This document shows positions 1-64,000 of a stretch of DNA of 64,000 nt, piece by piece (position 1 is the first letter of the stretch; each line of letters begins with the position of its first letter). Under the pieces are notes generated by a model. It made no database searches and had not been told where the DNA came from. It worked only from the letters and a program-made list of their open reading frames with translations. Source of the DNA: Desulfotomaculum nigrificans DSM 574 (GTDB taxonomy: Bacteria; Bacillota; Desulfotomaculia; Desulfotomaculales; Desulfotomaculaceae); contig NZ_KI912183.1 in assembly GCF_000189755.2 (NCBI RefSeq), positions 1,986,257 to 2,050,256 of the forward strand. Direction: 5' to 3'. A program made the position numbers and the translations under genes.

Positions 1-2
1 CG

Positions 3-53
3 GCCCTGGGCCGTTGGAACGGAAATTATCTAACAGATGAGGATGAGGAATGA
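3..53 (+). CDS. 3' end of the gene upstream of jetC, probably jetB (partial)
   Basis: The frame beginning at base 3 is open for 16 codons and ends with TGA at 51-53, overlapping the jetC ATG as ATGA. This is the usual coupling inside Wadjet operons, where jetB (DUF2398/TIGR02678) directly precedes jetC. The 16 visible residues end in an acidic tail and cannot identify the protein by themselves. The assignment to JetB is inferred from operon order only; the other two frames close earlier, at 31-33 and 38-40. Confidence 0.4.
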   Translation, partial: ALGRWNGNYLTDEDEE

Positions 54-3000
54 TGCGCAACCGCTGGCAAATGAATCTGGCCGGTATTTTTAATTTCTGG
101 TATTACACCGATGAAGTTCAGTTTAAGTTAAGCGATGGCCGCCTGGTCCTGCGGGGGGCCAATGGTTCCGGCAAATCCGTAACCATGCAAAGTTTTTTGC
201 CGCTGGTGCTGGACGGCAATAAACGCCCTTCCCGTCTGGATCCCTTTGGTTCCAAGGATCGCAAGATCGACTATTACCTGCTGCTGGAGCCGGATAGCGG
301 TATTCAAGACCGGATTGGTTATCTTTATCTGGAATTTTATCACCCGGAACAACAGCGCTACCTTACTATTGGTATTGGGCTGCGGGCCCGCCGCAATGCC
401 AACACCGGTTTTTGGGGCTTTGCCATCACGGATAACCGTCGCATCGGCAAAGATATTCTGCTTTATGAAAGGGACTACAGCCAAGGACAAGAGCAAAAGA
501 TCCCTCTCACCCGTTCCCAGTTGGAGGATGTCATCGGCGAAGGCGGACAAGTGGTCACCGAGCAAGGTAAATATATGGAAATGGTCAACAAACTGCTCTT
601 TGGCTACGGCGATTTACAATCCTTCCAGGAGCTGCTGGACTTGCTGATTCAACTTCGCAGTCCAAAACTGTCCAAGGATTTCAAACCCACCACCATTTAT
701 GAAATATTAAGTAACGCCCTGCCTCCTCTGCAGGATGATGAACTGCGCCCGCTGTCGGAAGTCATGGAGGATATGGACCAGATTAACGACCGCCTGGAGG
801 AGGTCTGCCTGCACCGCCGGGAAGCAGAAAAACTCCAGCAGGTGTACAACCGCTACAATAAATACCTGCTCTACCACCAGTCCAGCCAACTGCTGCAGGC
901 CAAAAGGCAGTGGGACAACCAGCAGAGCAGCACCCAGGAACTGGAGGCTAAACTGCAAGAGATCTCCCGCTCTTTACAGGAACGAAACGAGCGACTAACA
1001 GAACAATCCACCAAACTCCTGGAGGTTAATGCCCGGCACCAAGTGCTTGCTGCCTCGGAGGTGCTGGAAAAACGGCATGAACTAAACCGGCTGCGGGAGG
1101 AAAAAGAGAGAACCAACCGGCAGGCCGAACGGCTGGCCAAAAGCCTGATGTACTGGCAAGGTAAACAAAAGGAATACCGGCGGGATCAAGAGAAGTACAC
1201 CGCCGAAGCGGCGGAATATACCACCAGGCAGCAGGCGACCCTGGCTGATTTAGAAGACATTGCCCGGGAATTTGATTTTTCCCGGCATGATGTGTACCAC
1301 CGCCAGTGGGATCGGGATATGCCCCGGGAATTCAATCAGTGGCACAACTGGCAGCAGGATTTGTCCGAACAGGAGCGGCAAATTAACCAAGCGCTGGAAA
1401 TAGCCCGTCGGGTGGATCACAAAAAGTATGAGCGGGATCTGGCGGAGCGGGAAGTGGGTAATGCCCGTCAGCGGCGGGATACCGCTGAAGAATCCTACCG
1501 CTTTGAAGAAGAAAACTGCGACCTGGTGCAAAAATCCTACCAAGAACAAATCTTTGCCTGGCGCAAAAATTTACTGGAACTTCATCTTAGCGATGAGGAA
1601 CTACAAAAAACTCTGCACCGCCTCTCCCTGTTCCCGGAAGTCTCCTACGAATCCATCAAGGAACCAATGCTGGAGGCCTTCGACCACCGTTATTTGGATT
1701 TGCAAAAACAAAAGGTGGCACTGGAGCAACAAAGAGACCGACACCAGGAAGAACAGAATCAACTCCGGGCAGCCTGGCAGGAATGGAAAAACCATAAGGA
1801 CCCGGAACCGCCCCGTTCCGCCGCCCGGGAGCTGTCCCGCCGCCAGCGCGGCGAAGGTGCCCCCCTCTATGCACTATGCGAGTTTCGCGAAGGGGTTAGC
1901 GAAGAACTTAAAGCCTCCCTGGAAGCGGCCCTGCAGCAAAGCGGGTTACTGGATGCCTGGGTCAGCCCCCAGGGACTGGGTATCCTGGGGACTAATGAAG
2001 AGGAAATCTGGATTGCTCCTAATCCACAATTCTTTGGTTACACCCTGGCTGATTACTTGTACCCCACTCCCCCGGAGGATGGCTCGCTGAAAGCTGAAAT
2101 CATTGACCAAATCCTCCGCACCATCAGCCTGGGAGACATCAGCAGCGGGGATAATGTGGGTGCCGCCGTTAACGAGCAGGGCTATTTTCGCCTGGGAGCC
2201 CTTTGCGGCAAGGCGGCGGCCAAGGAACGGGCCGAATTTATCGGTAAAGAAACCAGACACCGCACCCGGCTGGCCGAAATGGCCCGGCTGGAGGCGCTGA
2301 TGGAACAAGAACAGCAAAATATTGATGATTGTAACCGGCAAATCCACCGGATCGAGGAGGCACTGACCCGACTGACCCAGGAAAAATCCTGCTTCCCCGC
2401 CGGTGATGAACTGCAAGAAGCCTTCTCCAGATTGGCCCAGGCCAGGAGAGAAATGGAGTCTGCCCTGGAGGAAGAAAGACAAAAGGTGGAACTTTTCCGC
2501 CAGGCATCCCAGGCCTATCAGGAGACTGCAGCCGAACTGCACACCTTCATGCAGGGTTGGACCATTCCTAAAAATACCGCCGGCCTGACCGCTGCCCGGG
2601 ATCAACTGCAAACCTATCGCCAGCTGCTTGGTGAACTGCATTCCCACTGGTCCAGCTACCGCATGAGCCAGGCAGCTTTAGACCGGGCCCTGGCTGGATT
2701 GGCCGAAGCAGCAGAAAAGATTGCCGAGGAAACCGATGAACTGGCGTCCCTGCGAGAAACCTTACACCACATTAACGCCCAAATCTCAGCCTTTGAACAA
2801 GCCCTTAAAGATTTGGGCATTGAGGATATCGACCGGCAACTAAGAGAACTGGAGCAGCAACGGGATGCATTGCAAAGGGAAATTAATGCCCTGGATAAAG
2901 AAATTCGTCAGCTAGAAAAAGAGCAGGGCATCGAGGAAAGCAGGCTGTCCGCTGCCCGGGAACTATTAAAAGAAAAAGAAGCTGCCCTTAACCAAGCTCG

Positions 3001-4135
3001 AGAGGCCTGGCTCTGCGAATGGAACCGGCGGTTGGTGGCAGATTGGTCAGAAGTCACAGTTTCTGAAGCCAACCTGCCCGGTTTATACCGTGTGGCTCAG
3101 CAGGTGCTGCAACAATATCGGGATGAAAAGTACCTTCAGAAGAGCAAGGATAGCATTACCAACGACCTGTTTCTGGCCTTCCAGGAATGCCGCGGCAATC
3201 TGCACCCCTACGGACCTGAACTGATGCTGGACGAAGAGCACCAGCGGAACCTGGTGCTGTTTATGCGGGACCGGCATAATCCCCTGCCACCCCAGGCCCT
3301 GGTACAGGAACTGAAAACCACTGAGGAAGAGCAGCGATTGCTTTTAAGCCAAAAGGACCGGGAACTGTATGAGCAGATTATCATACACAGTGTGGGGAAA
3401 GCCATTCGCTATAAAATACTGCGGGCCGAACAATGGGTGCAGCAAATGAACCGGCTGATGGAACAGCGGGATACCTCCAGCGGCCTGCGCTTACACCTCA
3501 AGTGGGAACCCAGGCCGGCCGCCAATGAAAAGGAACTGGATACCCTCCAGCTGGTTAATTTATTAAAGAAAGACCCGCAAATGCTGCGAAATCAGGAAAT
3601 AGAACAAATGATTGAACACTTTCGCTCCCGCATCACCTGGGCCAAACAGGAGGCAGACCAGCATGATACCCTGCGCCAGTGGATTTACCGACTGCTGGAT
3701 TACCGGGAGTGGTTCCGGTTTACCCTCTATTATGAAAAGGGCGAGCAGCCTCGCAGGGAACTTACCGACAGCCGTTTCAATGCTTTAAGCGGCGGTGAAA
3801 AGGCCCTGTCTATGTACATCCCATTGTTTGCCGCCACCTATTCCCGCTACAACGACTGTCGACCGGAAGCCCCCAAAATTATTTCCCTGGACGAAGCCTT
3901 CGCCGGTGTTGATGATGAAAACATGCGGGATATGTTCGGGCTGTTAACCCAACTGGATTTTGATTACATGATGACCAGCCAGGTTCTGTGGGGTTGTTAT
4001 GATACAGTACCAAAGCTGTCGGTTTATGAAATCTACCGTCCCAAAGATGCCAGGTTTGTGACCTTGATTCAGTATTACTGGAACGGTTTCCGGCGTATGC
4101 TGGTGGATGAAAGTATGGTGGAGGAGAATGCTTGA
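50..4135 (+). CDS. jetC: Wadjet type II JetC, SMC/MukB-like ATPase (TIGR02680 family)
   Basis: A 1361-residue condensin-like ATPase, the motor of the Wadjet system that recognises and helps cleave small circular DNA. Seen: a Walker A motif GANGSGKS at residues 36-43; long Gln/Glu/Arg-rich coiled-coil stretches (about 250-560 and 730-1000) around a central hinge-like part; and a C-terminal ABC signature LSGGEK near 1246 followed by Walker B SLDEAF with D1281 and E1282. This head-coil-hinge-coil-head layout and the length fit JetC rather than Smc, Sbc or RecN. The next gene is JetD, starting inside the last codons. ATG at 50 overlaps the stop of the upstream frame; ATG at 53 is also possible. 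JetA and JetB should lie left of the window. Confidence 0.9.
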   Translation: MMRNRWQMNLAGIFNFWYYTDEVQFKLSDGRLVLRGANGSGKSVTMQSFLPLVLDGNKRPSRLDPFGSKDRKIDYYLLLEPDSGIQDRIGYLYLEFYHPEQQRYLTIGIGLRARRNANTGFWGFAITDNRRIGKDILLYERDYSQGQEQKIPLTRSQLEDVIGEGGQVVTEQGKYMEMVNKLLFGYGDLQSFQELLDLLIQLRSPKLSKDFKPTTIYEILSNALPPLQDDELRPLSEVMEDMDQINDRLEEVCLHRREAEKLQQVYNRYNKYLLYHQSSQLLQAKRQWDNQQSSTQELEAKLQEISRSLQERNERLTEQSTKLLEVNARHQVLAASEVLEKRHELNRLREEKERTNRQAERLAKSLMYWQGKQKEYRRDQEKYTAEAAEYTTRQQATLADLEDIAREFDFSRHDVYHRQWDRDMPREFNQWHNWQQDLSEQERQINQALEIARRVDHKKYERDLAEREVGNARQRRDTAEESYRFEEENCDLVQKSYQEQIFAWRKNLLELHLSDEELQKTLHRLSLFPEVSYESIKEPMLEAFDHRYLDLQKQKVALEQQRDRHQEEQNQLRAAWQEWKNHKDPEPPRSAARELSRRQRGEGAPLYALCEFREGVSEELKASLEAALQQSGLLDAWVSPQGLGILGTNEEEIWIAPNPQFFGYTLADYLYPTPPEDGSLKAEIIDQILRTISLGDISSGDNVGAAVNEQGYFRLGALCGKAAAKERAEFIGKETRHRTRLAEMARLEALMEQEQQNIDDCNRQIHRIEEALTRLTQEKSCFPAGDELQEAFSRLAQARREMESALEEERQKVELFRQASQAYQETAAELHTFMQGWTIPKNTAGLTAARDQLQTYRQLLGELHSHWSSYRMSQAALDRALAGLAEAAEKIAEETDELASLRETLHHINAQISAFEQALKDLGIEDIDRQLRELEQQRDALQREINALDKEIRQLEKEQGIEESRLSAARELLKEKEAALNQAREAWLCEWNRRLVADWSEVTVSEANLPGLYRVAQQVLQQYRDEKYLQKSKDSITNDLFLAFQECRGNLHPYGPELMLDEEHQRNLVLFMRDRHNPLPPQALVQELKTTEEEQRLLLSQKDRELYEQIIIHSVGKAIRYKILRAEQWVQQMNRLMEQRDTSSGLRLHLKWEPRPAANEKELDTLQLVNLLKKDPQMLRNQEIEQMIEHFRSRITWAKQEADQHDTLRQWIYRLLDYREWFRFTLYYEKGEQPRRELTDSRFNALSGGEKALSMYIPLFAATYSRYNDCRPEAPKIISLDEAFAGVDDENMRDMFGLLTQLDFDYMMTSQVLWGCYDTVPKLSVYEIYRPKDARFVTLIQYYWNGFRRMLVDESMVEENA

Positions 4136-5417
4136 CTATTTGCGCCAGCCTTGTTTTGAGAAGCTGTTTAGCCTGGCCAGGAAAAAGATCCAATCCTTAA
4201 ACGGTCTCCGGGGTGCGGTTACCCTGGACAACCTTTCCCCGGTGGACCAGGACCTGATCAGCGGTTTTCTGGGCAAGAACTGTTTGGGTCGGACCAGGCT
4301 AAAAATCCCTTTGCTTGAAATAGATGAGGTTCTGAAAAACAGCCCCCTGGAAATGGGACTATACCCTTTCCTGGAACTATATTTTAATGAAAGAATTCTG
4401 ACCAACCAGGAAATTTCCGCAACCCGGGAACACCGTTGGGCCCAGTTTTTTGCCCAACTGCAAGAACAAGCCCAAACCCCGGTGACCCAAGACTGGTTGG
4501 CCCAACTTTGGCAAGGGACCGGCAGCGGCTACCGCACCCTGCTGGCCCTATACCAGGATAACCCGCAGGCTGCCCTTGATGAGGCTTCCATCTGCGTAAA
4601 AGCACTGGATTACTTAGCCACCCATCCCGGTGAGAATTTACGCATTCCTGTTTTTGCCGCCAAATTAACCGGTGACCCCCATGCCCTGGATCTGGAAAAC
4701 TCGTTGGGGCGGTTACTTTATTACGGTCTGCTGCACTTCTTAGACAAACCGGAAACAGACTATACTGCCGAAGGAAAGCGCACCCTGTTCCGGGAGGCCG
4801 GGCTTTTGGACGATGATGTTTCATCCAATGTGCTGGTAGCCGGCCTGCGCGTATGCCAGGATGACCCCAGGTTCACCATTTTTGATGTGGCCAATGCCAC
4901 CGGCAGCCCTTTAATTTTACCCCTGCGCTTTCTGGCAATGCCCACCCGCTGGCAACCCGGACAAAAAGTTTATATGACGGAAAACCCGGCGGTATTCAGC
5001 ACCGTCCTGGATGTCTACCCCGCCACTTCCTTACCCCCAATCATCTGCGGCAGCGGCCAACCCAGTGTGGCGGCCCTCACCCTGTTAGACCAGCTTGTCC
5101 AAGCCGGATGCATTATTTACTACAGCGGGGACTTTGACCTCAAGGGACTGGAAATTGCCATCCGCCTGGCCCAGCGCTATAAACAAAACTTTCGGCCCTG
5201 GTGTTATGATAATGAAACCTACCTGGGGGTACCCCGCGGCAAACCAGCGGCTGCCAATCAAATAAATAACCTGAGAAAGCTTGATGTACCTTGGGACAAG
5301 CAATTGGTTCACCGCATGTTAGAGAGAAAGTTGTTCGTTTACCAGGAATCCTTTATAGATAAACTGATAAACCAATTCAACAACCGGCACCTAAAACTCG
5401 CCATCACCAAAGGGTGA
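4128..5417 (+). CDS. jetD: Wadjet type II JetD, TOPRIM-type nuclease subunit (TIGR02679/DUF2399)
   Basis: JetD is the nuclease of Wadjet; its C-terminal part resembles the Toprim domain of topoisomerase VI subunit A and cuts plasmid DNA extruded by JetABC. Seen here: an N-terminal helical region, then in the C-terminal third the sequence MTENPA with its conserved glutamate, followed by SGDFDLKG, where D335 and D337 form the Toprim acidic motif. ATG at 4128 overlaps the jetC stop and has GGAGG at 4120-4124, a spacer of only 3 bases; an in-frame ATG at 4107 would add seven residues. Both active-site elements are present, so the gene looks intact. It is the last gene of the operon. Confidence 0.88.
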   Translation: MLDYLRQPCFEKLFSLARKKIQSLNGLRGAVTLDNLSPVDQDLISGFLGKNCLGRTRLKIPLLEIDEVLKNSPLEMGLYPFLELYFNERILTNQEISATREHRWAQFFAQLQEQAQTPVTQDWLAQLWQGTGSGYRTLLALYQDNPQAALDEASICVKALDYLATHPGENLRIPVFAAKLTGDPHALDLENSLGRLLYYGLLHFLDKPETDYTAEGKRTLFREAGLLDDDVSSNVLVAGLRVCQDDPRFTIFDVANATGSPLILPLRFLAMPTRWQPGQKVYMTENPAVFSTVLDVYPATSLPPIICGSGQPSVAALTLLDQLVQAGCIIYYSGDFDLKGLEIAIRLAQRYKQNFRPWCYDNETYLGVPRGKPAAANQINNLRKLDVPWDKQLVHRMLERKLFVYQESFIDKLINQFNNRHLKLAITKG

Positions 5418-5526
5418 ACCATAAGAGGCATGCCGGGGGGCATCAATTAATGTACAACAGCAGTGATTTATACTGCCGCCGCTCCCCACCCGCTCATCGT
5501 CATAGGTGCTGTACAGGCAATAATAA

Positions 5527-5565
5527 AAGCCGGAATTACTTGTTTTTATTACAGTAATCCGGCTT
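5527..5565. terminator. Imperfect hairpin between convergent jetD and hyuA
   Basis: AAGCCGGA-ATTACT and AGTAATCCGGCTT pair around an AT-rich loop, with one bulged A in the left arm. It sits between two convergent genes with T- or A-rich flanks on both sides, so it probably terminates both. The remaining bases of the 5418-5631 gap show no gene. Confidence 0.55.
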
Positions 5566-5631
5566 ATATTATATTGTTCCAATACCTTACCTGCCCATGG
5601 CAATTTCTCTGCTCAGGGGGTTACCCTCCCT

Positions 5632-7182
5632 TTATACCAGCAGGCTGCCTGCTGCCTTCACCCGAATCTTGGTGGCGTTGCCCGGCAAATAGGCCAGGGG
5701 TACGTCTTCGATCTCTACGATCTCAATGCTGGCAGGATCAGCCCCGGCCTTCACCGCTTCCTCGACAGCCAGTTCCTTGGCCATTTTCAGCGCCCCTTCC
5801 CGGCCCAATTCATCGATGGAAAATATCCGTTCAATTTGGCCGCTGACCTGGGCAATGGCCGCACCGATGGCGTTAGCCACGTCGAAATGTTCCGGTCTGA
5901 TCACTTCCGAAGCCCCGGCTAATTCATCGGGTAAAATGATGCTTCCGCCACCCACCAGGATAACCGGCATGGGCTCAGCACTGGTCTTCATCCGATCAAT
6001 GACATCCTCGGCCATGTCGATGATTTGTTTGTAGGCGTGATCTAAAGTTTGCTGAGCAAGATGTTTTACCTTTTCCGGATCGCCAATGTTGGCCTTACCC
6101 AGTGCAGTTACCACATCCGAGGTGGTCAGGGTATCTCCGCCAAAGACCAGCGCCTCCCGGGTAATGCGATAACCCACGCTATCCGGTCCAATGGTAATAC
6201 CCTTATCACCGCTTCTCACAATGGTACCGCCACCCAGACCAATGGAGATGAGGTCAGGCATCCGGAAGTTGGTACGTACACCGCCAATTTCCACCGCCAC
6301 TGAGGATTCCCGGGGGAAGCCGTTGACCAGTACACCCACATCCGTGGTAGTACCCCCCACATCCACCACCAGGGCATTCCGTTGCTTGGCCAGGAAGGAA
6401 GCACCCCGAATACTGTTGGTGGGTCCACAGGCAATGGTTAAAATGGGATAGCGCATGGCATATTCCACCGCCATTAAGGTACCGTCATTCTGCCCAAAGT
6501 AGACCTTCGCCTTGATCCCTTCCCGCTCCAGGGCCGCAATAAAACTCTCGGCGGTGGTGCGGGCCACATCCACCAGGGACGCATTGAGTACCGTGGCATT
6601 TTCCCGTTCCAACAATCCAATACTGCCTATTTCATGGGAGAGGGATACCGGAATATCTCCCAGCTCTTCCCTGATAATTGCTGCGGCTCGTACCTCGTGG
6701 TCATTGGTTACCGGCGCAAAAACCGCCGTGATGGCCACCGAGTCTACCTTACCCTTGATCTCTCTGGCAATTTCCCGTAACCGCTGCTCATCCAGCGGCG
6801 CAATCTCCCGGCCATCAAATTCATGACCGCCACCAACTAAATATTGTCTGTTACCAATGGCCTCCTTAATGTCCTGGGGCCAGCCGGTGAGGGGTTTAAT
6901 GGCCCCGGTGGCGGGTAGACCAATGCGAATGACTGCTACCTGATTTAACCGTTTGCGTTCCACCACCGCATTGGTACAATGGGTGGTGCCCAGCATGGCA
7001 TATTTAATCTTACTGGTATCCACCGCGCCCTGCTGCAGCACCAGGGACATGGCCCGGTAAATACCGCCGGTAACATCTGCCGTGGTCGGTGTTTTGGCCT
7101 TGGCCACGGGCATTAGATTTTCATCCAGGATCACCGCATCGGTGTTGGTGCCTCCTACGTCAATACCAATTCTGTAACTCAT
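5632..7182 (-). CDS. hyuA: Hydantoinase/oxoprolinase family protein (HyuA-type, short form)
   Basis: A 516-residue member of the hydantoinase A/oxoprolinase family, which uses ATP to open five-membered cyclic imides or lactams such as hydantoins and 5-oxoproline. The ASKHA-fold phosphate motif GIDVGGTNTD is at residues 6-15, a second DVGGTTTD at 274-281, and an adenosine-type LVGGGS motif lies toward the C terminus. It is shorter than full HyuA or AcxA proteins (about 650-700 residues), as is usual for the class found beside DUF917 proteins. Its ATG shares one base with the TGA of the DUF917 gene upstream, so the two are translationally coupled. The substrate is not known; the permease in the cluster suggests an imported cyclic nitrogen compound. 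Confidence 0.85.
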   Translation of the reverse strand: MSYRIGIDVGGTNTDAVILDENLMPVAKAKTPTTADVTGGIYRAMSLVLQQGAVDTSKIKYAMLGTTHCTNAVVERKRLNQVAVIRIGLPATGAIKPLTGWPQDIKEAIGNRQYLVGGGHEFDGREIAPLDEQRLREIAREIKGKVDSVAITAVFAPVTNDHEVRAAAIIREELGDIPVSLSHEIGSIGLLERENATVLNASLVDVARTTAESFIAALEREGIKAKVYFGQNDGTLMAVEYAMRYPILTIACGPTNSIRGASFLAKQRNALVVDVGGTTTDVGVLVNGFPRESSVAVEIGGVRTNFRMPDLISIGLGGGTIVRSGDKGITIGPDSVGYRITREALVFGGDTLTTSDVVTALGKANIGDPEKVKHLAQQTLDHAYKQIIDMAEDVIDRMKTSAEPMPVILVGGGSIILPDELAGASEVIRPEHFDVANAIGAAIAQVSGQIERIFSIDELGREGALKMAKELAVEEAVKAGADPASIEIVEIEDVPLAYLPGNATKIRVKAAGSLLV

Positions 7183-8282
7183 CAGCGCTGCCCTCCCTTG
7201 CTGTTGCGGACCCGTTCTTCCACGGGAATATAATCCAAATCATAGCCAAAATAGCGCGGCCCCACGGTGGCAAGGCCCTTGTCGGTACGCCATTGGGGAT
7301 TACAGGGGATACCGATAACCACCGCCCTGGCGCCATAACGCAAGCCCTCGGTGGTAATGGGACGTCCTGTTTCCACATCCAGCACTGCGATGAGATCCGG
7401 AGCTGTGGCCAACACTTCGGTTTCCGTCCTGGCAATGAGATGTTCATTCTGGAAATTCAGGGTCATGGTCTCGCCCTTGTAGCCATCGATACCCTCAAGT
7501 TTACTTTCACCCCGGGCAAAGCCCCCGACAGTTTTCCGAGCCACATCGGTTACCTTACCCCGAAACAGTTCAAAACCTCCGGTAACTTGCAGTACCGTTT
7601 GTACCGGATCTAATCGCTGACTCTTAGACTCTCGAATGGCCCGGCCTATTTTTTCCGTCAGGGTAACAATGCCGTGGATACCGGACTGCTTGAGCTGGCC
7701 ACCGGTCATGGGATAAATGGCCAACATCACCGAACCGCCCATCACCACCGTAGCATTTCTGGCCAGCCGCTCGGTCCAAACATTATCCACGGTATTGAGC
7801 ATGATGTTGTTACCCTTTTCATCACAAAGCACCATCGGCGTGGCGGAAATACCATGTAGATGGAAGGTTACCATTTGCAATTCCGGAAAAGCCCGGCCCA
7901 TGCCATCGGTATCCACCACAGGTATTCCCAGCCTGGCAGCCAAAGCCAGGGGTATCATGGAGTTCACCCCGCCGGCCTCAATGGGGATGGTAGCATAAAC
8001 GGGCTGCTTAAGATAACTTTCCAGGGAATGAAAGGCACCAATCACCTCTTCTCCATTGGGTACCTTCTCCACCAATACCGTAGGAGCACCCATCATGGCC
8101 GTGGGCACAATTAAAGCGTCATCCGGCACCTCGTTGGGCTCCAATAGTTTAATGGGGCCAAATTCCTCTATGGCCTGAATGGCCATCAATTTTCCCACAT
8201 AGGGATCGCCACCGCCGCCGGTGCCAAGTACCGCCGCACCCAGGGCGATATCCTCAATGGCTTGTACATCTAAGGTACGCAT
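7182..8282 (-). CDS. DUF917 family protein (S-methyl thiohydantoin desulfurase-like)
   Basis: Family Pfam06032, whose name comes from an S-methyl thiohydantoin desulfurase. Conserved patches seen: the glycine run GTGGGG near the N terminus, EAGGVNS, and DTDGMGRAFPELQM followed by TFH, probably the metal and substrate site. The start is set at 8282 because GAGGAG lies 9 bases upstream of that ATG; an in-frame ATG at 8291 abuts the same Shine-Dalgarno and is unlikely. 366 residues. It is followed immediately by hyuA (one-base overlap) and preceded by the permease gene 183 bases upstream, so the three probably form a pathway for a hydantoin-like substrate. A paralogue is encoded at 11796-12905. 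Confidence 0.85.
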   Translation of the reverse strand: MRTLDVQAIEDIALGAAVLGTGGGGDPYVGKLMAIQAIEEFGPIKLLEPNEVPDDALIVPTAMMGAPTVLVEKVPNGEEVIGAFHSLESYLKQPVYATIPIEAGGVNSMIPLALAARLGIPVVDTDGMGRAFPELQMVTFHLHGISATPMVLCDEKGNNIMLNTVDNVWTERLARNATVVMGGSVMLAIYPMTGGQLKQSGIHGIVTLTEKIGRAIRESKSQRLDPVQTVLQVTGGFELFRGKVTDVARKTVGGFARGESKLEGIDGYKGETMTLNFQNEHLIARTETEVLATAPDLIAVLDVETGRPITTEGLRYGARAVVIGIPCNPQWRTDKGLATVGPRYFGYDLDYIPVEERVRNSKGGQR

Positions 8283-8419
8283 TTTTGTCATCTCCTCTTT
8301 TGCACTAAGAAATTATATTCTTACCATATTTATGGAAAGAGCTAAGGAATAAAGCATTGAAAGACCACGTTGAAGGAACTGATTTGTAAGTGTGCCTTTC
8401 TAACTAAAAAGTATCTTAG

Positions 8420-8450
8420 AACCTGACGCCTCTATCGGAAGGCGCCGGTT
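8420..8450 (-). terminator. Hairpin between permease and DUF917 genes (weak terminator or attenuator)
   Basis: AACC/GGTT and CGCCT/AGGCG pair in a stem with small internal mismatches. On the minus strand the stem is followed some ten bases later by a short T run. It could reduce read-through from the permease promoter into the enzyme genes. I see no convincing separate promoter for the DUF917-hyuA pair in 8283-8474; an apparent GGCAC box there lacks the GC element 12 bases downstream. Confidence 0.35.
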
Positions 8451-8474
8451 TCTAACGGGTAACCAGCTTATTTT

Positions 8475-9800
8475 TTAAACCACTTGATTGGTCTTGGCAA
8501 ACTCCACACTACGCTGACTGGTGGCAGCACCGTAGAGCTTCATCCCCAGATAGTAACCCAGGCCGCCGACCACCAGTGAGTTGATGGCCGGAATACCGGT
8601 ATCGGTAACAAAATAGCCCACCAAAAAGCCCAGCAGCCAGGCTGCCATTGTAACAGGGTTCCAGATTTCGCACTCCTCGGGCAGTGTTCCCCTGGCCCTG
8701 GTTTCATCCAGAATGCTGCGGTTACGCTTTAAAATGTAATAGTCCACAAACATAATGCCTGCCACCGGCGGCACCGCCACACCCAGCAATACCAGGAAGT
8801 TCACAAAGTAATTTAAGATACCTAACATCGAAAGTACGGTACCCACGATCCCCAAGACCCAGGTGGCAGTCACACGGTTCACCCGCCACTGGAACAGGGC
8901 ATTCAGCATATTGGTAATACCCAGGGTAGAAGAGTAAAGGTTCAGGTCATTCATCTTAAGGGTAGAGAAAATCACAATGCCTGCACCGATCCAACCAGCC
9001 AGGGACAGCATGATGGTAACGATATCACCGGATCTTACCGCCAGGGACATCAGCACTGCCATCAAGTTCATACCCAATTCACCCGCGAAGGTGCCAATTA
9101 AAGTCATCCAGAATACATCTTTTTCAGAACGCATAAAGCGACTTATATCCGGGGTAATGACGGCACCTAAGATAAAACCTCCTGCTACCATCGTGGTACC
9201 TACCGCCAGGCTAAGGGGTTTCCCGGCGGGTTGGGCACCGATTAACTCACCAACACTATGGCCGGACATCACCTGGAACATGGCAATACCAACGGCAATT
9301 AAAAAGAGCGGTAAGGATATGTTCGCCGTTAGGCTAAGTAGCCGAAAACCAAAGGCTACAATAACCGTTACGACTAACCCCGTAATCAATGCCCATACTT
9401 GCAAATTAAACATGCCCGTGGCTTTCAAAAGCCCTTCGGCAAAAACGGAGTTTTGCACCCCAAACCACCCCATCAGGGCAATGGCGATCACGCCGCCAAT
9501 CATCGAGGAACCAATCTTACCAAAACCAGCCCAGCGGGAAAGTAAGCTGGTGGAAAGCCCCTCCCTGGCTGCTGCCGCACCCAAGGCGTAACTGACCACT
9601 TGCAGCAGCACACTGCCTAGCATGGTGGCCCAGAAAGCGCCCCAAAAGGTCATACCGTAGCCAAGAGCGGCTCCCAACATTAATTGAGATACACAGGCTA
9701 AGGAACCGATACGGATTACCAACACTTCCCACATGGGACGCCGGGCATCCATTGGAACCCTGGACAACGAATAGTCGTCGCCGGAATGAGCATTTGCCAT
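8475..9800 (-). CDS. NCS1 family purine/cytosine/allantoin-type permease
   Basis: A 441-residue polytopic membrane protein with about twelve hydrophobic segments, similar to CodB/cytosine permeases of the nucleobase-cation-symport-1 family. These import nucleobases, allantoin or hydantoins with H+ or Na+. Seen: an N-terminal hydrophilic stretch ending in RRPMWEV, glycine-rich TM1, and SLAVGTTMVAGG in the middle. ATG at 9800 has AGGAGG nine bases upstream; an upstream in-frame start at 9884 lies beyond the predicted sigma-54 promoter and is rejected. It is the first gene downstream of that promoter, which ties uptake to the divergently encoded activator. Co-location with DUF917 and hyuA suggests a hydantoin or related ring compound as substrate; this is inference. 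Confidence 0.82.
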   Translation of the reverse strand: MANAHSGDDYSLSRVPMDARRPMWEVLVIRIGSLACVSQLMLGAALGYGMTFWGAFWATMLGSVLLQVVSYALGAAAAREGLSTSLLSRWAGFGKIGSSMIGGVIAIALMGWFGVQNSVFAEGLLKATGMFNLQVWALITGLVVTVIVAFGFRLLSLTANISLPLFLIAVGIAMFQVMSGHSVGELIGAQPAGKPLSLAVGTTMVAGGFILGAVITPDISRFMRSEKDVFWMTLIGTFAGELGMNLMAVLMSLAVRSGDIVTIMLSLAGWIGAGIVIFSTLKMNDLNLYSSTLGITNMLNALFQWRVNRVTATWVLGIVGTVLSMLGILNYFVNFLVLLGVAVPPVAGIMFVDYYILKRNRSILDETRARGTLPEECEIWNPVTMAAWLLGFLVGYFVTDTGIPAINSLVVGGLGYYLGMKLYGAATSQRSVEFAKTNQVV

Positions 9801-9846
9801 AGAAATCTGCCTCCTGTTTGTCTTTTTGTCGATACCCGTTGTTAGG

Positions 9847-9863
9847 TGCAAAATCCATGCCAA
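9847..9863 (-). promoter_or_regulatory. Sigma-54 (-24/-12) promoter of the permease operon
   Basis: On the minus strand the sequence reads TTGGCATGGATTTTGCA. The GG of the -24 box and the GC of the -12 box are exactly 12 bases apart, matching TTGGCAC-N5-TTGCA closely. Transcription would start near 9836, about 35 bases before the permease ATG at 9800. The divergent gene encodes a sigma-54 activator and rpoN lies at 25747, which makes the call coherent. Confidence 0.8.
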
Positions 9864-9910
9864 GCCTGTCAGATATAAAAACACCCTTTTCGTCCGGTTT
9901 AGGAAGAAAT

Positions 9911-10024
9911 TTTCTCAACAATGGACATTTATTTTCTCAGTAAAGACAATATATTTTTCTTGCATTTCTCATGTTTTCTCTTTATTTTTCATCTTTTCTC
10001 TTGATTTATCATCTTTTGCATTGA
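9911..10024. repeat. Helically phased TTTCTC repeats, candidate activator binding sites
   Basis: TTTCTC occurs at 9911, 9933, 9965, 9975 and 9995, with intervals of 22, 32, 10 and 20 bases, all near multiples of one helical turn. The right part can be written as three 20-bp direct repeats at 9965, 9985 and 10005 of the form TTTnTCATsTTTTctcTTga. The array begins about 50 bases upstream of the sigma-54 promoter, the usual place for an enhancer bound by the activator. Its third unit overlaps the activator's own promoter, which would allow autoregulation. Confidence 0.6.
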
Positions 10025-10045
10025 AAATAGCCTCTATTGTATGAT
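10016..10045 (+). promoter_or_regulatory. Probable sigma-A promoter of the sigma-54 activator gene
   Basis: TTGCAT at 10016-10021 and TATGAT at 10040-10045 are 18 bases apart. The start of transcription would fall about 23 bases before the ATG at 10075. It overlaps the last 20-bp repeat of the upstream array. Confidence 0.5.
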
Positions 10046-10074
10046 GGTACTAGCAATGAAACGGAGGAAAAGCG

Positions 10075-11793
10075 ATGATCAACCGTACAACTATCGCCGG
10101 CACGGTCAACCATTTATTAAAGCTGTTGCCGGGCCACATCACGGTATGGCACCGGGGGGCCATTCTTTATGCCACGGAACCAAACCCCTCTAACAGCCTA
10201 AACCATTGGCCCATTGTTCAAGCAGCCCGGGAACAACATGAAGCGATACTGATTAGCGCTCCCCGGCAACACCAGCTGTGCCAGGAGTGCCCCCGGTGTA
10301 GTGATTGCTCCCTGGCCCTGGAATTGTTCATCCCCTTTCGCCTGAACCAGCAAATGAGCGGCGGTATTTGCTATCAATTTACCGCCACCGCTGCGAACTT
10401 ACTGCAAACGAATTTAAACGCCTGGTTGGAGCATTTAAAGGATTACACCAGGCACATTGAACTACTGATAGAGGATGCAACCAAGCGTCATCGCGAATTA
10501 TTAAAGACCCAACAGTTAACCTACCTGTTAAACCTGGTGCCAGAAGGAGTTGTGCTGCTGGATGAACACGCAAATATAACGGCCTACAATGAAATGGCTA
10601 ATCTACATGAGCTAACTAGTTTGCTGCAACCGTTAAAACACCATAACCCTGCCAGTGAATTACCAGCTACCCTCTCGCTGCCAAATTCCGCCGGGGAAAT
10701 GCAATTAAAGGGTAAATCCTTTTACTATAACAAACGGTTTATTGGCGCCCTGTACCACACCCAAAAATCAGCACCCTTGTTGAAGGAAAAAGCCAAACCC
10801 AGTAAACAAACCATCATGCCGAGCATTATTGGTAATAACCCGGCGATCCAAAAAATCCTGGATATAATCAAGCAAGTAGCCAGGTCCGATTCCACTATTT
10901 TATTGCGGGGAGAAAGCGGCACCGGTAAAGAGCTATTTGCCCAGGCCATTCATGAGCTTAGTCCCCGAGCCCATAAACCCTTTGTGGCCATTAACTGTGC
11001 CGCCATTCCCGAACATTTGCTGGAAAGTGAATTGTTTGGTTATGAGGAGGGCTCCTTTACCGGAGCAAAGAAGGGTGGCAAACCGGGAAAAATTGAACTG
11101 GCCAATCATGGCACGCTATTTTTGGACGAAGTGGGTGACATGCCGCTAGCCTTACAGGCTAAATTACTACGGGTCATTCAAGAAAAGAGCATTGAACGGG
11201 TGGGCGGCTCACATCCCATCCCCATTAATGTGCGTTTGGTGGCTGCCACCCACCGCAATCTGGAAGAAATGATTGGTCAAGGTACCTTCCGGGAGGATTT
11301 ATTCTTTCGTTTAAGTGTAATTCCCATCTTTATTCCTCCCTTGCGCCAAAGACCCGAGGATATCGAACTGCTGCTGAATTATTTCCTACGTAAATATTGT
11401 ATTTCTTTGCGCAAGCCCTTTAAGATTTTCTCCTATGGGTCCCTCCAACGGTTGATGTCCTATAGCTGGCCTGGCAATATTCGCGAACTGGAAAATATGG
11501 TGGAGTATCTGGTGAATATTCACGCCCAGGATGTAATCAATGCAGAGGATCTCCCCCTTAACATTAGCCGCAGCAGTCCGGCCGAAGAGGCCCCCCCAAC
11601 CATGAGAACAATGCCTCTGGCAGCTAAACCAGGTCATGGTTCCAGAAGTCAAAGGAGCCGGGATGAGTTAATCGAACTGTTAAATCGTTATGGTTGGGAC
11701 ACCGCAGGAAAAAGGGAAACCGCCGCCGCCCTGGGTATCAGCCTGGCCACCCTCTATCGGCGCCTTCATAAATACAAAATTAAGGAGTCGTGA
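10075..11793 (+). CDS. Sigma-54-dependent transcriptional activator (bEBP) with Cys4 sensor region
   Basis: A 572-residue enhancer-binding protein that would open sigma-54 promoter complexes by ATP hydrolysis. Layout: an N-terminal sensory region (1-140) with the cysteine cluster C69-X2-C72-X2-C75-X2-C78; a PAS-like segment (about 150-235); an AAA+ domain with Walker A GESGTGKE near 278-285, the sigma-54 contact loop as GSFTGA at 326-331 (Ser for the usual Ala) and Walker B LFLDEVGD; a Fis-type helix-turn-helix at the C terminus (about 535-570). ATG 10075 has GGAGG seven bases upstream. It lacks a receiver domain, so it probably senses a ligand or redox state directly. Divergent to the permease operon and first gene of an operon with the second DUF917/HyuA-like pair. 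Confidence 0.9.
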
Positions 11794-11795
11794 AT

Positions 11796-12905
11796 ATGCC
11801 AAAGTTGTTGGAACATCATGATATCGGTTCACTAACCCTGGGCAGTATCTTGCTGGGCTCCGGCGGTGGTGGTAATGCCTTTATTTTAAGTCCGGTGGTA
11901 GAAAATTACCTCCTGAAGCAAGGAGTGAAGGTAAAATTAATTCCCTACCACGAATTACCGGACGATACTTTTGTGGCTGCCATTGGCATGCTGGGATCAC
12001 CGGAACTCATGGAAGAAAATTTGCCCGACGGCACCGAGGGAGTGCGTGCCATTACTTTACTGGAGCAAGCACTGCATCGCAAAATTGATGTTCTCTACTC
12101 CCTGGAAGGAGCCGGTGTGAATATGCTTTACCCGTTGTTGGTGGCGGCCAAAACCGGACTTCCTTTAATCGATGGTGACGGCATGGGACGGGCTTTCCCG
12201 GAATTACAGATGACCACCTTCCATATCTACGGTCAACCCGGTACGCCCTTTGCCCTGACGAATTCCGAAGGAAAGCAGGATGTATTTTATAATCAAGATA
12301 ACTTCCTGCTGGACCTGGCCACCCGCAGGGCCCTGGTTCAATATGGGGGGGTTGGTTATTTTGCGGGCTTTGCCATGAGCGGTAGAAAGGTGAAGGATGG
12401 TCTTGTGCCCGGCACCCTGTCCTTTGCCCTGGAATTAGGAAAATCACTGCATGCGAATCATTACGAGGAAGCCCTGCTTTCCTTAATCCAATGTACCAAA
12501 AACTCCCTCTATGGCCGGGCCATTGAATTATTTATTGGCACCGTGGAGGAAGTCGGTGAAATCGCAGCCTTGAAATTAAAATCCATCTCCCTAAAGGGGT
12601 TAAAACAATACCGTGAGGATAGTTGTAATATTTTGATGCAAAACGAAAACGTCTTTGCCTACAGAAATAACAAAGTCGTGGCAATGGTGCCGGATATTAT
12701 TTCCTTCCTCTCTTATCCTGCGGGCCAACCCGTGAATAATAACGAAATATATAGCGGGATGCAGATTGCGGTGATTGGTATTCCCTGTCCGGCGCTGTTA
12801 CGGACGAGGCGGGCCCTGGCGGTGGTTGGCCCATCCTCCTTTGGATATAAGATGGAATATGAGCCATTGGAACAATTGCACCAGTCTTATTATTTTGGTG
12901 GTTAG
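11796..12905 (+). CDS. Second DUF917 family protein, co-transcribed with the sigma-54 activator
   Basis: 369 residues, a clear paralogue of the protein at 7182-8282. It keeps the glycine run GSGGGG, the EGAGVN patch, the DGDGMGRAFPELQM motif followed by TFH, and the C-terminal VIGIPCP segment. Sequence between these motifs is strongly diverged. ATG 11796 is chosen because AAGGAG lies eight bases upstream; a GTG at 11790 overlaps the activator stop but sits too close to that site. The DUF917 active-site motif is intact although its HyuA partner downstream is degenerate. It could be a second enzyme with other specificity or a ligand-binding accessory of the regulator. The function is unknown. 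Confidence 0.82.
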   Translation: MPKLLEHHDIGSLTLGSILLGSGGGGNAFILSPVVENYLLKQGVKVKLIPYHELPDDTFVAAIGMLGSPELMEENLPDGTEGVRAITLLEQALHRKIDVLYSLEGAGVNMLYPLLVAAKTGLPLIDGDGMGRAFPELQMTTFHIYGQPGTPFALTNSEGKQDVFYNQDNFLLDLATRRALVQYGGVGYFAGFAMSGRKVKDGLVPGTLSFALELGKSLHANHYEEALLSLIQCTKNSLYGRAIELFIGTVEEVGEIAALKLKSISLKGLKQYREDSCNILMQNENVFAYRNNKVVAMVPDIISFLSYPAGQPVNNNEIYSGMQIAVIGIPCPALLRTRRALAVVGPSSFGYKMEYEPLEQLHQSYYFGG

Positions 12906-12920
12906 GTGGGGGACTATGAG

Positions 12921-14240
12921 ATGGATTTTACCTTAAATCTAACGGTGGACCAAAATAAAATTTGGGGGTTGCTTGGTATTGAAGATATCGTAACAGCCAG
13001 AGCAAACCAGGCTATGGATTCTAGTTTGGCAGCCACCACAGAGCAAATCATTGGCCAACTTTTGTCCAAGTCAGCCATTCAGCCCGAACAAATCACTCAG
13101 ATATTCATCACGGCAGATTTTCTGGATTTATTCAATGGCGGCTATTTACCCTGCCCAGTCATCGGCTATGTACGCTATCTACCAAGAATTACCAACAATC
13201 AGGAGCCCCTTTATAAATCGCCCCTACGGCACCAGGTGGTTACGGAGACAGTAGACAGTGAGGATGGGTTGAGTCAGGCTTTATTCAATTTGAAAGCTAA
13301 CCACCCGGCGGCCCTGGCTGTTAATCCTTCCTTTTTCTCCTGGGGTGATCTCACAGAAGGTGCCCTTTCAGCACTAACCCGGAGGATTCTAGGCTATCCA
13401 CTGCCAGTGATGCTGGGTAGCGTCTTTAATAAGATTGGCTTTATAGCTCGGGAAAATATCTTACTGGTTAACACCCTTTTACTGCCGGGGGTTCAGTCCT
13501 TCTATGATCAGCTTCATACTGTGTTAGCCCGGCAAAACATACAAGCCAAAATTTGGACCCTCCGAAACAACGGCATGCTAATGACGGAGACCAGGGCACG
13601 ACAATTTCCCATTTATACCACCAACTCCCATCTGGCAGCCCATTTGCTAGCAGCCGGAAGACCTTTGGCACTGGACAATATGCTGGTGATCTCCGCCCGG
13701 GATAATAACCTCTTATTTGGTATTCTGGAGCAAGGTTTACCCCTGTGTTCCCAAGTACCGTTGGAATATAAAGGGATTGCCCTCAACCTTACGCATCCCT
13801 TTATAAAGACCATCCCGCTGGACCGATATCAATCCATCGGTGATTTAAAAAGGGTGGTTAAAGAAACCTTGCATACCTTACATCACGCCGGGGAATCCAG
13901 GCCAGTAGTCATTAACCTGGCTGACCCAGCAATTAATAGCCTTTTATTGCATACCTGTCAAAGTCTTAACTTGCCTGTGCAAGAGGCAAAGTTCAGCAGT
14001 TCCTTTGGGGCACGCTATGCACCGATCTGTGTGGAACAAGAACACTATTTACCGGCCTATACCAGTAAAAAAAGGGCCGAGATACAGGACTTACTCTGGG
14101 GTAAATTAAAAGAAGAATTACGGGCAGAGGGTTTGTCTATCAAGGAAGATTGGCAGAGTTACTGGGAGGAACGTCCCATCCGCTACTTACCCGAACAAGC
14201 CTCCCTCATTCGGTTAGGTTATTACGGACCGAAATCATAA
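12921..14240 (+). CDS. Degenerate HyuA-like protein lacking the nucleotide-binding motifs
   Basis: 439 residues, and at first sight unlike any enzyme. Read against the HyuA at 5632-7182 it aligns along most of its length: FNKIGFIAREN corresponds to EIGSIGLLEREN, NIQAKIW to GIKAKVY, NNGMLM to NDGTLM, and RYLPEQASLIRL to AYLPGNATKIRV near the C terminus. The catalytic features are gone: the N-terminal DVGGTNTD is replaced by TVDQNKIW, the second DVGGTTTD by SARDNNLL (258-265), and the glycine-rich part after it is shortened. The reading frame is clean, so it is a maintained gene rather than a pseudogene. ATG 12921 follows GGTGGGGG by eight bases. A binding, sensory or structural role with the adjacent DUF917 protein is inferred. 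Confidence 0.7.
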   Translation: MDFTLNLTVDQNKIWGLLGIEDIVTARANQAMDSSLAATTEQIIGQLLSKSAIQPEQITQIFITADFLDLFNGGYLPCPVIGYVRYLPRITNNQEPLYKSPLRHQVVTETVDSEDGLSQALFNLKANHPAALAVNPSFFSWGDLTEGALSALTRRILGYPLPVMLGSVFNKIGFIARENILLVNTLLLPGVQSFYDQLHTVLARQNIQAKIWTLRNNGMLMTETRARQFPIYTTNSHLAAHLLAAGRPLALDNMLVISARDNNLLFGILEQGLPLCSQVPLEYKGIALNLTHPFIKTIPLDRYQSIGDLKRVVKETLHTLHHAGESRPVVINLADPAINSLLLHTCQSLNLPVQEAKFSSSFGARYAPICVEQEHYLPAYTSKKRAEIQDLLWGKLKEELRAEGLSIKEDWQSYWEERPIRYLPEQASLIRLGYYGPKS

Positions 14241-14296
14241 TACACTAACAAAAAACCTGCTTCACTGTGAATGACCTGCTCCCCAAAAACTGCTCC

Positions 14297-14368
14297 AATA
14301 GAATTGCTGTTTACAGAGGCTATCCCAAAGAAACTCTCTCCGACAACGGCCCTGAGTTTGCGGACTGA
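14297..14368 (+). pseudogene. Fragment of an IS transposase integrase core
   Basis: Without a start codon, the frame at 14297-14368 encodes RGYPKETLSDNGPEFAD and a stop. SDNGPEF is the signature around the second acidic residue of rve/DDE transposase cores (IS3/IS481-like). Nothing else of the transposase is recognisable in the upstream bases 14241-14296. It is a remnant in the gap between the HyuA-like gene and ssrA. Confidence 0.6.
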
Positions 14369-14653
14369 ACAATAAAACACCAATTAATACGCTGCGTATC
14401 TGACCACCAAAAACTGTGGACAAGTTTCGTAACTAACATTCCCAATGGTACAAAACATGGGGGCAGCTCTACTAAAGAAGACATGTTGAATTACCTGGAA
14501 TCGCTGTATCAACAGTTTAAACAAAAAGAAAACGACGAGCAATTAAAGCCCATCGTTCAGCAGTTTGTCAATAAAGTTACTGTTTTCGACAAAGAAGTCG
14601 AAATCGATATGAAAATAGTTTTGGTTACAAGTGGTGGAGGCGGGGGGAGTTGA
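14369..14653 (+). pseudogene. C-terminal remnant of a site-specific recombinase, ending inside ssrA
   Basis: The frame stays open from 14369 to a TGA at 14651-14653 and encodes about 94 residues. The last part, with a Gln/Lys/Glu-rich helix, then VTVFDKEVEIDMKI, resembles the C-terminal end of large serine recombinases. The final codons VTSGGGGGS and the stop are read from the ssrA 3' end. Recombinase genes whose last codons run into the attachment site are typical of elements integrated in tmRNA genes. The N-terminal catalytic part is missing, so it is inactive. The family call is from pattern only. Confidence 0.5.
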
Positions 14654-14981
14654 ACCCACCGTCCGAAGGAACGACCACAACAGGCTCTACGAGCGTAGGT
14701 TATGTTTTAGATTTCGCACCGCCGCCGCCCATAACCAGGCTGCTTTGGCACTATCTCGGCAGTCTTAGCTATAGCCCTCCGAGAATCAGGCTATAGAGCG
14801 TCCCGCTGGTGTGGCCCCCTAATCCCGCACCGCGGGCGCAGCGGGTAGGAGGTTAGCTGAATTAAGCAGCTAAAGCGTATTCTTCGTTGGCAATTATTGT
14901 TTGTTCACCGTTTAACGGGCTGGTGAGATCCCGGCTCGCTCCTCTTGCCACCGCTTCCCCCGTCGAAGCCATTTCGCCCCC
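14632..14981 (-). ncRNA. ssrA: Transfer-messenger RNA (tmRNA)
   Basis: 350 nt. The 5' end GGGGGCG pairs with the 3' CGCCTCC before ACCA to form the tRNA-like acceptor stem; GGTTCAACTCC gives the T arm and the 5' part has the typical GGCTTCGACGGGG. The tag reading frame at 14862-14891 encodes ANEEYALAA and ends in TAA, which marks stalled proteins for proteolysis. smpB, the protein partner, lies 35 bases upstream on the same strand. The plus-strand recombinase remnant ends inside the 3' part of the gene, which is encoded complete with its CCA. Confidence 0.95.
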
Positions 14982-15016
14982 ATGTTTAATTATCAAGTGC
15001 CAACGTAATTACACCG

Positions 15017-15505
15017 CTATATTTTTTGCCGCTCCCGGATGGCGCGGTCCATTTCACGCTTGGCATCCCGAGCAGCAATATCTTGACGTTTGTCATAGGA
15101 TTTTTTACCTTGGGCTAAGGCTAATTCCACTTTAACTCTGCCCCTGGGGTTAAAGTATACCTTTAACGGTACCAGCGCTAAACCCTTTTCCCTTACCTTA
15201 CCAAACAAGCGCATGATTTCTTGTTTGTGCATTAGCAGCCGTCGGGTGCGCTTGGGGTCATGGTTAAACCTGTTGCCCTGTTCATAAGGACTGATGTGCA
15301 TATTATACAACATCATTTCCCCGTTATCAACGCGGGCATAACTGTCCTGGAGATTGGCTTTCCCGGCCCGCAGCGATTTTACTTCGGTGCCTGTCAGGGC
15401 AATCCCTGCTTCATAGGTTTCCAGGATATGATATTCATGGCGGGCCCGGCGATTTTCTGTTATGGTTTTTAAAACCTTGGTTGATGCAGCAGGTTTTGCA
15501 CTCAT
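15017..15505 (-). CDS. smpB: SsrA-binding protein SmpB
   Basis: 162 residues; binds the tRNA-like part of tmRNA and is needed to enter stalled ribosomes. Seen: [25 protein letters not shown] split over the conserved N-terminal beta-barrel, then [14 protein letters not shown], and the basic C-terminal tail KKSYDKRQ...[12 protein letters not shown] that enters the mRNA channel. ATG 15505 is preceded by AGGGG at eight bases; a TTG at 15523 would add six residues without a site. It is directly upstream of ssrA on the same strand. Confidence 0.95.
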
Positions 15506-15635
15506 TGGAAACACCCCTGACAAATAAAGCCCTGGTTCTCCAGCAGAGATCGGGGCTTCTGAAGCAAATCTAAACCAATCTGGTAAGTATTTATATTATA
15601 ACATTATTAACAATGGTGTCAAGCCAAGTTTGTTT

Positions 15636-16187
15636 TTACAAACCTAATTCATCCGCGGCACCCTGCATGGCTTCTAAACTTAAACCTAAAAATTCTTCTA
15701 AACTTAAACCAAGCTCTTCGCAAGATCGAATCTGGTCGCGGTTGGCACCCCGGGCAAAGGATTTTTCTTTCATCCTTTTTATTAAGAAATCAACATCAAT
15801 GGCAGAAAGTTTTTTCTCCGGTTTAATCAATGCCCCGGCCACAATCAGGCCAGTGGTGGGATCGGTGGCATACAAAGCCTTATCCATTAAGCTTAGCCGA
15901 GGTAAACCATGGCGTTCGTTATGTACTTTTACGGCATAGACAATGTCCTGGGGTAAACCCATCTGCTCCAGCATCTCAGCACCAACTGCACTGTGCCGCT
16001 CGGGATCGTCTTTGGTCTCTTCATAATCAATGTCATGTAGCAGGCCGGCTAAGGCCCATTTTGCTTCGTCTTCACCGAAGTGTTGGGCTAATCTTTTCAT
16101 GACTACCTCAGTCGCTATACAGTGATTGACGAGATTTCTATTCCTCAGGTTTTGCTTCAGTATCTGTAACGCTTCTTCCCGATTCAA
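15636..16187 (-). CDS. HD/HDIG domain protein (predicted phosphohydrolase)
   Basis: 183 residues. The metal-binding HD pattern is present: NHC histidine near residue 22, then GLLHDIDYE with the His-Asp pair near 50-51, and later histidines ERHSAVGAE and VHNERHG. This is the small stand-alone HDIG class whose substrate is mostly unknown. The TTG start at 16187 has AAAGGGG eight bases upstream and lies 50 bases inside the preceding thioesterase gene, so the two are coupled. The C terminus carries two similar leucine-rich short helices (LGLSLEEFLGLSLEA). It is not a c-di-GMP-type HD-GYP domain. Confidence 0.8.
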   Translation of the reverse strand: MNREEALQILKQNLRNRNLVNHCIATEVVMKRLAQHFGEDEAKWALAGLLHDIDYEETKDDPERHSAVGAEMLEQMGLPQDIVYAVKVHNERHGLPRLSLMDKALYATDPTTGLIVAGALIKPEKKLSAIDVDFLIKRMKEKSFARGANRDQIRSCEELGLSLEEFLGLSLEAMQGAADELGL

Positions 16188-16617
16188 TTTGTAAACCCCT
16201 TTCCGTCTTTATATATTTAGCCACAGCCCTGGCTACCTGGGTACCGTCAGCCAGGGTTACGTCTGCTTCCAATGTGGCCATTCGGCCACGGTCCAATTGT
16301 AACCTGGCGGTAACCACAATAGGTTCCCCAATGGGCACCGGCTTTAGGTAGCGGGTGGTCATTTCCACGGTCATGGCCGGAATACCCCTCCCCCATAACC
16401 AGTGGGCCATTACTTCGTCCATGATGGTACTCAGCAGTCCACCGTGCATTACATTCAGCCAGCCGGAGTGTTCAGTTTTAGGTGTAAAGGTGGTATAGCA
16501 AATGTCACCTTTATGTTTGATGTCTAATTTTAGTCCAATGGGGTTGTTTCGACCGCAAGCAAAGCATTTATTTATCTCCTGCCATTTATCACCATATACG
16601 TCCTGATAATTTTGCAA
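16138..16617 (-). CDS. PaaI-type hotdog-fold thioesterase
   Basis: 159 residues with the hotdog core HSGWLNVMHGGLLSTIMDEVM, where HGG is the usual CoA-thioester site and D/E in the following helix is catalytic; MTTRYLKPVP is the second conserved strand. An N-terminal CFACG motif (C18, C21) is common in this subfamily. TTG 16617 has a G6 run eight bases upstream. It overlaps the HD-domain gene by 50 bases. A palindrome at 16643-16656 lies just upstream. The likely role is hydrolysis of a short or aromatic acyl-CoA; the substrate cannot be read from the sequence. Confidence 0.82.
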   Translation of the reverse strand: MQNYQDVYGDKWQEINKCFACGRNNPIGLKLDIKHKGDICYTTFTPKTEHSGWLNVMHGGLLSTIMDEVMAHWLWGRGIPAMTVEMTTRYLKPVPIGEPIVVTARLQLDRGRMATLEADVTLADGTQVARAVAKYIKTERGLQIESGRSVTDTEAKPEE

Positions 16618-16642
16618 TCATTACACCCCCCATAGTTTTCTT

Positions 16643-16656
16643 GTAAAATATTTTAC
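16643..16656. promoter_or_regulatory. Perfect 14-bp palindrome upstream of the thioesterase-HD operon
   Basis: GTAAAATATTTTAC, flanked as TT-palindrome-TAA so that 9 of 10 bases per half still match with one exception. It lies about 25 bases before the TTG start at 16617, overlapping the likely promoter region (TATAAA on the minus strand near 16670). A repressor operator is the simplest reading; no cognate regulator is visible nearby. Confidence 0.4.
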
Positions 16657-16717
16657 TAAATTCCAACTTTTATAGCAAGGAATCACCCCTGCTTAACTAT
16701 TGGCCGGTAACCTGTGC

Positions 16718-16803
16718 AAAGAAAACCAGGCTGGCGCCAAGCCCCCGGGCGTCGGCGGCAGCCTGGTTGCACTTGTGCATGTCGGAAAGTCTTCCGATAT
16801 GCC
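16718..16803 (-). repeat. Multi-hairpin intergenic repeat, copy 1
   Basis: On the minus strand it reads as three consecutive hairpins: CATATCGGAA/TTCCGACATG, TGCACAAGTGCA, and a long stem with arms ACCAGGCTG and CAGCCTGGT that encloses GCCGCC/GGCGCC and GCCC/GGGC. A second copy lies on the plus strand at 59441-59529 and shares most of its bases, including GGGCTTGGCGCCAGCC and GTTTTCTTT. The two copies have different neighbours, so this is a dispersed element rather than a gene leader. Confidence 0.65.
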
Positions 16804-16805
16804 AA

Positions 16806-16839
16806 AAAAATATGCCGGGCATTAGCCCGGCATATTTTT
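16806..16839 (-). terminator. Rho-independent terminator of hppA
   Basis: AAAATATGCCGGGC and GCCCGGCATATTTT form a 14-bp perfect stem with a TAAT loop, followed by T residues on the minus strand, ten bases after the hppA stop. Confidence 0.85.
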
Positions 16840-16848
16840 ATCTTAATC

Positions 16849-18966
16849 TTACAGACGGAGAAGCAGGGGACCAAGGATCAGGGAGATGGTACCGGCAACC
16901 TTGATCAGCGGGTTCATAGCAGGACCGGAGGTGTCTTTGCAGGGGTCACCTACAGTGTCACCAACAACGGCTGCTTTGTGCGGATCAGATTTCTTACCAC
17001 CCAGGTTACCTTGCTCAATCCACTTCTTAGCGTTGTCCCAGGCACCACCGGCGTTAGCCAGGAACAGGGCCAGCAGCACACCAACGGTGGTTAAGCCGCC
17101 CAGGAAACCAGCCAGAGCCTTGGCACCCAGAATGAAACCAACCAGAATCGGAGCAGAAACTGCTACGATACCAGGAGCAATCATCTTGGAGATAGCGGAA
17201 CGGGTAGCGATGTCTACGCAACGGGCGTAGTCAGCTTTAGCACCGGGCTTACCTTCCAGCAGGCCAGGAATTTCACGGAACTGACGGCGAACTTCTTCAA
17301 CCATTCCGTAGGCTGCCTCACCAACGGCACGCATGGTTTGGGAACCTACCAGGAAGGGTACAGCGCCACCAATGAACACACCAACCAGAACCATGGGTTC
17401 AGTCAGGTCAACAACGAACTTGGCGCCGCCTAATTGTTGAGAAAACTTATGGGTTACAGCTTCCACATAAGCACTGAACAAAGCCAGAGCGGTCAGGGCA
17501 GCGGAACCGATGGCGAAACCTTTAGCAATGGCGGCAGTGGTGTTACCAACAGCATCCAGCTTGTCAGTCTTAACCCGAACTTCCGGAGGAAGCTCAGCCA
17601 TTTCAGCAATACCACCGGCGTTGTCAGCTACCGGTCCGAAGGAGTCCATGGCCACAACCATACCGGCGCTGGACAGCATACCCATAGCAGCCATAGCAAT
17701 ACCGTAAATGGCCCACTCTACTGCTTTGTCCGCAGGAACGCCACCGGCTACGGCAGCATGGTTAACAGACCAGAAGGCAAAGAAGATAGCAGCGGCAAAT
17801 ACCACCATAGGAATGAAGGTGGACTCCATACCTACAGCCAGACCGTGAATAACGTTCGTAGCCGGACCGGACTTGGAGGCTTGGGCAATCCGGGTTACCG
17901 CAGCTTTACCGGTACCGGTGTACATTTCAGTTAAGTAACCTACCAAAACGTTAACAATCAAACCGGCTAATACGGCCATAAATACACCGTTAGCAATGGC
18001 AGCTTGATCCCCGACAAAGATGGACTTGGCCAAGAAGAAAACGCCAGCAGCGGTGAGCACGTTAGTTACCCAGAGACCTACGTTAAGAGCGGCCTGCGGG
18101 TTACCATCTTCAGAGGTGCGAACAAAGAAGGTACCGATAATAGCGGCAATAATACCAATGGCACCAACAAGTAAGGGGAAGATAATACCGGGGAAACCGA
18201 ACAGGCTGTTACCAATTAACATGGCAGCAATGGTGGTAGCAGCATAGGACTCAAACAGGTCAGCACCCATACCGGCGGTGTCACCTACGTTGTCACCTAC
18301 GTTATCGGCGATAACAGCAGGGTTACGCGGGTCATCTTCAGGAATACCGGCTTCTACCTTACCAACCAGGTCAGCACCTACGTCAGCAGCCTTGGTGTAG
18401 ATACCGCCACCAACACGGGCGAAGAAGGCAATGGCGGAAGCACCGAAAGCAAAGGAGTTAATGATTAAAGGGTTACCGAAAATGATGTACAGTACGGAAA
18501 CGCCCAGCAGACCCAAACCGGCAACGGACAGACCCATAACGGCACCGGCCCGGAAGGAAACGTTCAGGGCTTTACTCAGACCGTGGCTGCGGGCAGCTTC
18601 GGCAGTACGGGCGTTAGATTTGGTGGTGGAGGTCATACCGATGTAACCAGCCACAGCAGACAGCGCAGCACCAACCAGGAAAGACAGAGCGGAAGCCGGA
18701 CCTACAGGTAAGTGGCTGCCGGGCGCTGCCTTATAAACATAACCGGCGCCCCAGAGAAGTACAAAAATAATAAGAGCAAAAGGAATCAGGGTTTTGTACT
18801 GGCGGTTTAAGTACGCCATGGCACCTTCGTGTACAGCTTCGGAAATCTCACGCATTTTGGGTGTACCCATATCTTCTTTTAAGATGCTTGACAATGTAAA
18901 CAGTGCGAATAACAAAGCCAGAGCACCGGCACCCGCAGCGTAATAAGCTAGCGTCATGTTTTCCAC
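16849..18966 (-). CDS. hppA: Membrane-bound K+-stimulated proton/sodium-pumping pyrophosphatase
   Basis: 705 residues, about 16 membrane segments. It couples pyrophosphate hydrolysis to H+ or Na+ export and so recovers energy from biosynthetic PPi, useful in sulfate activation. Seen: the substrate loop GGGIYTKAADVGADLVGK (186-203), the acidic motif DNVGDNVGDTAGMGADLFES (221-240), and GNTTAA at 474-479, where alanine at 478 instead of lysine marks the potassium-dependent subclass. Whether it pumps sodium or protons is not resolved here. GTG at 18966 has AAGGAGG eleven bases upstream and lies 42 bases after secG, so the two may be co-transcribed. A strong terminator follows. Confidence 0.95.
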   Translation of the reverse strand: MENMTLAYYAAGAGALALLFALFTLSSILKEDMGTPKMREISEAVHEGAMAYLNRQYKTLIPFALIIFVLLWGAGYVYKAAPGSHLPVGPASALSFLVGAALSAVAGYIGMTSTTKSNARTAEAARSHGLSKALNVSFRAGAVMGLSVAGLGLLGVSVLYIIFGNPLIINSFAFGASAIAFFARVGGGIYTKAADVGADLVGKVEAGIPEDDPRNPAVIADNVGDNVGDTAGMGADLFESYAATTIAAMLIGNSLFGFPGIIFPLLVGAIGIIAAIIGTFFVRTSEDGNPQAALNVGLWVTNVLTAAGVFFLAKSIFVGDQAAIANGVFMAVLAGLIVNVLVGYLTEMYTGTGKAAVTRIAQASKSGPATNVIHGLAVGMESTFIPMVVFAAAIFFAFWSVNHAAVAGGVPADKAVEWAIYGIAMAAMGMLSSAGMVVAMDSFGPVADNAGGIAEMAELPPEVRVKTDKLDAVGNTTAAIAKGFAIGSAALTALALFSAYVEAVTHKFSQQLGGAKFVVDLTEPMVLVGVFIGGAVPFLVGSQTMRAVGEAAYGMVEEVRRQFREIPGLLEGKPGAKADYARCVDIATRSAISKMIAPGIVAVSAPILVGFILGAKALAGFLGGLTTVGVLLALFLANAGGAWDNAKKWIEQGNLGGKKSDPHKAAVVGDTVGDPCKDTSGPAMNPLIKVAGTISLILGPLLLRL

Positions 18967-19008
18967 TTGAAAATTACCCTCCTTGTCCCGACATTAATTA
19001 ATTATGAC

Positions 19009-19239
19009 TTACTTCCATACCACTAGTACCATTGAAGTTATACCAAAGGCAATAGCGATAAAGGCCGTGAGTCTGCCGAGTTTCTCATCTAGTCCTTTCT
19101 TTTTACCGCCAAAGATGGCCTCTGCACCGCCGGCAATACTTCCGGATAAGCCGGCACTTTTACCGGACTGGAGCAAGACCACGGCAATTAATGATAAAGC
19201 AATTAGTACGTGAACGGCAGTCACTAAACCTTTTAACAC
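19009..19239 (-). CDS. secG: Preprotein translocase subunit SecG
   Basis: 76 residues with two membrane helices separated by the conserved cytoplasmic stretch VLLQSGKSAGLSGSIAGG and the motif AEAIFGGKKKG. SecG is the small accessory subunit of the SecYEG channel. It has its own promoter at 19290-19318 and is separated from eno by a terminator. AAGGAGGTGG precedes the ATG. SecG commonly lies near eno in Clostridia, as here. Confidence 0.95.
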   Translation of the reverse strand: MLKGLVTAVHVLIALSLIAVVLLQSGKSAGLSGSIAGGAEAIFGGKKKGLDEKLGRLTAFIAIAFGITSMVLVVWK

Positions 19240-19289
19240 AGCTCCACCTCCTTTGAATATTTATGTACAAAAAGACTTGTATACTTAGG

Positions 19290-19318
19290 ATTATAGCACA
19301 ACGTGAAAAATGTGACAA
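19290..19318 (-). promoter_or_regulatory. Sigma-A promoter of secG (and possibly hppA)
   Basis: On the minus strand TTGTCA, a 17-base spacer and a perfect TATAAT. The transcript would start about 45 bases before the secG ATG. Confidence 0.75.
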
Positions 19319-19331
19319 TCTCTATTCATAC

Positions 19332-19380
19332 AAAAATAGGTAGCCAAGGCTTTCTTTAGCTTTAGCCAGCCCTGGCTACC
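19332..19380 (-). terminator. Terminator downstream of eno
   Basis: GGTAGCCA-GGGCT and AGCC-TTGGCTACC pair in a stem of about 12 bp with one mismatch, followed on the minus strand by TATTTTTG. It lies 37 bases after the enolase stop. Confidence 0.75.
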
Positions 19381-19416
19381 AAAGTCAAGTGTATTGTGAC
19401 AACATTAACAATGTCC

Positions 19417-20721
<1,305 letters not shown>

Positions 20722-20742
20722 TTAGATTAGATTTATTTGTTA

Positions 20743-20772
20743 ATTATTGCCTGCAAAATTGCATTAGTTCAA
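20743..20772 (-). promoter_or_regulatory. Possible sigma-A promoter of eno
   Basis: TTGAAC and AATAAT on the minus strand, 18 bases apart, about 40 bases before the eno start. The -10 box deviates at its first position, so this is tentative. Confidence 0.4.
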
Positions 20773-20777
20773 TTTGA

Positions 20778-20910
20778 TTGGCCGTTAGCCATTGGCTGTT
20801 GGCTGTTGGACTTATCCTGCATTTCACTTGGGTCCTGTTGTTAGACTCACAAGCCCTCCTCTTGGGTTCTGACCCCAGAGAAATACCCCAAAGTCTGACA
20901 GCCAGACCTC
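20778..20910. repeat. GCCAACAGCC-type intergenic repeat, locus 1
   Basis: Contains GCCATTGGCTGTTGGCTGTTGG followed by GGGTCCTGTTGTTAGACT and short CCCC-rich pieces. The same words recur at 30376-30578, 35928-36147 and 45971-46267. The locus lies between gpmI and eno and holds no reading frame of note. Confidence 0.6.
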
Positions 20911-20916
20911 AAAGAA

Positions 20917-22470
20917 TTACCCTTGAGACTTAAGAAGGCTCTCCCCGGTCATTTCCGGGGGCTTGGGCAAGCCCAGAATATCCAGCATGGTGGGGGCAAT
21001 GTCTTGCAGGCTGCCGCCATTTCTTAATTTAGCCCCTTTATACCGGTCATCTACCAGGATAAAGGGTACCGGGGAAGTGGTATGGGCGGTATAGGCCCCG
21101 CCGTGTTCATCTCTCATCTTGTCGGCGTTGCCGTGATCCCCCGTAATAATGACGGTACCGGACTTTTCCAACATGGCCTCGGCAATCCTCCCAATGCACT
21201 TGTCCACCGTAGTAATGGCCGCTTCGGTGGCTTGCAGGTCGCCGGTATGACCTACCATATCGGGGTTAGCAAAGTTGGTAATAATCACATCATATTGCCC
21301 GGAATTTAGACGCTCCAGGAAGGTATCGGTGATCTCATAGGCCGACATTTCCGGCTTTAAATCATAGGTGGCCACTTTGGGTGAGGGGATCAATATCCTT
21401 TCTTCACCCGGGTTGGCTGCCTCCACACCGCCATTAAAGAAGAAGGTAACGTGGGCGTATTTCTCCGTTTCGGCCAGCCGCAGCTGCTTAAGTCCGTGCT
21501 TACTAAGCCATTCACCCAGGGTGTTAACCAGCTTGGCCGGGGGAAAGGCCACCGGCGCCTCAATGGTCTTATCATATTGGGTCATACACACAAAATGTAC
21601 TCTGGGCCGCCCGGGACCCCGGTCAAAACCGGTGAAATCTTCATCCACAAAGGCCCGGGTAATTTGTCTGGCCCGGTCGGGTCGGAAATTGACAAAGATT
21701 ACCGAGTCTCCGTCAGCAACTTTAGCCACCGGTTGTTTTTGATCATCTGTAATAATGGTGGGCTTGATAAATTCATCGGTTTCGCCCCGCTCATAGCCCA
21801 CATCAATGGCCTCCACCGGTGAGTTGGCCTGCAGACCTTCACTATAGACCAGGGCCCGGTAGGCCAGTTCGGTACGTTCCCAGCGGCGGTCCCGGTCCAT
21901 GGCGTAGTAGCGCCCGGACACTGTAGCCACTTGTCCCACACCAATTTCCTTCATCTTAGTCAACAGGACATTCATATAGCTCTTAGCGCTGGAAGGCGGT
22001 ACATCCCGCCCGTCTAAAAAGGCATGAAAATAGACCCTGCTGAGGCCCTCCTGCCGGGCCAGTTTCAGGGTGGCAAAAATATGCCGGATGTGACTGTGCA
22101 CTCCCCCGTCCGAAAGCAAACCCATAATGTGCAATGCAGTTTGCCGTTCCTTGGCGTTGCGCACCGCCTTTAACAACTCTTCGTTTTGAAAAAAATCTCC
22201 GTCCTTGATGGCCTTGGTAATCCGGGTCAATTCCTGATACACCACGCGCCCGGCACCGATGTTTAAATGACCCACCTCGGAATTGCCCATCTGCCCTTCC
22301 GGCAGTCCCACGGCCTCACCGGAACATGTCAGAATGGTGGTGGGATAGGTGGCCATCAATTTCTTAATATGAGAGGTGTCTGCCAGGGCAATGGCATTGC
22401 CGTCTCTATTTTGACTAACCCCCCAGCCGTCCATGATAATAAGCGCCAGGGGTCGCTGCTCAGTCTTCAA
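20917..22470 (-). CDS. gpmI: 2,3-bisphosphoglycerate-independent phosphoglycerate mutase
   Basis: 517 residues, the alkaline-phosphatase-fold iPGM with two Mn2+ ions. Seen: LIIMDGWGVS with the first metal aspartate, GNSEVGHLNIGAGR with the phosphoserine nucleophile, FLDGRDVPPSSA, SGRYYAMDRDRRW, and the C-terminal metal motifs NPDMVGHTG and TGDHGNADKM. TTG 22470 has AGGAGG eight bases upstream. tpiA ends 41 bases before it, so gap-pgk-tpiA-gpmI reads as one operon. Confidence 0.97.
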   Translation of the reverse strand: MKTEQRPLALIIMDGWGVSQNRDGNAIALADTSHIKKLMATYPTTILTCSGEAVGLPEGQMGNSEVGHLNIGAGRVVYQELTRITKAIKDGDFFQNEELLKAVRNAKERQTALHIMGLLSDGGVHSHIRHIFATLKLARQEGLSRVYFHAFLDGRDVPPSSAKSYMNVLLTKMKEIGVGQVATVSGRYYAMDRDRRWERTELAYRALVYSEGLQANSPVEAIDVGYERGETDEFIKPTIITDDQKQPVAKVADGDSVIFVNFRPDRARQITRAFVDEDFTGFDRGPGRPRVHFVCMTQYDKTIEAPVAFPPAKLVNTLGEWLSKHGLKQLRLAETEKYAHVTFFFNGGVEAANPGEERILIPSPKVATYDLKPEMSAYEITDTFLERLNSGQYDVIITNFANPDMVGHTGDLQATEAAITTVDKCIGRIAEAMLEKSGTVIITGDHGNADKMRDEHGGAYTAHTTSPVPFILVDDRYKGAKLRNGGSLQDIAPTMLDILGLPKPPEMTGESLLKSQG

Positions 22471-22511
22471 ATCCGGAACCTCCTACTAATATTGAAGTTC
22501 AATGGGTGAGG

Positions 22512-23264
22512 TTAAAGAGAATTTTCAATAATCCCCTTAAAGTCCTCCACTTTTAGGCTGGCACCACCCACCAGGGCCCCGTCAATATCCGGTTGGGACA
22601 TTAATCCCCTGGCGTTGCCGGGTTTGACACTGCCGCCGTATTGGATGCGTACGGCTTCGGCGGCGGATTGGCCGAACTCCTGGGCAATTACCTGGCGGAT
22701 GTACCGGTTCACCTGCTGGGCGTCCTGGTCAGAGGCTGTTTTACCGGTACCAATGGCCCAGACCGGTTCATAGGCAATAACCAAACCGGCCACCTGTTCC
22801 GGGCTCAAGTCCGCCAGGGCACCCCTGGTTTGGGTTGCCACCACTTGTTCAGTGGCATTGGCCTCCCGCTGGGCTAAAGTTTCGCCCACACAAACAATGG
22901 GCACCAGGCCATGCTCCAGAGCCGCCTTTACCTTTTTATTAACTGTTTCATCGGTCTCGCCAAAATACTGCCGGCGCTCCGAGTGACCCAGCACCACGTA
23001 TTTGCAGCCGATTTCTTTCAGCATTAATGGGGAAATCTCGCCGGTAAAGGCTCCTTGATTTTCCCAGTGCATATTTTGGGCGGCCAGGGCAATGGAACTA
23101 CCCTTTAATGCTTCGGCCACCGGCGCCAGGGCGGTAAAGGGCGGGCAAACCACCACTTCCACCGGGACACTGGCCACCTGTTGTTTTAGTTCCTGCACAA
23201 AGCTTACCGCTTCACTAACGGTTTTATGCATTTTCCAGTTTCCTGCGATAATCATTTGACGCAC
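22512..23264 (-). CDS. tpiA: Triosephosphate isomerase
   Basis: 250 residues, TIM barrel. Seen: the N-terminal AGNWKMHK with catalytic lysine, [12 protein letters not shown] with the catalytic histidine, [14 protein letters not shown] with catalytic glutamate and flexible loop 6, and the phosphate-binding YGGSV. The GTG start at 23264 has GGGGG seven to eight bases upstream and gives the usual N-terminal length; the ATG at 23255 would clip the family start. Confidence 0.97.
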
Positions 23265-23290
23265 GGGAACACCCCCTATTTCACATGCGA

Positions 23291-23325
23291 GAAGTGAGAG
23301 ACCCTTTGATGCTGCCTCTCACTTC
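23291..23325. other. Perfect 10-bp hairpin in the pgk-tpiA intergenic region
   Basis: GAAGTGAGAG and CTCTCACTTC enclose a 15-base loop. There is no T run on either side, so it is not a standard terminator. It lies between pgk and tpiA within the presumed gap operon and could set relative mRNA levels through processing or stability. Confidence 0.4.
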
Positions 23326-23377
23326 CAATAGATCCCTATTTATTTTATACCCTAACGATTTCCAGGTCCACCTGTTT

Positions 23378-24559
23378 TTATTTATCTTGCAGGGCGGCTA
23401 CACCGGGCAGCTCTTTGCCCTCTAAGAACTCCAGGGAAGCCCCGCCACCGGTGGAGATGTGGGTAATCTTGTCTGCTACACCTGTTTTATTTACCGCAGC
23501 CACGGAGTCGCCGCCACCCACAATGGTGGTGGCGTTAGAGTTGGCCAGAGCTCTGGCCACTGCCTCGGTGCCCTTGGCAAAGGGTTCCATTTCAAATACA
23601 CCCATGGGTCCGTTCCACACCACGGTGGCTGCTTTTTGCACAACTGCCGCAAACTTTTCGGCACTGGCCGGGCCAATATCCAGTACCATCCAATCGTCCG
23701 GGATTTCTGCCACCGGCACCACCTTTTGCCGGGCGGTGGGTTCCATGGCCAGGGCCACCACCACATCAGTGGGCAGCAGCAAATCCACACCCCGGGATTT
23801 GGCCCGCTCCATCAATTCCCTGGCTAAATCCACCTTGTCCTGTTCCAACAGGGATTTGCCTACATTGTAGCCCTGGGCCTTAAGGAAGGTGTTGGCCATA
23901 CCGCCGCCAATAATTAAAGAATCTACCTTGGTTAACAGGTTTTCAATAACCCCAATCTTATCTGATACCTTGGCTCCGCCAATGATGGCCACGAAGGGCC
24001 GTTCGGGGTTGGTCACAGCCTTACCCAGCATTTCCAGTTCCTTCTCCATCAGGAAGCCGGCCACACCGGGCAGATATTCAGCAATCCCGGCAGTTGAGGC
24101 GTGGGCCCGGTGGGCGGCACCAAAGGCGTCGTTTACATAGACATCCGCCAGCTGGGCCAGCTGCCGGGCATATTTTTCATCGTTTTTGGTTTCTTCGGCA
24201 TGGAAGCGCACGTTCTCCAGCAGCAATACATCGCCGGGTTGCATATTGGCAATGGCCTGCTGGGGTTCCGGCCCCACCGACTCGTTAACCTTGATAACTT
24301 CTTTACCCAGTAATTCAGACAATCTTTTAGCCACCGGGGTTAAGCGGTATTTCTCCACCACTTCCCCCTTGGGACGTCCCAGGTGGGAGGCCAGGATTAC
24401 CTTGGCCCCCTGATCTATGAGATATTGAATGGTGGGCAATGCTTTTCTAATTCTGGTATCATCGGTTATTTTATCCCCATCCAGGGGGACATTAAAGTCC
24501 ACCCGCACAAAAACCCTTTTTCCTTTAACATCAATATCCCTAACAGACTTTTTGGCCAT
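23378..24559 (-). CDS. pgk: Phosphoglycerate kinase
   Basis: 393 residues. Seen: the signature [12 protein letters not shown], the ASHLGRPKG substrate loop, [14 protein letters not shown], the [10 protein letters not shown] hinge region, and the nucleotide motif [12 protein letters not shown] near the C terminus. It starts six bases after the gap stop, with AAAGGGG upstream. It makes ATP from 1,3-bisphosphoglycerate in glycolysis. Confidence 0.98.
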
Positions 24560-24565
24560 GTTTTT

Positions 24566-25627
<1,062 letters not shown>

Positions 25628-25746
25628 TTAATTTTTAGTATGTCACATTAATTAGATCATATTAAATTGTATGTCTTATTACATAAAATGTTTCAACATA
25701 TTTTTGCATATCCCTGCCGCCCACATGACATTTTTAAATTTTATTT

Positions 25747-27162
25747 CTAATATCTTTTCCTCCTGTTAGTAGCCGGTATACCTAATTCATCCCGGTATTT
25801 GGTTATCGTCCGGCGGGAGATGGTGATTCCCCTCTGGCTAAACAATTCGGCGATTTTCTGGTCACTTAAGGGAGCGGACGGGTCTTCCTGCTGAATAATT
25901 TCTTGCAAAATCTTTTTTAAACTTTCGGCGGAAACCTGCGTGCCGCTGGCGCCGCTGAGCCCGGTGGAGAAGAAATACTTCATTTCAAAGACACCCTGGG
26001 GTGTCTGTATGTATTTATTGGAGGTGGCTCGGCTGACCGTGGACTCATGCACTCCGATCAGGTCCGCTACCTTTCTGAGGTTCAGGGGCTTTAGATATTT
26101 AACCCCGTGATCTAAGAAGTCGCGCTGCAGCTCCACCAGGCAGTTAGCAACTTTATATAAAGTAAGCCGACGTTGCTCGATACTGCGAATGAGCCAGGCC
26201 GCCGAGTTTAGTTTTTCCTCCACAAAGCGCTTCGTATCCGGGTCAGCGGAACTATTTTTAGCCAATACCTGGCGGTAAGTATTGTTAATAGACAGGCGGG
26301 GTATGGCCACATCATTGACTAAGATGACGTACTGGTCAGCCACTTTTTCCACCACCACATCCGGTATAATGTACCGGGTATCGTTGGCATTACTGAAATT
26401 GCGGCCAGGCTTGGGCTCCAATTTTTTTAAAATATCAGCAGCCTCTTGAATCTCCTGGGGGGAAACATTTAGTTTAGCGGCAATTTTGGATAACTTACCT
26501 GCGGCCAGGTCAGATAAATGATCCGCAATCAGTATTCTTACCAGGGGGTTGTCTTCCCCCAGCAGATCCAGTTGAATATTGAGACACTCCTGCAGATCCC
26601 GGGCGCCCACCCCCGGCGGATCGAAGCTTTGCAATACTTTTAAAGCCTCCTCCAATTTAGGGAGACCCACCTTTAACTGCTGGTTGGCTTCGGCCAGGCT
26701 GATGGCCAGGTAACCCCTGGCATCAACGTTACCAATTAAATATTCAACCACCGGCCTTAAATCCCCGGCTGTCTTGCTTAAGCCCAGCTGAAACATCAGG
26801 TGATCGGTTAAAGTGGGCGCCTGACTGACAAACTGCTCATAATTGGGCTGCTCCGCAATTTCCCTTTGCCCCCGACCGGGACTTACCCCCAAATCACTCC
26901 GGTCTTCAAAATATTCCAGCCAATCGGGGTCAAAATCCTTTTTATCTGCCTCAATCCCCATATCTCCCTGGCCGCCGGTTTCTTCCCCCCGCTCCAGGTC
27001 ATTATCCCGCATTTCCAGCAGAGGATTTTCCAATACCTGGGCCTCTACATATTCAGTCAGCTCCATAGAAGACATCTGCAATACAGTGATGGCCTGGCGT
27101 AGTTCCGGGGTCATTATTAACTTTTGGGTCTGTTCTAAATTTAGACCAAAGTCCATGCGCAA
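25747..27162 (-). CDS. rpoN: RNA polymerase sigma-54 factor
   Basis: 471 residues. Seen: the N-terminal Gln/Leu-rich activator-interacting region I (LEQTQKLIMTPELRQAI), an acidic region II with EETGGQGD, the core-binding domain, the HTH segment GVHESTVSRATSNKY, and the RpoN box SRRTITKYRDELGIP that reads the -24 element. The TTG at 27162 has GGGGGAG nine bases upstream; ATG at 27156 is the alternative. This factor would serve the promoter at 9847-9863. Confidence 0.96.
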   Translation of the reverse strand: MRMDFGLNLEQTQKLIMTPELRQAITVLQMSSMELTEYVEAQVLENPLLEMRDNDLERGEETGGQGDMGIEADKKDFDPDWLEYFEDRSDLGVSPGRGQREIAEQPNYEQFVSQAPTLTDHLMFQLGLSKTAGDLRPVVEYLIGNVDARGYLAISLAEANQQLKVGLPKLEEALKVLQSFDPPGVGARDLQECLNIQLDLLGEDNPLVRILIADHLSDLAAGKLSKIAAKLNVSPQEIQEAADILKKLEPKPGRNFSNANDTRYIIPDVVVEKVADQYVILVNDVAIPRLSINNTYRQVLAKNSSADPDTKRFVEEKLNSAAWLIRSIEQRRLTLYKVANCLVELQRDFLDHGVKYLKPLNLRKVADLIGVHESTVSRATSNKYIQTPQGVFEMKYFFSTGLSGASGTQVSAESLKKILQEIIQQEDPSAPLSDQKIAELFSQRGITISRRTITKYRDELGIPATNRRKRY

Positions 27163-27243
27163 GATCCATCACTCCCCCTAGTTTAACCAGCAGAGGTTAA
27201 GAAAATTGAAGAAAATAAGACAATTAAATATGTAACACCGCTC

Positions 27244-27849
27244 TTATACTAAATTCCACCGTTTAAAGTTTATGTGCTGAATCAAAAGCAGCAGGGCGCA
27301 CAACAGGGTCAACACAACCGCCGCTGTCTCAGCCACCACCAGTTGGCTTTCAGCAAATAAGTATGGATGCAAGTTTAATGTATAATCCATTAGGTCATTG
27401 AGGACCAACCACCCCACCGTCAACAGCATGGCCGCCCGGGGGGCTGACCAGCCGCGCAGATAGGCCCATCCCTGGAGTACCATGCCCAGGTGGGAAACCC
27501 ACAGCATTATCTGCTCCGGTTCCACCGACCCGCCAATATACCAATACTGGCTGATGATATAAACAGCCCACAAACCGTATTTAATACAGGCCACCCCGGC
27601 CAGAGCCCGCAATATGGCCGGGCGTGAGCCCAGCAAACCGGCCAGCAAAAGCAGACTTAAGAAGGTTGTTGCTAACGGGCTGTCCGGAACCACCGGCCAA
27701 AAAACCGGCGGGGTGGCGGCCAATTGTTGGTGATACCAGTAGAAACCATATAAAGAACCGGCAATGTTGATAACCAGCAAAGGCACCGTAAACCTGGCCT
27801 GCCAGGGGTTAGCCCAAAATTGCTGCCACAACTTAATCAGTTGACCCAT
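27244..27849 (-). CDS. DUF1405 family integral membrane protein (YpjA-like)
   Basis: 201 residues with about six hydrophobic segments. It carries the family pattern LYGFYWYHQQL followed by VVPDSPLAT, as in Bacillus YpjA. The function is unknown. ATG 27849 is set by AAAGGAG nine bases upstream; the gene starts 17 bases inside the acyltransferase gene, so both are coupled. Confidence 0.75.
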   Translation of the reverse strand: MGQLIKLWQQFWANPWQARFTVPLLVINIAGSLYGFYWYHQQLAATPPVFWPVVPDSPLATTFLSLLLLAGLLGSRPAILRALAGVACIKYGLWAVYIISQYWYIGGSVEPEQIMLWVSHLGMVLQGWAYLRGWSAPRAAMLLTVGWLVLNDLMDYTLNLHPYLFAESQLVVAETAAVVLTLLCALLLLIQHINFKRWNLV

Positions 27850-28351
27850 CCGGGGCAACTCCTTTCCTGCCTTTATCCACTACCCTGGCCGGCACCCCGG
27901 CCGCCAGGGCCCCCGGGGGAATATCCCGGTTCACCAGGGCCCCGGCACCAACTCTGGCCCCATCGCCAATAATTACCCCCGGTAAGATGGTGACATTGGC
28001 CCCGATCAACACATGGGAACCGATCTGCACCGGCCCCCGGCGAAATTCCGATACCAAAAATTCATGGGTAAGAATGGTTGTATTATATCCAATTATGGTA
28101 TTAGCACCGATAGTAATTAACTCCGGAAATAAAACGTCCGGCATTACCGCTAAGCCCACGGAGGCCCGGGGGCCCACCTGCATACCCAGCAGCTTGCGCA
28201 AGAGAAAAGCTTTTAGGCCCAGAAAAGGTAAATAGCGGGAAATGGTAATCACTACAAAGTTAAAGCATACCCGCAAGGGGTTAGCCACTCGGTACCAATA
28301 TTGCATCGAATTGACATCTTCCGACAATTTGATGGTTTCTACGCGCCGCAT
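27833..28351 (-). CDS. Acyltransferase with left-handed beta-helix (hexapeptide repeats)
   Basis: 172 residues. A hydrophobic N-terminal segment precedes hexapeptide repeats of the type IGANTIIGYNTTIL, IGSHVLIGANVTIL and IGDGARVGAGALV (about 80-150), ending in AAGVPARVV, the usual cap of these O-acetyltransferases. It belongs to the maltose/galactoside acetyltransferase superfamily; the acceptor is unknown. Its position behind the MBL hydrolase and before DUF1405, with 2-base and overlapping junctions, makes a whiA-MBL-acyltransferase-DUF1405 transcription unit. Confidence 0.8.
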   Translation of the reverse strand: MRRVETIKLSEDVNSMQYWYRVANPLRVCFNFVVITISRYLPFLGLKAFLLRKLLGMQVGPRASVGLAVMPDVLFPELITIGANTIIGYNTTILTHEFLVSEFRRGPVQIGSHVLIGANVTILPGVIIGDGARVGAGALVNRDIPPGALAAGVPARVVDKGRKGVAPDGSTD

Positions 28352-28353
28352 AA

Positions 28354-29352
28354 TTATCCTTCCATTTGTTTCAACAACTTACCAATATCATGTACTGCCC
28401 CGTCCACAGCGTAAATGGTGCGGACGCCACTTAATCCCTCCACATAAGCAGCCATCTTGGGCCGCAAATCCTCGGGCCGCAGGCAGCAATGGTTAAAATG
28501 GGTCAAAAAACAAAGTTTAACTTTACCGTCTTTTAACAGGTGGGGCAGACCCAATGTGGTAATGTGCCGGTGGGCATAGACATTATGACCGGTGACGTTG
28601 GCAATCAATACATCCACCTGACTGAAACATTCCTTAATATCTCGCCGGTAATCCACAATATCAATCATATCCATGATGGGGCCTCGCACCGGCATTTCCT
28701 TGATCCCGTCCGGGCTGGCATAACTTTTGATATAATTAGTATCACTGGTATAACCAATAGTAATACTACCGGTCTTTAAGATAAATCCATAATTTTCCTC
28801 AGCGTGGTGTACCGGCACCGGCATAATAGTGGCACCCTTAATGGTTACCGGATTAAATGACTGCAAGGGAATCACCGTGGGCCCCCCTTTATAGCCCATC
28901 TTGGTGGGCTGTAAACCCTGGTGATACTTGCTTAGCAACCGATCCCGTTCTAACACCTGCCCGGGAGCCAGCAAATAGCCCCGGCGGGAAAACATGCCCC
29001 AGCACATTCCTTCTATCACCGCTTCGGCCCCGGCGTAATGGTCCAGGTGACCGTGGGATACATAGACACCGTCAATGGTGCCCAGGTCAATACCGGCCTG
29101 TTCCGCCCGCACCACCGCCCCCGGTCCCGGATCCACATAGAGGCGAAGCCCATCTGCCACCAAAATAAATCCCGCCGTATGCGGCACCTGGCTGAAAACA
29201 GCCTCGGGGTTACCCCCGGTGCCTAAAAATGTGACGGTTACCCCCGGTGGCGGCGGTGCCGGTTCATCCCGGTTGCGCCATTTACTAAAGGACTCCGCCG
29301 CAGCCCGGCTGGTCTTTTGGCGCAGTTCCTGATCAATGTTCCTTAAATTCAT
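28354..29352 (-). CDS. MBL-fold metallo-hydrolase
   Basis: 332 residues. Metallo-beta-lactamase fold with [12 protein letters not shown] at the start, the zinc motif [12 protein letters not shown], further ligands [14 protein letters not shown] and a late LTHFNH. The arrangement is close to RNase Z-like or cyclic phosphodiesterase-type enzymes but is not diagnostic. ATG 29352 lies 20 bases inside whiA with AAGGA nine bases upstream. Confidence 0.78.
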
Positions 29353-30301
29353 CTTGAATCTTCCTTGCCCGAACCTTTTCCGCTAAACGCTCCAACTTGC
29401 GCAACCGGTGATTGACCCCGGATTTGCCAATGGGAGGGTTCCATAGTTCCCCCAGTTCCTTTAAACTGGCATCGGGATATTGTAATCTCAGCTGGGCGGC
29501 CTCTTGCAGGGTTTTGGGCAGTTTATCCAGTCCGATGGTGTTGGCCAGATATTTGATATTATCCAGCTGCCGCACTGCGGCATTGACGGTTTTATTTAAA
29601 TTGGCTGTCTCACAATTCACCAGGCGGTTCACCTGGTTGCGCATGTCTTTATAAATTCTGACATTCTCAAAGTCCAACAGGGCTGAATGGGCCCCCATCA
29701 GGTTTAGACATTCAACGATTTGTTCACTGCCCTTAAGGTAAACCACATACCAGTTTTTACGGGGGCTAACCCTGGCCGGCAGGTTAAAATTACGCATGAG
29801 TTCAGCAATATCCTGGGCGTGCTGCATATTATTGGTAATGATTTCCAGGTGATAAGTGCCCTCCGGGTTATTAACCGAACCACCGCCTAAAAAGGCCCCC
29901 CGCAAGTAGGCCCGGCGGCAACAATCATTGGCAACTAAATCCTTTATAATACCCTCTTCAGTTAGGGCAAAGCCCCCCTCGGAGATGCCCAACACCCGAA
30001 AAATTTCACTGACTCCCGGCTGGGGCGGAATGCGCACCAAATATACATTATTTTTGCGCAGTCGCACCTTGCGCCGCACCAAAATTTCTGTGGAAAGACC
30101 AAATAAACCCTTTAGCAGTTTAAATATTTTACGGGCAACAGCTGCATTTTCGGTGACAATATTTAAAGATAATTGTCTTTGCCCGCTTATTTGGATACTG
30201 CCGTCCATTTTGATCAAAGCAGCCAGTTCGGCCAACTTACAACAATCTTTATCATCCACAACCCGGGCTAATTCATTTTTAGTTACCAATGAGAAGGACA
30301 T
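29333..30301 (-). CDS. whiA: WhiA, LAGLIDADG-like DNA-binding protein
   Basis: 322 residues. An N-terminal degenerate homing-endonuclease fold ([36 protein letters not shown] split) and a C-terminal sigma-region-4-like HTH with [12 protein letters not shown]. WhiA controls sporulation septation in Streptomyces and affects division and chromosome segregation in Bacillus. ATG 30301 has GGAGGGG six bases upstream. In Bacillus the order is yvcJ-yvcK-whiA-crh; here a polysaccharide deacetylase gene and a repeat separate whiA from yvcK. Confidence 0.95.
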
Positions 30302-30375
30302 ATTTGACCCCTCCACTTCGTTGCTATTATACCACAATATGCCAAAGGGTATTAACTTACTTTGGGGCATGCCTT

Positions 30376-30578
30376 AGGGGTCAGCTGTTGGCTGTTGGCC
30401 ATTGGCCTATAGTTATAAATAAAGGCCCGGCATTAGCTAAGTGAGCTAACACCGAACCTCAAAGCAATGCTACAAACAGAAGCGAACAGCGAAGGGCGAA
30501 AAGCGAACAGCCCGCCCCAAAGAACCGGCAAAAAAGCCAACAGCCAAAAGCCAACAGCTAACCCCAAAGGAATACCCC
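30376..30578. repeat. GCCAACAGCC-type intergenic repeat, locus 2
   Basis: The left end GGTCAGCTGTTGGCTGTTGG and the right end CCAACAGCTAACCCC are inverted, so the whole locus can fold back on itself. Between them are GCGAACAGCGAAGGGCGAAAAGCG words and a small TTAGCT/AGCTAA hairpin. It fills the gap between the deacetylase and whiA genes. Confidence 0.65.
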
Positions 30579-30579
30579 A

Positions 30580-31413
30580 CTAATACTTATGCAGCTCCTC
30601 AATAAACTTCTCATTGCTGTAATGCCCGGTTACCCGCACCCTGGGCAGTTTAAAGGGATTTTGACTGTCCTTAGCCAGCCCCAACTCGGTGGTAACCGCT
30701 GCCCGGAAACCGGCCTCCTTTACCAGTTCGGCCACCTGGTCGTTATGGCTACCGTAGGGATAAGCGAAGACATTCACCGGCTTCTTTAAACCCTGTTCCA
30801 GGACCCGCTTGGACTCTTCAATTTGCCAGCGGGCCTCCTCCGGAGACACTTCCGCTAACTTGGGGTGGTTCACGGTGTGGGCACCAATGGTGAAACCGGC
30901 GGCATCCAGTTCCTTGATTTCATCCCAGTTCATCATTTTGTTCTCGGGCTGCAATTTTTTCTGTACATCAAAAAAGTTGGTACCGCCAATGGCCTGGGAC
31001 ACCACAAAAACAGTGCCGGTAAAGCCATATTTTTTCATAATAGGGTAGGCGAAATCATGATTATCCTTATAACCGTCATCAAAGGTAATGACAATGGGTT
31101 TATCCGGCAGCGGTTTACCCTTTTGGAAATGATCCATAACATCAACCAGGGAAACCGTATGATAACCGTTTTTCTTCAGATACTTCATTTGCCACTCAAA
31201 TTTATCCGGCGGCACCCTTAACCCCAGGCCACCGGTGCGGGGATCCGGATTCACCTTGTGATACATTAATATAGGAATGCCCTGTAACTTGGGATACCTG
31301 GCATCAGAAGGGATAGACCAGTATTGATATTGCTGCCGCAGACCTGTCCCGGCCAGGGTCAGGAGAATAACCGCCAGGACGGAAAATATTAGATAGCGTT
31401 GGAATTTAGACAT
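30580..31413 (-). CDS. Polysaccharide deacetylase family protein, membrane-anchored
   Basis: 277 residues. One N-terminal membrane helix or uncleaved signal (7-24), then a NodB homology domain: ILMYHKV, VITFDDGYKDN with the catalytic and metal aspartates (motif 1), GAHTVNHPKL (motif 2), and FAYPYGS (motif 3). It would deacetylate peptidoglycan or another N-acetylglucosamine polymer outside the cell. AAAGGAG stands eight bases before ATG 31413. It lies between yvcK and whiA, a position not found in Bacillus. Confidence 0.88.
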   Translation of the reverse strand: MSKFQRYLIFSVLAVILLTLAGTGLRQQYQYWSIPSDARYPKLQGIPILMYHKVNPDPRTGGLGLRVPPDKFEWQMKYLKKNGYHTVSLVDVMDHFQKGKPLPDKPIVITFDDGYKDNHDFAYPIMKKYGFTGTVFVVSQAIGGTNFFDVQKKLQPENKMMNWDEIKELDAAGFTIGAHTVNHPKLAEVSPEEARWQIEESKRVLEQGLKKPVNVFAYPYGSHNDQVAELVKEAGFRAAVTTELGLAKDSQNPFKLPRVRVTGHYSNEKFIEELHKY

Positions 31414-31443
31414 GGAAGTTTCTCCTTTGACTTAAGGGTAGTG

Positions 31444-32775
31444 CTATCGGGTCCGGGACGGCTGGTATATTTTCACCGGGGTCCGCTCTAAAGCGGCGGT
31501 CCTGGCATCTAAAATAATTTGCATAACCGCCTGGGCCAGTTTTTCCGGCTGGTGGCGCACCACGTTGGTCTGCTGCACCAGGTATTTGGCCGTCACCCGG
31601 ACCCCTAACCGGGATAACTGATGGAGGTCCACTTTTACCGGCCCGGCACCCTGTTCCCGGTACTTTTTCAACAGGCGGCCGGGAATTGGCTCACTGTTAA
31701 CCAGCACATGCTCCACCACCGGGCCGGCATGGTCAATAATGGCAGCCACATGGTCCGAGGCGGCATAACCGATGGTTTCGCCGGGCTGGGTCATGATATT
31801 GCAAATATAAATTTTTTGGGCGGCTGATCTTTTAATGGCCTCGGCCACTCCCTGCACCAGTAAATTGGGAATGACACTGGTGTAAAGGCTGCCCGGTCCT
31901 AAAATAATGGCATCCGCTTCCTCAATGGCAGTTAATGCCTCGGGCACAGGCTGGCAGTTGGCCGGATGCAGAAAAATCCGTTTAATTTTTTTCCGGCTGG
32001 CGGAAATATTGCACTCCCCATAAACCTCGGTACCGTCAACCAGTTGGGCTCCCAGTACCACATTTTTCAGAGTAGCCGGTAAAACCTGACCCCGAATGGC
32101 CAAAACCTTGGACAGTGCCCGTACGGCCCCGTCAAAGCCACCGGATACGTCGGTAAGTCCGGCTAAAAACAAATTTCCCAGGTTGTGCCCGGCCAGTTCC
32201 CCGCTGGCAAAGCGGTACTGCAGCACCTCTTCCATCAGGGTTTCTTTATCCGCTAAAGCCACCAGGCAGTTGCGAATATCCCCCGGCGGCAAAATACCCA
32301 GATTATCCCGCAGGCGACCGGAACTGCCACCATCATCGGTAACGGCCACGATGGCGGTAATATTGCTGGTGTACTCTTTTAAGCCCTTCAGCAAACTGGA
32401 AAGGCCAGTACCTCCGCCAATGACCACCACCCGGGGCCCCTTCTGCAATGAGCGGCGGTTATAAATCACTTCCACCAGCCGTTCGGAATTATCCGGCTTA
32501 ATCACTCCCATAATTGACCGAAAGGCCATCTGAAAACCGGTAACCAGCATCAAGAGACCAATTAAGGCCACAATGGCGCCAATTAACCATTGGGGAAAAC
32601 CTGCCAATTGATTAGCCATTATATCTATAATCTTACTCATCAGGCCAACCAGGTGGCGATCCAGCATAGCTAACCCCAGGCCCAGCAGGGCAACGCCCAC
32701 CACGGCCAGGGCCAGCCAGCGTTTTAACTTCATCCCAGGATAAAGCCATTTGAGCAAAGAGGCCAATTTCCCCAC
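31444..32775 (-). CDS. yvcK: YvcK/GlmR-type protein with N-terminal membrane anchor
   Basis: 443 residues. Two membrane helices (about 18-36 and 62-84) precede the YvcK/CofD-like domain with VVVIGGGTGLSSLL, VTDDGGSSGRLR, PGDIRNCL and ILGPGSLYTSVIPNLLV. In Bacillus this UDP-GlcNAc-binding protein steers carbon toward cell wall precursors during gluconeogenic growth. The GTG at 32775 lies three bases after rapZ with a weak site, so the exact start is uncertain. Membrane-anchored forms are known in Clostridia; Bacillus YvcK has no anchor. Confidence 0.92.
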   Translation of the reverse strand: MGKLASLLKWLYPGMKLKRWLALAVVGVALLGLGLAMLDRHLVGLMSKIIDIMANQLAGFPQWLIGAIVALIGLLMLVTGFQMAFRSIMGVIKPDNSERLVEVIYNRRSLQKGPRVVVIGGGTGLSSLLKGLKEYTSNITAIVAVTDDGGSSGRLRDNLGILPPGDIRNCLVALADKETLMEEVLQYRFASGELAGHNLGNLFLAGLTDVSGGFDGAVRALSKVLAIRGQVLPATLKNVVLGAQLVDGTEVYGECNISASRKKIKRIFLHPANCQPVPEALTAIEEADAIILGPGSLYTSVIPNLLVQGVAEAIKRSAAQKIYICNIMTQPGETIGYAASDHVAAIIDHAGPVVEHVLVNSEPIPGRLLKKYREQGAGPVKVDLHQLSRLGVRVTAKYLVQQTNVVRHQPEKLAQAVMQIILDARTAALERTPVKIYQPSRTR

Positions 32776-32778
32776 CGC

Positions 32779-33645
32779 CTAAACTCTCATAATATCACGG
32801 TGCCGTATATTTACCCGGTAGCCCTTTTGGATTAAAACTTCCCCCAGTTTATTGGCCAGGGTTACTGACCGGTGCATACCACCGGTGCAGCCAATGGCAA
32901 TCATCAGCGTGGCTTTGCCTTCATTTTGGTAATGGGGGATTAGAAAATCCACAAAGTCAGTTAATTTTTCCATGAACTCCCTGGTCACATCATGAGAAGT
33001 AACATACTTTTGCACCGGTTCATCATTCCCCGTGAGACAGCGCAGCTCCGGAATATAATGGGGATTGGGCAAAAACCGGACATCAATGACCAGGTCGGAG
33101 TCCAGTGGGATGCCGTATTTATAACCAAAGGAAATGACAGTGATCAGTAACCGGTTAATGTCTTTGTCACCGCCATATTCAGCAATGATTTGTTCCTTTA
33201 ACTGGTTATTGGACAAATTGGATGTATCAATTATTTTGTTGGCCCGGCCCCTGATTTCCCGCAGCAGTTCCCGCTCTTCCCGGATCACCTGCAGCACCTC
33301 GCCGTGGGTATCCAGCGGGTGACGCCGGCGGGATTCCTTGTATCGGCGGACCAGGGTTTCGTCCGAAGCCTCCAAAAACAAAATTTCATATTTATAACCC
33401 TGCTGGCCGAGATCACTTAATACCTCATTAACCTGGTTAAAGAAGGACCCACCCCGGATATCCACCACCAGGGCCACTTTATCAATTTTACCGTTGGATT
33501 GAGAAACCAGCTCAGCAAATTTAGGAATCAGCGCCGGGGGCAAATTATCCACACAGAAGTAACCCAAATCCTCCAGACTTTGCACTGCCTGTGTTTTTCC
33601 TGCCCCGGACATGCCGGTTACAATAAGTAATTTCGGACCGGTCAC
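32779..33645 (-). CDS. rapZ: RapZ/YvcJ, P-loop nucleotide-binding adapter
   Basis: 288 residues. Walker [10 protein letters not shown] at 11-19, DNLPPALIP, and the C-terminal domain with [11 protein letters not shown]. In E. coli RapZ guides RNase E to the sRNA GlmZ; in Bacillus YvcJ hydrolyses nucleotides and affects competence. GTG 33645 has AAGGGGG seven bases upstream. It is the first gene of the rapZ-yvcK pair. Confidence 0.95.
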
Positions 33646-33689
33646 TTCACAACCCCCTTAGAATAAGGACAAGCCTCTATACCTACTAT

Positions 33690-33718
33690 ATTTTAAACGG
33701 TGGTTTTAAATAAAGCAA
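33690..33718 (-). promoter_or_regulatory. Probable sigma-A promoter of rapZ-yvcK
   Basis: On the minus strand TTGCTT and TAAAAT are separated by 17 bases, about 45 bases before the rapZ start, in the only AT-rich part of the 33646-33772 gap. Confidence 0.5.
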
Positions 33719-33772
33719 ACTTTATCATTTAAGAGGGGCATTGCTCCGGTAGCCGGTTTAACATCAGTATAT

Positions 33773-34756
33773 TTAAACCGGTGGGTGAGTGGCGCCAGTC
33801 ACACCGCCCACTTCCTTTAAAGCCAGGGCCAGTGCGCCTAAAACACCCGCCCGGCCGCCTAAGGCCGCATTAACCAGGGTCACCGCCCGACGGGCTCCCC
33901 GGTGGGTGCGGGCATTAAATTCCGCTTCCATTACCGGCCAGATTATCTCTCGCATGGCCATCACGCCGCCGCCAATGACAATTAAAGAAGGGTTTAATAT
34001 ATTGGCTACAGCGGCTAAGCCAATGCCCAGGGCACCGGCTGCCCGGTGCAAAATTTCCCTGGCTTCCGGGTCGGCGGCGGCCGCCGCCCGACCTACTGCT
34101 GTGGCAGTAATGACACCATCCGCATCAACATGGGATAAAATTCCCTGTCCCCGGCCCTGGGCCGCCAATTCCCTGGCCTGCCGGGCAATGGCGGTGCCGG
34201 AGGCGATGGCCTCCAAACAACCTTTGCCGCCGCAGTTGCAGCGGGGGCCCTGGGGGTCAATGGTAATGTGGCCGATTTCCCCGGCGGTGCCGGAAACTCC
34301 GGCCATGATTTCACCCTGATAAATGATACCGCCGCCCACCCCGGTACTGACGGTAATGTACACCATATTGTCACTGCCCTGTCCCGCTCCGAAGCAGTGC
34401 TCACCCAGGGCGGCCAGGTTGGCATCATTGGCCACGGCAATGGGACAACCAAATAATTGGCCCAGGTCCTTAGTTAAATGGTAGTCCTGCCAGCCCAGGT
34501 TAGGGGCCAGGTGGACCAGGCCTGCCTGCACCGCCCCTGGCACCCCAATGCCTATGGCACCGGGCAGGCCCGCTAGTTCAGCCTTACTCATGGCTTGTTC
34601 CACTGACCGGCGTACATTTTGCAGTATCACCCGGGTACCTTTGGCTGCCTCGGTGGCCAGACGCACCTCGGCCAAAACCCGTCCCTGCCGATCCGCCACG
34701 GCAGTGAGAATTTTCGTGCCTCCCAGGTCAATACCGGCCACCACATTGGCCTGCAT
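33773..34756 (-). CDS. ROK family sugar kinase (glucokinase-like)
   Basis: 327 residues. ATP motif GIDLGGTKI, GIGVPG, a catalytic ANDANLAALGEHCFG with the DxN pair, the ROK zinc signature with GEIGHITIDPQGPRCNCGGKGCLEA (split; three cysteines and a histidine), and VIGGGV. It has no HTH, so it is a kinase and not a NagC/XylR-type repressor. ATG 34756 is eight bases after AGGAG and five bases after the HPr-like stop. Co-transcription with a Crh-like HPr suggests a shared role in carbon signalling. Confidence 0.9.
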   Translation of the reverse strand: MQANVVAGIDLGGTKILTAVADRQGRVLAEVRLATEAAKGTRVILQNVRRSVEQAMSKAELAGLPGAIGIGVPGAVQAGLVHLAPNLGWQDYHLTKDLGQLFGCPIAVANDANLAALGEHCFGAGQGSDNMVYITVSTGVGGGIIYQGEIMAGVSGTAGEIGHITIDPQGPRCNCGGKGCLEAIASGTAIARQARELAAQGRGQGILSHVDADGVITATAVGRAAAAADPEAREILHRAAGALGIGLAAVANILNPSLIVIGGGVMAMREIIWPVMEAEFNARTHRGARRAVTLVNAALGGRAGVLGALALALKEVGGVTGATHPPV

Positions 34757-34761
34757 GGAAC

Positions 34762-35034
34762 TCACTCCTCTGACCCGGACACTGAGTCAGGTTTTAGTAA
34801 ATTACTTAAAACCTCCATAGCACGGGGAGCGTCTTCACCTTCCACCTCGATAATCAGTTCTCCGCCACGACGGTTGGCCAGTTCCATAACGCTCATCATG
34901 CTTTTGCCGTTAACCTTGTGTCCGCTCTGTTCCAGGGAAACCTCCGAACGAAATTGGTTAGCAGTTTTCACAAACTGCGCCACCGGTTGGGGGTCAAGTT
35001 TTTTATAATGACGTAGACTTTTTCTAAGCATCAT
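34762..35034 (-). CDS. HPr-like protein without catalytic histidine (Crh-like)
   Basis: 90 residues with the HPr fold. Where HPr has G-[IL]-H-A-R-P around phosphorylated His15, this protein reads KLDPQP, so aspartate 14 stands in place of histidine and it cannot accept phosphate from Enzyme I. The regulatory serine site is kept as GKSMMSVM (Ser45, like Ser46 of HPr). This is the state of Bacillus Crh, which has glutamine there and works with CcpA after phosphorylation by HPr kinase. The nearby rapZ-yvcK-whiA genes match the crh neighbourhood. ATG at 35034 or 35031. No hprK is in the window. Confidence 0.85.
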   Translation of the reverse strand: MMLRKSLRHYKKLDPQPVAQFVKTANQFRSEVSLEQSGHKVNGKSMMSVMELANRRGGELIIEVEGEDAPRAMEVLSNLLKPDSVSGSEE

Positions 35035-35102
35035 CCTTCCCCCTCGTCTAAATTATTAACCTTATATTGCTAGCCTTTAATATGCTCCCATCCGCCTGCT
35101 TT

Positions 35103-35903
35103 TCATTCTGCCAGCACAAACCGGGCAATTACTTCCGCCACCCCGTCTTCATCATTGGACCTGGTTATATAATCGGCCCTGGCCTGTACCTCCGGGCGGG
35201 CATTGCCCATCACCACACCCAGACCGGCATAGTCCAGCATCTCCAGGTCGTTGTCGCTATCCCCAATGGCAATGACCTGGTCAGCCCGTAAGCCCCAACG
35301 GCGGGCCAGCATATCCAGGGCATGGCCCTTGGTGGCCAGCGGGTGGGAAAACTCCAGGAAGTGGGGTTTAGACTTGGTAATATGCAGGGCGCTGCCAAAA
35401 TACCGCTGCATTTGCTCCCTTAATATGTTAAGTTCGTTTTCTTTCCCCACCGCCAGCACTTTGGTGGGGGCCCGATCTAAAAACTTCAGTAAATCACCCA
35501 CCGGGTGCGGCACCACGCCGCACACCCGACCATATTGTACTGCCTCGGGGGTAAGCTTTTCCACATACAGGGTGTCATCCACGTAGACATTGGTGTGGAA
35601 GTGAGGAGCAATTCGGCTGATCACCTCCCGGGCCAAATCCAGGGGTAACGGCAGGTGCAGCAATTCTTCTCCGGAAACAGTCTCTTTAACCAGCGCCCCC
35701 TGGTAGGTGATCAGAGGCAAGTTTAATGCCAACTCCCGGGCATAGGGCAAGGCCGACTGGTACATCCGGCCGGTGGCCAGGGTCACATGCACCCCGGCCT
35801 CCCGGGCCCGCCGGATATATTCTTTAGTCCGGGGAGAAATGGTAAGGTCTTTAGTTAATAATGTATCGTCTAAGTCAATGGCAATCATCCGATATTGGGG
35901 CAA
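35103..35903 (-). CDS. Cof-type HAD-IIB phosphatase
   Basis: 266 residues. HAD motif 1 as IDLDDTLL, motif 2 threonine in LATGRM, motif 3 lysine in TKGHAL, and motif 4 GDSDNDLEML. The alpha/beta cap between motifs 2 and 3 places it in the Cof/YwpJ type IIB group, which act on sugar phosphates or pyridoxal phosphate. TTG 35903 has AAAGGAGG eight bases upstream. Separated from the HPr-like gene by 68 bases. Confidence 0.9.
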   Translation of the reverse strand: MPQYRMIAIDLDDTLLTKDLTISPRTKEYIRRAREAGVHVTLATGRMYQSALPYARELALNLPLITYQGALVKETVSGEELLHLPLPLDLAREVISRIAPHFHTNVYVDDTLYVEKLTPEAVQYGRVCGVVPHPVGDLLKFLDRAPTKVLAVGKENELNILREQMQRYFGSALHITKSKPHFLEFSHPLATKGHALDMLARRWGLRADQVIAIGDSDNDLEMLDYAGLGVVMGNARPEVQARADYITRSNDEDGVAEVIARFVLAE

Positions 35904-35927
35904 GGGAAAATCCTCCTTTTGGGTAGT

Positions 35928-36147
35928 TCTTTGGGGTCGGCTGTTGGCCTAGGCTCAAGGGCATTTCTTTGGGGTCCCGCTGTTTGCTTTTCGCTATTCG
36001 ACTAATAGGCATTCCTCTGGGGTCCTGTTGTTAGACTTATGGGTCCTGCTTTCCGGTCCTGTTTTTGGGCCCTTAACAGGACCCAAGAAAATGACCCGAC
36101 AGGCGAAAAGCGAATAGCGAATGGCCAACAGCCAACAGCCGACCCCT
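35928..36147. repeat. GCCAACAGCC-type intergenic repeat, locus 3
   Basis: Left end GGGGTCGGCTGTTGGCC, right end GGCCAACAGCCAACAGCCGACCCC in two parts: a long inverted repeat. Inside are TTTTCGCTATTCG and its inverse CGAAAAGCGAATAGCG, and a GGGTCCTGTTGTTAGACT word shared with locus 1. The right arm ends at the uvrC stop codon, and the locus could act as its transcription end. Confidence 0.65.
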
Positions 36148-37999
36148 AAGTCTCCTCCCTAAAGTACCGGTACACCGCCTCGGCGGATTTGCTGTTCATG
36201 CCCGGCACCCGGGCCAGTTCCTCCACCGAGGCCTGTTTAATGGCCTCCAGGGTCTTGTAGGCTTTATACAGCTCCCGGCGGCGTACCGGGCCGATGCCTT
36301 CTATTTCATCCAACACCGATTTTAAGTTGCGCTTTTTACGCAGCTGGCGGTGATAGGTAACAGCGAAGCGGTGGGCTTCATCCCGCAGGCGCTGTAACAT
36401 CTGCAGCCCCCGGGACTCCCTGGGCAGCCGGATGGGGTCCGGCCGGCCCGGGGCAAACAATAGTTCCTCTTCCTTGGCCAGGCCAAAGGTGGGGATGTGA
36501 GCAAAACCCTGCTCCAGCATGGCCTCCCGGGCCGCTGAAAGCTGCCCCTTACCCCCGTCAATAATAATTAAATCCGGCAGCCGGCTAAACTTGGCCCGGC
36601 CGGCGGGCAATTGTCCGGCATCAATTAAAGTTTGTTCCTCCCTGGCCTTGGCCAGCCGCCGGCTTAAGGTCTCTTTCATCGAAGCAAAATCGTTGGGTCC
36701 TTCCACTGTACGGATTTTAAACCGGCGGTACTGATCTTTGGCCGGTTTTCCTTCCTCAAAGACCACCATGGAGGCCACCGATTCGGTTCCCTGGGTGTTG
36801 GAAATGTCGTAGCACTCCATCCGGCGGGGCGGCCGCTCTAATCCCAGGGCGGCGGTAAGTTCCGCCAGGGCGCCGTCAATGGCATCCCGCCCGGCCTGGC
36901 GTTCCAACTGGGCCTGTTCCAGGGACAACAGGGCATTTTGGGCTGCCATTTCTACCAGCTTGTGCTTATCCCCCCGCTGGGGCACCTTAATGGTGACCTT
37001 GCTCCCCCTGAGGCCGCTAAGCCAGGTGGAGATTAATTGTTTATCCTCTATATCCTCGGACAGTAAAATTTCGGCCGGTACAAACTCGGTTTGACTGTAA
37101 AAACGCTGGATGAAGGAACTCATCACCTCACCCCGCTCCATATTATCGGTACCCTCCAGAAAATACGGTTCCCGGCCAATTAATTTACCGCCCCGCACAA
37201 AAAATACCGTCAAGCAAGCTTCATCAAAACCCCGGGCCATGGCGATAACATCCTGATCCACCAGGTCGGTGGACACCACCTTCTGCCGCTCCACCACCTT
37301 TTCAATGGCCAGCAACTGATCCCGCAGTTCCGCCGCCTTTTCAAATTCCAGATTTTCCGCCGCCTCTTCCATGCGCAGCCGCAACCGTTTGATTAAATCC
37401 TCCTGCCGACCCTCCAAAAATAACACCACTTCATTAACCATATCCCGGTAGCGGGCCCGGTCCACCAAGTTACAACAGGGCCCCAAACAGCGCTTGATAT
37501 GGAAATTGAGGCAGGGCCTGTCCCGGGGGGCCAACTCCCGCTGTTTACAGGTGCGCAGGGGGAAGATTTTCTTTAACAACCGGATGGTTTCATTCACTGC
37601 CCCTACATTGGTAAAGGGACCAAAATAACGGGCACCGTCTTTAATCACCCGGCGGGTGATGACCAACCGGGGAAATTCCTCCTGCAAGGTGATTTTAATA
37701 TAAGGGTAAGTTTTATCGTCCTTCAACAGCACATTATATTTGGGCCGGTGCTCTTTAATCAAGTTATTTTCTAAGATTAAAGCCTCCACCTCGGAATCGG
37801 TGACAATATATTCTATGTCCACCGCCCGCTTGAGCATGGCCTTTACCTTGGGGGACTGGTCCCCGGACTGAAAATAGGACCGGACGCGGTTTTTTAGGGA
37901 CACCGCCTTACCCACGTAAATAATCCGGTCTTCTTCATCTTTATATAAATAAACCCCTGGACGGGCAGGTATGTTTTTAATCTTGTCAGTCAGAGCCAA
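36146..37999 (-). CDS. uvrC: Excinuclease ABC subunit C
   Basis: 617 residues. GIY-YIG nuclease domain at the N terminus (PARPGVYLYK, IIYVGKAVSLKNRV), four cysteines CKQRE...CLNFHIKRCLGPCC, a UVR motif (EEAAENLEFEKAAELRDQL), the RNase H-like 5' incision domain with ECYDISNTQG and IIDGGKGQL, and a C-terminal helix-hairpin-helix. Makes both cuts in nucleotide excision repair. The TTG at 37999 is chosen because AGGGG lies eight bases upstream; upstream in-frame codons to 38038 have no site. Confidence 0.97.
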   Translation of the reverse strand: MALTDKIKNIPARPGVYLYKDEEDRIIYVGKAVSLKNRVRSYFQSGDQSPKVKAMLKRAVDIEYIVTDSEVEALILENNLIKEHRPKYNVLLKDDKTYPYIKITLQEEFPRLVITRRVIKDGARYFGPFTNVGAVNETIRLLKKIFPLRTCKQRELAPRDRPCLNFHIKRCLGPCCNLVDRARYRDMVNEVVLFLEGRQEDLIKRLRLRMEEAAENLEFEKAAELRDQLLAIEKVVERQKVVSTDLVDQDVIAMARGFDEACLTVFFVRGGKLIGREPYFLEGTDNMERGEVMSSFIQRFYSQTEFVPAEILLSEDIEDKQLISTWLSGLRGSKVTIKVPQRGDKHKLVEMAAQNALLSLEQAQLERQAGRDAIDGALAELTAALGLERPPRRMECYDISNTQGTESVASMVVFEEGKPAKDQYRRFKIRTVEGPNDFASMKETLSRRLAKAREEQTLIDAGQLPAGRAKFSRLPDLIIIDGGKGQLSAAREAMLEQGFAHIPTFGLAKEEELLFAPGRPDPIRLPRESRGLQMLQRLRDEAHRFAVTYHRQLRKKRNLKSVLDEIEGIGPVRRRELYKAYKTLEAIKQASVEELARVPGMNSKSAEAVYRYFREET

Positions 38000-38115
38000 A
38001 TCCGTCACCCCTCTAGTCCATTTTACCCCAAGTAACATTTATTGCCAATCAGCTTGGCCTCTGCCAGCTGGTTTATCTATGTCTATTGTAACTCAAAATT
38101 TGCCCCGGCCTCATC

Positions 38116-38144
38116 TTGACAAACCAGGAAAAAGAGGATAAAAA
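38116..38144 (+). promoter_or_regulatory. Sigma-A promoter of the TetR-HlyD-ABC operon
   Basis: Perfect TTGACA, a 17-base spacer and TAAAAT. The start point near 38151 falls just before the palindrome at 38155-38170. Confidence 0.75.
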
Positions 38145-38154
38145 TGAAAAGTAA

Positions 38155-38170
38155 GTAACTGGTTAGTTAC
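38155..38170. promoter_or_regulatory. Probable TetR operator
   Basis: GTAACT-GGTT-AGTTAC, an inverted repeat with perfect 6-bp arms directly downstream of the predicted start of transcription and 20 bases before the TetR gene. This position fits autorepression. Confidence 0.6.
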
Positions 38171-38190
38171 CTTATATAAAGGAGGTTACG

Positions 38191-38838
38191 ATGAGCAAGA
38201 CCAAAAAGCTTCCGGAGGAAAACAGCCGGTCCGAAGAAAGCAAAACCCGGATCCTGCTGGCGGCGGCGGATATCTTCTCCCGCAAAGGGTTGGACGGGGC
38301 CCGGGTGGATGAGATCGCCGCGGCTGCGCAAATAAACAAGCGGATGATATACCACTACTACGGCAGCAAGGAAAACTTGTATGTGGAGGTACTCCGCTAC
38401 AATTACAATAAGATTTATGTTTTAAGTAAGGGGGCCTTTGTGCCGGGGGATGACCCCAGGGAAAACGTCCGCCGGGCCCTGCGCCGGTATTTTTACTTTC
38501 TGGCCCAGGACGAAGAATTTGTCCGGCTGGTCAGTTGGGAAGCCCTGAATCGGGGCCGTTACGGCAGTATGGTGTTACCCCAACTTTTGGACCTGACCCA
38601 ATCAGATTTGGGTGAAATTTTGCAGGACGGTATCAACCGCGGGGTTTTTCGCCCGGACCTGGACATCCGGCAGGTCTTATTAAGCATCCATGCCCTTTGC
38701 CTGGTCTACTTCACCCGGCGGGAAATGATACAGCCCATGTGGCCCCAGGATCTAATGTCGGAGGATATGCTGGAATCCCGGTTGCAACACATTTTGGACT
38801 TTGTCTTTAATGGAATTCTCAAGCATGAAAAAGCATAA
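38191..38838 (+). CDS. TetR family transcriptional regulator
   Basis: 215 residues. N-terminal HTH: RILLAAADIFSRKGLDGARVDEIAAAAQ with the recognition helix NKRMIYHYYGSKENLY. The C-terminal ligand domain resembles TetR_C_33/RutR-like proteins. ATG 38191 follows AAAGGAGG by seven bases. It heads an operon with a HlyD-type adaptor, an ABC ATPase and two ABC-2 permeases, which it presumably represses. Confidence 0.92.
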   Translation: MSKTKKLPEENSRSEESKTRILLAAADIFSRKGLDGARVDEIAAAAQINKRMIYHYYGSKENLYVEVLRYNYNKIYVLSKGAFVPGDDPRENVRRALRRYFYFLAQDEEFVRLVSWEALNRGRYGSMVLPQLLDLTQSDLGEILQDGINRGVFRPDLDIRQVLLSIHALCLVYFTRREMIQPMWPQDLMSEDMLESRLQHILDFVFNGILKHEKA

Positions 38839-38873
38839 TACGGAAAACCATGGTTATTTCAGGAGGTATGGTT

Positions 38874-39935
38874 ATGGAAGCCTTTGCCAAGATTGAACAG
38901 AAGAAGAAACTAATTTTAGGATTTTTTGCCGGGCTGATTGTATTGTCTGCCGCTATATTTGGCGGTTATTTCTACCAAAAGCAAACAGCCCTGGCCAAAG
39001 AGCGCAGTGAACTCACCGCCACCGGCACCGTTGAGGCCACCAGTGTGCTGGCTTCCTTTAAGGTACCGGGGCGGATTGAGAACTTGCTGGTGGACGAGGG
39101 CAGCCTGGTGCACAAGGGTCAATTGCTGGCCACTCTGGAAACCAGGGAGCTGGCGGCCAAATTGTCCCAGGCCAAGGGTGCCCGCCAGGCGGCTGTAGCC
39201 AAGGCCCGTCAGGCGCAGAGCGCCGTGCCAATGACCAGCGAAACAGTGGAGGCCACTATCCAGCAGTGCCAGGCTAAAGTGGCCCAGGCGGAAGCGGCGG
39301 CCCGTAATGCCAAGCAGGTTTATGACCGTTATGTAGAGTTACATAAAGCCGGAGCTGTATCCGACAACGACTTTGACTCGGTGACCACCAAGTATGAGCA
39401 GGCCCAGGCCGCCCTCCGGGAAGCCCAGGCCGCCCTGGCCCAGGCGGAAGCGGCCCGGTTAAAGGTGCAGACCTCCCAGGCGGAATATGAAGCCGCCCAG
39501 GGCCAGGCCAACCAGGCCGAGGGTGCAGTGCAGGAAGCCCAGAGTTATTTGGATAACAGTCAGTTGAAGTCCCCCATGGAAGGTTACATCACGCAGAAGT
39601 TTTTGGAGTCGGGGGAAATGCTCAATGCCGGTACACCGGTATTTGAAATAACCGACCTGGCCCATACCTATGTCAAGGTCTATATCAGCGAGCAAAAAAT
39701 AGGTCGGGTGAAATTGGGCCAAAAGGTGCAAATTACGGTACCCGCCTTCCCCAACAAAGTCTTTACCGGCAAGGTGGTATGGATTAATAACGCCGGTGAC
39801 TTTGCCGTGAAAAAGGCGGTCAACGAGCAGTACCAGCATGATCTACGCAGCTTTGAGGTAAAAATTGATGTGCCCAACCCGGACCTGGCCCTGAAAGTAG
39901 GCATGACCGCCAATGTCAAAATTCTGGAGGACTAG
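38874..39935 (+). CDS. HlyD/EmrA-type membrane fusion protein of an ABC exporter
   Basis: 353 residues. One N-terminal membrane helix (about 13-33), a biotinyl-lipoyl-like half (VPGRIENLLVDEGSLVHKGQLLA), an alanine/glutamine-rich coiled coil (about 85-215), the second lipoyl half (LKSPMEGYITQKFLESGE) and a beta-barrel domain. Adaptors of this type act with ABC-2 exporters such as YhiI/YhhJ. ATG 38874 has AGGAGG seven bases upstream; the ATG at 38868 is too close and 38850 lies before the site. Ends one base before the ATPase gene. Confidence 0.88.
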   Translation: MEAFAKIEQKKKLILGFFAGLIVLSAAIFGGYFYQKQTALAKERSELTATGTVEATSVLASFKVPGRIENLLVDEGSLVHKGQLLATLETRELAAKLSQAKGARQAAVAKARQAQSAVPMTSETVEATIQQCQAKVAQAEAAARNAKQVYDRYVELHKAGAVSDNDFDSVTTKYEQAQAALREAQAALAQAEAARLKVQTSQAEYEAAQGQANQAEGAVQEAQSYLDNSQLKSPMEGYITQKFLESGEMLNAGTPVFEITDLAHTYVKVYISEQKIGRVKLGQKVQITVPAFPNKVFTGKVVWINNAGDFAVKKAVNEQYQHDLRSFEVKIDVPNPDLALKVGMTANVKILED

Positions 39936-40646
39936 ATGATGCAGCCGGTAATTAAAGCAGTTGATTTGGTGCAGGTGATAAACAAAAAAACCGTGCTGGA
40001 CGGGGTTAACCTGGAAGTGTTCCCGGGCGAGGCCCTGGGCATCTTCGGCACCAGGGGCACCGGCAAAACCACCCTGCTGCATATTCTGGCCGGTATCGAC
40101 CGGTTTACCTCCGGCACGGTGGAAATATTAGGCTGTGACAGCCGAAAAAGTAATAAATTTAAGCCCCACCTGAGCCTGGTGACCCAGGAACGCAGCCTGT
40201 TTCAAGAATTGAAGGTAGCAGAAAACCTGGATTTTCTGGCCACCCTGCGGGGAGGCAGCCGGGCGACCATCACCCAATTAGTGGAGCGGCTGGAGCTGAC
40301 GGATATTTTGTCACAGCCGGTGCGCATCCTGGAAGCCGGGGAATACCAGCGGGCGGCCCTGGCCTGCGCCCTCTTAAATAACCCCCGGATACTGATTGCT
40401 GACGAGTTGATTAAGGATATTGACCTGCCTTCCCGCCGCTTAATAATTAAAGAAGTACAGCGGTTTATGGCTGACGGGGGCACCTTCATCTGCGGTTTCA
40501 GTAATATGGATTACGCCTGTCAAATGAGCCGGGTGGCCTGGCTGGCCAAAGGCCGGATCACCTGGTACGACCCGGCGGAGGCCAGGAGTGAGTGGCAGCG
40601 GCAGGTGCAGGAATTTGCGGTGAAAAGCGGTGAGGCCAATGATTAA
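39936..40646 (+). CDS. ABC transporter ATPase with altered signature and H-loop
   Basis: 236 residues. Walker A GTRGTGKT (38-45), the Q-loop VTQE and Walker B ILIADEL are recognisable. The ABC signature, normally LSGGQ, reads LEAGEYQR (132-139), and at the H-loop serine 189 (FSNMD) stands where histidine is expected. The D-loop is also unusual (KDID). It is the only ATPase in the operon, so it either works with a reduced rate, as a non-canonical homodimer, or with a partner elsewhere. ATG 39936 or 39939 after GGAGG. The stop overlaps the next gene by eight bases. Confidence 0.85.
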   Translation: MMQPVIKAVDLVQVINKKTVLDGVNLEVFPGEALGIFGTRGTGKTTLLHILAGIDRFTSGTVEILGCDSRKSNKFKPHLSLVTQERSLFQELKVAENLDFLATLRGGSRATITQLVERLELTDILSQPVRILEAGEYQRAALACALLNNPRILIADELIKDIDLPSRRLIIKEVQRFMADGGTFICGFSNMDYACQMSRVAWLAKGRITWYDPAEARSEWQRQVQEFAVKSGEAND

Positions 40647-41769
40647 GTCCCTGATGCTCCGGGAGTTAACCTACCTGTGGCGGGACCGGGGCCTGCGCCG
40701 CATCTTGCTGCTGGGATCTCTGGTGGGACTTGTTTTATTTTACGCCACCTACAGCGCTCAGGTACTAAGGGACATCCCCACTGCGGTGGTGGATTTGGAC
40801 CGTTCCGCCGCCAGCCGGGAGCTGGTGCAAAAACTGGGTCAAGCGGAAAACTTAAAACTGGTGGCCTTTCCGGGTAGTTACCAGGAGGCCCAAGAATTGC
40901 TGAAACGGGGCCAGGTCATCGTGGCTGTGGTGATTCCCGAACATTACGGTAAAAATGCGGCCCTGGGCCGGCAAACCAATGTTTATATGGCCATTGACGG
41001 CAGTAACGAAATATATGCCACCAACGCCACCACGGCGGCACTGACAGTGGCCGGTACCATCAGCGCCAATGCCGGGGTGAAAGCACTGCTGAGCCGGGGC
41101 TTTGACCCGCAGCAGGCCCGGGATGCTTACCTTGGTGTAGACATCCGGGAGGAACCCTGGTTTAACCCCACCTTAAATTACGCCTATTTTTTGGTACTGG
41201 CCCTGATTTTAAATGTCTGGCAGCAGTGCTGTACCCTGGCGGCGGCCACGAATATCATTGGGGAAACCGGGCGACCCAGCTGGCTCCAGTTTAAATTGGC
41301 GGGCACCTCCAAGTGGACTTTGTTTGTCAGTAAATCAGTGGTACATATCTGCGTGTTCATGCTGATGATTTTGCCCATCTATTTTATTTGCTTCGGTCTG
41401 TTGGATATACCCCTAAACTGTAACTGGGCGGTGTTCTTATTATTTACCCTGCTCTTTGCGGTGGCACTGCACAGTGTGGGCACCCTGGCCTCCAGCTTTG
41501 CCCGCAATGCTGTGGATTCCACCCGCTTTGGCATGATCATCGCCCTGCCTTCGTTTATTATTTCGGGCTACACCTGGCCCCTGGAAGCTATGCCCGCCTC
41601 CATCCAACACGCAGCTAAATTGCTGCCCCAGACCTGGTTCTTCCAGGGATTGAATTACTTTACTTTTAAAAACCCGGGCTGGCCCTTTATGCGGCAGTAT
41701 TTTCTGGCCCTGGGGATCATTGCCCTGATTTGTTACAGTGCCGCAGCACTGATTACATCCCGGAAGTAA
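40639..41769 (+). CDS. ABC-2 type permease, first subunit
   Basis: 376 residues. One membrane helix near the N terminus (22-40), a long extracytoplasmic domain containing AVVDLDRSAASRELV and VAVVIPEHYG, then five or six helices, of which the last block holds SGYTWPLEAMP, a family hallmark (ABC2_membrane_3, YhhJ-like). The ATG at 40639 overlaps the ATPase stop by eight bases. It pairs with the similar permease that follows, probably as a heterodimer. Confidence 0.88.
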   Translation: MIKSLMLRELTYLWRDRGLRRILLLGSLVGLVLFYATYSAQVLRDIPTAVVDLDRSAASRELVQKLGQAENLKLVAFPGSYQEAQELLKRGQVIVAVVIPEHYGKNAALGRQTNVYMAIDGSNEIYATNATTAALTVAGTISANAGVKALLSRGFDPQQARDAYLGVDIREEPWFNPTLNYAYFLVLALILNVWQQCCTLAAATNIIGETGRPSWLQFKLAGTSKWTLFVSKSVVHICVFMLMILPIYFICFGLLDIPLNCNWAVFLLFTLLFAVALHSVGTLASSFARNAVDSTRFGMIIALPSFIISGYTWPLEAMPASIQHAAKLLPQTWFFQGLNYFTFKNPGWPFMRQYFLALGIIALICYSAAALITSRK

Positions 41770-41781
41770 GGGGGCTTCTGC

Positions 41782-42978
41782 TTGAGACGGATTATCAATA
41801 TTGCCTGTTACGAAACCATGTACATTTTTAAAGATAGAACACTGCGGCTATTGTTACTGGCGGTGCCCCTGCTGTACGCTGCAATTTTTGGGCTGGTTTA
41901 CTCCGCCGGCGTGTTAACGGATATTCCCCTGGCCATTGTGGACCTGGACCGGTCCAAACTGAGCCGTGAGGTAGTGACCGCCTTTCAAAACAGTTCCCAC
42001 TTTAAGCCGGTACCGTCTGTTACCACTTACGACCAGCTGGAACAGGCCATGCGGAACGGTACGGTGCGGGCCGGCATAGTTATCCCGGAGCATTTTGCCC
42101 AGCAGGCGGAGCAGCACCGATCCACGGAAATAGCCGGTATTTACGATGCGTCCAACCTGCTGTGGGGCTACAACACCCGCAAGTACCTCCGGGAAGTGAT
42201 CACTGATTTTAACAGTCATCACACGGCTGCTTACCTGGCCGGGCTGGGTATTAGCCAACACCAGGTACAGGACATCATGAATACCGTCAGCCTGAACTAT
42301 GAGGTTTGGTATAACCCCACCTTTAGTTATGCCACCTATTTATATGTGGGGCTTTTAATGATGGTGCTGCACCAGATTTGTCTTTTAAGCGTCAGTTTAA
42401 CGGTAACCAGGGAGAAGGAGCGCAATACTTGGATTCAGTATCTCGCTTCCCCGCTGCCCAACTGGCAAATTTTTATGGGTAAGGCCCTGCCTTATTTTGT
42501 GGTCAATTACTTTAATTTTTCCCTGCTGTTGTGGTTAGCAGTGCGGTTTGTGCAGGTTAAGTTTGAGGGGTCCCTGGGGCTGGTACTGTTACTGGGGCTG
42601 TTGTACGATGCCATCATTACTTCGCTGGGCTTTTTTATTTCGCTGCACGCGCCCAATTCGCTGCAGGTAACCCGGTATCTGATGCTGTTGTCGGTGCCCA
42701 TTTTTATCACTTCCGGCTTTACCTGGCCCCATACCCACATTCCCCTGGCGGTCAATGCCCTGGCCCGGCTGATGCCCTTTACCTGGATGGCTGAGAGCAT
42801 CCGCCTGGTGACGGTAAAAAATCTGCCGGCGGCTTATTTGGTGAATCACCTGCTGGTGATGGCCGGCATGGCCCTGGTGGCCCTGACGCTGGCGGCTTGT
42901 TTCAGTAAACGGCGTCGGCCTCCGGTTCACGATGGGGTGATTGTTAATAGTGATACCTTTTATCCGGGGATTAAGTAA
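41782..42978 (+). CDS. ABC-2 type permease, second subunit
   Basis: 398 residues and the same layout as the preceding gene: an N-terminal helix, an external domain with AIVDLDRSKLSREVV and AGIVIPEHFA, and C-terminal helices with TSGFTWPHTHIP. The two subunits are clearly paralogous and arose by duplication. TTG 41782 has AGGGGG upstream. It is the last gene of the TetR-HlyD-ABC unit. The exported compound is unknown; drug or lipid-like molecules are usual for this class. Confidence 0.88.
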   Translation: MRRIINIACYETMYIFKDRTLRLLLLAVPLLYAAIFGLVYSAGVLTDIPLAIVDLDRSKLSREVVTAFQNSSHFKPVPSVTTYDQLEQAMRNGTVRAGIVIPEHFAQQAEQHRSTEIAGIYDASNLLWGYNTRKYLREVITDFNSHHTAAYLAGLGISQHQVQDIMNTVSLNYEVWYNPTFSYATYLYVGLLMMVLHQICLLSVSLTVTREKERNTWIQYLASPLPNWQIFMGKALPYFVVNYFNFSLLLWLAVRFVQVKFEGSLGLVLLLGLLYDAIITSLGFFISLHAPNSLQVTRYLMLLSVPIFITSGFTWPHTHIPLAVNALARLMPFTWMAESIRLVTVKNLPAAYLVNHLLVMAGMALVALTLAACFSKRRRPPVHDGVIVNSDTFYPGIK

Positions 42979-42983
42979 GACAG

Positions 42984-43014
42984 AGAGAGGCTAGCCTTTG
43001 GGGCTAGCCTCTCT
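42984..43014. terminator. Terminator between the exporter operon and uvrA
   Basis: AGAGAGGCTAGCC and GGCTAGCCTCTCT form a perfect 13-bp stem with a short loop; TGGTTTGGTTTG follows on the plus strand. The genes on both sides converge here. Confidence 0.8.
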
Positions 43015-43050
43015 TGGTTTGGTTTGCTTATCTAGCCGCAGGGGCTTCTG

Positions 43051-45945
43051 TTACCCACCGTTCACCCCGATCTCCGCACCGACAGCACTAGGACTCACTC
43101 CGGCTTCCAGGCCAGCAAGGGTGCGTCGGCGGTCCCGCTCCAGCACCGGTTTCAGGAACTGGCCGGTGTAAGATTGGGGTACAGCGCAGATTTCTTCCGG
43201 GGTGCCGGTGGCCACGACGGTGCCGCCCTTGTCCCCCCCTTCGGGGCCCAGGTCGATGATGTAGTCGGCGGTTTTAATCACATCCAGGTTGTGCTCGATG
43301 ACCACTACGGTGCTGCCGTTGTCCACCAGGCGGTGCAGTACCTCCAGCAGCCGGGCAATGTCGGCGGTGTGCAGGCCGGTGGTGGGCTCATCCAGGATAT
43401 AGATGGTGCCGCCGTTGCTGCGCCGGCTTAATTCGGTGGCCAGTTTCACCCGCTGGGCTTCCCCGCCGGACAGTTCCGGGGCCGGCTGGCCCAGGCGGAT
43501 GTAGCCCAGTCCCACGTCCTGCAGGGTCTTTAACCGGCGGTGAATTTTCGGGATGTGGGCAAAGAACTCCACTGCTTCGTCCACTTCCATATTCAATACA
43601 TCAGCAATGCTCTTACCCTTGTATTTAACCTCCAAAGTCTCCCGGTTGTAGCGCAGGCCTTTGCAGACTTCGCAGGGCACATACACATCCGGCAGGAAAT
43701 GCATTTCAATTTTAATGATGCCGTCCCCCTGGCAGGCTTCGCAGCGGCCGCCCTTGACGTTAAAGCTGAAACGGCCGGGCTTGTAGCCCCGCACCTTGGC
43801 CTCGGGCATTTGGCTGTAAAGTTCCCGGATATCATTGAACACTCCGGTATAGGTGGCCGGGTTGGAGCGAGGGGTGCGGCCGATGGGGGCCTGGTTTACA
43901 TCAATAACCTTGTCCAAATGCAGAGTGCCCTCAATTCCCGTATGCTGGCCGGGCTTATCCTTGGCCCGGTGCAGTTTTTGGGCCAGGGCCTTGTACAGGA
44001 TTTCGTTTACCAGGGTACTCTTGCCGGAACCGGACACACCGGTGACGCAGACAAAGACTCCCAGGGGGATTGCCACATCAATATTTTTTAGGTTGTTCTC
44101 GGCCGCCCCTTTGATCACCAGTTCCTTGCCGTTACCTTGGCGGCGGTGCAGGGGGACCGGGATATATTTTTTACCACTCAGATACTGGCCGGTGAGGGAT
44201 TCGGGCACCTGCATAATTTCTTCCACCGTACCGGCAGCCACCACCTGACCGCCGTGCCGGCCGGCGGCTGGACCAATATCAATGATATGATCTGCCACCC
44301 GGATGGTATCTTCATCGTGCTCCACCACAATGAGAGTATTGCCCAGATCCCGCAGCCTCTCCAGGGTGGCGATTAACCGGGCGTTATCCCGCTGGTGCAG
44401 CCCAATGCTGGGCTCGTCCAGGATATAAAGTACCCCCATCAGACCAGAACCAATTTGGGTGGCCAGCCGGATGCGCTGGGCCTCACCACCGGACAGGGTA
44501 CCTGCCGACCGGTTAAGGGTTAAATAGTCTAACCCCACATTGACCAGAAAACCCAGCCGCTCGTTGATTTCCTTCAGAATCTGCCGGGCAATCAGTCGTT
44601 CCCTGTCAGTTAAATCCAGGGACTTAAAAAACCTCACCGCCTCCACCACCGGCAGGGCGGTTACCTCAGCAATGTTTTTGCCCCCCACCTTCACCGCCAA
44701 AGCCTCGGGCTTCAACCTGGCCCCCTGGCAAACAGGGCAGGGCTTGGTGCTCATATATTTCTCAAATTCTTCCCGCATAGCTTCGGACTGAGTCTCCCGG
44801 TAACGCCGGGACAGGTTGCCAATAATGCCCTCAAAAGGCACCTCGTAGCGGTGAATATTACCGTAACTGTCCCGGAAATTAAATTTAACCCTTTCGTGAC
44901 CGGTGCCGTAGAGGATAACCTTCAATTGCTGGGGAGTTAACTGTTCAATGGGCGTGTCCAGGCTAAAGTCATATTTATCCGCCAGACCCGTCAGGTAGCC
45001 AATGGCAGTTTGGCCCTTGTGCCATCCCTCAATGGCCCCCTCATTGATACTTTTACTCTTATCCGGAATAATTAAGTCCGGGTCAAATTCATGGTTTACA
45101 CCCAGGCCGGTACAGGCCGGACAGGCCCCGTGGGGGCTGTTAAAGGAGAACAACCGGGGGCTGATCTCCGGAATATTAATGCCGCAATCGATGCAGGCAA
45201 AGTTTTCCGAGAAGGTATATTCCTCACCGTCCACCACCGCGGCAATGGCCACCCCTTCACTTTGCTTGAGGGCTGTCTCCATGGAATCGGCCAGCCTTTT
45301 CTCGCTGCCGGGACGGATGATGATGCGGTCCACCACGATTTCAATGGTATGTTTTTTCTTTTTATCCAACCGGGGCGGTTCGGTGACATCGTAAATTTCG
45401 CCGTCCACCCGTACCCGGACAAAGCCGTTACGCCGGATATCCTCAAAAACCTTGACATGTTCACCCTTCTTGCCCCGTACCACCGGCGCCAGCAACTGCA
45501 GCTTGGTGCCTTCGGGCAGGGCCATCAGTTGGTCCACCATCTGCTGCACCGTTTGCTGAGTGATGGGCCGGCCGCACTTGGGGCAGTGGGCCCGGCCCAC
45601 CCGGGCAAACAGCAGGCGCAGGTAGTCATAAATTTCGGTCACCGTACCTACGGTGGACCGGGGGTTATGACTGGTGGTCTTCTGGTCAATGGAAATGGCC
45701 GGGGATAAGCCCTCGATATAATCCACGTCGGGCTTGTTCATCTGCCCCAGGAACTGCCGGGCATAGGCCGACAATGATTCCACGTAACGGCGTTGGCCCT
45801 CGGCATAAATGGTGTCAAAGGCCAGGGATGATTTACCGGAACCGGACAGACCGGTTACCACCACCAGCTTGTCCCGGGGTATTTCCACATCTATGTTTTT
45901 CAAGTTATGGGAGCGGGCACCCCGCACCACAATTTTGTCTTGCAT
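43051..45945 (-). CDS. uvrA: Excinuclease ABC subunit A
   Basis: 964 residues with two ABC ATPase modules. Walker [13 protein letters not shown] near 30 and [12 protein letters not shown] near 640, two LSGG signatures ([13 protein letters not shown] and [13 protein letters not shown]), and CxxC zinc modules ([38 protein letters not shown]). It recognises damage in nucleotide excision repair. ATG 45945 has AAGGAGAG upstream. uvrB lies upstream on the same strand, separated by a repeat locus. No LexA-type box was found near either gene. Confidence 0.98.
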
Positions 45946-45970
45946 GGAACTCTCCTTCTTATCTTTTGCG

Positions 45971-46267
45971 TATTCCTTTAGGGTCAGCTATTCGCCTGGG
46001 CTTAAGGGTTTTTTCTTTGGGGTCCCGCTATTGGCCTTGGCTAACAGGCATTCCATCGGGTCAGCTATTGGCTATTAGCTTATTTTGTGAATGACCTAAA
46101 GGTTATCAATTAAAAACGCCAAGACCAAAAAGACAAGCAGATGCACGAATAGCCAACAGCCAAAAACCAACAGCCAAAAGCGAATGGCGAACAGCGAAAA
46201 GCGAAAAGCCACTCCAAAGGAATGCTATAAAAGCTAATAGCTAACAGCCAATAGCCAGACCCCAGAG
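45971..46267. repeat. GCCAACAGCC-type intergenic repeat, locus 4 (uvrB-uvrA gap)
   Basis: This fills the 327-base gap between uvrB and uvrA. The left part has GGGTCAGCTATTCGCC and GGTCAGCTATTGGCTATTAGC; the right part has AGCCAACAGCC, GCGAATGGCGAACAGCG, GCTAATAGCTAACAGCC and CCAGACCCC. Left and right are inverted to each other. No gene is seen in it. Confidence 0.65.
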
Positions 46268-46272
46268 TACTG

Positions 46273-48291
46273 CTAATAAGCCACCTCCGGAATCGCCGGT
46301 TCAATCTCCCTGGCTCCCCTTAGCTGTAAGCGGAGTTCGATGATAGCATCCCGCAGCTGGGCGGCCCGCTCGAATTCCAGGTGCTTGGCCGATTCTTTCA
46401 TTTCTTTCTCCAGCTTGGCAATCATCTTTTTGATGTCGGTCTTGGTCATTTTACCGGCCTTGGTTTTAGCAACATAGGGAGCCTTTTCTTCGGCCGCCCG
46501 GGTGGCCTCAATGACATCCCTTACCGCCTTACGAACAGTTTGCGGCGTGATGCCGTGCTTTTGGTTATAGGCCATTTGAATCTGGCGGCGGCGTTCGGTT
46601 TCGCCAATGGCCTTCTTCATGGAGTCAGTCATCTTGTCGGCGTACATGATAACCTTACCTTCGGCGTTACGGGCAGCCCGGCCGATGGTCTGAATCAGCG
46701 AGCGCTCGGAACGCAGGTAACCTTCCTTGTCCGCATCCAGGATGGCCACCAGACTAACCTCCGGCAAATCCAGGCCCTCCCGCAGCAGGTTAATGCCCAC
46801 CAGCACATCAAAGGTACCCAGGCGCAGGTCACGCAAAATTTCCATCCGTTCAATAGTATTAATATCCGAGTGCAGGTAACGCACCCTGATACCGTGTTCC
46901 TTCAAGTAATCTGTCAAATCCTCGGCCATCTTCTTGGTCAGGGTAGTTACCAATATCCGCTCATCCCGTTCCACCCGCAGTCTGATTTCACCCAACAGGT
47001 CATCAATCTGCCCCCTGGTGGGCCGTACCGAGATCTCCGGATCCACCAGACCGGTGGGGCGAATGATTTGTTCCACCACCTGGCTGCTGTGTTCCAGCTC
47101 ATAATTCCCCGGCGTGGCGGAAACATAAATCACCTGGTTCACCTTGGACTCAAATTCCGCAAACTTTAACGGTCGGTTGTCCAGGGCCGAAGGCAGTCGG
47201 AAACCATGCTCCACCAATGTAGTCTTGCGGGACCGGTCGCCCTCGTACATGCCGCCGATCTGGGGCACCGCCACGTGGGATTCGTCAATAATTAACAACC
47301 AATCCTCCGGGAAGAAATCTAAAAGGGTATAGGGTGCTTCACCGGGGGCCCGGCCGGTGAGGTGCCGGGAATAGTTTTCAATACCGGAGCAGAAACCCAC
47401 CTCGGCCATCATCTCCAGGTCATAACGGGTGCGCTGTTCCAACCGCTGGGCCTCCAGTAACTTGCCATTTTGCCGCAGCTCCTGCAGCCGCTGCTCCAAT
47501 TCCAATTCAATGTTAGCAATGGCCCGCTTCATATTTTCTTCCTCGGTGACGAAGTGGCTGGCCGGAAATACCGCAATGTGCTGCCGCTGGCCCAGGATCT
47601 CGCCGGTGAGCACATCAATTTCCAGCAGCCGCTCTACCTCATCGCCAAACATTTCCACCCGCAGGGCCCGGTCCGTGGCACTGGCCGGGAAGATCTCAAT
47701 GACATCGCCCCGCACCCGGAATTTACCCCGGGTGAAATTGAGGTCGTTGCGCTCGTACTGGATATCCACCAATTTGCGCAGGATAGCATCCCGGTCGTAC
47801 ACTCCCCCCACCCGCAGGGATAAGACCAGGTCCCGGTAGGTTTCCGGGTTACCTAAACCGTAAATGCAGGAAACACTGGCCACAATAATTACATCCCGGC
47901 GTTCCAGCAGGGCGGTGGTGGCCGCGTGACGCAGTTTGTCTATTTCATCGTTGATGGATGAATCCTTTTCAATGTAAGTATCGGTATGGGGAATATAGGC
48001 TTCAGGTTGATAATAGTCAAAGTAACTAACGAAATATTCAACGCAGTTTTCCGGAAAAAATTCCTTAAACTCACTGCATAGCTGAGCAGCCAAGGTTTTA
48101 TTGGGTGCCAGGATCAAGGTGGGGCGCTGGGTTTGCTGAATAATATTGGCCATGGTAAAGGTTTTACCGGTACCGGTGGCCCCCAGTAAGGTCTGGTGCT
48201 TGTATCCCTGATGCAGACCCTGTACCAGCTCCCGAATAGCCCTGGGCTGGTCTCCCCTGGGCTGGAATTCTGATCTAAGTTTAAATTCCAA
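46273..48291 (-). CDS. uvrB: Excinuclease ABC subunit B
   Basis: 672 residues. Helicase-like: Q-motif [11 protein letters not shown], Walker A GATGTGKT, the beta-hairpin [16 protein letters not shown] that clamps damaged DNA, DESHV, motif V/VI ([13 protein letters not shown] and QTIGRAARN) and the C-terminal UVR domain ([20 protein letters not shown]). The start is set at TTG 48291, six bases after AGGTG, giving the normal N-terminal length; a GTG at 48300 adds three residues but lacks a site. Confidence 0.96.
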
Positions 48292-48411
48292 GGTTATCAC
48301 CTGCTTTCTATGCCCCTGCTTCCTTACTCACCTTAATATTATACCATTTCGGTCAATATTAGAAACTTGGTCATATTACCAAAACTGCCCAAGGCCTGCC
48401 CCAATATTTAT

Positions 48412-48439
48412 TTGCAAAGTGTTATCCCTGTGTTATTAT
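48412..48439 (+). promoter_or_regulatory. Possible promoter for the small gene at 48495
   Basis: TTGCAA and TATTAT with 16 bases between them, about 55 bases before the small reading frame. The intervening bases to 48494 hold no other feature. Confidence 0.35.
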
Positions 48440-48494
48440 ACCAACGAAGGAAAATAATGTGGCACCACGGTGATTATTGGAAGTGGGTGCTTAA

Positions 48495-48605
48495 TTGAGT
48501 GAGGAACACCTGGCACGTATTGAAGAGAGGACAAATTTTATTTATGACAAGCTGATGGAACATGAAGAAAAACTGTATTACTTAAAAAGAACTGCTGTCC
48601 GGTAG
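48495..48605 (+). CDS. Small hypothetical protein, 36 residues
   Basis: A TTG-initiated frame encoding a charged, helix-forming peptide with the pattern EEHLARIEERTNFIYDKL and ending in KRTAVR. A weak GGAAG site and a possible promoter lie upstream. The last codons overlap the left arm of a terminator hairpin. Heptad-like spacing of Leu/Ile/Phe suggests a short coiled coil. It lies between divergent uvrB and convergent rubredoxin genes, and codon use looks protein-like. I do not recognise a family; it could also be the body of a small RNA. Confidence 0.4.
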   Translation: MSEEHLARIEERTNFIYDKLMEHEEKLYYLKRTAVR

Positions 48606-48627
48606 GCAGCAGTTCTTTGTACTTTTT
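48586..48627. terminator. Bidirectional terminator between the small gene and rubredoxin
   Basis: AAAGAACTGCT and AGCAGTTCTTT pair perfectly over 11 bp; T-rich stretches follow on both strands (ACTTTTTAA on plus, TTTTTAAG on minus). Confidence 0.75.
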
Positions 48628-48632
48628 AATCT

Positions 48633-48785
48633 TTATTCAACTTTAGTAAAGGCATCTTTTCCCAAGCCGCACTCCGGACAAACCCAATCCTCCGGCAGAT
48701 CCTCAAAGGCTGTTCCGGGGGGAATATCTCCCTCCCCCTTGGCGGGATCATAGATGTAGCCGCAGACACACTCATACTTGGACAT
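48633..48785 (-). CDS. Rubredoxin, short form with CxC first knuckle
   Basis: 50 residues, an iron-cysteine electron carrier. The second knuckle is canonical, WVCPECG (C36, C39). The first reads [11 protein letters not shown], where C6 and C8 are separated by one residue instead of the usual two. The loop before [13 protein letters not shown] is also shorter than in typical 52-54 residue rubredoxins. ATG 48785 has AAGGAGG eight bases upstream. The flavodiiron protein gene ends 128 bases upstream on the same strand; rubredoxins are its normal electron donors. Confidence 0.92.
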
Positions 48786-48912
48786 AAAATTTTCCTCCTT
48801 ACTCATGGAAACAGATCCGGTTATCCTATTTTTTTACCCGTACCGTTATTTCCGTTTTTATGGTAGTATTTACACCCCGTAGGGCAAATTTCGTACATGT
48901 TCCAGCAGGTTA

Positions 48913-50124
48913 CTATTTCACCGCCTGTTCAGGGGTAATAAGAGCTTTGATCTTTTCGGCAAAGGCTTCACCATAGGCCACACATTCCTTTAATTCGTCA
49001 GCTGTGGGATCCCATTGAATCTTTTTGCTTTCCTGAATAATTTCAAAGCCGGATTCCTTAAGCCATTCTTCAACAATCTTCACAGACTCCCCGCTCCAGC
49101 CGTAGGAACCAAAGGAAGCTGCTGCTTTTTGCTTAAACTTGAGACCTTTAATCATCTCCAAAACAGCAGCCAGGGAAGAAAGAATACCGTTATTCACTGT
49201 TGAACTGCCGACAATGATTCCTTTAGACCTGAAAACTTCGGTAATAATATCGTTCTTGTCATGTTTGGCCGTGTTAATAACTTTGGCGGGAACACCTTTG
49301 TTTTCCAGCCCTCCGGCTATAGCCAGGGCCATTTTCTTAGTGGCCCCCCACATGGTGTCGTATAAGACGGTTACGGAGCCTTCGTGATAGTTGTTAGCCC
49401 ATTGCTCATATTTTTCCACAATCTGCATGGGGTTGTCCCGCCAAATGATACCATGGCTGGGAGCAATCATATCGATGGGTAGATTTAAAGACTTCAATTC
49501 TTTTATTTTGGCCAGGACCAGTTTACTGAAAGGGGTGATGATATTGGCATAATATTTTAACGCCTCATAATATAACTCACCCTGGTCCACCTGGTCGTTA
49601 AAATAATGGGGCGATACATAATGCTGGCCGAAGGGGTCATTGGAAAGTAATACATTGGCCCCCTGCACATAGGTCATCATGGTGTCCGGCCAGTGCAGCA
49701 TAGGTGCCTCAACAAAGACCAGTTTGTAATGGCCCAGATCCACGCTGTCCCCGGTTTTTACCACCTGAAAGTTCCAGTCCTTATGGAAATGTTTTTTGAT
49801 CATCTCCGCCCCTTTCTTGGTGCAGTAAATAGGGGTATCCGGGATCTTTTCCATGAGATAGGCAAGGCTTCCGGCGTGGTCCACTTCACAGTGGTTGATT
49901 ACAATTAAATCAATTTTATCCAGCCCAAACAACCGCTCCAATTCTTCCACAAAACCTTCATGATAGGGCGTCCATACGGTGTCAACCAGTGCCAGCTTCT
50001 CATCCTTAATCAGATAGGAGTTATATGAAGAGCCCCGGAAAGTTGAGTATTCATCTCCATGGAATTTCTTTAATTCCCAGTCTTTGTAACCCACCCAGTA
50101 AATTTTATCTTTAATCTCTAACAT
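48913..50124 (-). CDS. FprA-type flavodiiron protein (O2/NO reductase)
   Basis: 403 residues. The N-terminal metallo-beta-lactamase domain carries the diiron ligands in NHCEVDHAGS (His-x-Glu-x-Asp-His), HWPDTMMTY and later DSNDPF/PSHGIIW; the C-terminal flavodoxin domain starts near 255 with TVLYDTMWGATKKMA, the FMN phosphate loop. It reduces oxygen to water (or NO to N2O) with electrons from rubredoxin, protecting anaerobes. ATG 50124 has GAGGTGG upstream. The rubredoxin gene follows on the same strand. I see no confident promoter in the 50125-50357 gap. Confidence 0.93.
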   Translation of the reverse strand: MLEIKDKIYWVGYKDWELKKFHGDEYSTFRGSSYNSYLIKDEKLALVDTVWTPYHEGFVEELERLFGLDKIDLIVINHCEVDHAGSLAYLMEKIPDTPIYCTKKGAEMIKKHFHKDWNFQVVKTGDSVDLGHYKLVFVEAPMLHWPDTMMTYVQGANVLLSNDPFGQHYVSPHYFNDQVDQGELYYEALKYYANIITPFSKLVLAKIKELKSLNLPIDMIAPSHGIIWRDNPMQIVEKYEQWANNYHEGSVTVLYDTMWGATKKMALAIAGGLENKGVPAKVINTAKHDKNDIITEVFRSKGIIVGSSTVNNGILSSLAAVLEMIKGLKFKQKAAASFGSYGWSGESVKIVEEWLKESGFEIIQESKKIQWDPTADELKECVAYGEAFAEKIKALITPEQAVK

Positions 50125-50357
50125 TTTTCCACCTCACATTATTTCTTAGCCCACAAATCCTTTTATCAGCATCCCCGGAGGTTATTTATACTTATTACGG
50201 CTTTGTTTTTCCAGGAGACGATATCAGATGGGGGTGTATTAGCTTGTACTATAACAGAAATTTATTACATAAACCTTATCAAAGTATGAAAAAAGTTTTT
50301 ATATTCGTGGTTGAAGCCAAGGAAAATCCCCTGTAGGACTTATTGTACTCAAATGCG

Positions 50358-53300
50358 TTAAGAATTGCGGGTTGCCAATTTTACAAAACTATTATAAACA
50401 TCATCGAACAGGGAATAAATTACCGGAATCAAGACCAGCGTTAACAAAGTCCCGGTCAAGATACCTCCTATAACGGTGGTAGCAAGGGGTGAAAAACGTT
50501 CGGAACCCAGCGCCCACTCGGCGGCTAAAGGAAACATACCGGCCACGTTAGACAGGGCGGTCATCATGATGGGTCGGAACCTTATCTTTACTGATTCGGT
50601 AATGGCCGTGCTTCTGTCGATACCCGTTTCTCTGGCTTTAATTATATAGTCAATCAGCACAATGCCATTTCTCACCACGGTACCAACCAGCAGGATCACA
50701 CCAAGAAATGCTGACATCGATACCGACTTACCGGTTAGCATGAGAGCCACGGCCACGCCGATAAAAACCATCGGGATGGTGAGCATGATGGTTACCGGGT
50801 GCAGGAAGGAGCGGAATTGCGCCACCAGCAACAGATATACGCCGATAACAGCCATAACCAGTGATTTGCCTAAATCCCCGGCAGATTCTTTAAGGTCGGC
50901 GTTTTCTCCCACTATCTGCACACTGTAGCCTTCTGGGATTTCTATGCCGTCCAGTTCCTTTTGAATGTCCTTAATCACATGGCTGAAAGGCCGGTCCATA
51001 GTGTAGCCGTAAATATTGATCGTTCTCTGCAGGTTTTCCGCGGTCACCACATTGGGCCCCTTGCTGGTTTCTACTGCAGCTACAGCCCTGAGAGGTATAC
51101 TAACCCCCGCGGGTGAGGTGATATTTACCGACAACAGATCCTTAACCGACTGGCGGTCCTTTTCCTGGTAGCGCAGTGTAATATCCGCATTCTTTTCGTT
51201 TATTACTTGTAATTCAGAAGCCTTCATGCCTTCCAGACTGGCAAAAACCTCTTTAGCTACATTGGCCGGATATAAACCCAGGCGGGTGGCCTTTTCTTCA
51301 TTTACTACAACATTGATTTCCGGAGTATTGGGGGACCAACTTTTATAAATATTTACCGCACCGGGTATGGCCTTAACTTTTTCCATGACCTGTTCTGCTA
51401 AATGATTTAAAATCTCGCTATCTTCACCTGATATTTTAATATCAATGGGCGCCACCGTGGTGGATTTAGCAGTACCCCCACTTTCTTTGATAACAAAGGT
51501 TTCTATATTGGGTATCTTCTCTATTTCCCCGCGCAGCCTATCCTCAATCTGCCAGATCGTTTCCTGGCGTTCCTTTCTGCTGTTAAGAGTAACAGAGATA
51601 AAAGCCTGAGAGACACCCATGGCCCCGCTGTCCCCCAGGTAGTGCCCGCCTGGCTCGTAACCGATTTGGGTACTATAACTGATGACGTTTTTTTCTTTAG
51701 CCAACAGTTCTTCCACATATCCCACCACCTCCGAGGTTTTCTCCAGAGAAGTGCCCGGAAATGTTTGTATGGATATAAAAAAAGTACCGGCATCAATTTT
51801 AGGTAGTACCTCCATACCGACAATACCCAGTAACCTGAGGCTTAAAACGAAAATTCCCACGGCCACCAGCACCGTAATGAAACGTGCTTTCATGGCCATA
51901 CCCAAAATCCTTACATAAAAATCCCTTAATTTATCTACAGCCCGGGTAAAGGGGGAAATTACCCTGGCCACAACCCTTTCCCCTCTTGCCCACCTTTTGC
52001 CGCCCAGTAGAACAGTTAACAGTGGGATAATGGTTAGGGAAACCAGTAATGAGGAGATCATGGCAAAAACCAAAGTCTTGGCCATGGGGCCGAAAATCCT
52101 ACCCACAAACCCGGTAATAAAAAGAAGGGGAATTAGCACAATAATAATGGTGGACGTTCCGGCCACGTTGGCCAGCATGATTTCATTGGTCCCGTCAATG
52201 GCGGCGCTTTTAATATCCTTACCCAGGTCATGGTGGTGCCTCATGATGTTTTCCACCACTACAATGGCATCGTCCACCACAATACCTACACTGAGAATAA
52301 GAGCTGACAGGGTGATCAGGTTAAAGGACATTCCTGTCAATGACATCAGTCCCATGGTACACAGCAGGGACAGGGGCATGGACAAAGCCACTACAATTGA
52401 TTCATTAATGGTAACCAGAAAGAGCAGTACAATTAAAGCGGTTAAAATTAACGCATCCCTGGTGGTTGCGGACATATTGTCCACCACCTGCTTGGTAAAA
52501 ATGGAATCATCCTCGGCCACGGCAAAGGTAACATCCGGGTAGTCCTTTTTGATTTCCGCCAGTTTATCCTTAACCCTGTCTACCACCTCTACCGTGTTGG
52601 CATCATCCTTTTTAAGGATCTGGATGGCGATGGACGGCTGGCCACCCAGACGATAGGCGCTCCTGTTCTCCACTGTACCGTCCTGAATGGTAGCCACGTC
52701 CCGCAGGTAAACCGGCTTACCGCCACGGTTATCAATAATCAGATCGGCCAGCGTTATAGGGTCTACGGTCTCCTGGGTGAATCTTACAGTGTATTCATTT
52801 TCATCCTGGATTAAATTACCGCCGGGGTCCGTAATGTTGGTGTTTCTTATAGCCCCCGCTACCTTTTCCAGGGGTATGTTTAAAGATGCCAGTTTCGACC
52901 TGTCCAGCAGCACGTTTATCTGCCGCTTATGCCCACCAATAACATCTACCGCCGCTACACCCTGGGTTAACTGTAGCCGGTCCTTTATTTCGTTATCGGC
53001 TAATCGTCTAATTTCTGTTAAGTCTTTACCTTTACCTGAAAGTCCCACAGTTAGCACCGGCCGGTTAGAAGAACTGAATTTCATTACCTGGGGTTCGGCA
53101 ATTCCTGCAGGAAGATCTTTTTTTATTCTGGATATGGCGTTTTGTACATCTACGGCTGCCTCGTCCACATCTTTACCGTATTGGAATTCTACTTTAATTA
53201 TGGACAAGCCGTTTTGTGACGAGGACTTAATGGTTTTGGCCCCGTCAATGGTGGTAAATTCCTCCTCCAGGGGTTGACTGAGGTTTTTGGCTACGTCTGC

Positions 53301-53468
53301 CGGAGAGGCTCCGGGATAAGCGGTAATAACATTAACCAGGGGCGGTGCTGTCTCCGGAAACAATTCTTCCTTCATATTATTCCTGGCATATAAACCAAAG
53401 ATGATAACTGCCAGTACCAGCGCAAATATGGTGTATTTATGTTTAATAGAAAAAGCCGGCCAGTTCAC
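50358..53468 (-). CDS. RND family efflux transporter permease
   Basis: 1036 residues with twelve membrane helices in two repeats and two large external domains, as in AcrB/MdtB-type pumps. TM4 contains the proton-relay pair in GIVVDDAIVVVENI (adjacent aspartates). N-terminal region: FSIKHKYTIFALVLAVIIFG split as helix 1, then PETAPPLVNVITAYPGASP. GTG 53468 overlaps the adaptor stop (GTGA), so the pair is coupled. No outer-membrane TolC gene is present, as expected for a monoderm organism. The substrate is unknown. Confidence 0.93.
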   Translation of the reverse strand: MNWPAFSIKHKYTIFALVLAVIIFGLYARNNMKEELFPETAPPLVNVITAYPGASPADVAKNLSQPLEEEFTTIDGAKTIKSSSQNGLSIIKVEFQYGKDVDEAAVDVQNAISRIKKDLPAGIAEPQVMKFSSSNRPVLTVGLSGKGKDLTEIRRLADNEIKDRLQLTQGVAAVDVIGGHKRQINVLLDRSKLASLNIPLEKVAGAIRNTNITDPGGNLIQDENEYTVRFTQETVDPITLADLIIDNRGGKPVYLRDVATIQDGTVENRSAYRLGGQPSIAIQILKKDDANTVEVVDRVKDKLAEIKKDYPDVTFAVAEDDSIFTKQVVDNMSATTRDALILTALIVLLFLVTINESIVVALSMPLSLLCTMGLMSLTGMSFNLITLSALILSVGIVVDDAIVVVENIMRHHHDLGKDIKSAAIDGTNEIMLANVAGTSTIIIVLIPLLFITGFVGRIFGPMAKTLVFAMISSLLVSLTIIPLLTVLLGGKRWARGERVVARVISPFTRAVDKLRDFYVRILGMAMKARFITVLVAVGIFVLSLRLLGIVGMEVLPKIDAGTFFISIQTFPGTSLEKTSEVVGYVEELLAKEKNVISYSTQIGYEPGGHYLGDSGAMGVSQAFISVTLNSRKERQETIWQIEDRLRGEIEKIPNIETFVIKESGGTAKSTTVAPIDIKISGEDSEILNHLAEQVMEKVKAIPGAVNIYKSWSPNTPEINVVVNEEKATRLGLYPANVAKEVFASLEGMKASELQVINEKNADITLRYQEKDRQSVKDLLSVNITSPAGVSIPLRAVAAVETSKGPNVVTAENLQRTINIYGYTMDRPFSHVIKDIQKELDGIEIPEGYSVQIVGENADLKESAGDLGKSLVMAVIGVYLLLVAQFRSFLHPVTIMLTIPMVFIGVAVALMLTGKSVSMSAFLGVILLVGTVVRNGIVLIDYIIKARETGIDRSTAITESVKIRFRPIMMTALSNVAGMFPLAAEWALGSERFSPLATTVIGGILTGTLLTLVLIPVIYSLFDDVYNSFVKLATRNS

Positions 53469-54571
53469 TTATCACCACCCTCCCTCCTGAACACATATAC
53501 CTCTTTACCATCGGTTACCTTACTCAGGTTAGAAGTTATAATCTCTTCACCTGCTGTAACGCCCTCTATGATTTCCACCAGGTTATCTCCTTTAATACCG
53601 GTTTTGACCGATCTTTTAACGGCCTTGCCGTCTTTGACTACATACACATAGGCTCCGGATTTCGTTTCCTCAACCGCTCCGGTTGGCACCACTAATGTCT
53701 TCTCTTTATTTCCGGTTAAAAAACTGACATCAACACTGGTTCCCGGTTTTAACATTGCCCCCGGGATGGGGATTTCCACTATCGTGGTGTGGGTCTGGGG
53801 TTCTGCCGATGGAAATATTTTGGCCACCTTTGACTTTAAACTTTGGGGTAACAGGGGTGATATCAGAACCACCTCCATGTTTTCCTTGATCATCTCTAGA
53901 TCCGTTTCGGTTACCCGGACCTGGGCCTTTAACTTACTTGTATCTGATAAAATTAAGATGGGTTTTCCTGCCACAGCCATATCGCCCAATTGGCTCTGCA
54001 GGGAATTAACCACTCCGTCAAAAGGAGCCTTTATGTAAGTATTCTCTAAAGCCACTTCCACCTCCCGTAAAGCGAATTTAGCTTCTTCTAATTGGCTGGC
54101 CGCCACATCCCGTTGAAGTTTATATTGCAGATAATTTTGTTCCGATATGGCTTGTGCCTGAAAGAGTTGTTCGTACTTACCAAGTTGCTGGTCAAGAAAC
54201 TTGTAGTTTAATTCTGCGGTATTTACCCGCTGGCGCAAAGTATTGACTTTACCCTTGTATTCACTGTCATCAATTACAGCAAGGATATCTCCCTTTTTAA
54301 CCCTGTCCCCTTCCTTGACAGGCAGACTTGTTATGCGGCCCATTATCTTAGCCGATATAACCGAATCATTGTTGGAAACCACCGTCCCTGTGTAAGTAAG
54401 GTCGGCGGATATGGGACCCATCTTCACCTGAGCGGTTTCCACCGGAATTTTATTTACCCGGGGGGCTTGCACCATCCGGGTTCCCTTAAACTTCATTACT
54501 GCCAGCCCGGTCATTATAACAACTGCCAAACCAATAACGATTAATATCATTCTTTTGTTTTTCAAAACCAT
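53465..54571 (-). CDS. RND efflux adaptor (membrane fusion protein)
   Basis: 368 residues. One N-terminal membrane helix (about 7-25), lipoyl-type halves (GRITSLPVKEGDRVKKGDILAVI and YIKAPFDGVVNSLQSQLGDM), a coiled hairpin between them, beta-barrel and membrane-proximal domains ending in VYVVKDGKAVKRSVKTGI. ATG 54571 is eight bases after AAGGAG; upstream codons to 54601 lie in the operator. It has no lipobox cysteine, so it stays anchored by the helix. Confidence 0.9.
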   Translation of the reverse strand: MVLKNKRMILIVIGLAVVIMTGLAVMKFKGTRMVQAPRVNKIPVETAQVKMGPISADLTYTGTVVSNNDSVISAKIMGRITSLPVKEGDRVKKGDILAVIDDSEYKGKVNTLRQRVNTAELNYKFLDQQLGKYEQLFQAQAISEQNYLQYKLQRDVAASQLEEAKFALREVEVALENTYIKAPFDGVVNSLQSQLGDMAVAGKPILILSDTSKLKAQVRVTETDLEMIKENMEVVLISPLLPQSLKSKVAKIFPSAEPQTHTTIVEIPIPGAMLKPGTSVDVSFLTGNKEKTLVVPTGAVEETKSGAYVYVVKDGKAVKRSVKTGIKGDNLVEIIEGVTAGEEIITSNLSKVTDGKEVYVFRREGGDK

Positions 54572-54586
54572 TTGTCCAGCTCCTTG

Positions 54587-54604
54587 AAAGTTAGTACTCA
54601 CTTA
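54587..54604. promoter_or_regulatory. Operator of the RND efflux operon
   Basis: The site AAAGTTAGTACTCACTTA lies just upstream of the adaptor's ribosome binding site. Its right half ACTCACTTA is identical to the right half of the palindrome before the TetR gene at 55289-55306, which suggests binding by the same regulator. Confidence 0.6.
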
Positions 54605-54682
54605 CTTTAGGGTAAAATTTTTTCTGATGGAAACTATTCTTCCCCAGTTAATTAGTTCAATAATACTCAATCATAAATATAG

Positions 54683-55273
54683 TTATAACAGTGTTTTAAT
54701 GAAGTAGTTAATAATTTTATCTACCCGATCCGTAAGACACCAGGTATGACCCATTAAAGACCACTTAAAAACATTTACCTGAATAAGTCCCAGGTAGGCC
54801 TCCGTAGCCAGCTGCAAATCGATATCCCTTTTAAAGAGACCTTTTTCCATACCTTCTTCAATAATATTATGTATAACTTGACTATAACTTTTTACTGTGG
54901 TTAACAATAAATTCTTCAAGTACTCGTCAGCCAGGTGAACTTGTTCCGAAAAAATTACTTTGGGTACACCGGGATACATGGTAAAAAATTGAAACTTGTT
55001 GTAAAGAATCTTCTTAAGTTTTTTGTCAGGTGAGATTTCTTCCCTGGCTACATTTTGAGCCAATGGCAGCAGTGTATTTCTAATGAAAATTAAAACTTCC
55101 TGCAGTATCTCTGCTTTACTGCTAAAATGCTTAAAAACAGCCCCTTCCGATATTCCCACCCGGTTGGCTATTTCCGCGGTGGTGATATTGCCAAACCCCC
55201 TTTCCGAAATGATATCTAAAGTAGCTTTTATTATTTGACTTTTTCTCTCAACAGAGCTAAGCCTTTGCACCAT
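54683..55273 (-). CDS. TetR family regulator of the RND efflux operon
   Basis: 196 residues. HTH: IIKATLDIISERGFGNITTAEIANRVG followed by the recognition helix SEGAVFKHFSSKAEIL; the C-terminal domain is helical with an FFTMYPGVPKVIF segment. ATG 55273 has GGAGG six bases upstream. It lies upstream of the efflux genes on the same strand, and both promoters carry the same operator half-sites, so it is probably an autoregulated repressor. Confidence 0.92.
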   Translation of the reverse strand: MVQRLSSVERKSQIIKATLDIISERGFGNITTAEIANRVGISEGAVFKHFSSKAEILQEVLIFIRNTLLPLAQNVAREEISPDKKLKKILYNKFQFFTMYPGVPKVIFSEQVHLADEYLKNLLLTTVKSYSQVIHNIIEEGMEKGLFKRDIDLQLATEAYLGLIQVNVFKWSLMGHTWCLTDRVDKIINYFIKTLL

Positions 55274-55288
55274 AGTTAACCTCCGAGG

Positions 55289-55306
55289 TAAGTGTGTACT
55301 CACTTA
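55289..55306. promoter_or_regulatory. Operator of the TetR gene
   Basis: TAAGTGTGTACTCACTTA, an 18-bp palindrome with one mismatched pair. It lies between the -10 box at 55313-55318 and the TetR start at 55273, spanning the likely start of transcription. Confidence 0.7.
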
Positions 55307-55312
55307 TTCTTT

Positions 55313-55341
55313 ATTATAATGATAAAAGTATCTGGTGACAA
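55313..55341 (-). promoter_or_regulatory. Sigma-A promoter of the TetR-RND genes
   Basis: Minus-strand TTGTCA, 17 bases, perfect TATAAT, with the operator palindrome directly downstream. Confidence 0.75.
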
Positions 55342-55366
55342 TCCCGCAGGAATAATAAGTTTATTA

Positions 55367-56578
55367 CTATTGTCTAACCTTTATAGTTGATCTAAGTCCA
55401 GTGTACCATAACAATGTTTTAACCTTTACATCAACTTTTAATTGAGGATATATATTATCCCAATTTTTTTGTAGATTTTTCCACTCTCTGGGGAATGTGC
55501 GGTGGATCTCCTCCCCGAAGCCGAAAATATCAGCGCCAAACTCCTGCTGGGCTTTAGTTAAAGCCGCCATAACTTCTTCCTGAATAACCGCCGCCTCGGC
55601 CTCTTCCAACCGGTGAAGCACTTCAGGTTTCGTTAAGTCAAGTTGACAGGCCTGTTCTCCCAAATTCCCTTCTGTTTTAATATCAACATTGACAGTTATC
55701 TCGCCGTCCTTAATTACCGGCTTTATTTTACCGGAGGCCCTGATTACCTCTATAGACACCAGACCGTTATGCTCAGGACAATTCACATCGACAATACCCT
55801 TATCAACCTTTCCGGTCACCCATAACATCCCTCTGGTTTCAGTTTTATTTAACCAACCCACCAGCTTACTTCTTTTAAAGACAGCCGCTCCGTCAACCTT
55901 AAAACGGTTGACTGTCTCTTCTTTTCCCCCGCCTTCAGTTGTTTCTATCCCTCTCTTCTTGGGAGCCTCTTCCGGAGTCAGTTCAATCCTGGACGCCACG
56001 GGATCACGGCTGTCACTGGTAAGCATATCTACAAATTGTTTTAAGTTAACAACAGCAGATGTTGATGAATTTTTACCGGCTTTAGTGCTTCCTTCAATGG
56101 CCGTAGCGGGAATCTTTTCCAAAGGATGCTCCGCTTGGAGAATTTCCTCCGCCTTTCCCCTGGCCACCAGTACAAAACTCCTCCGGCGCAGTTCAGGATC
56201 CCGGATAAAAAAATCAAGGTACCGCACTACTCCATCTGCAGCCAGCTCCTCGCCGATGATAATTACCTTGTTATGGGCCCAAAAAAGCCTCCTGCCGGTT
56301 TGGTTAACAAAATCTCGTACCGCTTCAAATGAGGTATTACCCGTACTACTGACCACCCACACCGCCTTGGGACTACCCGGGCCACCCTTACTTACCGGAG
56401 CCTTTATCTCTCCAGGCTTAATTATCTGTACGGTAAGTTTAACTTTATTTTCCCCGTCTTTGTCTAACCCCACCGCGGCCACGAGCCCCAGTTCACCGGG
56501 CTCACGTCTGTTCCAACATCCGGAAGTAAAGACAATTTGTAGAATTAGAAAAACAAAAACGAGGATCCTTTTCTTCAT
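55367..56578 (-). CDS. gerC: Ger(x)C family spore germination lipoprotein
   Basis: 403 residues. A signal peptide with lipobox FTSGC (lipidated C21) followed by WNRREPGELG, the family hallmark, then EAVRDFVNQTGRRLFWAHNKVIIIGE and the C-terminal GEEIHRTFPREWKNL. It is the C subunit of a GerA-type nutrient germinant receptor in the spore inner membrane. ATG 56578 overlaps the gerB stop by four bases with AAGGAG eight bases upstream. Such operons are normally transcribed late in the forespore under sigma-G; I could not assign its promoter. Confidence 0.95.
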   Translation of the reverse strand: MKKRILVFVFLILQIVFTSGCWNRREPGELGLVAAVGLDKDGENKVKLTVQIIKPGEIKAPVSKGGPGSPKAVWVVSSTGNTSFEAVRDFVNQTGRRLFWAHNKVIIIGEELAADGVVRYLDFFIRDPELRRRSFVLVARGKAEEILQAEHPLEKIPATAIEGSTKAGKNSSTSAVVNLKQFVDMLTSDSRDPVASRIELTPEEAPKKRGIETTEGGGKEETVNRFKVDGAAVFKRSKLVGWLNKTETRGMLWVTGKVDKGIVDVNCPEHNGLVSIEVIRASGKIKPVIKDGEITVNVDIKTEGNLGEQACQLDLTKPEVLHRLEEAEAAVIQEEVMAALTKAQQEFGADIFGFGEEIHRTFPREWKNLQKNWDNIYPQLKVDVKVKTLLWYTGLRSTIKVRQ

Positions 56579-57693
56579 CTTGCTTTCTCCTTAAGGCCTC
56601 TGATAACGGATATAACCAACAACAATATAGGAATCCCTACTTCAAAAGGCAGGCTATAGACCGGCCATATTTTCACAGCAAAATTAATTTGTTCCAAAAT
56701 ATTTCTGTATATCACCATAGATAAAAAGGTCATGAGTACGGCTGATGGCAAAATAAGAACTTTATAGTCCTTTAAATTAAAAATTTGGGCCACACCGGTG
56801 ACAAAGACATAGAAACATAAGGATATTTTGGTAAAGCCTGAAGCTGCCCAAATGGCCATGGGAATTGCGTCAATCCGCTCTATAAATCCGGCCACACTTA
56901 TGTACCTGGCCAGAGACAATGTAGGATAGATACGCTCAGCCGTGCCGGTGGGACCGAATATGGCCAGTATAACCATTGTTGTTACGGTTAACAATATACC
57001 GCCAACCATTATGGCCACAAACCGCCCTTTTTGGGCTTGTTCAGGCTTGTTAATGTACGGTAAAATCATGGCAAACAAAACCGTTTCACCGAAAGGAAAA
57101 GTAATCGGTACCAACGAAGCTTTAAGCACCGGTTGCCAACCGTTTTCCAGTACCGGCAAGAAATTTTTATAACTTAATTCATTGATAGGCAGTAACAGGA
57201 TCAAAACAGTTGCGATTACTACCAACAAGGTTAAAATTTCATTGACCCGGGCAAACACTTCCAGACCACGGTAAACTACCAGCATCACCACCAGCATTAT
57301 AGCAATATTAACTGCCGCCAAAGGTGTTTCCGGCATAACAGTAGTTGTTACGAAGGTCCCGAAGTTACATACAACCACTGACCCCAGATGCAGGGCAAAC
57401 CAAACAAAAAGCAGCCCCACTGCTTTACCCAGGATTTTTCCCAGTATAACCTCGGCGTATTGGACCAAAGTTTGCCGGGGAAACCGCAGCCCGAGGGTGG
57501 TGTAAAGTGCAGCTATGCCGATACCCACTACCATCCCCAAAAGAATGGCCATCCAGCCGTCCTGTTTGGCTTCGCTCACCACCCCCGTTGGGGTGAGGAG
57601 GATGGCACTGGCCAACAGAAAGTTTGTCATTAAAAGTAATTCCTGCCTGCTTGATATCCTGCCCTCTTCGCGGCTGCCACCCCTATTCCTCAT
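56575..57693 (-). CDS. gerB: GerAB-type germinant receptor permease subunit
   Basis: 372 residues and about ten membrane helices, amino acid/polyamine/cation superfamily. SSRQELLLMTNFLLASAILLTP split at the start is typical of GerAB/YndE proteins. The gene begins ten bases inside gerA. ATG 57693 has AAGGA about eleven bases upstream; an ATG at 57717 has no site. Confidence 0.93.
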   Translation of the reverse strand: MRNRGGSREEGRISSRQELLLMTNFLLASAILLTPTGVVSEAKQDGWMAILLGMVVGIGIAALYTTLGLRFPRQTLVQYAEVILGKILGKAVGLLFVWFALHLGSVVVCNFGTFVTTTVMPETPLAAVNIAIMLVVMLVVYRGLEVFARVNEILTLLVVIATVLILLLPINELSYKNFLPVLENGWQPVLKASLVPITFPFGETVLFAMILPYINKPEQAQKGRFVAIMVGGILLTVTTMVILAIFGPTGTAERIYPTLSLARYISVAGFIERIDAIPMAIWAASGFTKISLCFYVFVTGVAQIFNLKDYKVLILPSAVLMTFLSMVIYRNILEQINFAVKIWPVYSLPFEVGIPILLLVISVIRGLKEKAR

Positions 57694-59314
57694 TGTGCAC
57701 CAGTTCCTTTTCCTCATTGGCCGACGGGCTCGGCTTTAACCCGGCACCCTGCCTGGACATTTTTCTCCCGCCAATAAAGCCGGGCCTGGAGCCCATGGCC
57801 CACCAGGGTGCCCGCACCAGCGTATCCTTCAAATCAGACAAGTTCCCCGGGGCAAAAGGGGCTAGATAAGGAACACCAAAACTATTCATAGCAGCCAGCT
57901 CAATCAGTATCACAATGGTCCCCAGCATAACCCCGAACAGACCAAAGGAGGCGGCCAGCACCAGCAAGAACAACCGTAAAAACATTAACCCCCCGATGAT
58001 CTCCGGAATAGGAACCACAAATCCGGCAATGGCCGTCATACCTGTCACAATCACCGCTGAAGTACTGGCCAGTCCGGCTGATACGGCGGCGTCTCCCAGG
58101 ACCAGCGCCCCCACAATGCTCACCGCCTGACCCACCGGGCGGGGCATTCTAACCCCGGCCTCCCTTAAAATCTCAAAGGTAATACCCATGATGAGAATTT
58201 CCACAAAGGTTGGAAAAGGAACACCTTCCTTGGCGGCAAACATGGAAATGAGTAGAGAGGTAGGCAGCATTTCCTGGTGAAAAGTTTCTACGGCCACATA
58301 TAGCACCGGCAGAAATAAGGTTATGAAAAATGCCAATAGCCTGATCCACCGAACTAAACTACTGGTAAGATATTTTGTGTAATAATCTTCCGCACTCTGG
58401 AAAAACTCCACGAATATTGTAGGTACGGTCATAACAAAGGGAGTGCCGTCCACCAATATGGCTACCCTCCCCTCAATTAACTTGGCGGACACTGTATCCG
58501 GCCTCTCGGTAAAAGCAACGGTGGGAAACAAAGAGTAGGGAGAATCCTCAATTACCTCATGAATATAAGAGGCCCCTCCCACATCATCCGTCCGCACTCT
58601 TTCCAGCCGCTTTTTTACTTCCGCCAATACCTTGGGGTTGACAATGCTTTTAATATAGACAATACAAACATTGGTCTTGGTATATTTCCCAAGAATCCTC
58701 ATTTCAAATTGTAAATCCGGACTTTTTATAGCCCTCCGGAGCAGCATAACATTAGTCATTAGATTTTCATTAAATCCTATCCGGGGCCCCCTGACCACAC
58801 TTTCTACCACAGGCTCCTCCAGCGCCCGGGATTTCCACTGCTTGGTACCGGCAATAATGGCTGTATCTTCACCCTCTATAAAAATAGCGGTATCCCCTGA
58901 AAGAACTGCCTCCACTGCCTGGCTAAAAGTACGGGCTTCTTTAACCTCCCCAACAGTTAGTGCCGATTGTTTGATCTTATTTAGCAGGTTCAGGTTAATC
59001 AATCTCCGGCCGGGATCTCCGGTAGCCTGAGCCTGGAACATAAGGGTTTTTAATATATTGTTCTCAATTATTGCAATATTTACCAACTCTTCCACATAAA
59101 CCATAAAAGCATGCATTTCTCCGGCCAACTTGAATTCCCGAAATTTAATATCAGGACTAACCCCCAACAACTGTTTCATCTGCTCCAGATTGTTACTTAA
59201 ATTGGCTGATATGGCTTCGTAAACCACAGTGGTTTGTTCCGGAGCCTTACTCTTATGTTTACTGCTATTTCCCCTGCCCAGCCTTTTAGTTAAGCGCTTA
59301 AGCAACCGACTCAC
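57683..59314 (-). CDS. gerA: GerA-type spore germination receptor subunit A
   Basis: 543 residues. A cytoplasmic N-terminal half, then membrane segments with the motif PFPTFVEILIMGITFEILREAGVRMPRP in pieces and SIVGALVLGDAAVSAGL, as in GerAA. GTG 59314 has AAAGGAG seven bases upstream; a TTG at 59320 is too close. First gene of the gerA-gerB-gerC operon. It shows that the organism forms endospores. Confidence 0.95.
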   Translation of the reverse strand: MSRLLKRLTKRLGRGNSSKHKSKAPEQTTVVYEAISANLSNNLEQMKQLLGVSPDIKFREFKLAGEMHAFMVYVEELVNIAIIENNILKTLMFQAQATGDPGRRLINLNLLNKIKQSALTVGEVKEARTFSQAVEAVLSGDTAIFIEGEDTAIIAGTKQWKSRALEEPVVESVVRGPRIGFNENLMTNVMLLRRAIKSPDLQFEMRILGKYTKTNVCIVYIKSIVNPKVLAEVKKRLERVRTDDVGGASYIHEVIEDSPYSLFPTVAFTERPDTVSAKLIEGRVAILVDGTPFVMTVPTIFVEFFQSAEDYYTKYLTSSLVRWIRLLAFFITLFLPVLYVAVETFHQEMLPTSLLISMFAAKEGVPFPTFVEILIMGITFEILREAGVRMPRPVGQAVSIVGALVLGDAAVSAGLASTSAVIVTGMTAIAGFVVPIPEIIGGLMFLRLFLLVLAASFGLFGVMLGTIVILIELAAMNSFGVPYLAPFAPGNLSDLKDTLVRAPWWAMGSRPGFIGGRKMSRQGAGLKPSPSANEEKELVHNEE

Positions 59315-59405
59315 CCTCAAACTCCTTTAACGCTGTTAATACTTGAATATAATATTTACAACTGATGAATGGATTTATGTATTTAGACATGTTTGCACTA
59401 ACATA

Positions 59406-59437
59406 AAAGAACTGCCGCTGCTAAACGGCAGTTCTTT
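59406..59437. terminator. Hairpin upstream of gerA and downstream of the UDG gene
   Basis: AAAGAACTGCCG and CGGCAGTTCTTT, a perfect 12-bp stem with an 8-base loop, flanked by A- and T-rich bases. It probably ends the uracil-DNA glycosylase transcript. The arms resemble those of the terminator at 48586-48627. Confidence 0.65.
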
Positions 59438-59440
59438 ATC

Positions 59441-59529
59441 AGCATATCGGAAAGTATAAACTTTCCGACATGCACAAGGGCAACTAAGGCTGCCGCCGGA
59501 GGGCTTGGCGCCAGCCAAGTTTTCTTTAC
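59441..59529 (+). repeat. Multi-hairpin intergenic repeat, copy 2
   Basis: The counterpart of 16718-16803 on the other strand. CATATCGGAAAGT/ACTTTCCGACATG is extended here, TGCACAAGGGCA has lost the perfect middle hairpin, and GGCTGCCGCC/GGCGCCAGCC is kept while the inner GCCC/GGGC loop is shortened. The differences keep most pairing, which points to a structured element. Confidence 0.65.
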
Positions 59530-59533
59530 TGTT

Positions 59534-60088
59534 TTATTTCAAACGTAAATACTCCTCCTGAATCTTCTGAAAATCCTCCCACACCGGGCGGCGTTTGTTG
59601 GGGTCCCGCAGTACCGCTGCCGGGTGGAAGGTGGGCATGATCTTGATACCGCTTTTACTCTCCAGCCACTGGCCTCGCATCTTGGTGATGCGGGCCTCGG
59701 GGCCGATTAAATTTTGCAGAGCAGTGCTGCCCAACAGTACGATGATGCGGGGCTTGATTAATTCGATTTGCCGGTATAAATAAGGCAAGCAGGCAACAGC
59801 CTCTGCCCGGGTGGGTACCCGGTTATTGGGGGGGCGGCATTTAACAATATTGGCGATATAAACATCCTGCCGGGTTAAATTGATGGCGGCCAGGATGCGG
59901 TCCAGTAATTGACCGGCCCGGCCCACAAAGGGGCGGCCCTGCTCATCCTCGTCTTTACCGGGACCCTCGCCAATTAACATTAACTTGCCACTGGGATTTC
60001 CATCACCAAAGACGATGTTGGTCCTACCCGCCGCCAGGCCGCACCTGGTACAACCCTGTATATCTAAAGCCAACTGTTCCAGACTCAT
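59534..60088 (-). CDS. Family 4 (type IV) uracil-DNA glycosylase
   Basis: 184 residues. Fe-S cluster cysteines in CTRCGL at the N terminus and in KCRPPNN...AEAVACLPY; motif A GEGPGKDEDEQGRPFVGRAG and motif B MPTFHPAAVLRD. It removes uracil from DNA arising by cytosine deamination. ATG 60088 has AGGAGG five bases upstream; the ORF extends to 60130 without another site. Confidence 0.94.
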   Translation of the reverse strand: MSLEQLALDIQGCTRCGLAAGRTNIVFGDGNPSGKLMLIGEGPGKDEDEQGRPFVGRAGQLLDRILAAINLTRQDVYIANIVKCRPPNNRVPTRAEAVACLPYLYRQIELIKPRIIVLLGSTALQNLIGPEARITKMRGQWLESKSGIKIMPTFHPAAVLRDPNKRRPVWEDFQKIQEEYLRLK

Positions 60089-60215
60089 GATTTCCTCCTG
60101 GGATAATTGATTGCTAGTTCTTTTTTCCAAGTATGTATAATTTAGCTCTACCCTGCCAAACTAAAGGTAAAATAAGTTTTATTTATAATTGCCAGTAGGC
60201 AAGGAGGAGACAAAC

Positions 60216-60479
60216 ATGTTGGATCTGAGCAAAGCCGACACCAGTTGGGAAAATTGGAAAAAATACCTGGGACAAGCCATGGAATTTGCCGAAGAATTAG
60301 GTATTTCCAAGGCCAAAATCGAAACCTATGCTATGACTGCCGGAACAATTCTGGCCGAAAACGTTCCGCCGGCCAACCCTGAGCAAAAAGCCGTTAAGGA
60401 ATTGTGGGAAGTAGCAGATAAAGATGAGCAGCAGGTACTGGCCCGGCTGATGACCAAATTGGCCAGCCGTTCTCGCTAA
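60216..60479 (+). CDS. DUF3243 family small protein (YmfJ-like)
   Basis: 87 residues, soluble. The pattern SWENWKKYLGQAMEFAEELGIS, a central AGTILAENVPPANPEQKAVKELWEVAD and LMTKL at the end match DUF3243, as in Bacillus YmfJ. The function is unknown. ATG 60216 follows AAGGAGGAG by about seven bases. A terminator follows. Confidence 0.82.
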   Translation: MLDLSKADTSWENWKKYLGQAMEFAEELGISKAKIETYAMTAGTILAENVPPANPEQKAVKELWEVADKDEQQVLARLMTKLASRSR

Positions 60480-60500
60480 GCAGCACCCTGTAGGATACGG

Positions 60501-60531
60501 AAAAGACCACGGTTATCGTGGTCTTTTTCTT
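60501..60531. terminator. Bidirectional terminator between DUF3243 and CooT genes
   Basis: AAAAGACCAC and GTGGTCTTTT, a perfect 10-bp stem with GGTTATC loop, followed by TTCTT on plus; on minus the A run of the left arm supplies the T tail. Confidence 0.9.
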
Positions 60532-60724
60532 ATTGCTCCAGCTTTTCCAGGTAAATCTTATGATCCACCAGGGATAACTCCTTAATCCGGGCCCTAACAA
60601 GCTTGCGATGGCCGAAAATATCCTCCAATAACAACCAGTTCTCCTGAGGAATTACTTTATCTACATTCTCCAATAAAAGTTCCTCCTGGTCCCCTACTTT
60701 AAAATAGGCGTTGGCCTCGCACAT
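60530..60724 (-). CDS. CooT family nickel-binding protein
   Basis: 64 residues. It starts MCEANAY, where Cys2 is the conserved nickel ligand of this family, followed by LLLENVDKV, LLLEDIFGHRKLVRARIKEL and LVDHKI. CooT helps to mature nickel carbon monoxide dehydrogenase in Rhodospirillum; relatives occur widely in CODH-containing anaerobes. The homodimer binds one Ni(II). No CODH gene is in the window. Previously annotated as an RNA-binding protein in some genomes. Confidence 0.85.
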   Translation of the reverse strand: MCEANAYFKVGDQEELLLENVDKVIPQENWLLLEDIFGHRKLVRARIKELSLVDHKIYLEKLEQ

Positions 60725-60781
60725 AATACCACCTTCTTCGAGTAAATCTAACTTGATTATAGTTCCAGATTTATTTCACTG

Positions 60782-62017
60782 TCAACGCTGCTTCCTTAAC
60801 CGGTTGTTAAACCAGCGCCGGATAGGCCCGTTGGTGGACAGTTCCATATAGTTTTCTTCATTTCCTTCGGGAACCGGCAGTATTCCCAACATGTGCCGGT
60901 CGGCAAACTCAATGCCTTCCCGGATGACGTTGTTCTCTCTGGCTGACCAGTAGGTCAATTGGATCTGCGGGTAAATACCCAGGGCAAACTCCAGGCCCTG
61001 GCGACTGCTGACCTGCATGCCGTTAACCTCCAAAATAATATCCCCCGAGCGCAGCCCGGCCTGCCAGGCCGGGTAACCGGGAATCACATCCAACACCTTA
61101 ACCCCCCGGACCGGCGGTTGGTAAAGCGGCGGCCGGGTTAACTCCAATTGCTTGCCCAGGTAAATCACCAGTTCATGCCCTAAAGGAGAAAATATCGCCG
61201 CCGCCACCGCCAATAGCCGGGATTGGGCGGCCAGCACCGCCAGCACCAGCAGAATCATGCTGTAGACAGCTAATATAATGGAAGAAATACGACTCTTTTG
61301 TTCCGGTGTCCGGGCCGCAGCTAAGTCACCGTAACCCAATCCTGCCACCACCGGCATGAGGGTATAAAGCAGGTTGTCAGCATTATCCGCCAACCCCCCT
61401 TTAATTAAGGGCCACCAGTCGGGCAGGCTGATGCCGCCAGCCGGGCCGCTGGTATGTCCCACCACAATCAGGGCAGCCAGGGGAATGGGCCAGAATTTCT
61501 GTAAAGCGAAACCTCCCACCACTTTACCCCCGGGGCTTTTAATAAATGTTGGTACCGCCCCCAGGTGACCGCTGACCAGAATTAAAAAGGCCTCCACCAT
61601 GTGCAAAACCGCCACCAGTCCCAGCACCTGGGGCACACTGACTTGGGGCCAGCCCAGTACCAGAGAGCTGAGGGCCAAAATACCTCCGGCATAGGCAAAG
61701 CATAAAAACCTGGCATCAATCAGCATCAACAATATAGCCAGGGGCCAGAGATACATTAAACCTGAATTGGATAGAGTTACTCCCACCAGTACCATCAGGC
61801 AGCTGGCCACCACACCGCCCAGCAAACCAAAACCGGCGGCCAGCAGCACATCCCGCCATAACCCCCTTGGCTTTAAGCCAAAAAAACTCTCCTTAACCTT
61901 GCCCATCCGCCAGTACTGCAGGGCCACAACGGCCACCACCACCAAAAACAGCGGGTCGGTCAGCGCCGCCCCGACGGTTTGCAGCAACAACGGGGTTATA
62001 TCAATAAAAGGAAACAT
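60782..62017 (-). CDS. MinJ-like polytopic membrane protein with C-terminal PDZ domain
   Basis: 411 residues: about eight membrane helices, then a PDZ domain (VLDVIPGYPAWQAGLRSGDIILEVNGMQV, split over 305-335). The fold and the place after CtpA match Bacillus MinJ, the bridge between DivIVA and MinD in division-site control. Identity with MinJ is inferred from architecture and synteny. ATG 62017 lies 9 bases after the protease stop. Confidence 0.78.
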   Translation of the reverse strand: MFPFIDITPLLLQTVGAALTDPLFLVVVAVVALQYWRMGKVKESFFGLKPRGLWRDVLLAAGFGLLGGVVASCLMVLVGVTLSNSGLMYLWPLAILLMLIDARFLCFAYAGGILALSSLVLGWPQVSVPQVLGLVAVLHMVEAFLILVSGHLGAVPTFIKSPGGKVVGGFALQKFWPIPLAALIVVGHTSGPAGGISLPDWWPLIKGGLADNADNLLYTLMPVVAGLGYGDLAAARTPEQKSRISSIILAVYSMILLVLAVLAAQSRLLAVAAAIFSPLGHELVIYLGKQLELTRPPLYQPPVRGVKVLDVIPGYPAWQAGLRSGDIILEVNGMQVSSRQGLEFALGIYPQIQLTYWSARENNVIREGIEFADRHMLGILPVPEGNEENYMELSTNGPIRRWFNNRLRKQR

Positions 62018-62026
62018 TTGAACACC

Positions 62027-63172
62027 CTATCTGTCTATTTTTTCTCTTAGTAGTTTCAGGGCTACTGCCATTTGCGGGTCGGTTTTTGCCGCACTGGGCT
62101 CAGTTTTTTCTTCTACTGTCATATCCGGGGTAATTCCCTTTTTATGAATATCATGTTTATTGGGTGTTAAATATCTGGCAGTGGTTAACTTAAGCCCGGT
62201 GTCGTTATCCAGGGGAAAGACCGTCTGCACAATACCTTTGCCAAAGGTCTGGGTTCCCACCAGGGTACCCACTTTGGTATCCTTAATGGCGCCGGCCAGG
62301 ATCTCCGATGCACTGGCACTGCCCTTATTAACTAATACTACCAGGGGTATGTTTAATTTCTCAGGATCAGCTGAATAGGTAATATCCTTACCCACACGGT
62401 AATCAATGGTCACAATGGGCCCCTTATCAATAAACTGGTCGGCAATCTTCACCGCCGAACCCAACTCACCGCCGGGGTTATCCCGCAGATCCAGGATCAG
62501 ACCGGCCATGCCCTCCTGGCGTAAATTCTCCAGGGTCTGCACCATTTCATTGCCGGTGTTTTCAGTGAATTGGCTAATGGCCACATAACCAATATGATTT
62601 TCCCCGGGGACCATCCGGCCCTCTACGGTTGGTACACTGATCTCTTCCCGTTGTAATTTAAATTTAAGGGGCTGCGGGACCCCTTCCCGGGCAATAGTTA
62701 GTTCAACCGAAGTGCCCACCGGGCCCCGCATGAGGTTAACCGCTGTTTCGGTGTCCATGTCTTTGGTCTTTTGACCGCCAATTTCGGTAATAATATCCCC
62801 GGCCTTGATACCGGCTTTGGCCGCCGGGGTTTTGGCAAAGGGTTTAATCACCGTTAAACGATGATCTTTAACCCCCACTAAAATACCAATGCCGCCAAAG
62901 GAGCCGCGGATTTGCTCCTGGAGCATGGAGTAAGTCTTTTTATCCAAGTAAACCGAGTAAGGGTCGTCCAGTGATCCTACCAGACCCTTGATGGCACCTT
63001 CTACCAATCTTTCCGGTGCTACTTCATACAAATACTGTCCCTTGACCAGAGTAACAACCTTAATCAGGTTGCCCAATCCTTTATAATTACTGGCCACGGC
63101 GCCACCAAGCAGTAACATCACCACGAATACCATGGAGACTAAAACAATTACCACCCGGCCCCAAAACGTCAT
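62027..63172 (-). CDS. S41 family C-terminal processing protease (CtpA/CtpB)
   Basis: 381 residues. An N-terminal membrane anchor, PDZ domain (SFGGIGILVG, AGIKAGDIITEIGG), and the peptidase S41 domain with KGSASASEILAGA holding the catalytic serine and TFGKGIVQ the lysine. In sporulating Bacillus CtpB cuts SpoIVFA to trigger sigma-K. ATG 63172 has AAGGG five bases upstream; a GTG at 63187 lies before it. Confidence 0.94.
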   Translation of the reverse strand: MTFWGRVVIVLVSMVFVVMLLLGGAVASNYKGLGNLIKVVTLVKGQYLYEVAPERLVEGAIKGLVGSLDDPYSVYLDKKTYSMLQEQIRGSFGGIGILVGVKDHRLTVIKPFAKTPAAKAGIKAGDIITEIGGQKTKDMDTETAVNLMRGPVGTSVELTIAREGVPQPLKFKLQREEISVPTVEGRMVPGENHIGYVAISQFTENTGNEMVQTLENLRQEGMAGLILDLRDNPGGELGSAVKIADQFIDKGPIVTIDYRVGKDITYSADPEKLNIPLVVLVNKGSASASEILAGAIKDTKVGTLVGTQTFGKGIVQTVFPLDNDTGLKLTTARYLTPNKHDIHKKGITPDMTVEEKTEPSAAKTDPQMAVALKLLREKIDR

Positions 63173-63274
63173 TGCATCCCTTCTCACGCTAACACCTACC
63201 TGTCCTTATATATACACAAGTATTATACTACAATACAGCGGCATAAATTACAAAGTATTTTCCATTTTTTGCCG

Positions 63275-63300
63275 AATAAAAACCGGGTTACGTAACCCGG
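63275..63300 (-). terminator. Terminator of the M23 peptidase gene
   Basis: An 18-bp perfect palindrome CCGGGTTACGTAACCCGG followed on the minus strand by TTTTTATT, directly after the stop codon. Confidence 0.8.
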
Positions 63301-63301
63301 C

Positions 63302-64000
63302 CTATAAATAACCGTAGGGACTCACTGGAGTACCGTTTTTGCGCACTTCAAAGTGCAGGTGCGATCCGGTGGACATGCCGGTGTTGCCTACCAGGGCGAT
63401 GGGCATTCCCTTGGTCACCGTTTGTCCGTTGCTAACTAACTTGGCCGACAGGTGCCCATACAGGCTCACCACCCCGCCGCCATGGTCAATCATCACTACG
63501 TTACCGTAGCCGGTCATGGAGCCGGAATAGATCACGGTGCCATTGGCCGGCGCGATCACGGTGGTGCCGGTGGGAGCAGGTATGTCAATTCCGGCATGGA
63601 AGCGGTTCTGGTTTAAAATGGGGTGCATCCGGTTACCAAAGGGAGAAGATACCCTGGTGTATCCGGGCAGGGGCCAAATGAAGGGCCCGCCGGAATAAGT
63701 ACCACCCTTTTGGGCGTTTTGGATGGCAATTTGCCTTAAGATGGCATCTTCCTGGGCTTCCAATTTATCAATGGCCGCTGCGGTTTCCTTAAGGTTCTTT
63801 TGGGCTTCGCTTAATAGAGCTGCCTTTTCACTCTGGGCCTGGGCCAACTTTTGCTTGGCTGCTTCATGCTCCCGTTTCATGGCCGCTATTTGCTGCACCT
63901 TGGCGTCCAGCGACCGTTTGTACTTTTCGATTTGGGCCTTTTCAGCACTGATACGGTCAACCATTTGCGCATCGCTTTCCACCATCCGGCGCAAAAACTC
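63302..64000 (-). CDS. EnvC-like M23 peptidase / murein hydrolase activator (5' end outside the window)
   Basis: The C-terminal 233 residues. A coiled coil rich in Glu, Lys, Ala and Gln (about 1-95 of the visible part) leads to a LytM/M23 domain with SPFGNRMHPI, the zinc ligands in FHAGIDIP (His and Asp) and GSHLHFEVR (catalytic His pair). All zinc ligands are there, so it should be an active endopeptidase rather than a degenerate EnvC. Upstream genes are probably ftsE and ftsX, as in the ftsEX-envC-ctpA-minJ order of other Firmicutes. Confidence 0.88.
   Translation of the reverse strand, partial: EFLRRMVESDAQMVDRISAEKAQIEKYKRSLDAKVQQIAAMKREHEAAKQKLAQAQSEKAALLSEAQKNLKETAAAIDKLEAQEDAILRQIAIQNAQKGGTYSGGPFIWPLPGYTRVSSPFGNRMHPILNQNRFHAGIDIPAPTGTTVIAPANGTVIYSGSMTGYGNVVMIDHGGGVVSLYGHLSAKLVSNGQTVTKGMPIALVGNTGMSTGSHLHFEVRKNGTPVSPYGYL

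Follow-up and report, generated by a model that had tools for sequence, protein, structure and literature searches.

Several enhancer-binding proteins are controlled by a partner protein, as in NifL-NifA, PspA-PspF and FleN-FleQ, the last with known structures, where a separate protein sets the activity of the activator, as is proposed below for a catalytically dead enzyme pair. To our knowledge, the NifL, PspA and FleN-type partners are not descended from an enzyme pair of the pathway that is controlled. DhaK and DhaL reportedly act on DhaR, and DhaQ-DhaS of Lactococcus follows the same theme, with enzyme subunits or an inactive paralogue controlling the regulator of their own operon, as proposed here; those proteins are kinase subunits, whereas the present case would involve an ASKHA/DUF917 pair with both subunits being eroded copies dedicated to that role. 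ROK repressors such as Mlc illustrate the conversion of an ASKHA kinase fold into a ligand-sensing regulator, similar to the role proposed for the HyuA homologue described here, although they carry their own DNA-binding domain. In the accessible text of PMC6615313, the sigma-54 regulons of Clostridiales comprise 39 activator groups, with the activator mostly beside its target, a promoter consensus (TTGGCATNNNNNTTGCT) accompanied by upstream sites, and TGT-ACA inverted repeats in 15 groups; the promoter, the upstream sites and the position of the activator are as in the locus reported here. No hydantoinase or DUF917 gene occurs in any of the 39 target lists of Table 1 of that paper, in which the targets of XhpR and XptB are partly unnamed. 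A module of an activator with a dead enzyme pair is not described in the accessible parts of PMC12316311, PMC6615313, PMC3162934, PMC7513527, PMC12915319 and PMC11055893, and a literature search covering few subscription papers returned no such description.

The window, i.e. the whole 64,000-nucleotide stretch of Desulfotomaculum nigrificans DSM 574 that was analysed, contains an operon encoding, in this order, a sigma-54 activator, a DUF917 protein (DUF917b) and a HyuA homologue (dHyuA), divergent from an operon for a permease, a second DUF917 protein (DUF917a) and an intact HyuA (Table 1). The computed results for these genes and their relatives cover homology and fold, the loss of motifs, purifying selection, gene linkage, the promoter and the repeats, and the matched divergence of dHyuA and the activator N-terminus. 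The frames and coordinates of the activator, DUF917b and dHyuA were correct in the initial annotation; an SD-like sequence (ggtggggga) lies just 5' of the dHyuA ATG at 12921. The ORF list begins the permease at 9884, on the upstream side of its sigma-54 promoter, and a start at 9800 gives a protein of 441 aa, as in several orthologues. A search of plasmid DNA with the stretch 3' of dHyuA gave zero matches.

Table 1. Genes and sites of the divergent operons in the window.
Feature	Position	Strand	Remarks
Intact HyuA with DVGGTNTD and DVGGTTTD	5632..7182	-	Pfam
DUF917a, partner of intact HyuA	7182..8291	-	Pfam and locus comparison
NCS1-type (cytosine/allantoin) permease, likely target	8475..9800	-	Pfam Transp_cyt_pur; orthologue lengths
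-24/-12 sigma-54 promoter TGGCATGGATTTTGCA	9847..9862	-	best matrix match; likely permease ATG (9800) 46 bp on
Four TGA[GT]AA sites, candidate upstream activating sequence	9912..10011	-	starts 9912, 9934, 9966, 10006
Sigma-54 activator (enhancer-binding protein)	10075..11793	+	572 aa
DUF917b, eroded DUF917/S-Me-THD-like partner	11796..12905	+	369 aa; activator stop 2 bp earlier
dHyuA, HyuA homologue lacking P1, P2 and the adenosine loop	12921..14240	+	439 aa

The relationship of dHyuA to HyuA, proposed in the initial annotation, is borne out by a single profile-profile comparison (hhalign probability 99.7, E 3.8e-27) that is collinear from end to end over 433 columns, values which exclude chance similarity. 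The one large gap in this alignment is the adenosine region of HyuA, residues 314-321 of the adenosine-binding loop having no dHyuA counterpart in the profile alignment that served for the 18 full-length dHyuA. The gamma-phosphate motif P1 (DxGGTxTD) and the beta-phosphate motif P2 (DxGGT) are missing from all 18, the window protein included, and in the latter the replacements are those that had been named, DVGGTNTD to TVDQNKIW and DVGGTTTD to SARDNNLL; homologues retaining the phosphate motifs were looked for among the triads and none was found. Intact HyuA orthologues keep DVGGTNTD and DVGGTT invariably (n=7), and the intact HyuA of the window exceeds both Pfam cut-offs (Hydant_A_N 149.7 bits, Hydantoinase_A 116.8 bits), whereas its dHyuA falls under every one (best 11.2 vs 22.9 bits), as did five of five other dHyuA scanned against the gathering cut-offs. 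In CapA, variants changed at the P1 or P2 aspartate reached a conversion of 0.05% (19 h) and 0.4% (17 h), respectively, according to the accessible part of PMC8453981. The AlphaFold2 model of dHyuA (pLDDT 85.6, pTM 0.87) matches acetophenone carboxylase, N-methylhydantoinase and caprolactamase CapA over 423-427 residues (Z 25.2, 22.9 and 21.4) and acetone carboxylase with Z 18.6-15.7, while structures outside the HyuA family reach Z 13.9 at most, the first of them spanning 213 residues; Mlc scores about 12. The model thus confidently predicts a full-length HyuA/CapA (ASKHA) fold, whose presence or absence had been set beforehand as a test of the reading. Together, dHyuA shares fold and collinear sequence with the HyuA-type ATP-dependent hydrolases (hydantoinase/oxoprolinase, CapA, N-methylhydantoinase) but lacks their phosphate 1, phosphate 2 and adenosine motifs. 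It is the fastest-evolving of six genes compared (mean identity 27%), and dN/dS is 0.17-0.29 in seven of the eight pairs, those where it was computable; full-length dHyuA evolve under purifying selection.

The partner DUF917b of the window is a clear member of the DUF917/S-Me-THD-like proteins (PF06032, PF20906), scoring 166 bits for S-Me-THD_N and 166.9 for S-Me-THD_C against a cut-off of 27, but lies far under the equivalog cut-off of the S-methyl thiohydantoin desulfurase model NF058532 (59 vs 450 bits, NCBIfam). DUF917 proteins had no experimental characterisation until then, according to the accessible text of PMC11055893, and a literature search on thiohydantoin desulfurase found no papers. 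The initial annotation stated that DUF917b keeps DGDGMGRAFPELQM, which holds for the window protein, and overlooked that other near-invariant residues are lost. Of 73 positions with at least 90% conservation among 73 other family members, DUF917b has lost 16 (in 90% or more of its sequences), against 0-2 in five control clades, and kept 43 (by the same threshold); those kept include most of the D-D-x-MGRAFPE-QM block, and those lost include R252 (19 of 19) and T-T-E, each changed to N in 17-18 of 19. The tree and this count used 92 of 155 collected rows, the other sequences having been thinned from 123 to 74, of which 60 were taken; the supports quoted are those printed by the tree tool itself, and values taken from re-rooted trees could be shifted by one branch. 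DUF917b forms one old separate clade (support 100), with the DUF917a of the same genomes placed elsewhere, so the suggested descent from the enzyme pair of the window by a recent local duplication was rejected. Its nearest relatives in one tree are the DUF917 proteins of operons with a related activator and a still intact pair (L143, L146). When rows from Aneurinibacillus-type loci were added, DUF917b grouped with these (98/95 for both as one group, with 10 of 19 DUF917b rows used); the sister group thus differs between trees, and the stems of DUF917b and the Aneurinibacillus rows are long, making attraction possible.

The proposed survey for triads of activator, DUF917b and motif-less HyuA recovered 19 genomes, one copy being degraded, and the dHyuA frame is open in 18. 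All DUF917b matches above 400 bits have activator and dHyuA sequence on their flanks, leaving no instance of DUF917b without an adjoining activator and dHyuA at this threshold; in 398 Bacillota genomes, 11 of 11 matches above 500 bits are flanked in this way, one of them in a degraded copy. Weaker DUF917b-labelled matches (68-147 bits) in further loci were excluded from membership, and DUF917b above 500 bits is absent from 55 of the 66 sampled Bacillota genomes in which DUF917 matches occur. Searches based on dHyuA under-count, since the dHyuA of one genome (G069) was missed by the class-level query; the genome was picked up through its intact HyuA, its dHyuA being located by position. In another (G221), the locus lacks the permease, DUF917a and the N-terminus of the activator, and dHyuA is broken too. 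A further genome (G156) has an activator of the same group ahead of the same operon type without the dead pair, and no second DUF917 above 55 bits was found in it. A second, Aneurinibacillus-type layout with the same ingredients and a half-eroded pair occurs in five genomes; there the pair heads the genes downstream of the sigma-54 promoter and has the orientation of the catabolic genes, whereas in the triads it is encoded on the opposite strand, following the activator and lying away from that promoter.

The activator comprises an N-terminal alpha/beta domain, a long helix, a second alpha/beta domain, the AAA+ domain (Sigma54_activat, 245.5 bits vs a cut-off of 20.2) and a putative C-terminal HTH, for which three helices are predicted and HTH_8 scores 21.1 bits (cut-off 22). 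The alpha/beta domains span about residues 1-110 and 155-230 in the AF2 secondary structure (mean pLDDT 73.9), and the second looks PAS-like in this model. The GAFTGA-type loop reads GSFTGA in the window and G[SA]FTGA in aligned orthologues (one alignment, n=6); the triad activators form one clade, and that of the window scores 373 bits against PrdR (NF041552), under its NCBIfam equivalog cut-off of 795. RpoN was found in 34 of 34 genomes searched, comparators included, and its presence has no discriminating power. With a weight matrix built from a sigma-54 consensus, which matches that in the accessible text of PMC6615313, no equally good site as the window promoter was found in 200 shuffles. 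A permease-facing promoter is present in 18 of 18 readable junctions (scores 14.3-19.3), whereas none of ten permease-DUF917a-HyuA loci without an activator has a comparable one (best scores 3.4-12.5, the top value being a weak site in L159) in a zone of 500 bases upstream and the first 120 of the ORF; L157, the single comparison locus that has an activator next to it, scores 19.3. The comparison was run with a strict pattern and again with the matrix, with the same outcome. TGA[GT]AA occurs 43 times on the permease-facing strand of the 18 junctions, where shuffles gave 6.1, and the sites are often spaced by steps of 10 bp; three junctions have none and only nine have at least two. The conserved promoter supports the permease operon as probable target of the activator, as initially suggested.

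The divergence of dHyuA follows that of the activator, not that of the permease: with HyuA and DUF917a controlled for, the partial correlation of distances is 0.83 for dHyuA and the activator N-terminus and -0.15 for dHyuA and the permease. Much of this is explained by joint inheritance of the operon, the values for the AAA+ part (0.77) and DUF917b (0.66) being high too. The dHyuA and activator N-terminal distances are also near saturation. The identity and distance analyses were run without the broken L136, which was also dropped from the motif count, and without L022/L023, a single genome split over two contigs; the partial correlation further excluded L025, whose contig carries neither HyuA nor DUF917a.

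The encoding of a crippled enzyme pair together with a gene switch suggests that a worn-out enzyme was retained in the switch, perhaps as a sensor. We lean towards a single regulatory unit of activator, DUF917b and dHyuA in which the activator has the dead pair as its two-subunit co-sensor. The two members of this pair would still assemble like the catalytic DUF917-HyuA pair and still bind the pathway substrate or a related small molecule, which they would be unable to hydrolyse, as dHyuA would not bind ATP and DUF917b lacks part of the conserved site. The state of the pair may reach the activator by direct contact with its fast-evolving N-terminal region, either activating or restraining it, and the activator would then assemble on the TGAGAA repeats and open the sigma-54 promoter of the permease-DUF917a-HyuA(-racemase) operon.

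It is also conceivable, if rather unlikely, that the pair is a non-catalytic part of a larger complex with DUF917a and HyuA and shares the activator's operon for convenience. The Aneurinibacillus-type layout would fit such a complex, as would the parallel of acetophenone carboxylase with two different ASKHA subunits (carboxylase relatives having ASKHA-type subunits alpha and alpha' in the accessible part of PMC8453981), but the triad layout, the many DUF917-bearing genomes devoid of DUF917b and a divergence that tracks the activator speak against it. An ATP-independent activity on a related substrate appears less probable still: the 43 retained positions of DUF917b are in keeping with one, whereas its 16 losses, the constant linkage to the activator and the fact that no substitute catalytic motif was seen in alignments of dHyuA are not. 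DUF917 desulfurases are thought to act alone, and so may DUF917b under that explanation.

The alpha/beta domains that AF2 places ahead of AAA+ could sense on their own, which counts against the co-sensor; the pair might then be a ligand-free scaffold, localiser or stabiliser of the activator, and the activator without a dead pair in G156 agrees with this. We regard such a role as improbable, two enzyme-fold subunits being much for a scaffold and the pair descending from the enzyme family of the controlled pathway itself. That dHyuA is a decaying pseudogene is scarcely credible: its rapid evolution and one broken copy in 19 would suit decay, but the otherwise open frames, the low dN/dS and the high-confidence fold contradict it. 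Returning to the co-sensor, we give about even chances to its wider form, in which an entire ATP-dependent enzyme of two subunits was duplicated, lost its catalysis and became a dedicated substrate sensor for its own pathway's sigma-54 activator, in several Bacillota lineages and two layouts, with a half-eroded intermediate in Aneurinibacillus relatives; annotation would probably overlook it because the dead subunit scores below Pfam cut-offs.

If true, a multi-subunit metabolic enzyme would have become a signalling device with its active sister still in the same locus, and an intact pair beside a related activator, a half-eroded pair and a fully eroded pair would provide comparable stages. 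The locus also contributes a further group of sigma-54 activators, whose promoter is defined and for which there is a candidate DNA site; the literature searched contains no description of how the operon concerned is regulated. For the little-characterised DUF917-HyuA enzymes, the prediction is that the activator would be induced by the compound on which these enzymes act, or by a related one.

The genes for the sigma-54 activator, DUF917b and dHyuA (together the triad) span 4.2 kb of the window on the plus strand, divergent to an operon encoding an NCS1 permease, DUF917a and intact HyuA. The initial annotation of dHyuA as a HyuA paralogue devoid of ATP motifs depends on alignment, since dHyuA by itself stays below the cut-offs in a Pfam scan. 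A profile-profile alignment of 18 dHyuA with 18 HyuA sequences gave a probability of 99.7 over 433 collinear columns, with only one large gap (54 HyuA residues) taking out the adenosine region. The two HyuA phosphate motifs, P1 (DVGGTNTD) and P2 (DVGGTTTD), align to TVDQNKIW and SARDNNLL, bearing out the replacements originally proposed, and both are missing in 18/18 full-length dHyuA. In the assays of the related CapA reported in PMC8453981, changing either phosphate-site aspartate to alanine brought conversion down to 0.05% (19 h) or 0.4% (17 h). An AlphaFold2 model of dHyuA from 7 input sequences (pLDDT 85.6, pTM 0.87) has as its top solved-structure matches HyuA-type proteins, which align over its full length, namely acetophenone carboxylase (Z 25.2), N-methylhydantoinase (22.9), caprolactamase (21.4) and acetone carboxylase (18.6-15.7); remaining ASKHA proteins match over about half the length with Z ≤ 13.9, so that, on the predicted structure, dHyuA has lost the ATP motifs but kept the enzyme fold in full.

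Table. Positions of features in the window
Feature	Position	Strand	Remarks
JetC	50-4135		1577 bits, Wadjet subtype 2 model
JetD	4107-5417		420 bits, Wadjet subtype 2 model
-24/-12 sigma-54 site	9847-9862		before permease
Sigma-54 activator	10075-11793	+	ORF
DUF917b	11796-12905	+	ORF, DUF917 protein
dHyuA	12921-14240	+	ORF, 439 residues
Possible transposase remnant	14241-14631	+	between dHyuA and tmRNA gene
tmRNA gene	14632-14981		
rpoN	25753-26229	-	sigma-54 DBD match

Its partner DUF917b is likewise eroded. The reference set comprised 73 columns with at least 90% conservation across 73 other DUF917 proteins. DUF917b retains 43 of them and has lost 16, a loss being counted where at least 90% of DUF917b sequences share it; in five control clades the loss was 0-2 of 70-82 conserved columns. 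In window DUF917a numbering, R252 is present in 73/73 other DUF917 proteins versus 0/19 DUF917b, K246 is retained in 1/19, and T313, T314 and E315 are replaced by N in 18, 18 and 17 of 19. DUF917 proteins are described in PMC11055893 as so far without experimental characterisation.

Searches with dHyuA and with a DUF917b profile recovered the same three-gene operon from 19 genomes: 7/113 in a class search, 11/398 in a phylum sample (DUF917b > 500 bits; three genomes common to the class search) and four more loci from a genome collection, where the search covered the top 80 out of at least 582 DUF917 matches, every locus being checked gene by gene. No DUF917b match above 400 bits occurred apart from an activator in the genomes searched. 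The complete divergent operon lies on the same contig in 16/19; in G023 it sits on another contig, and at locus L025 the contig ends past the permease. Within the window's genus, 2/9 genomes carry both operons, and in the other seven nothing matched the dHyuA query at E ≤ 0.001; in the two positive genomes this query also picks up intact HyuA. Values of dN/dS were 0.17-0.29 for dHyuA and 0.02-0.11 for HyuA (7/8 pairs each; the eighth was saturated and not computable, and several dS exceeded 1), and mean pairwise identity was 27% for dHyuA, 54% for DUF917b and 71-72% for HyuA and DUF917a. A degraded triad in genome G221 (L136, 3473-9284), which could be an assembly fault, has an activator without its N-terminus directly after HyuA, a broken dHyuA and an intact DUF917b; the permease and DUF917a are missing. 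In G006, a 273-aa ORF after the HyuA gene (L018:12978-13799), its start resembling a nitrilase-type amidohydrolase by eye, is possibly the next catabolic step.

At 18/18 readable triad junctions, the best -24/-12 match points to the permease (score 14.3-19.3; 0 to 2 per 200 shuffles as good), and its position in the window suggests a true permease start at 9800. No comparable site preceded the permease in the 10/10 examined permease-DUF917a-HyuA loci without an activator in the stretch (best 3.4-12.5); L157, the sole comparison locus with an adjacent activator, scored 19.3. The triad promoters are preceded by 43 copies of TGA[GT]AA on the strand that faces the permease and 15 on the opposite one (shuffle mean 6.1, maximum 13 in 300), frequently in 10-bp steps; 3/18 junctions have none on the permease-facing strand. 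The promoter consensus matches that of Nie et al., who place upstream sites mostly 100-250 bp off, and none of the 39 activator groups in their Table 1 has a hydantoinase or DUF917 target (PMC6615313).

Several other features were observed. The activator N-terminal domain contains a C-x2-C-x2-C-x2-C run (residues 69-78; 10279-10308), a possible metal or redox site, and a three-cysteine pattern recurs in 8/9 other triad activators aligned (L029 is the exception). The possible remnant following dHyuA includes RGYPKETLSDNGPEFAD (by eye, near 14318), and rpoN lies about 11.5 kb past dHyuA. Further parts of the Wadjet-type system, if present, would precede the window start.

Phylogenetically, DUF917b forms a single clade (support 100), as do the triad activators (88/81). 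Near the latter are activators of G222, G261 and G196, which directly precede a DUF917 gene and intact HyuA, a sigma-54 promoter separating activator from DUF917 in 3/3. At L143, L146 and L147, a related activator with a sigma-54 promoter behind it is followed by a DUF917 gene, intact HyuA and two more genes (~390-410 aa, 250 aa), perhaps the ancestral layout. A second layout, found first in an Aneurinibacillus locus and then in 5/15 genomes of that order, runs activator, sigma-54 promoter, DUF917c, degenerate HyuA, permease, DUF917a and intact HyuA. This degenerate HyuA has, in 5/5, a P1 reduced to DVGR or DVGK with GGT gone, a P2 without GGT and a cut adenosine loop (dN/dS 0.14-0.19, 3 pairs). 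DUF917b and DUF917c cluster together (98/95), and because both stems are long, either one origin or two is possible.

Across 16 genomes, with HyuA and DUF917a distances regressed out, dHyuA distances gave partial correlations of 0.83 with the activator N-terminus, 0.77 with its AAA+ part, 0.66 with DUF917b and -0.15 with the permease. Mean distances were 2.63 for dHyuA and 2.80 for the activator N-terminus, both near saturation, and 0.56 for the activator C-terminal part; as all three genes share one operon, a link between dHyuA divergence and the activator is suggestive only. The main rival explanation is that the eroded pair forms a structural part of an enzyme complex, which is favoured by the Aneurinibacillus layout but weakened by that of the triad. 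Enzyme subunits act on a regulator in DhaK/DhaL with DhaR, and in the ROK family ASKHA kinases have turned into repressors; ROK structures are among the matches of the dHyuA model. Both are precedents in principle. Most simply, an enzyme pair that lacks the ATP motifs, is linked and under selection, and lies next to the activator of its intact counterpart would be explained as a putative co-regulator sensing the substrate of the pathway.
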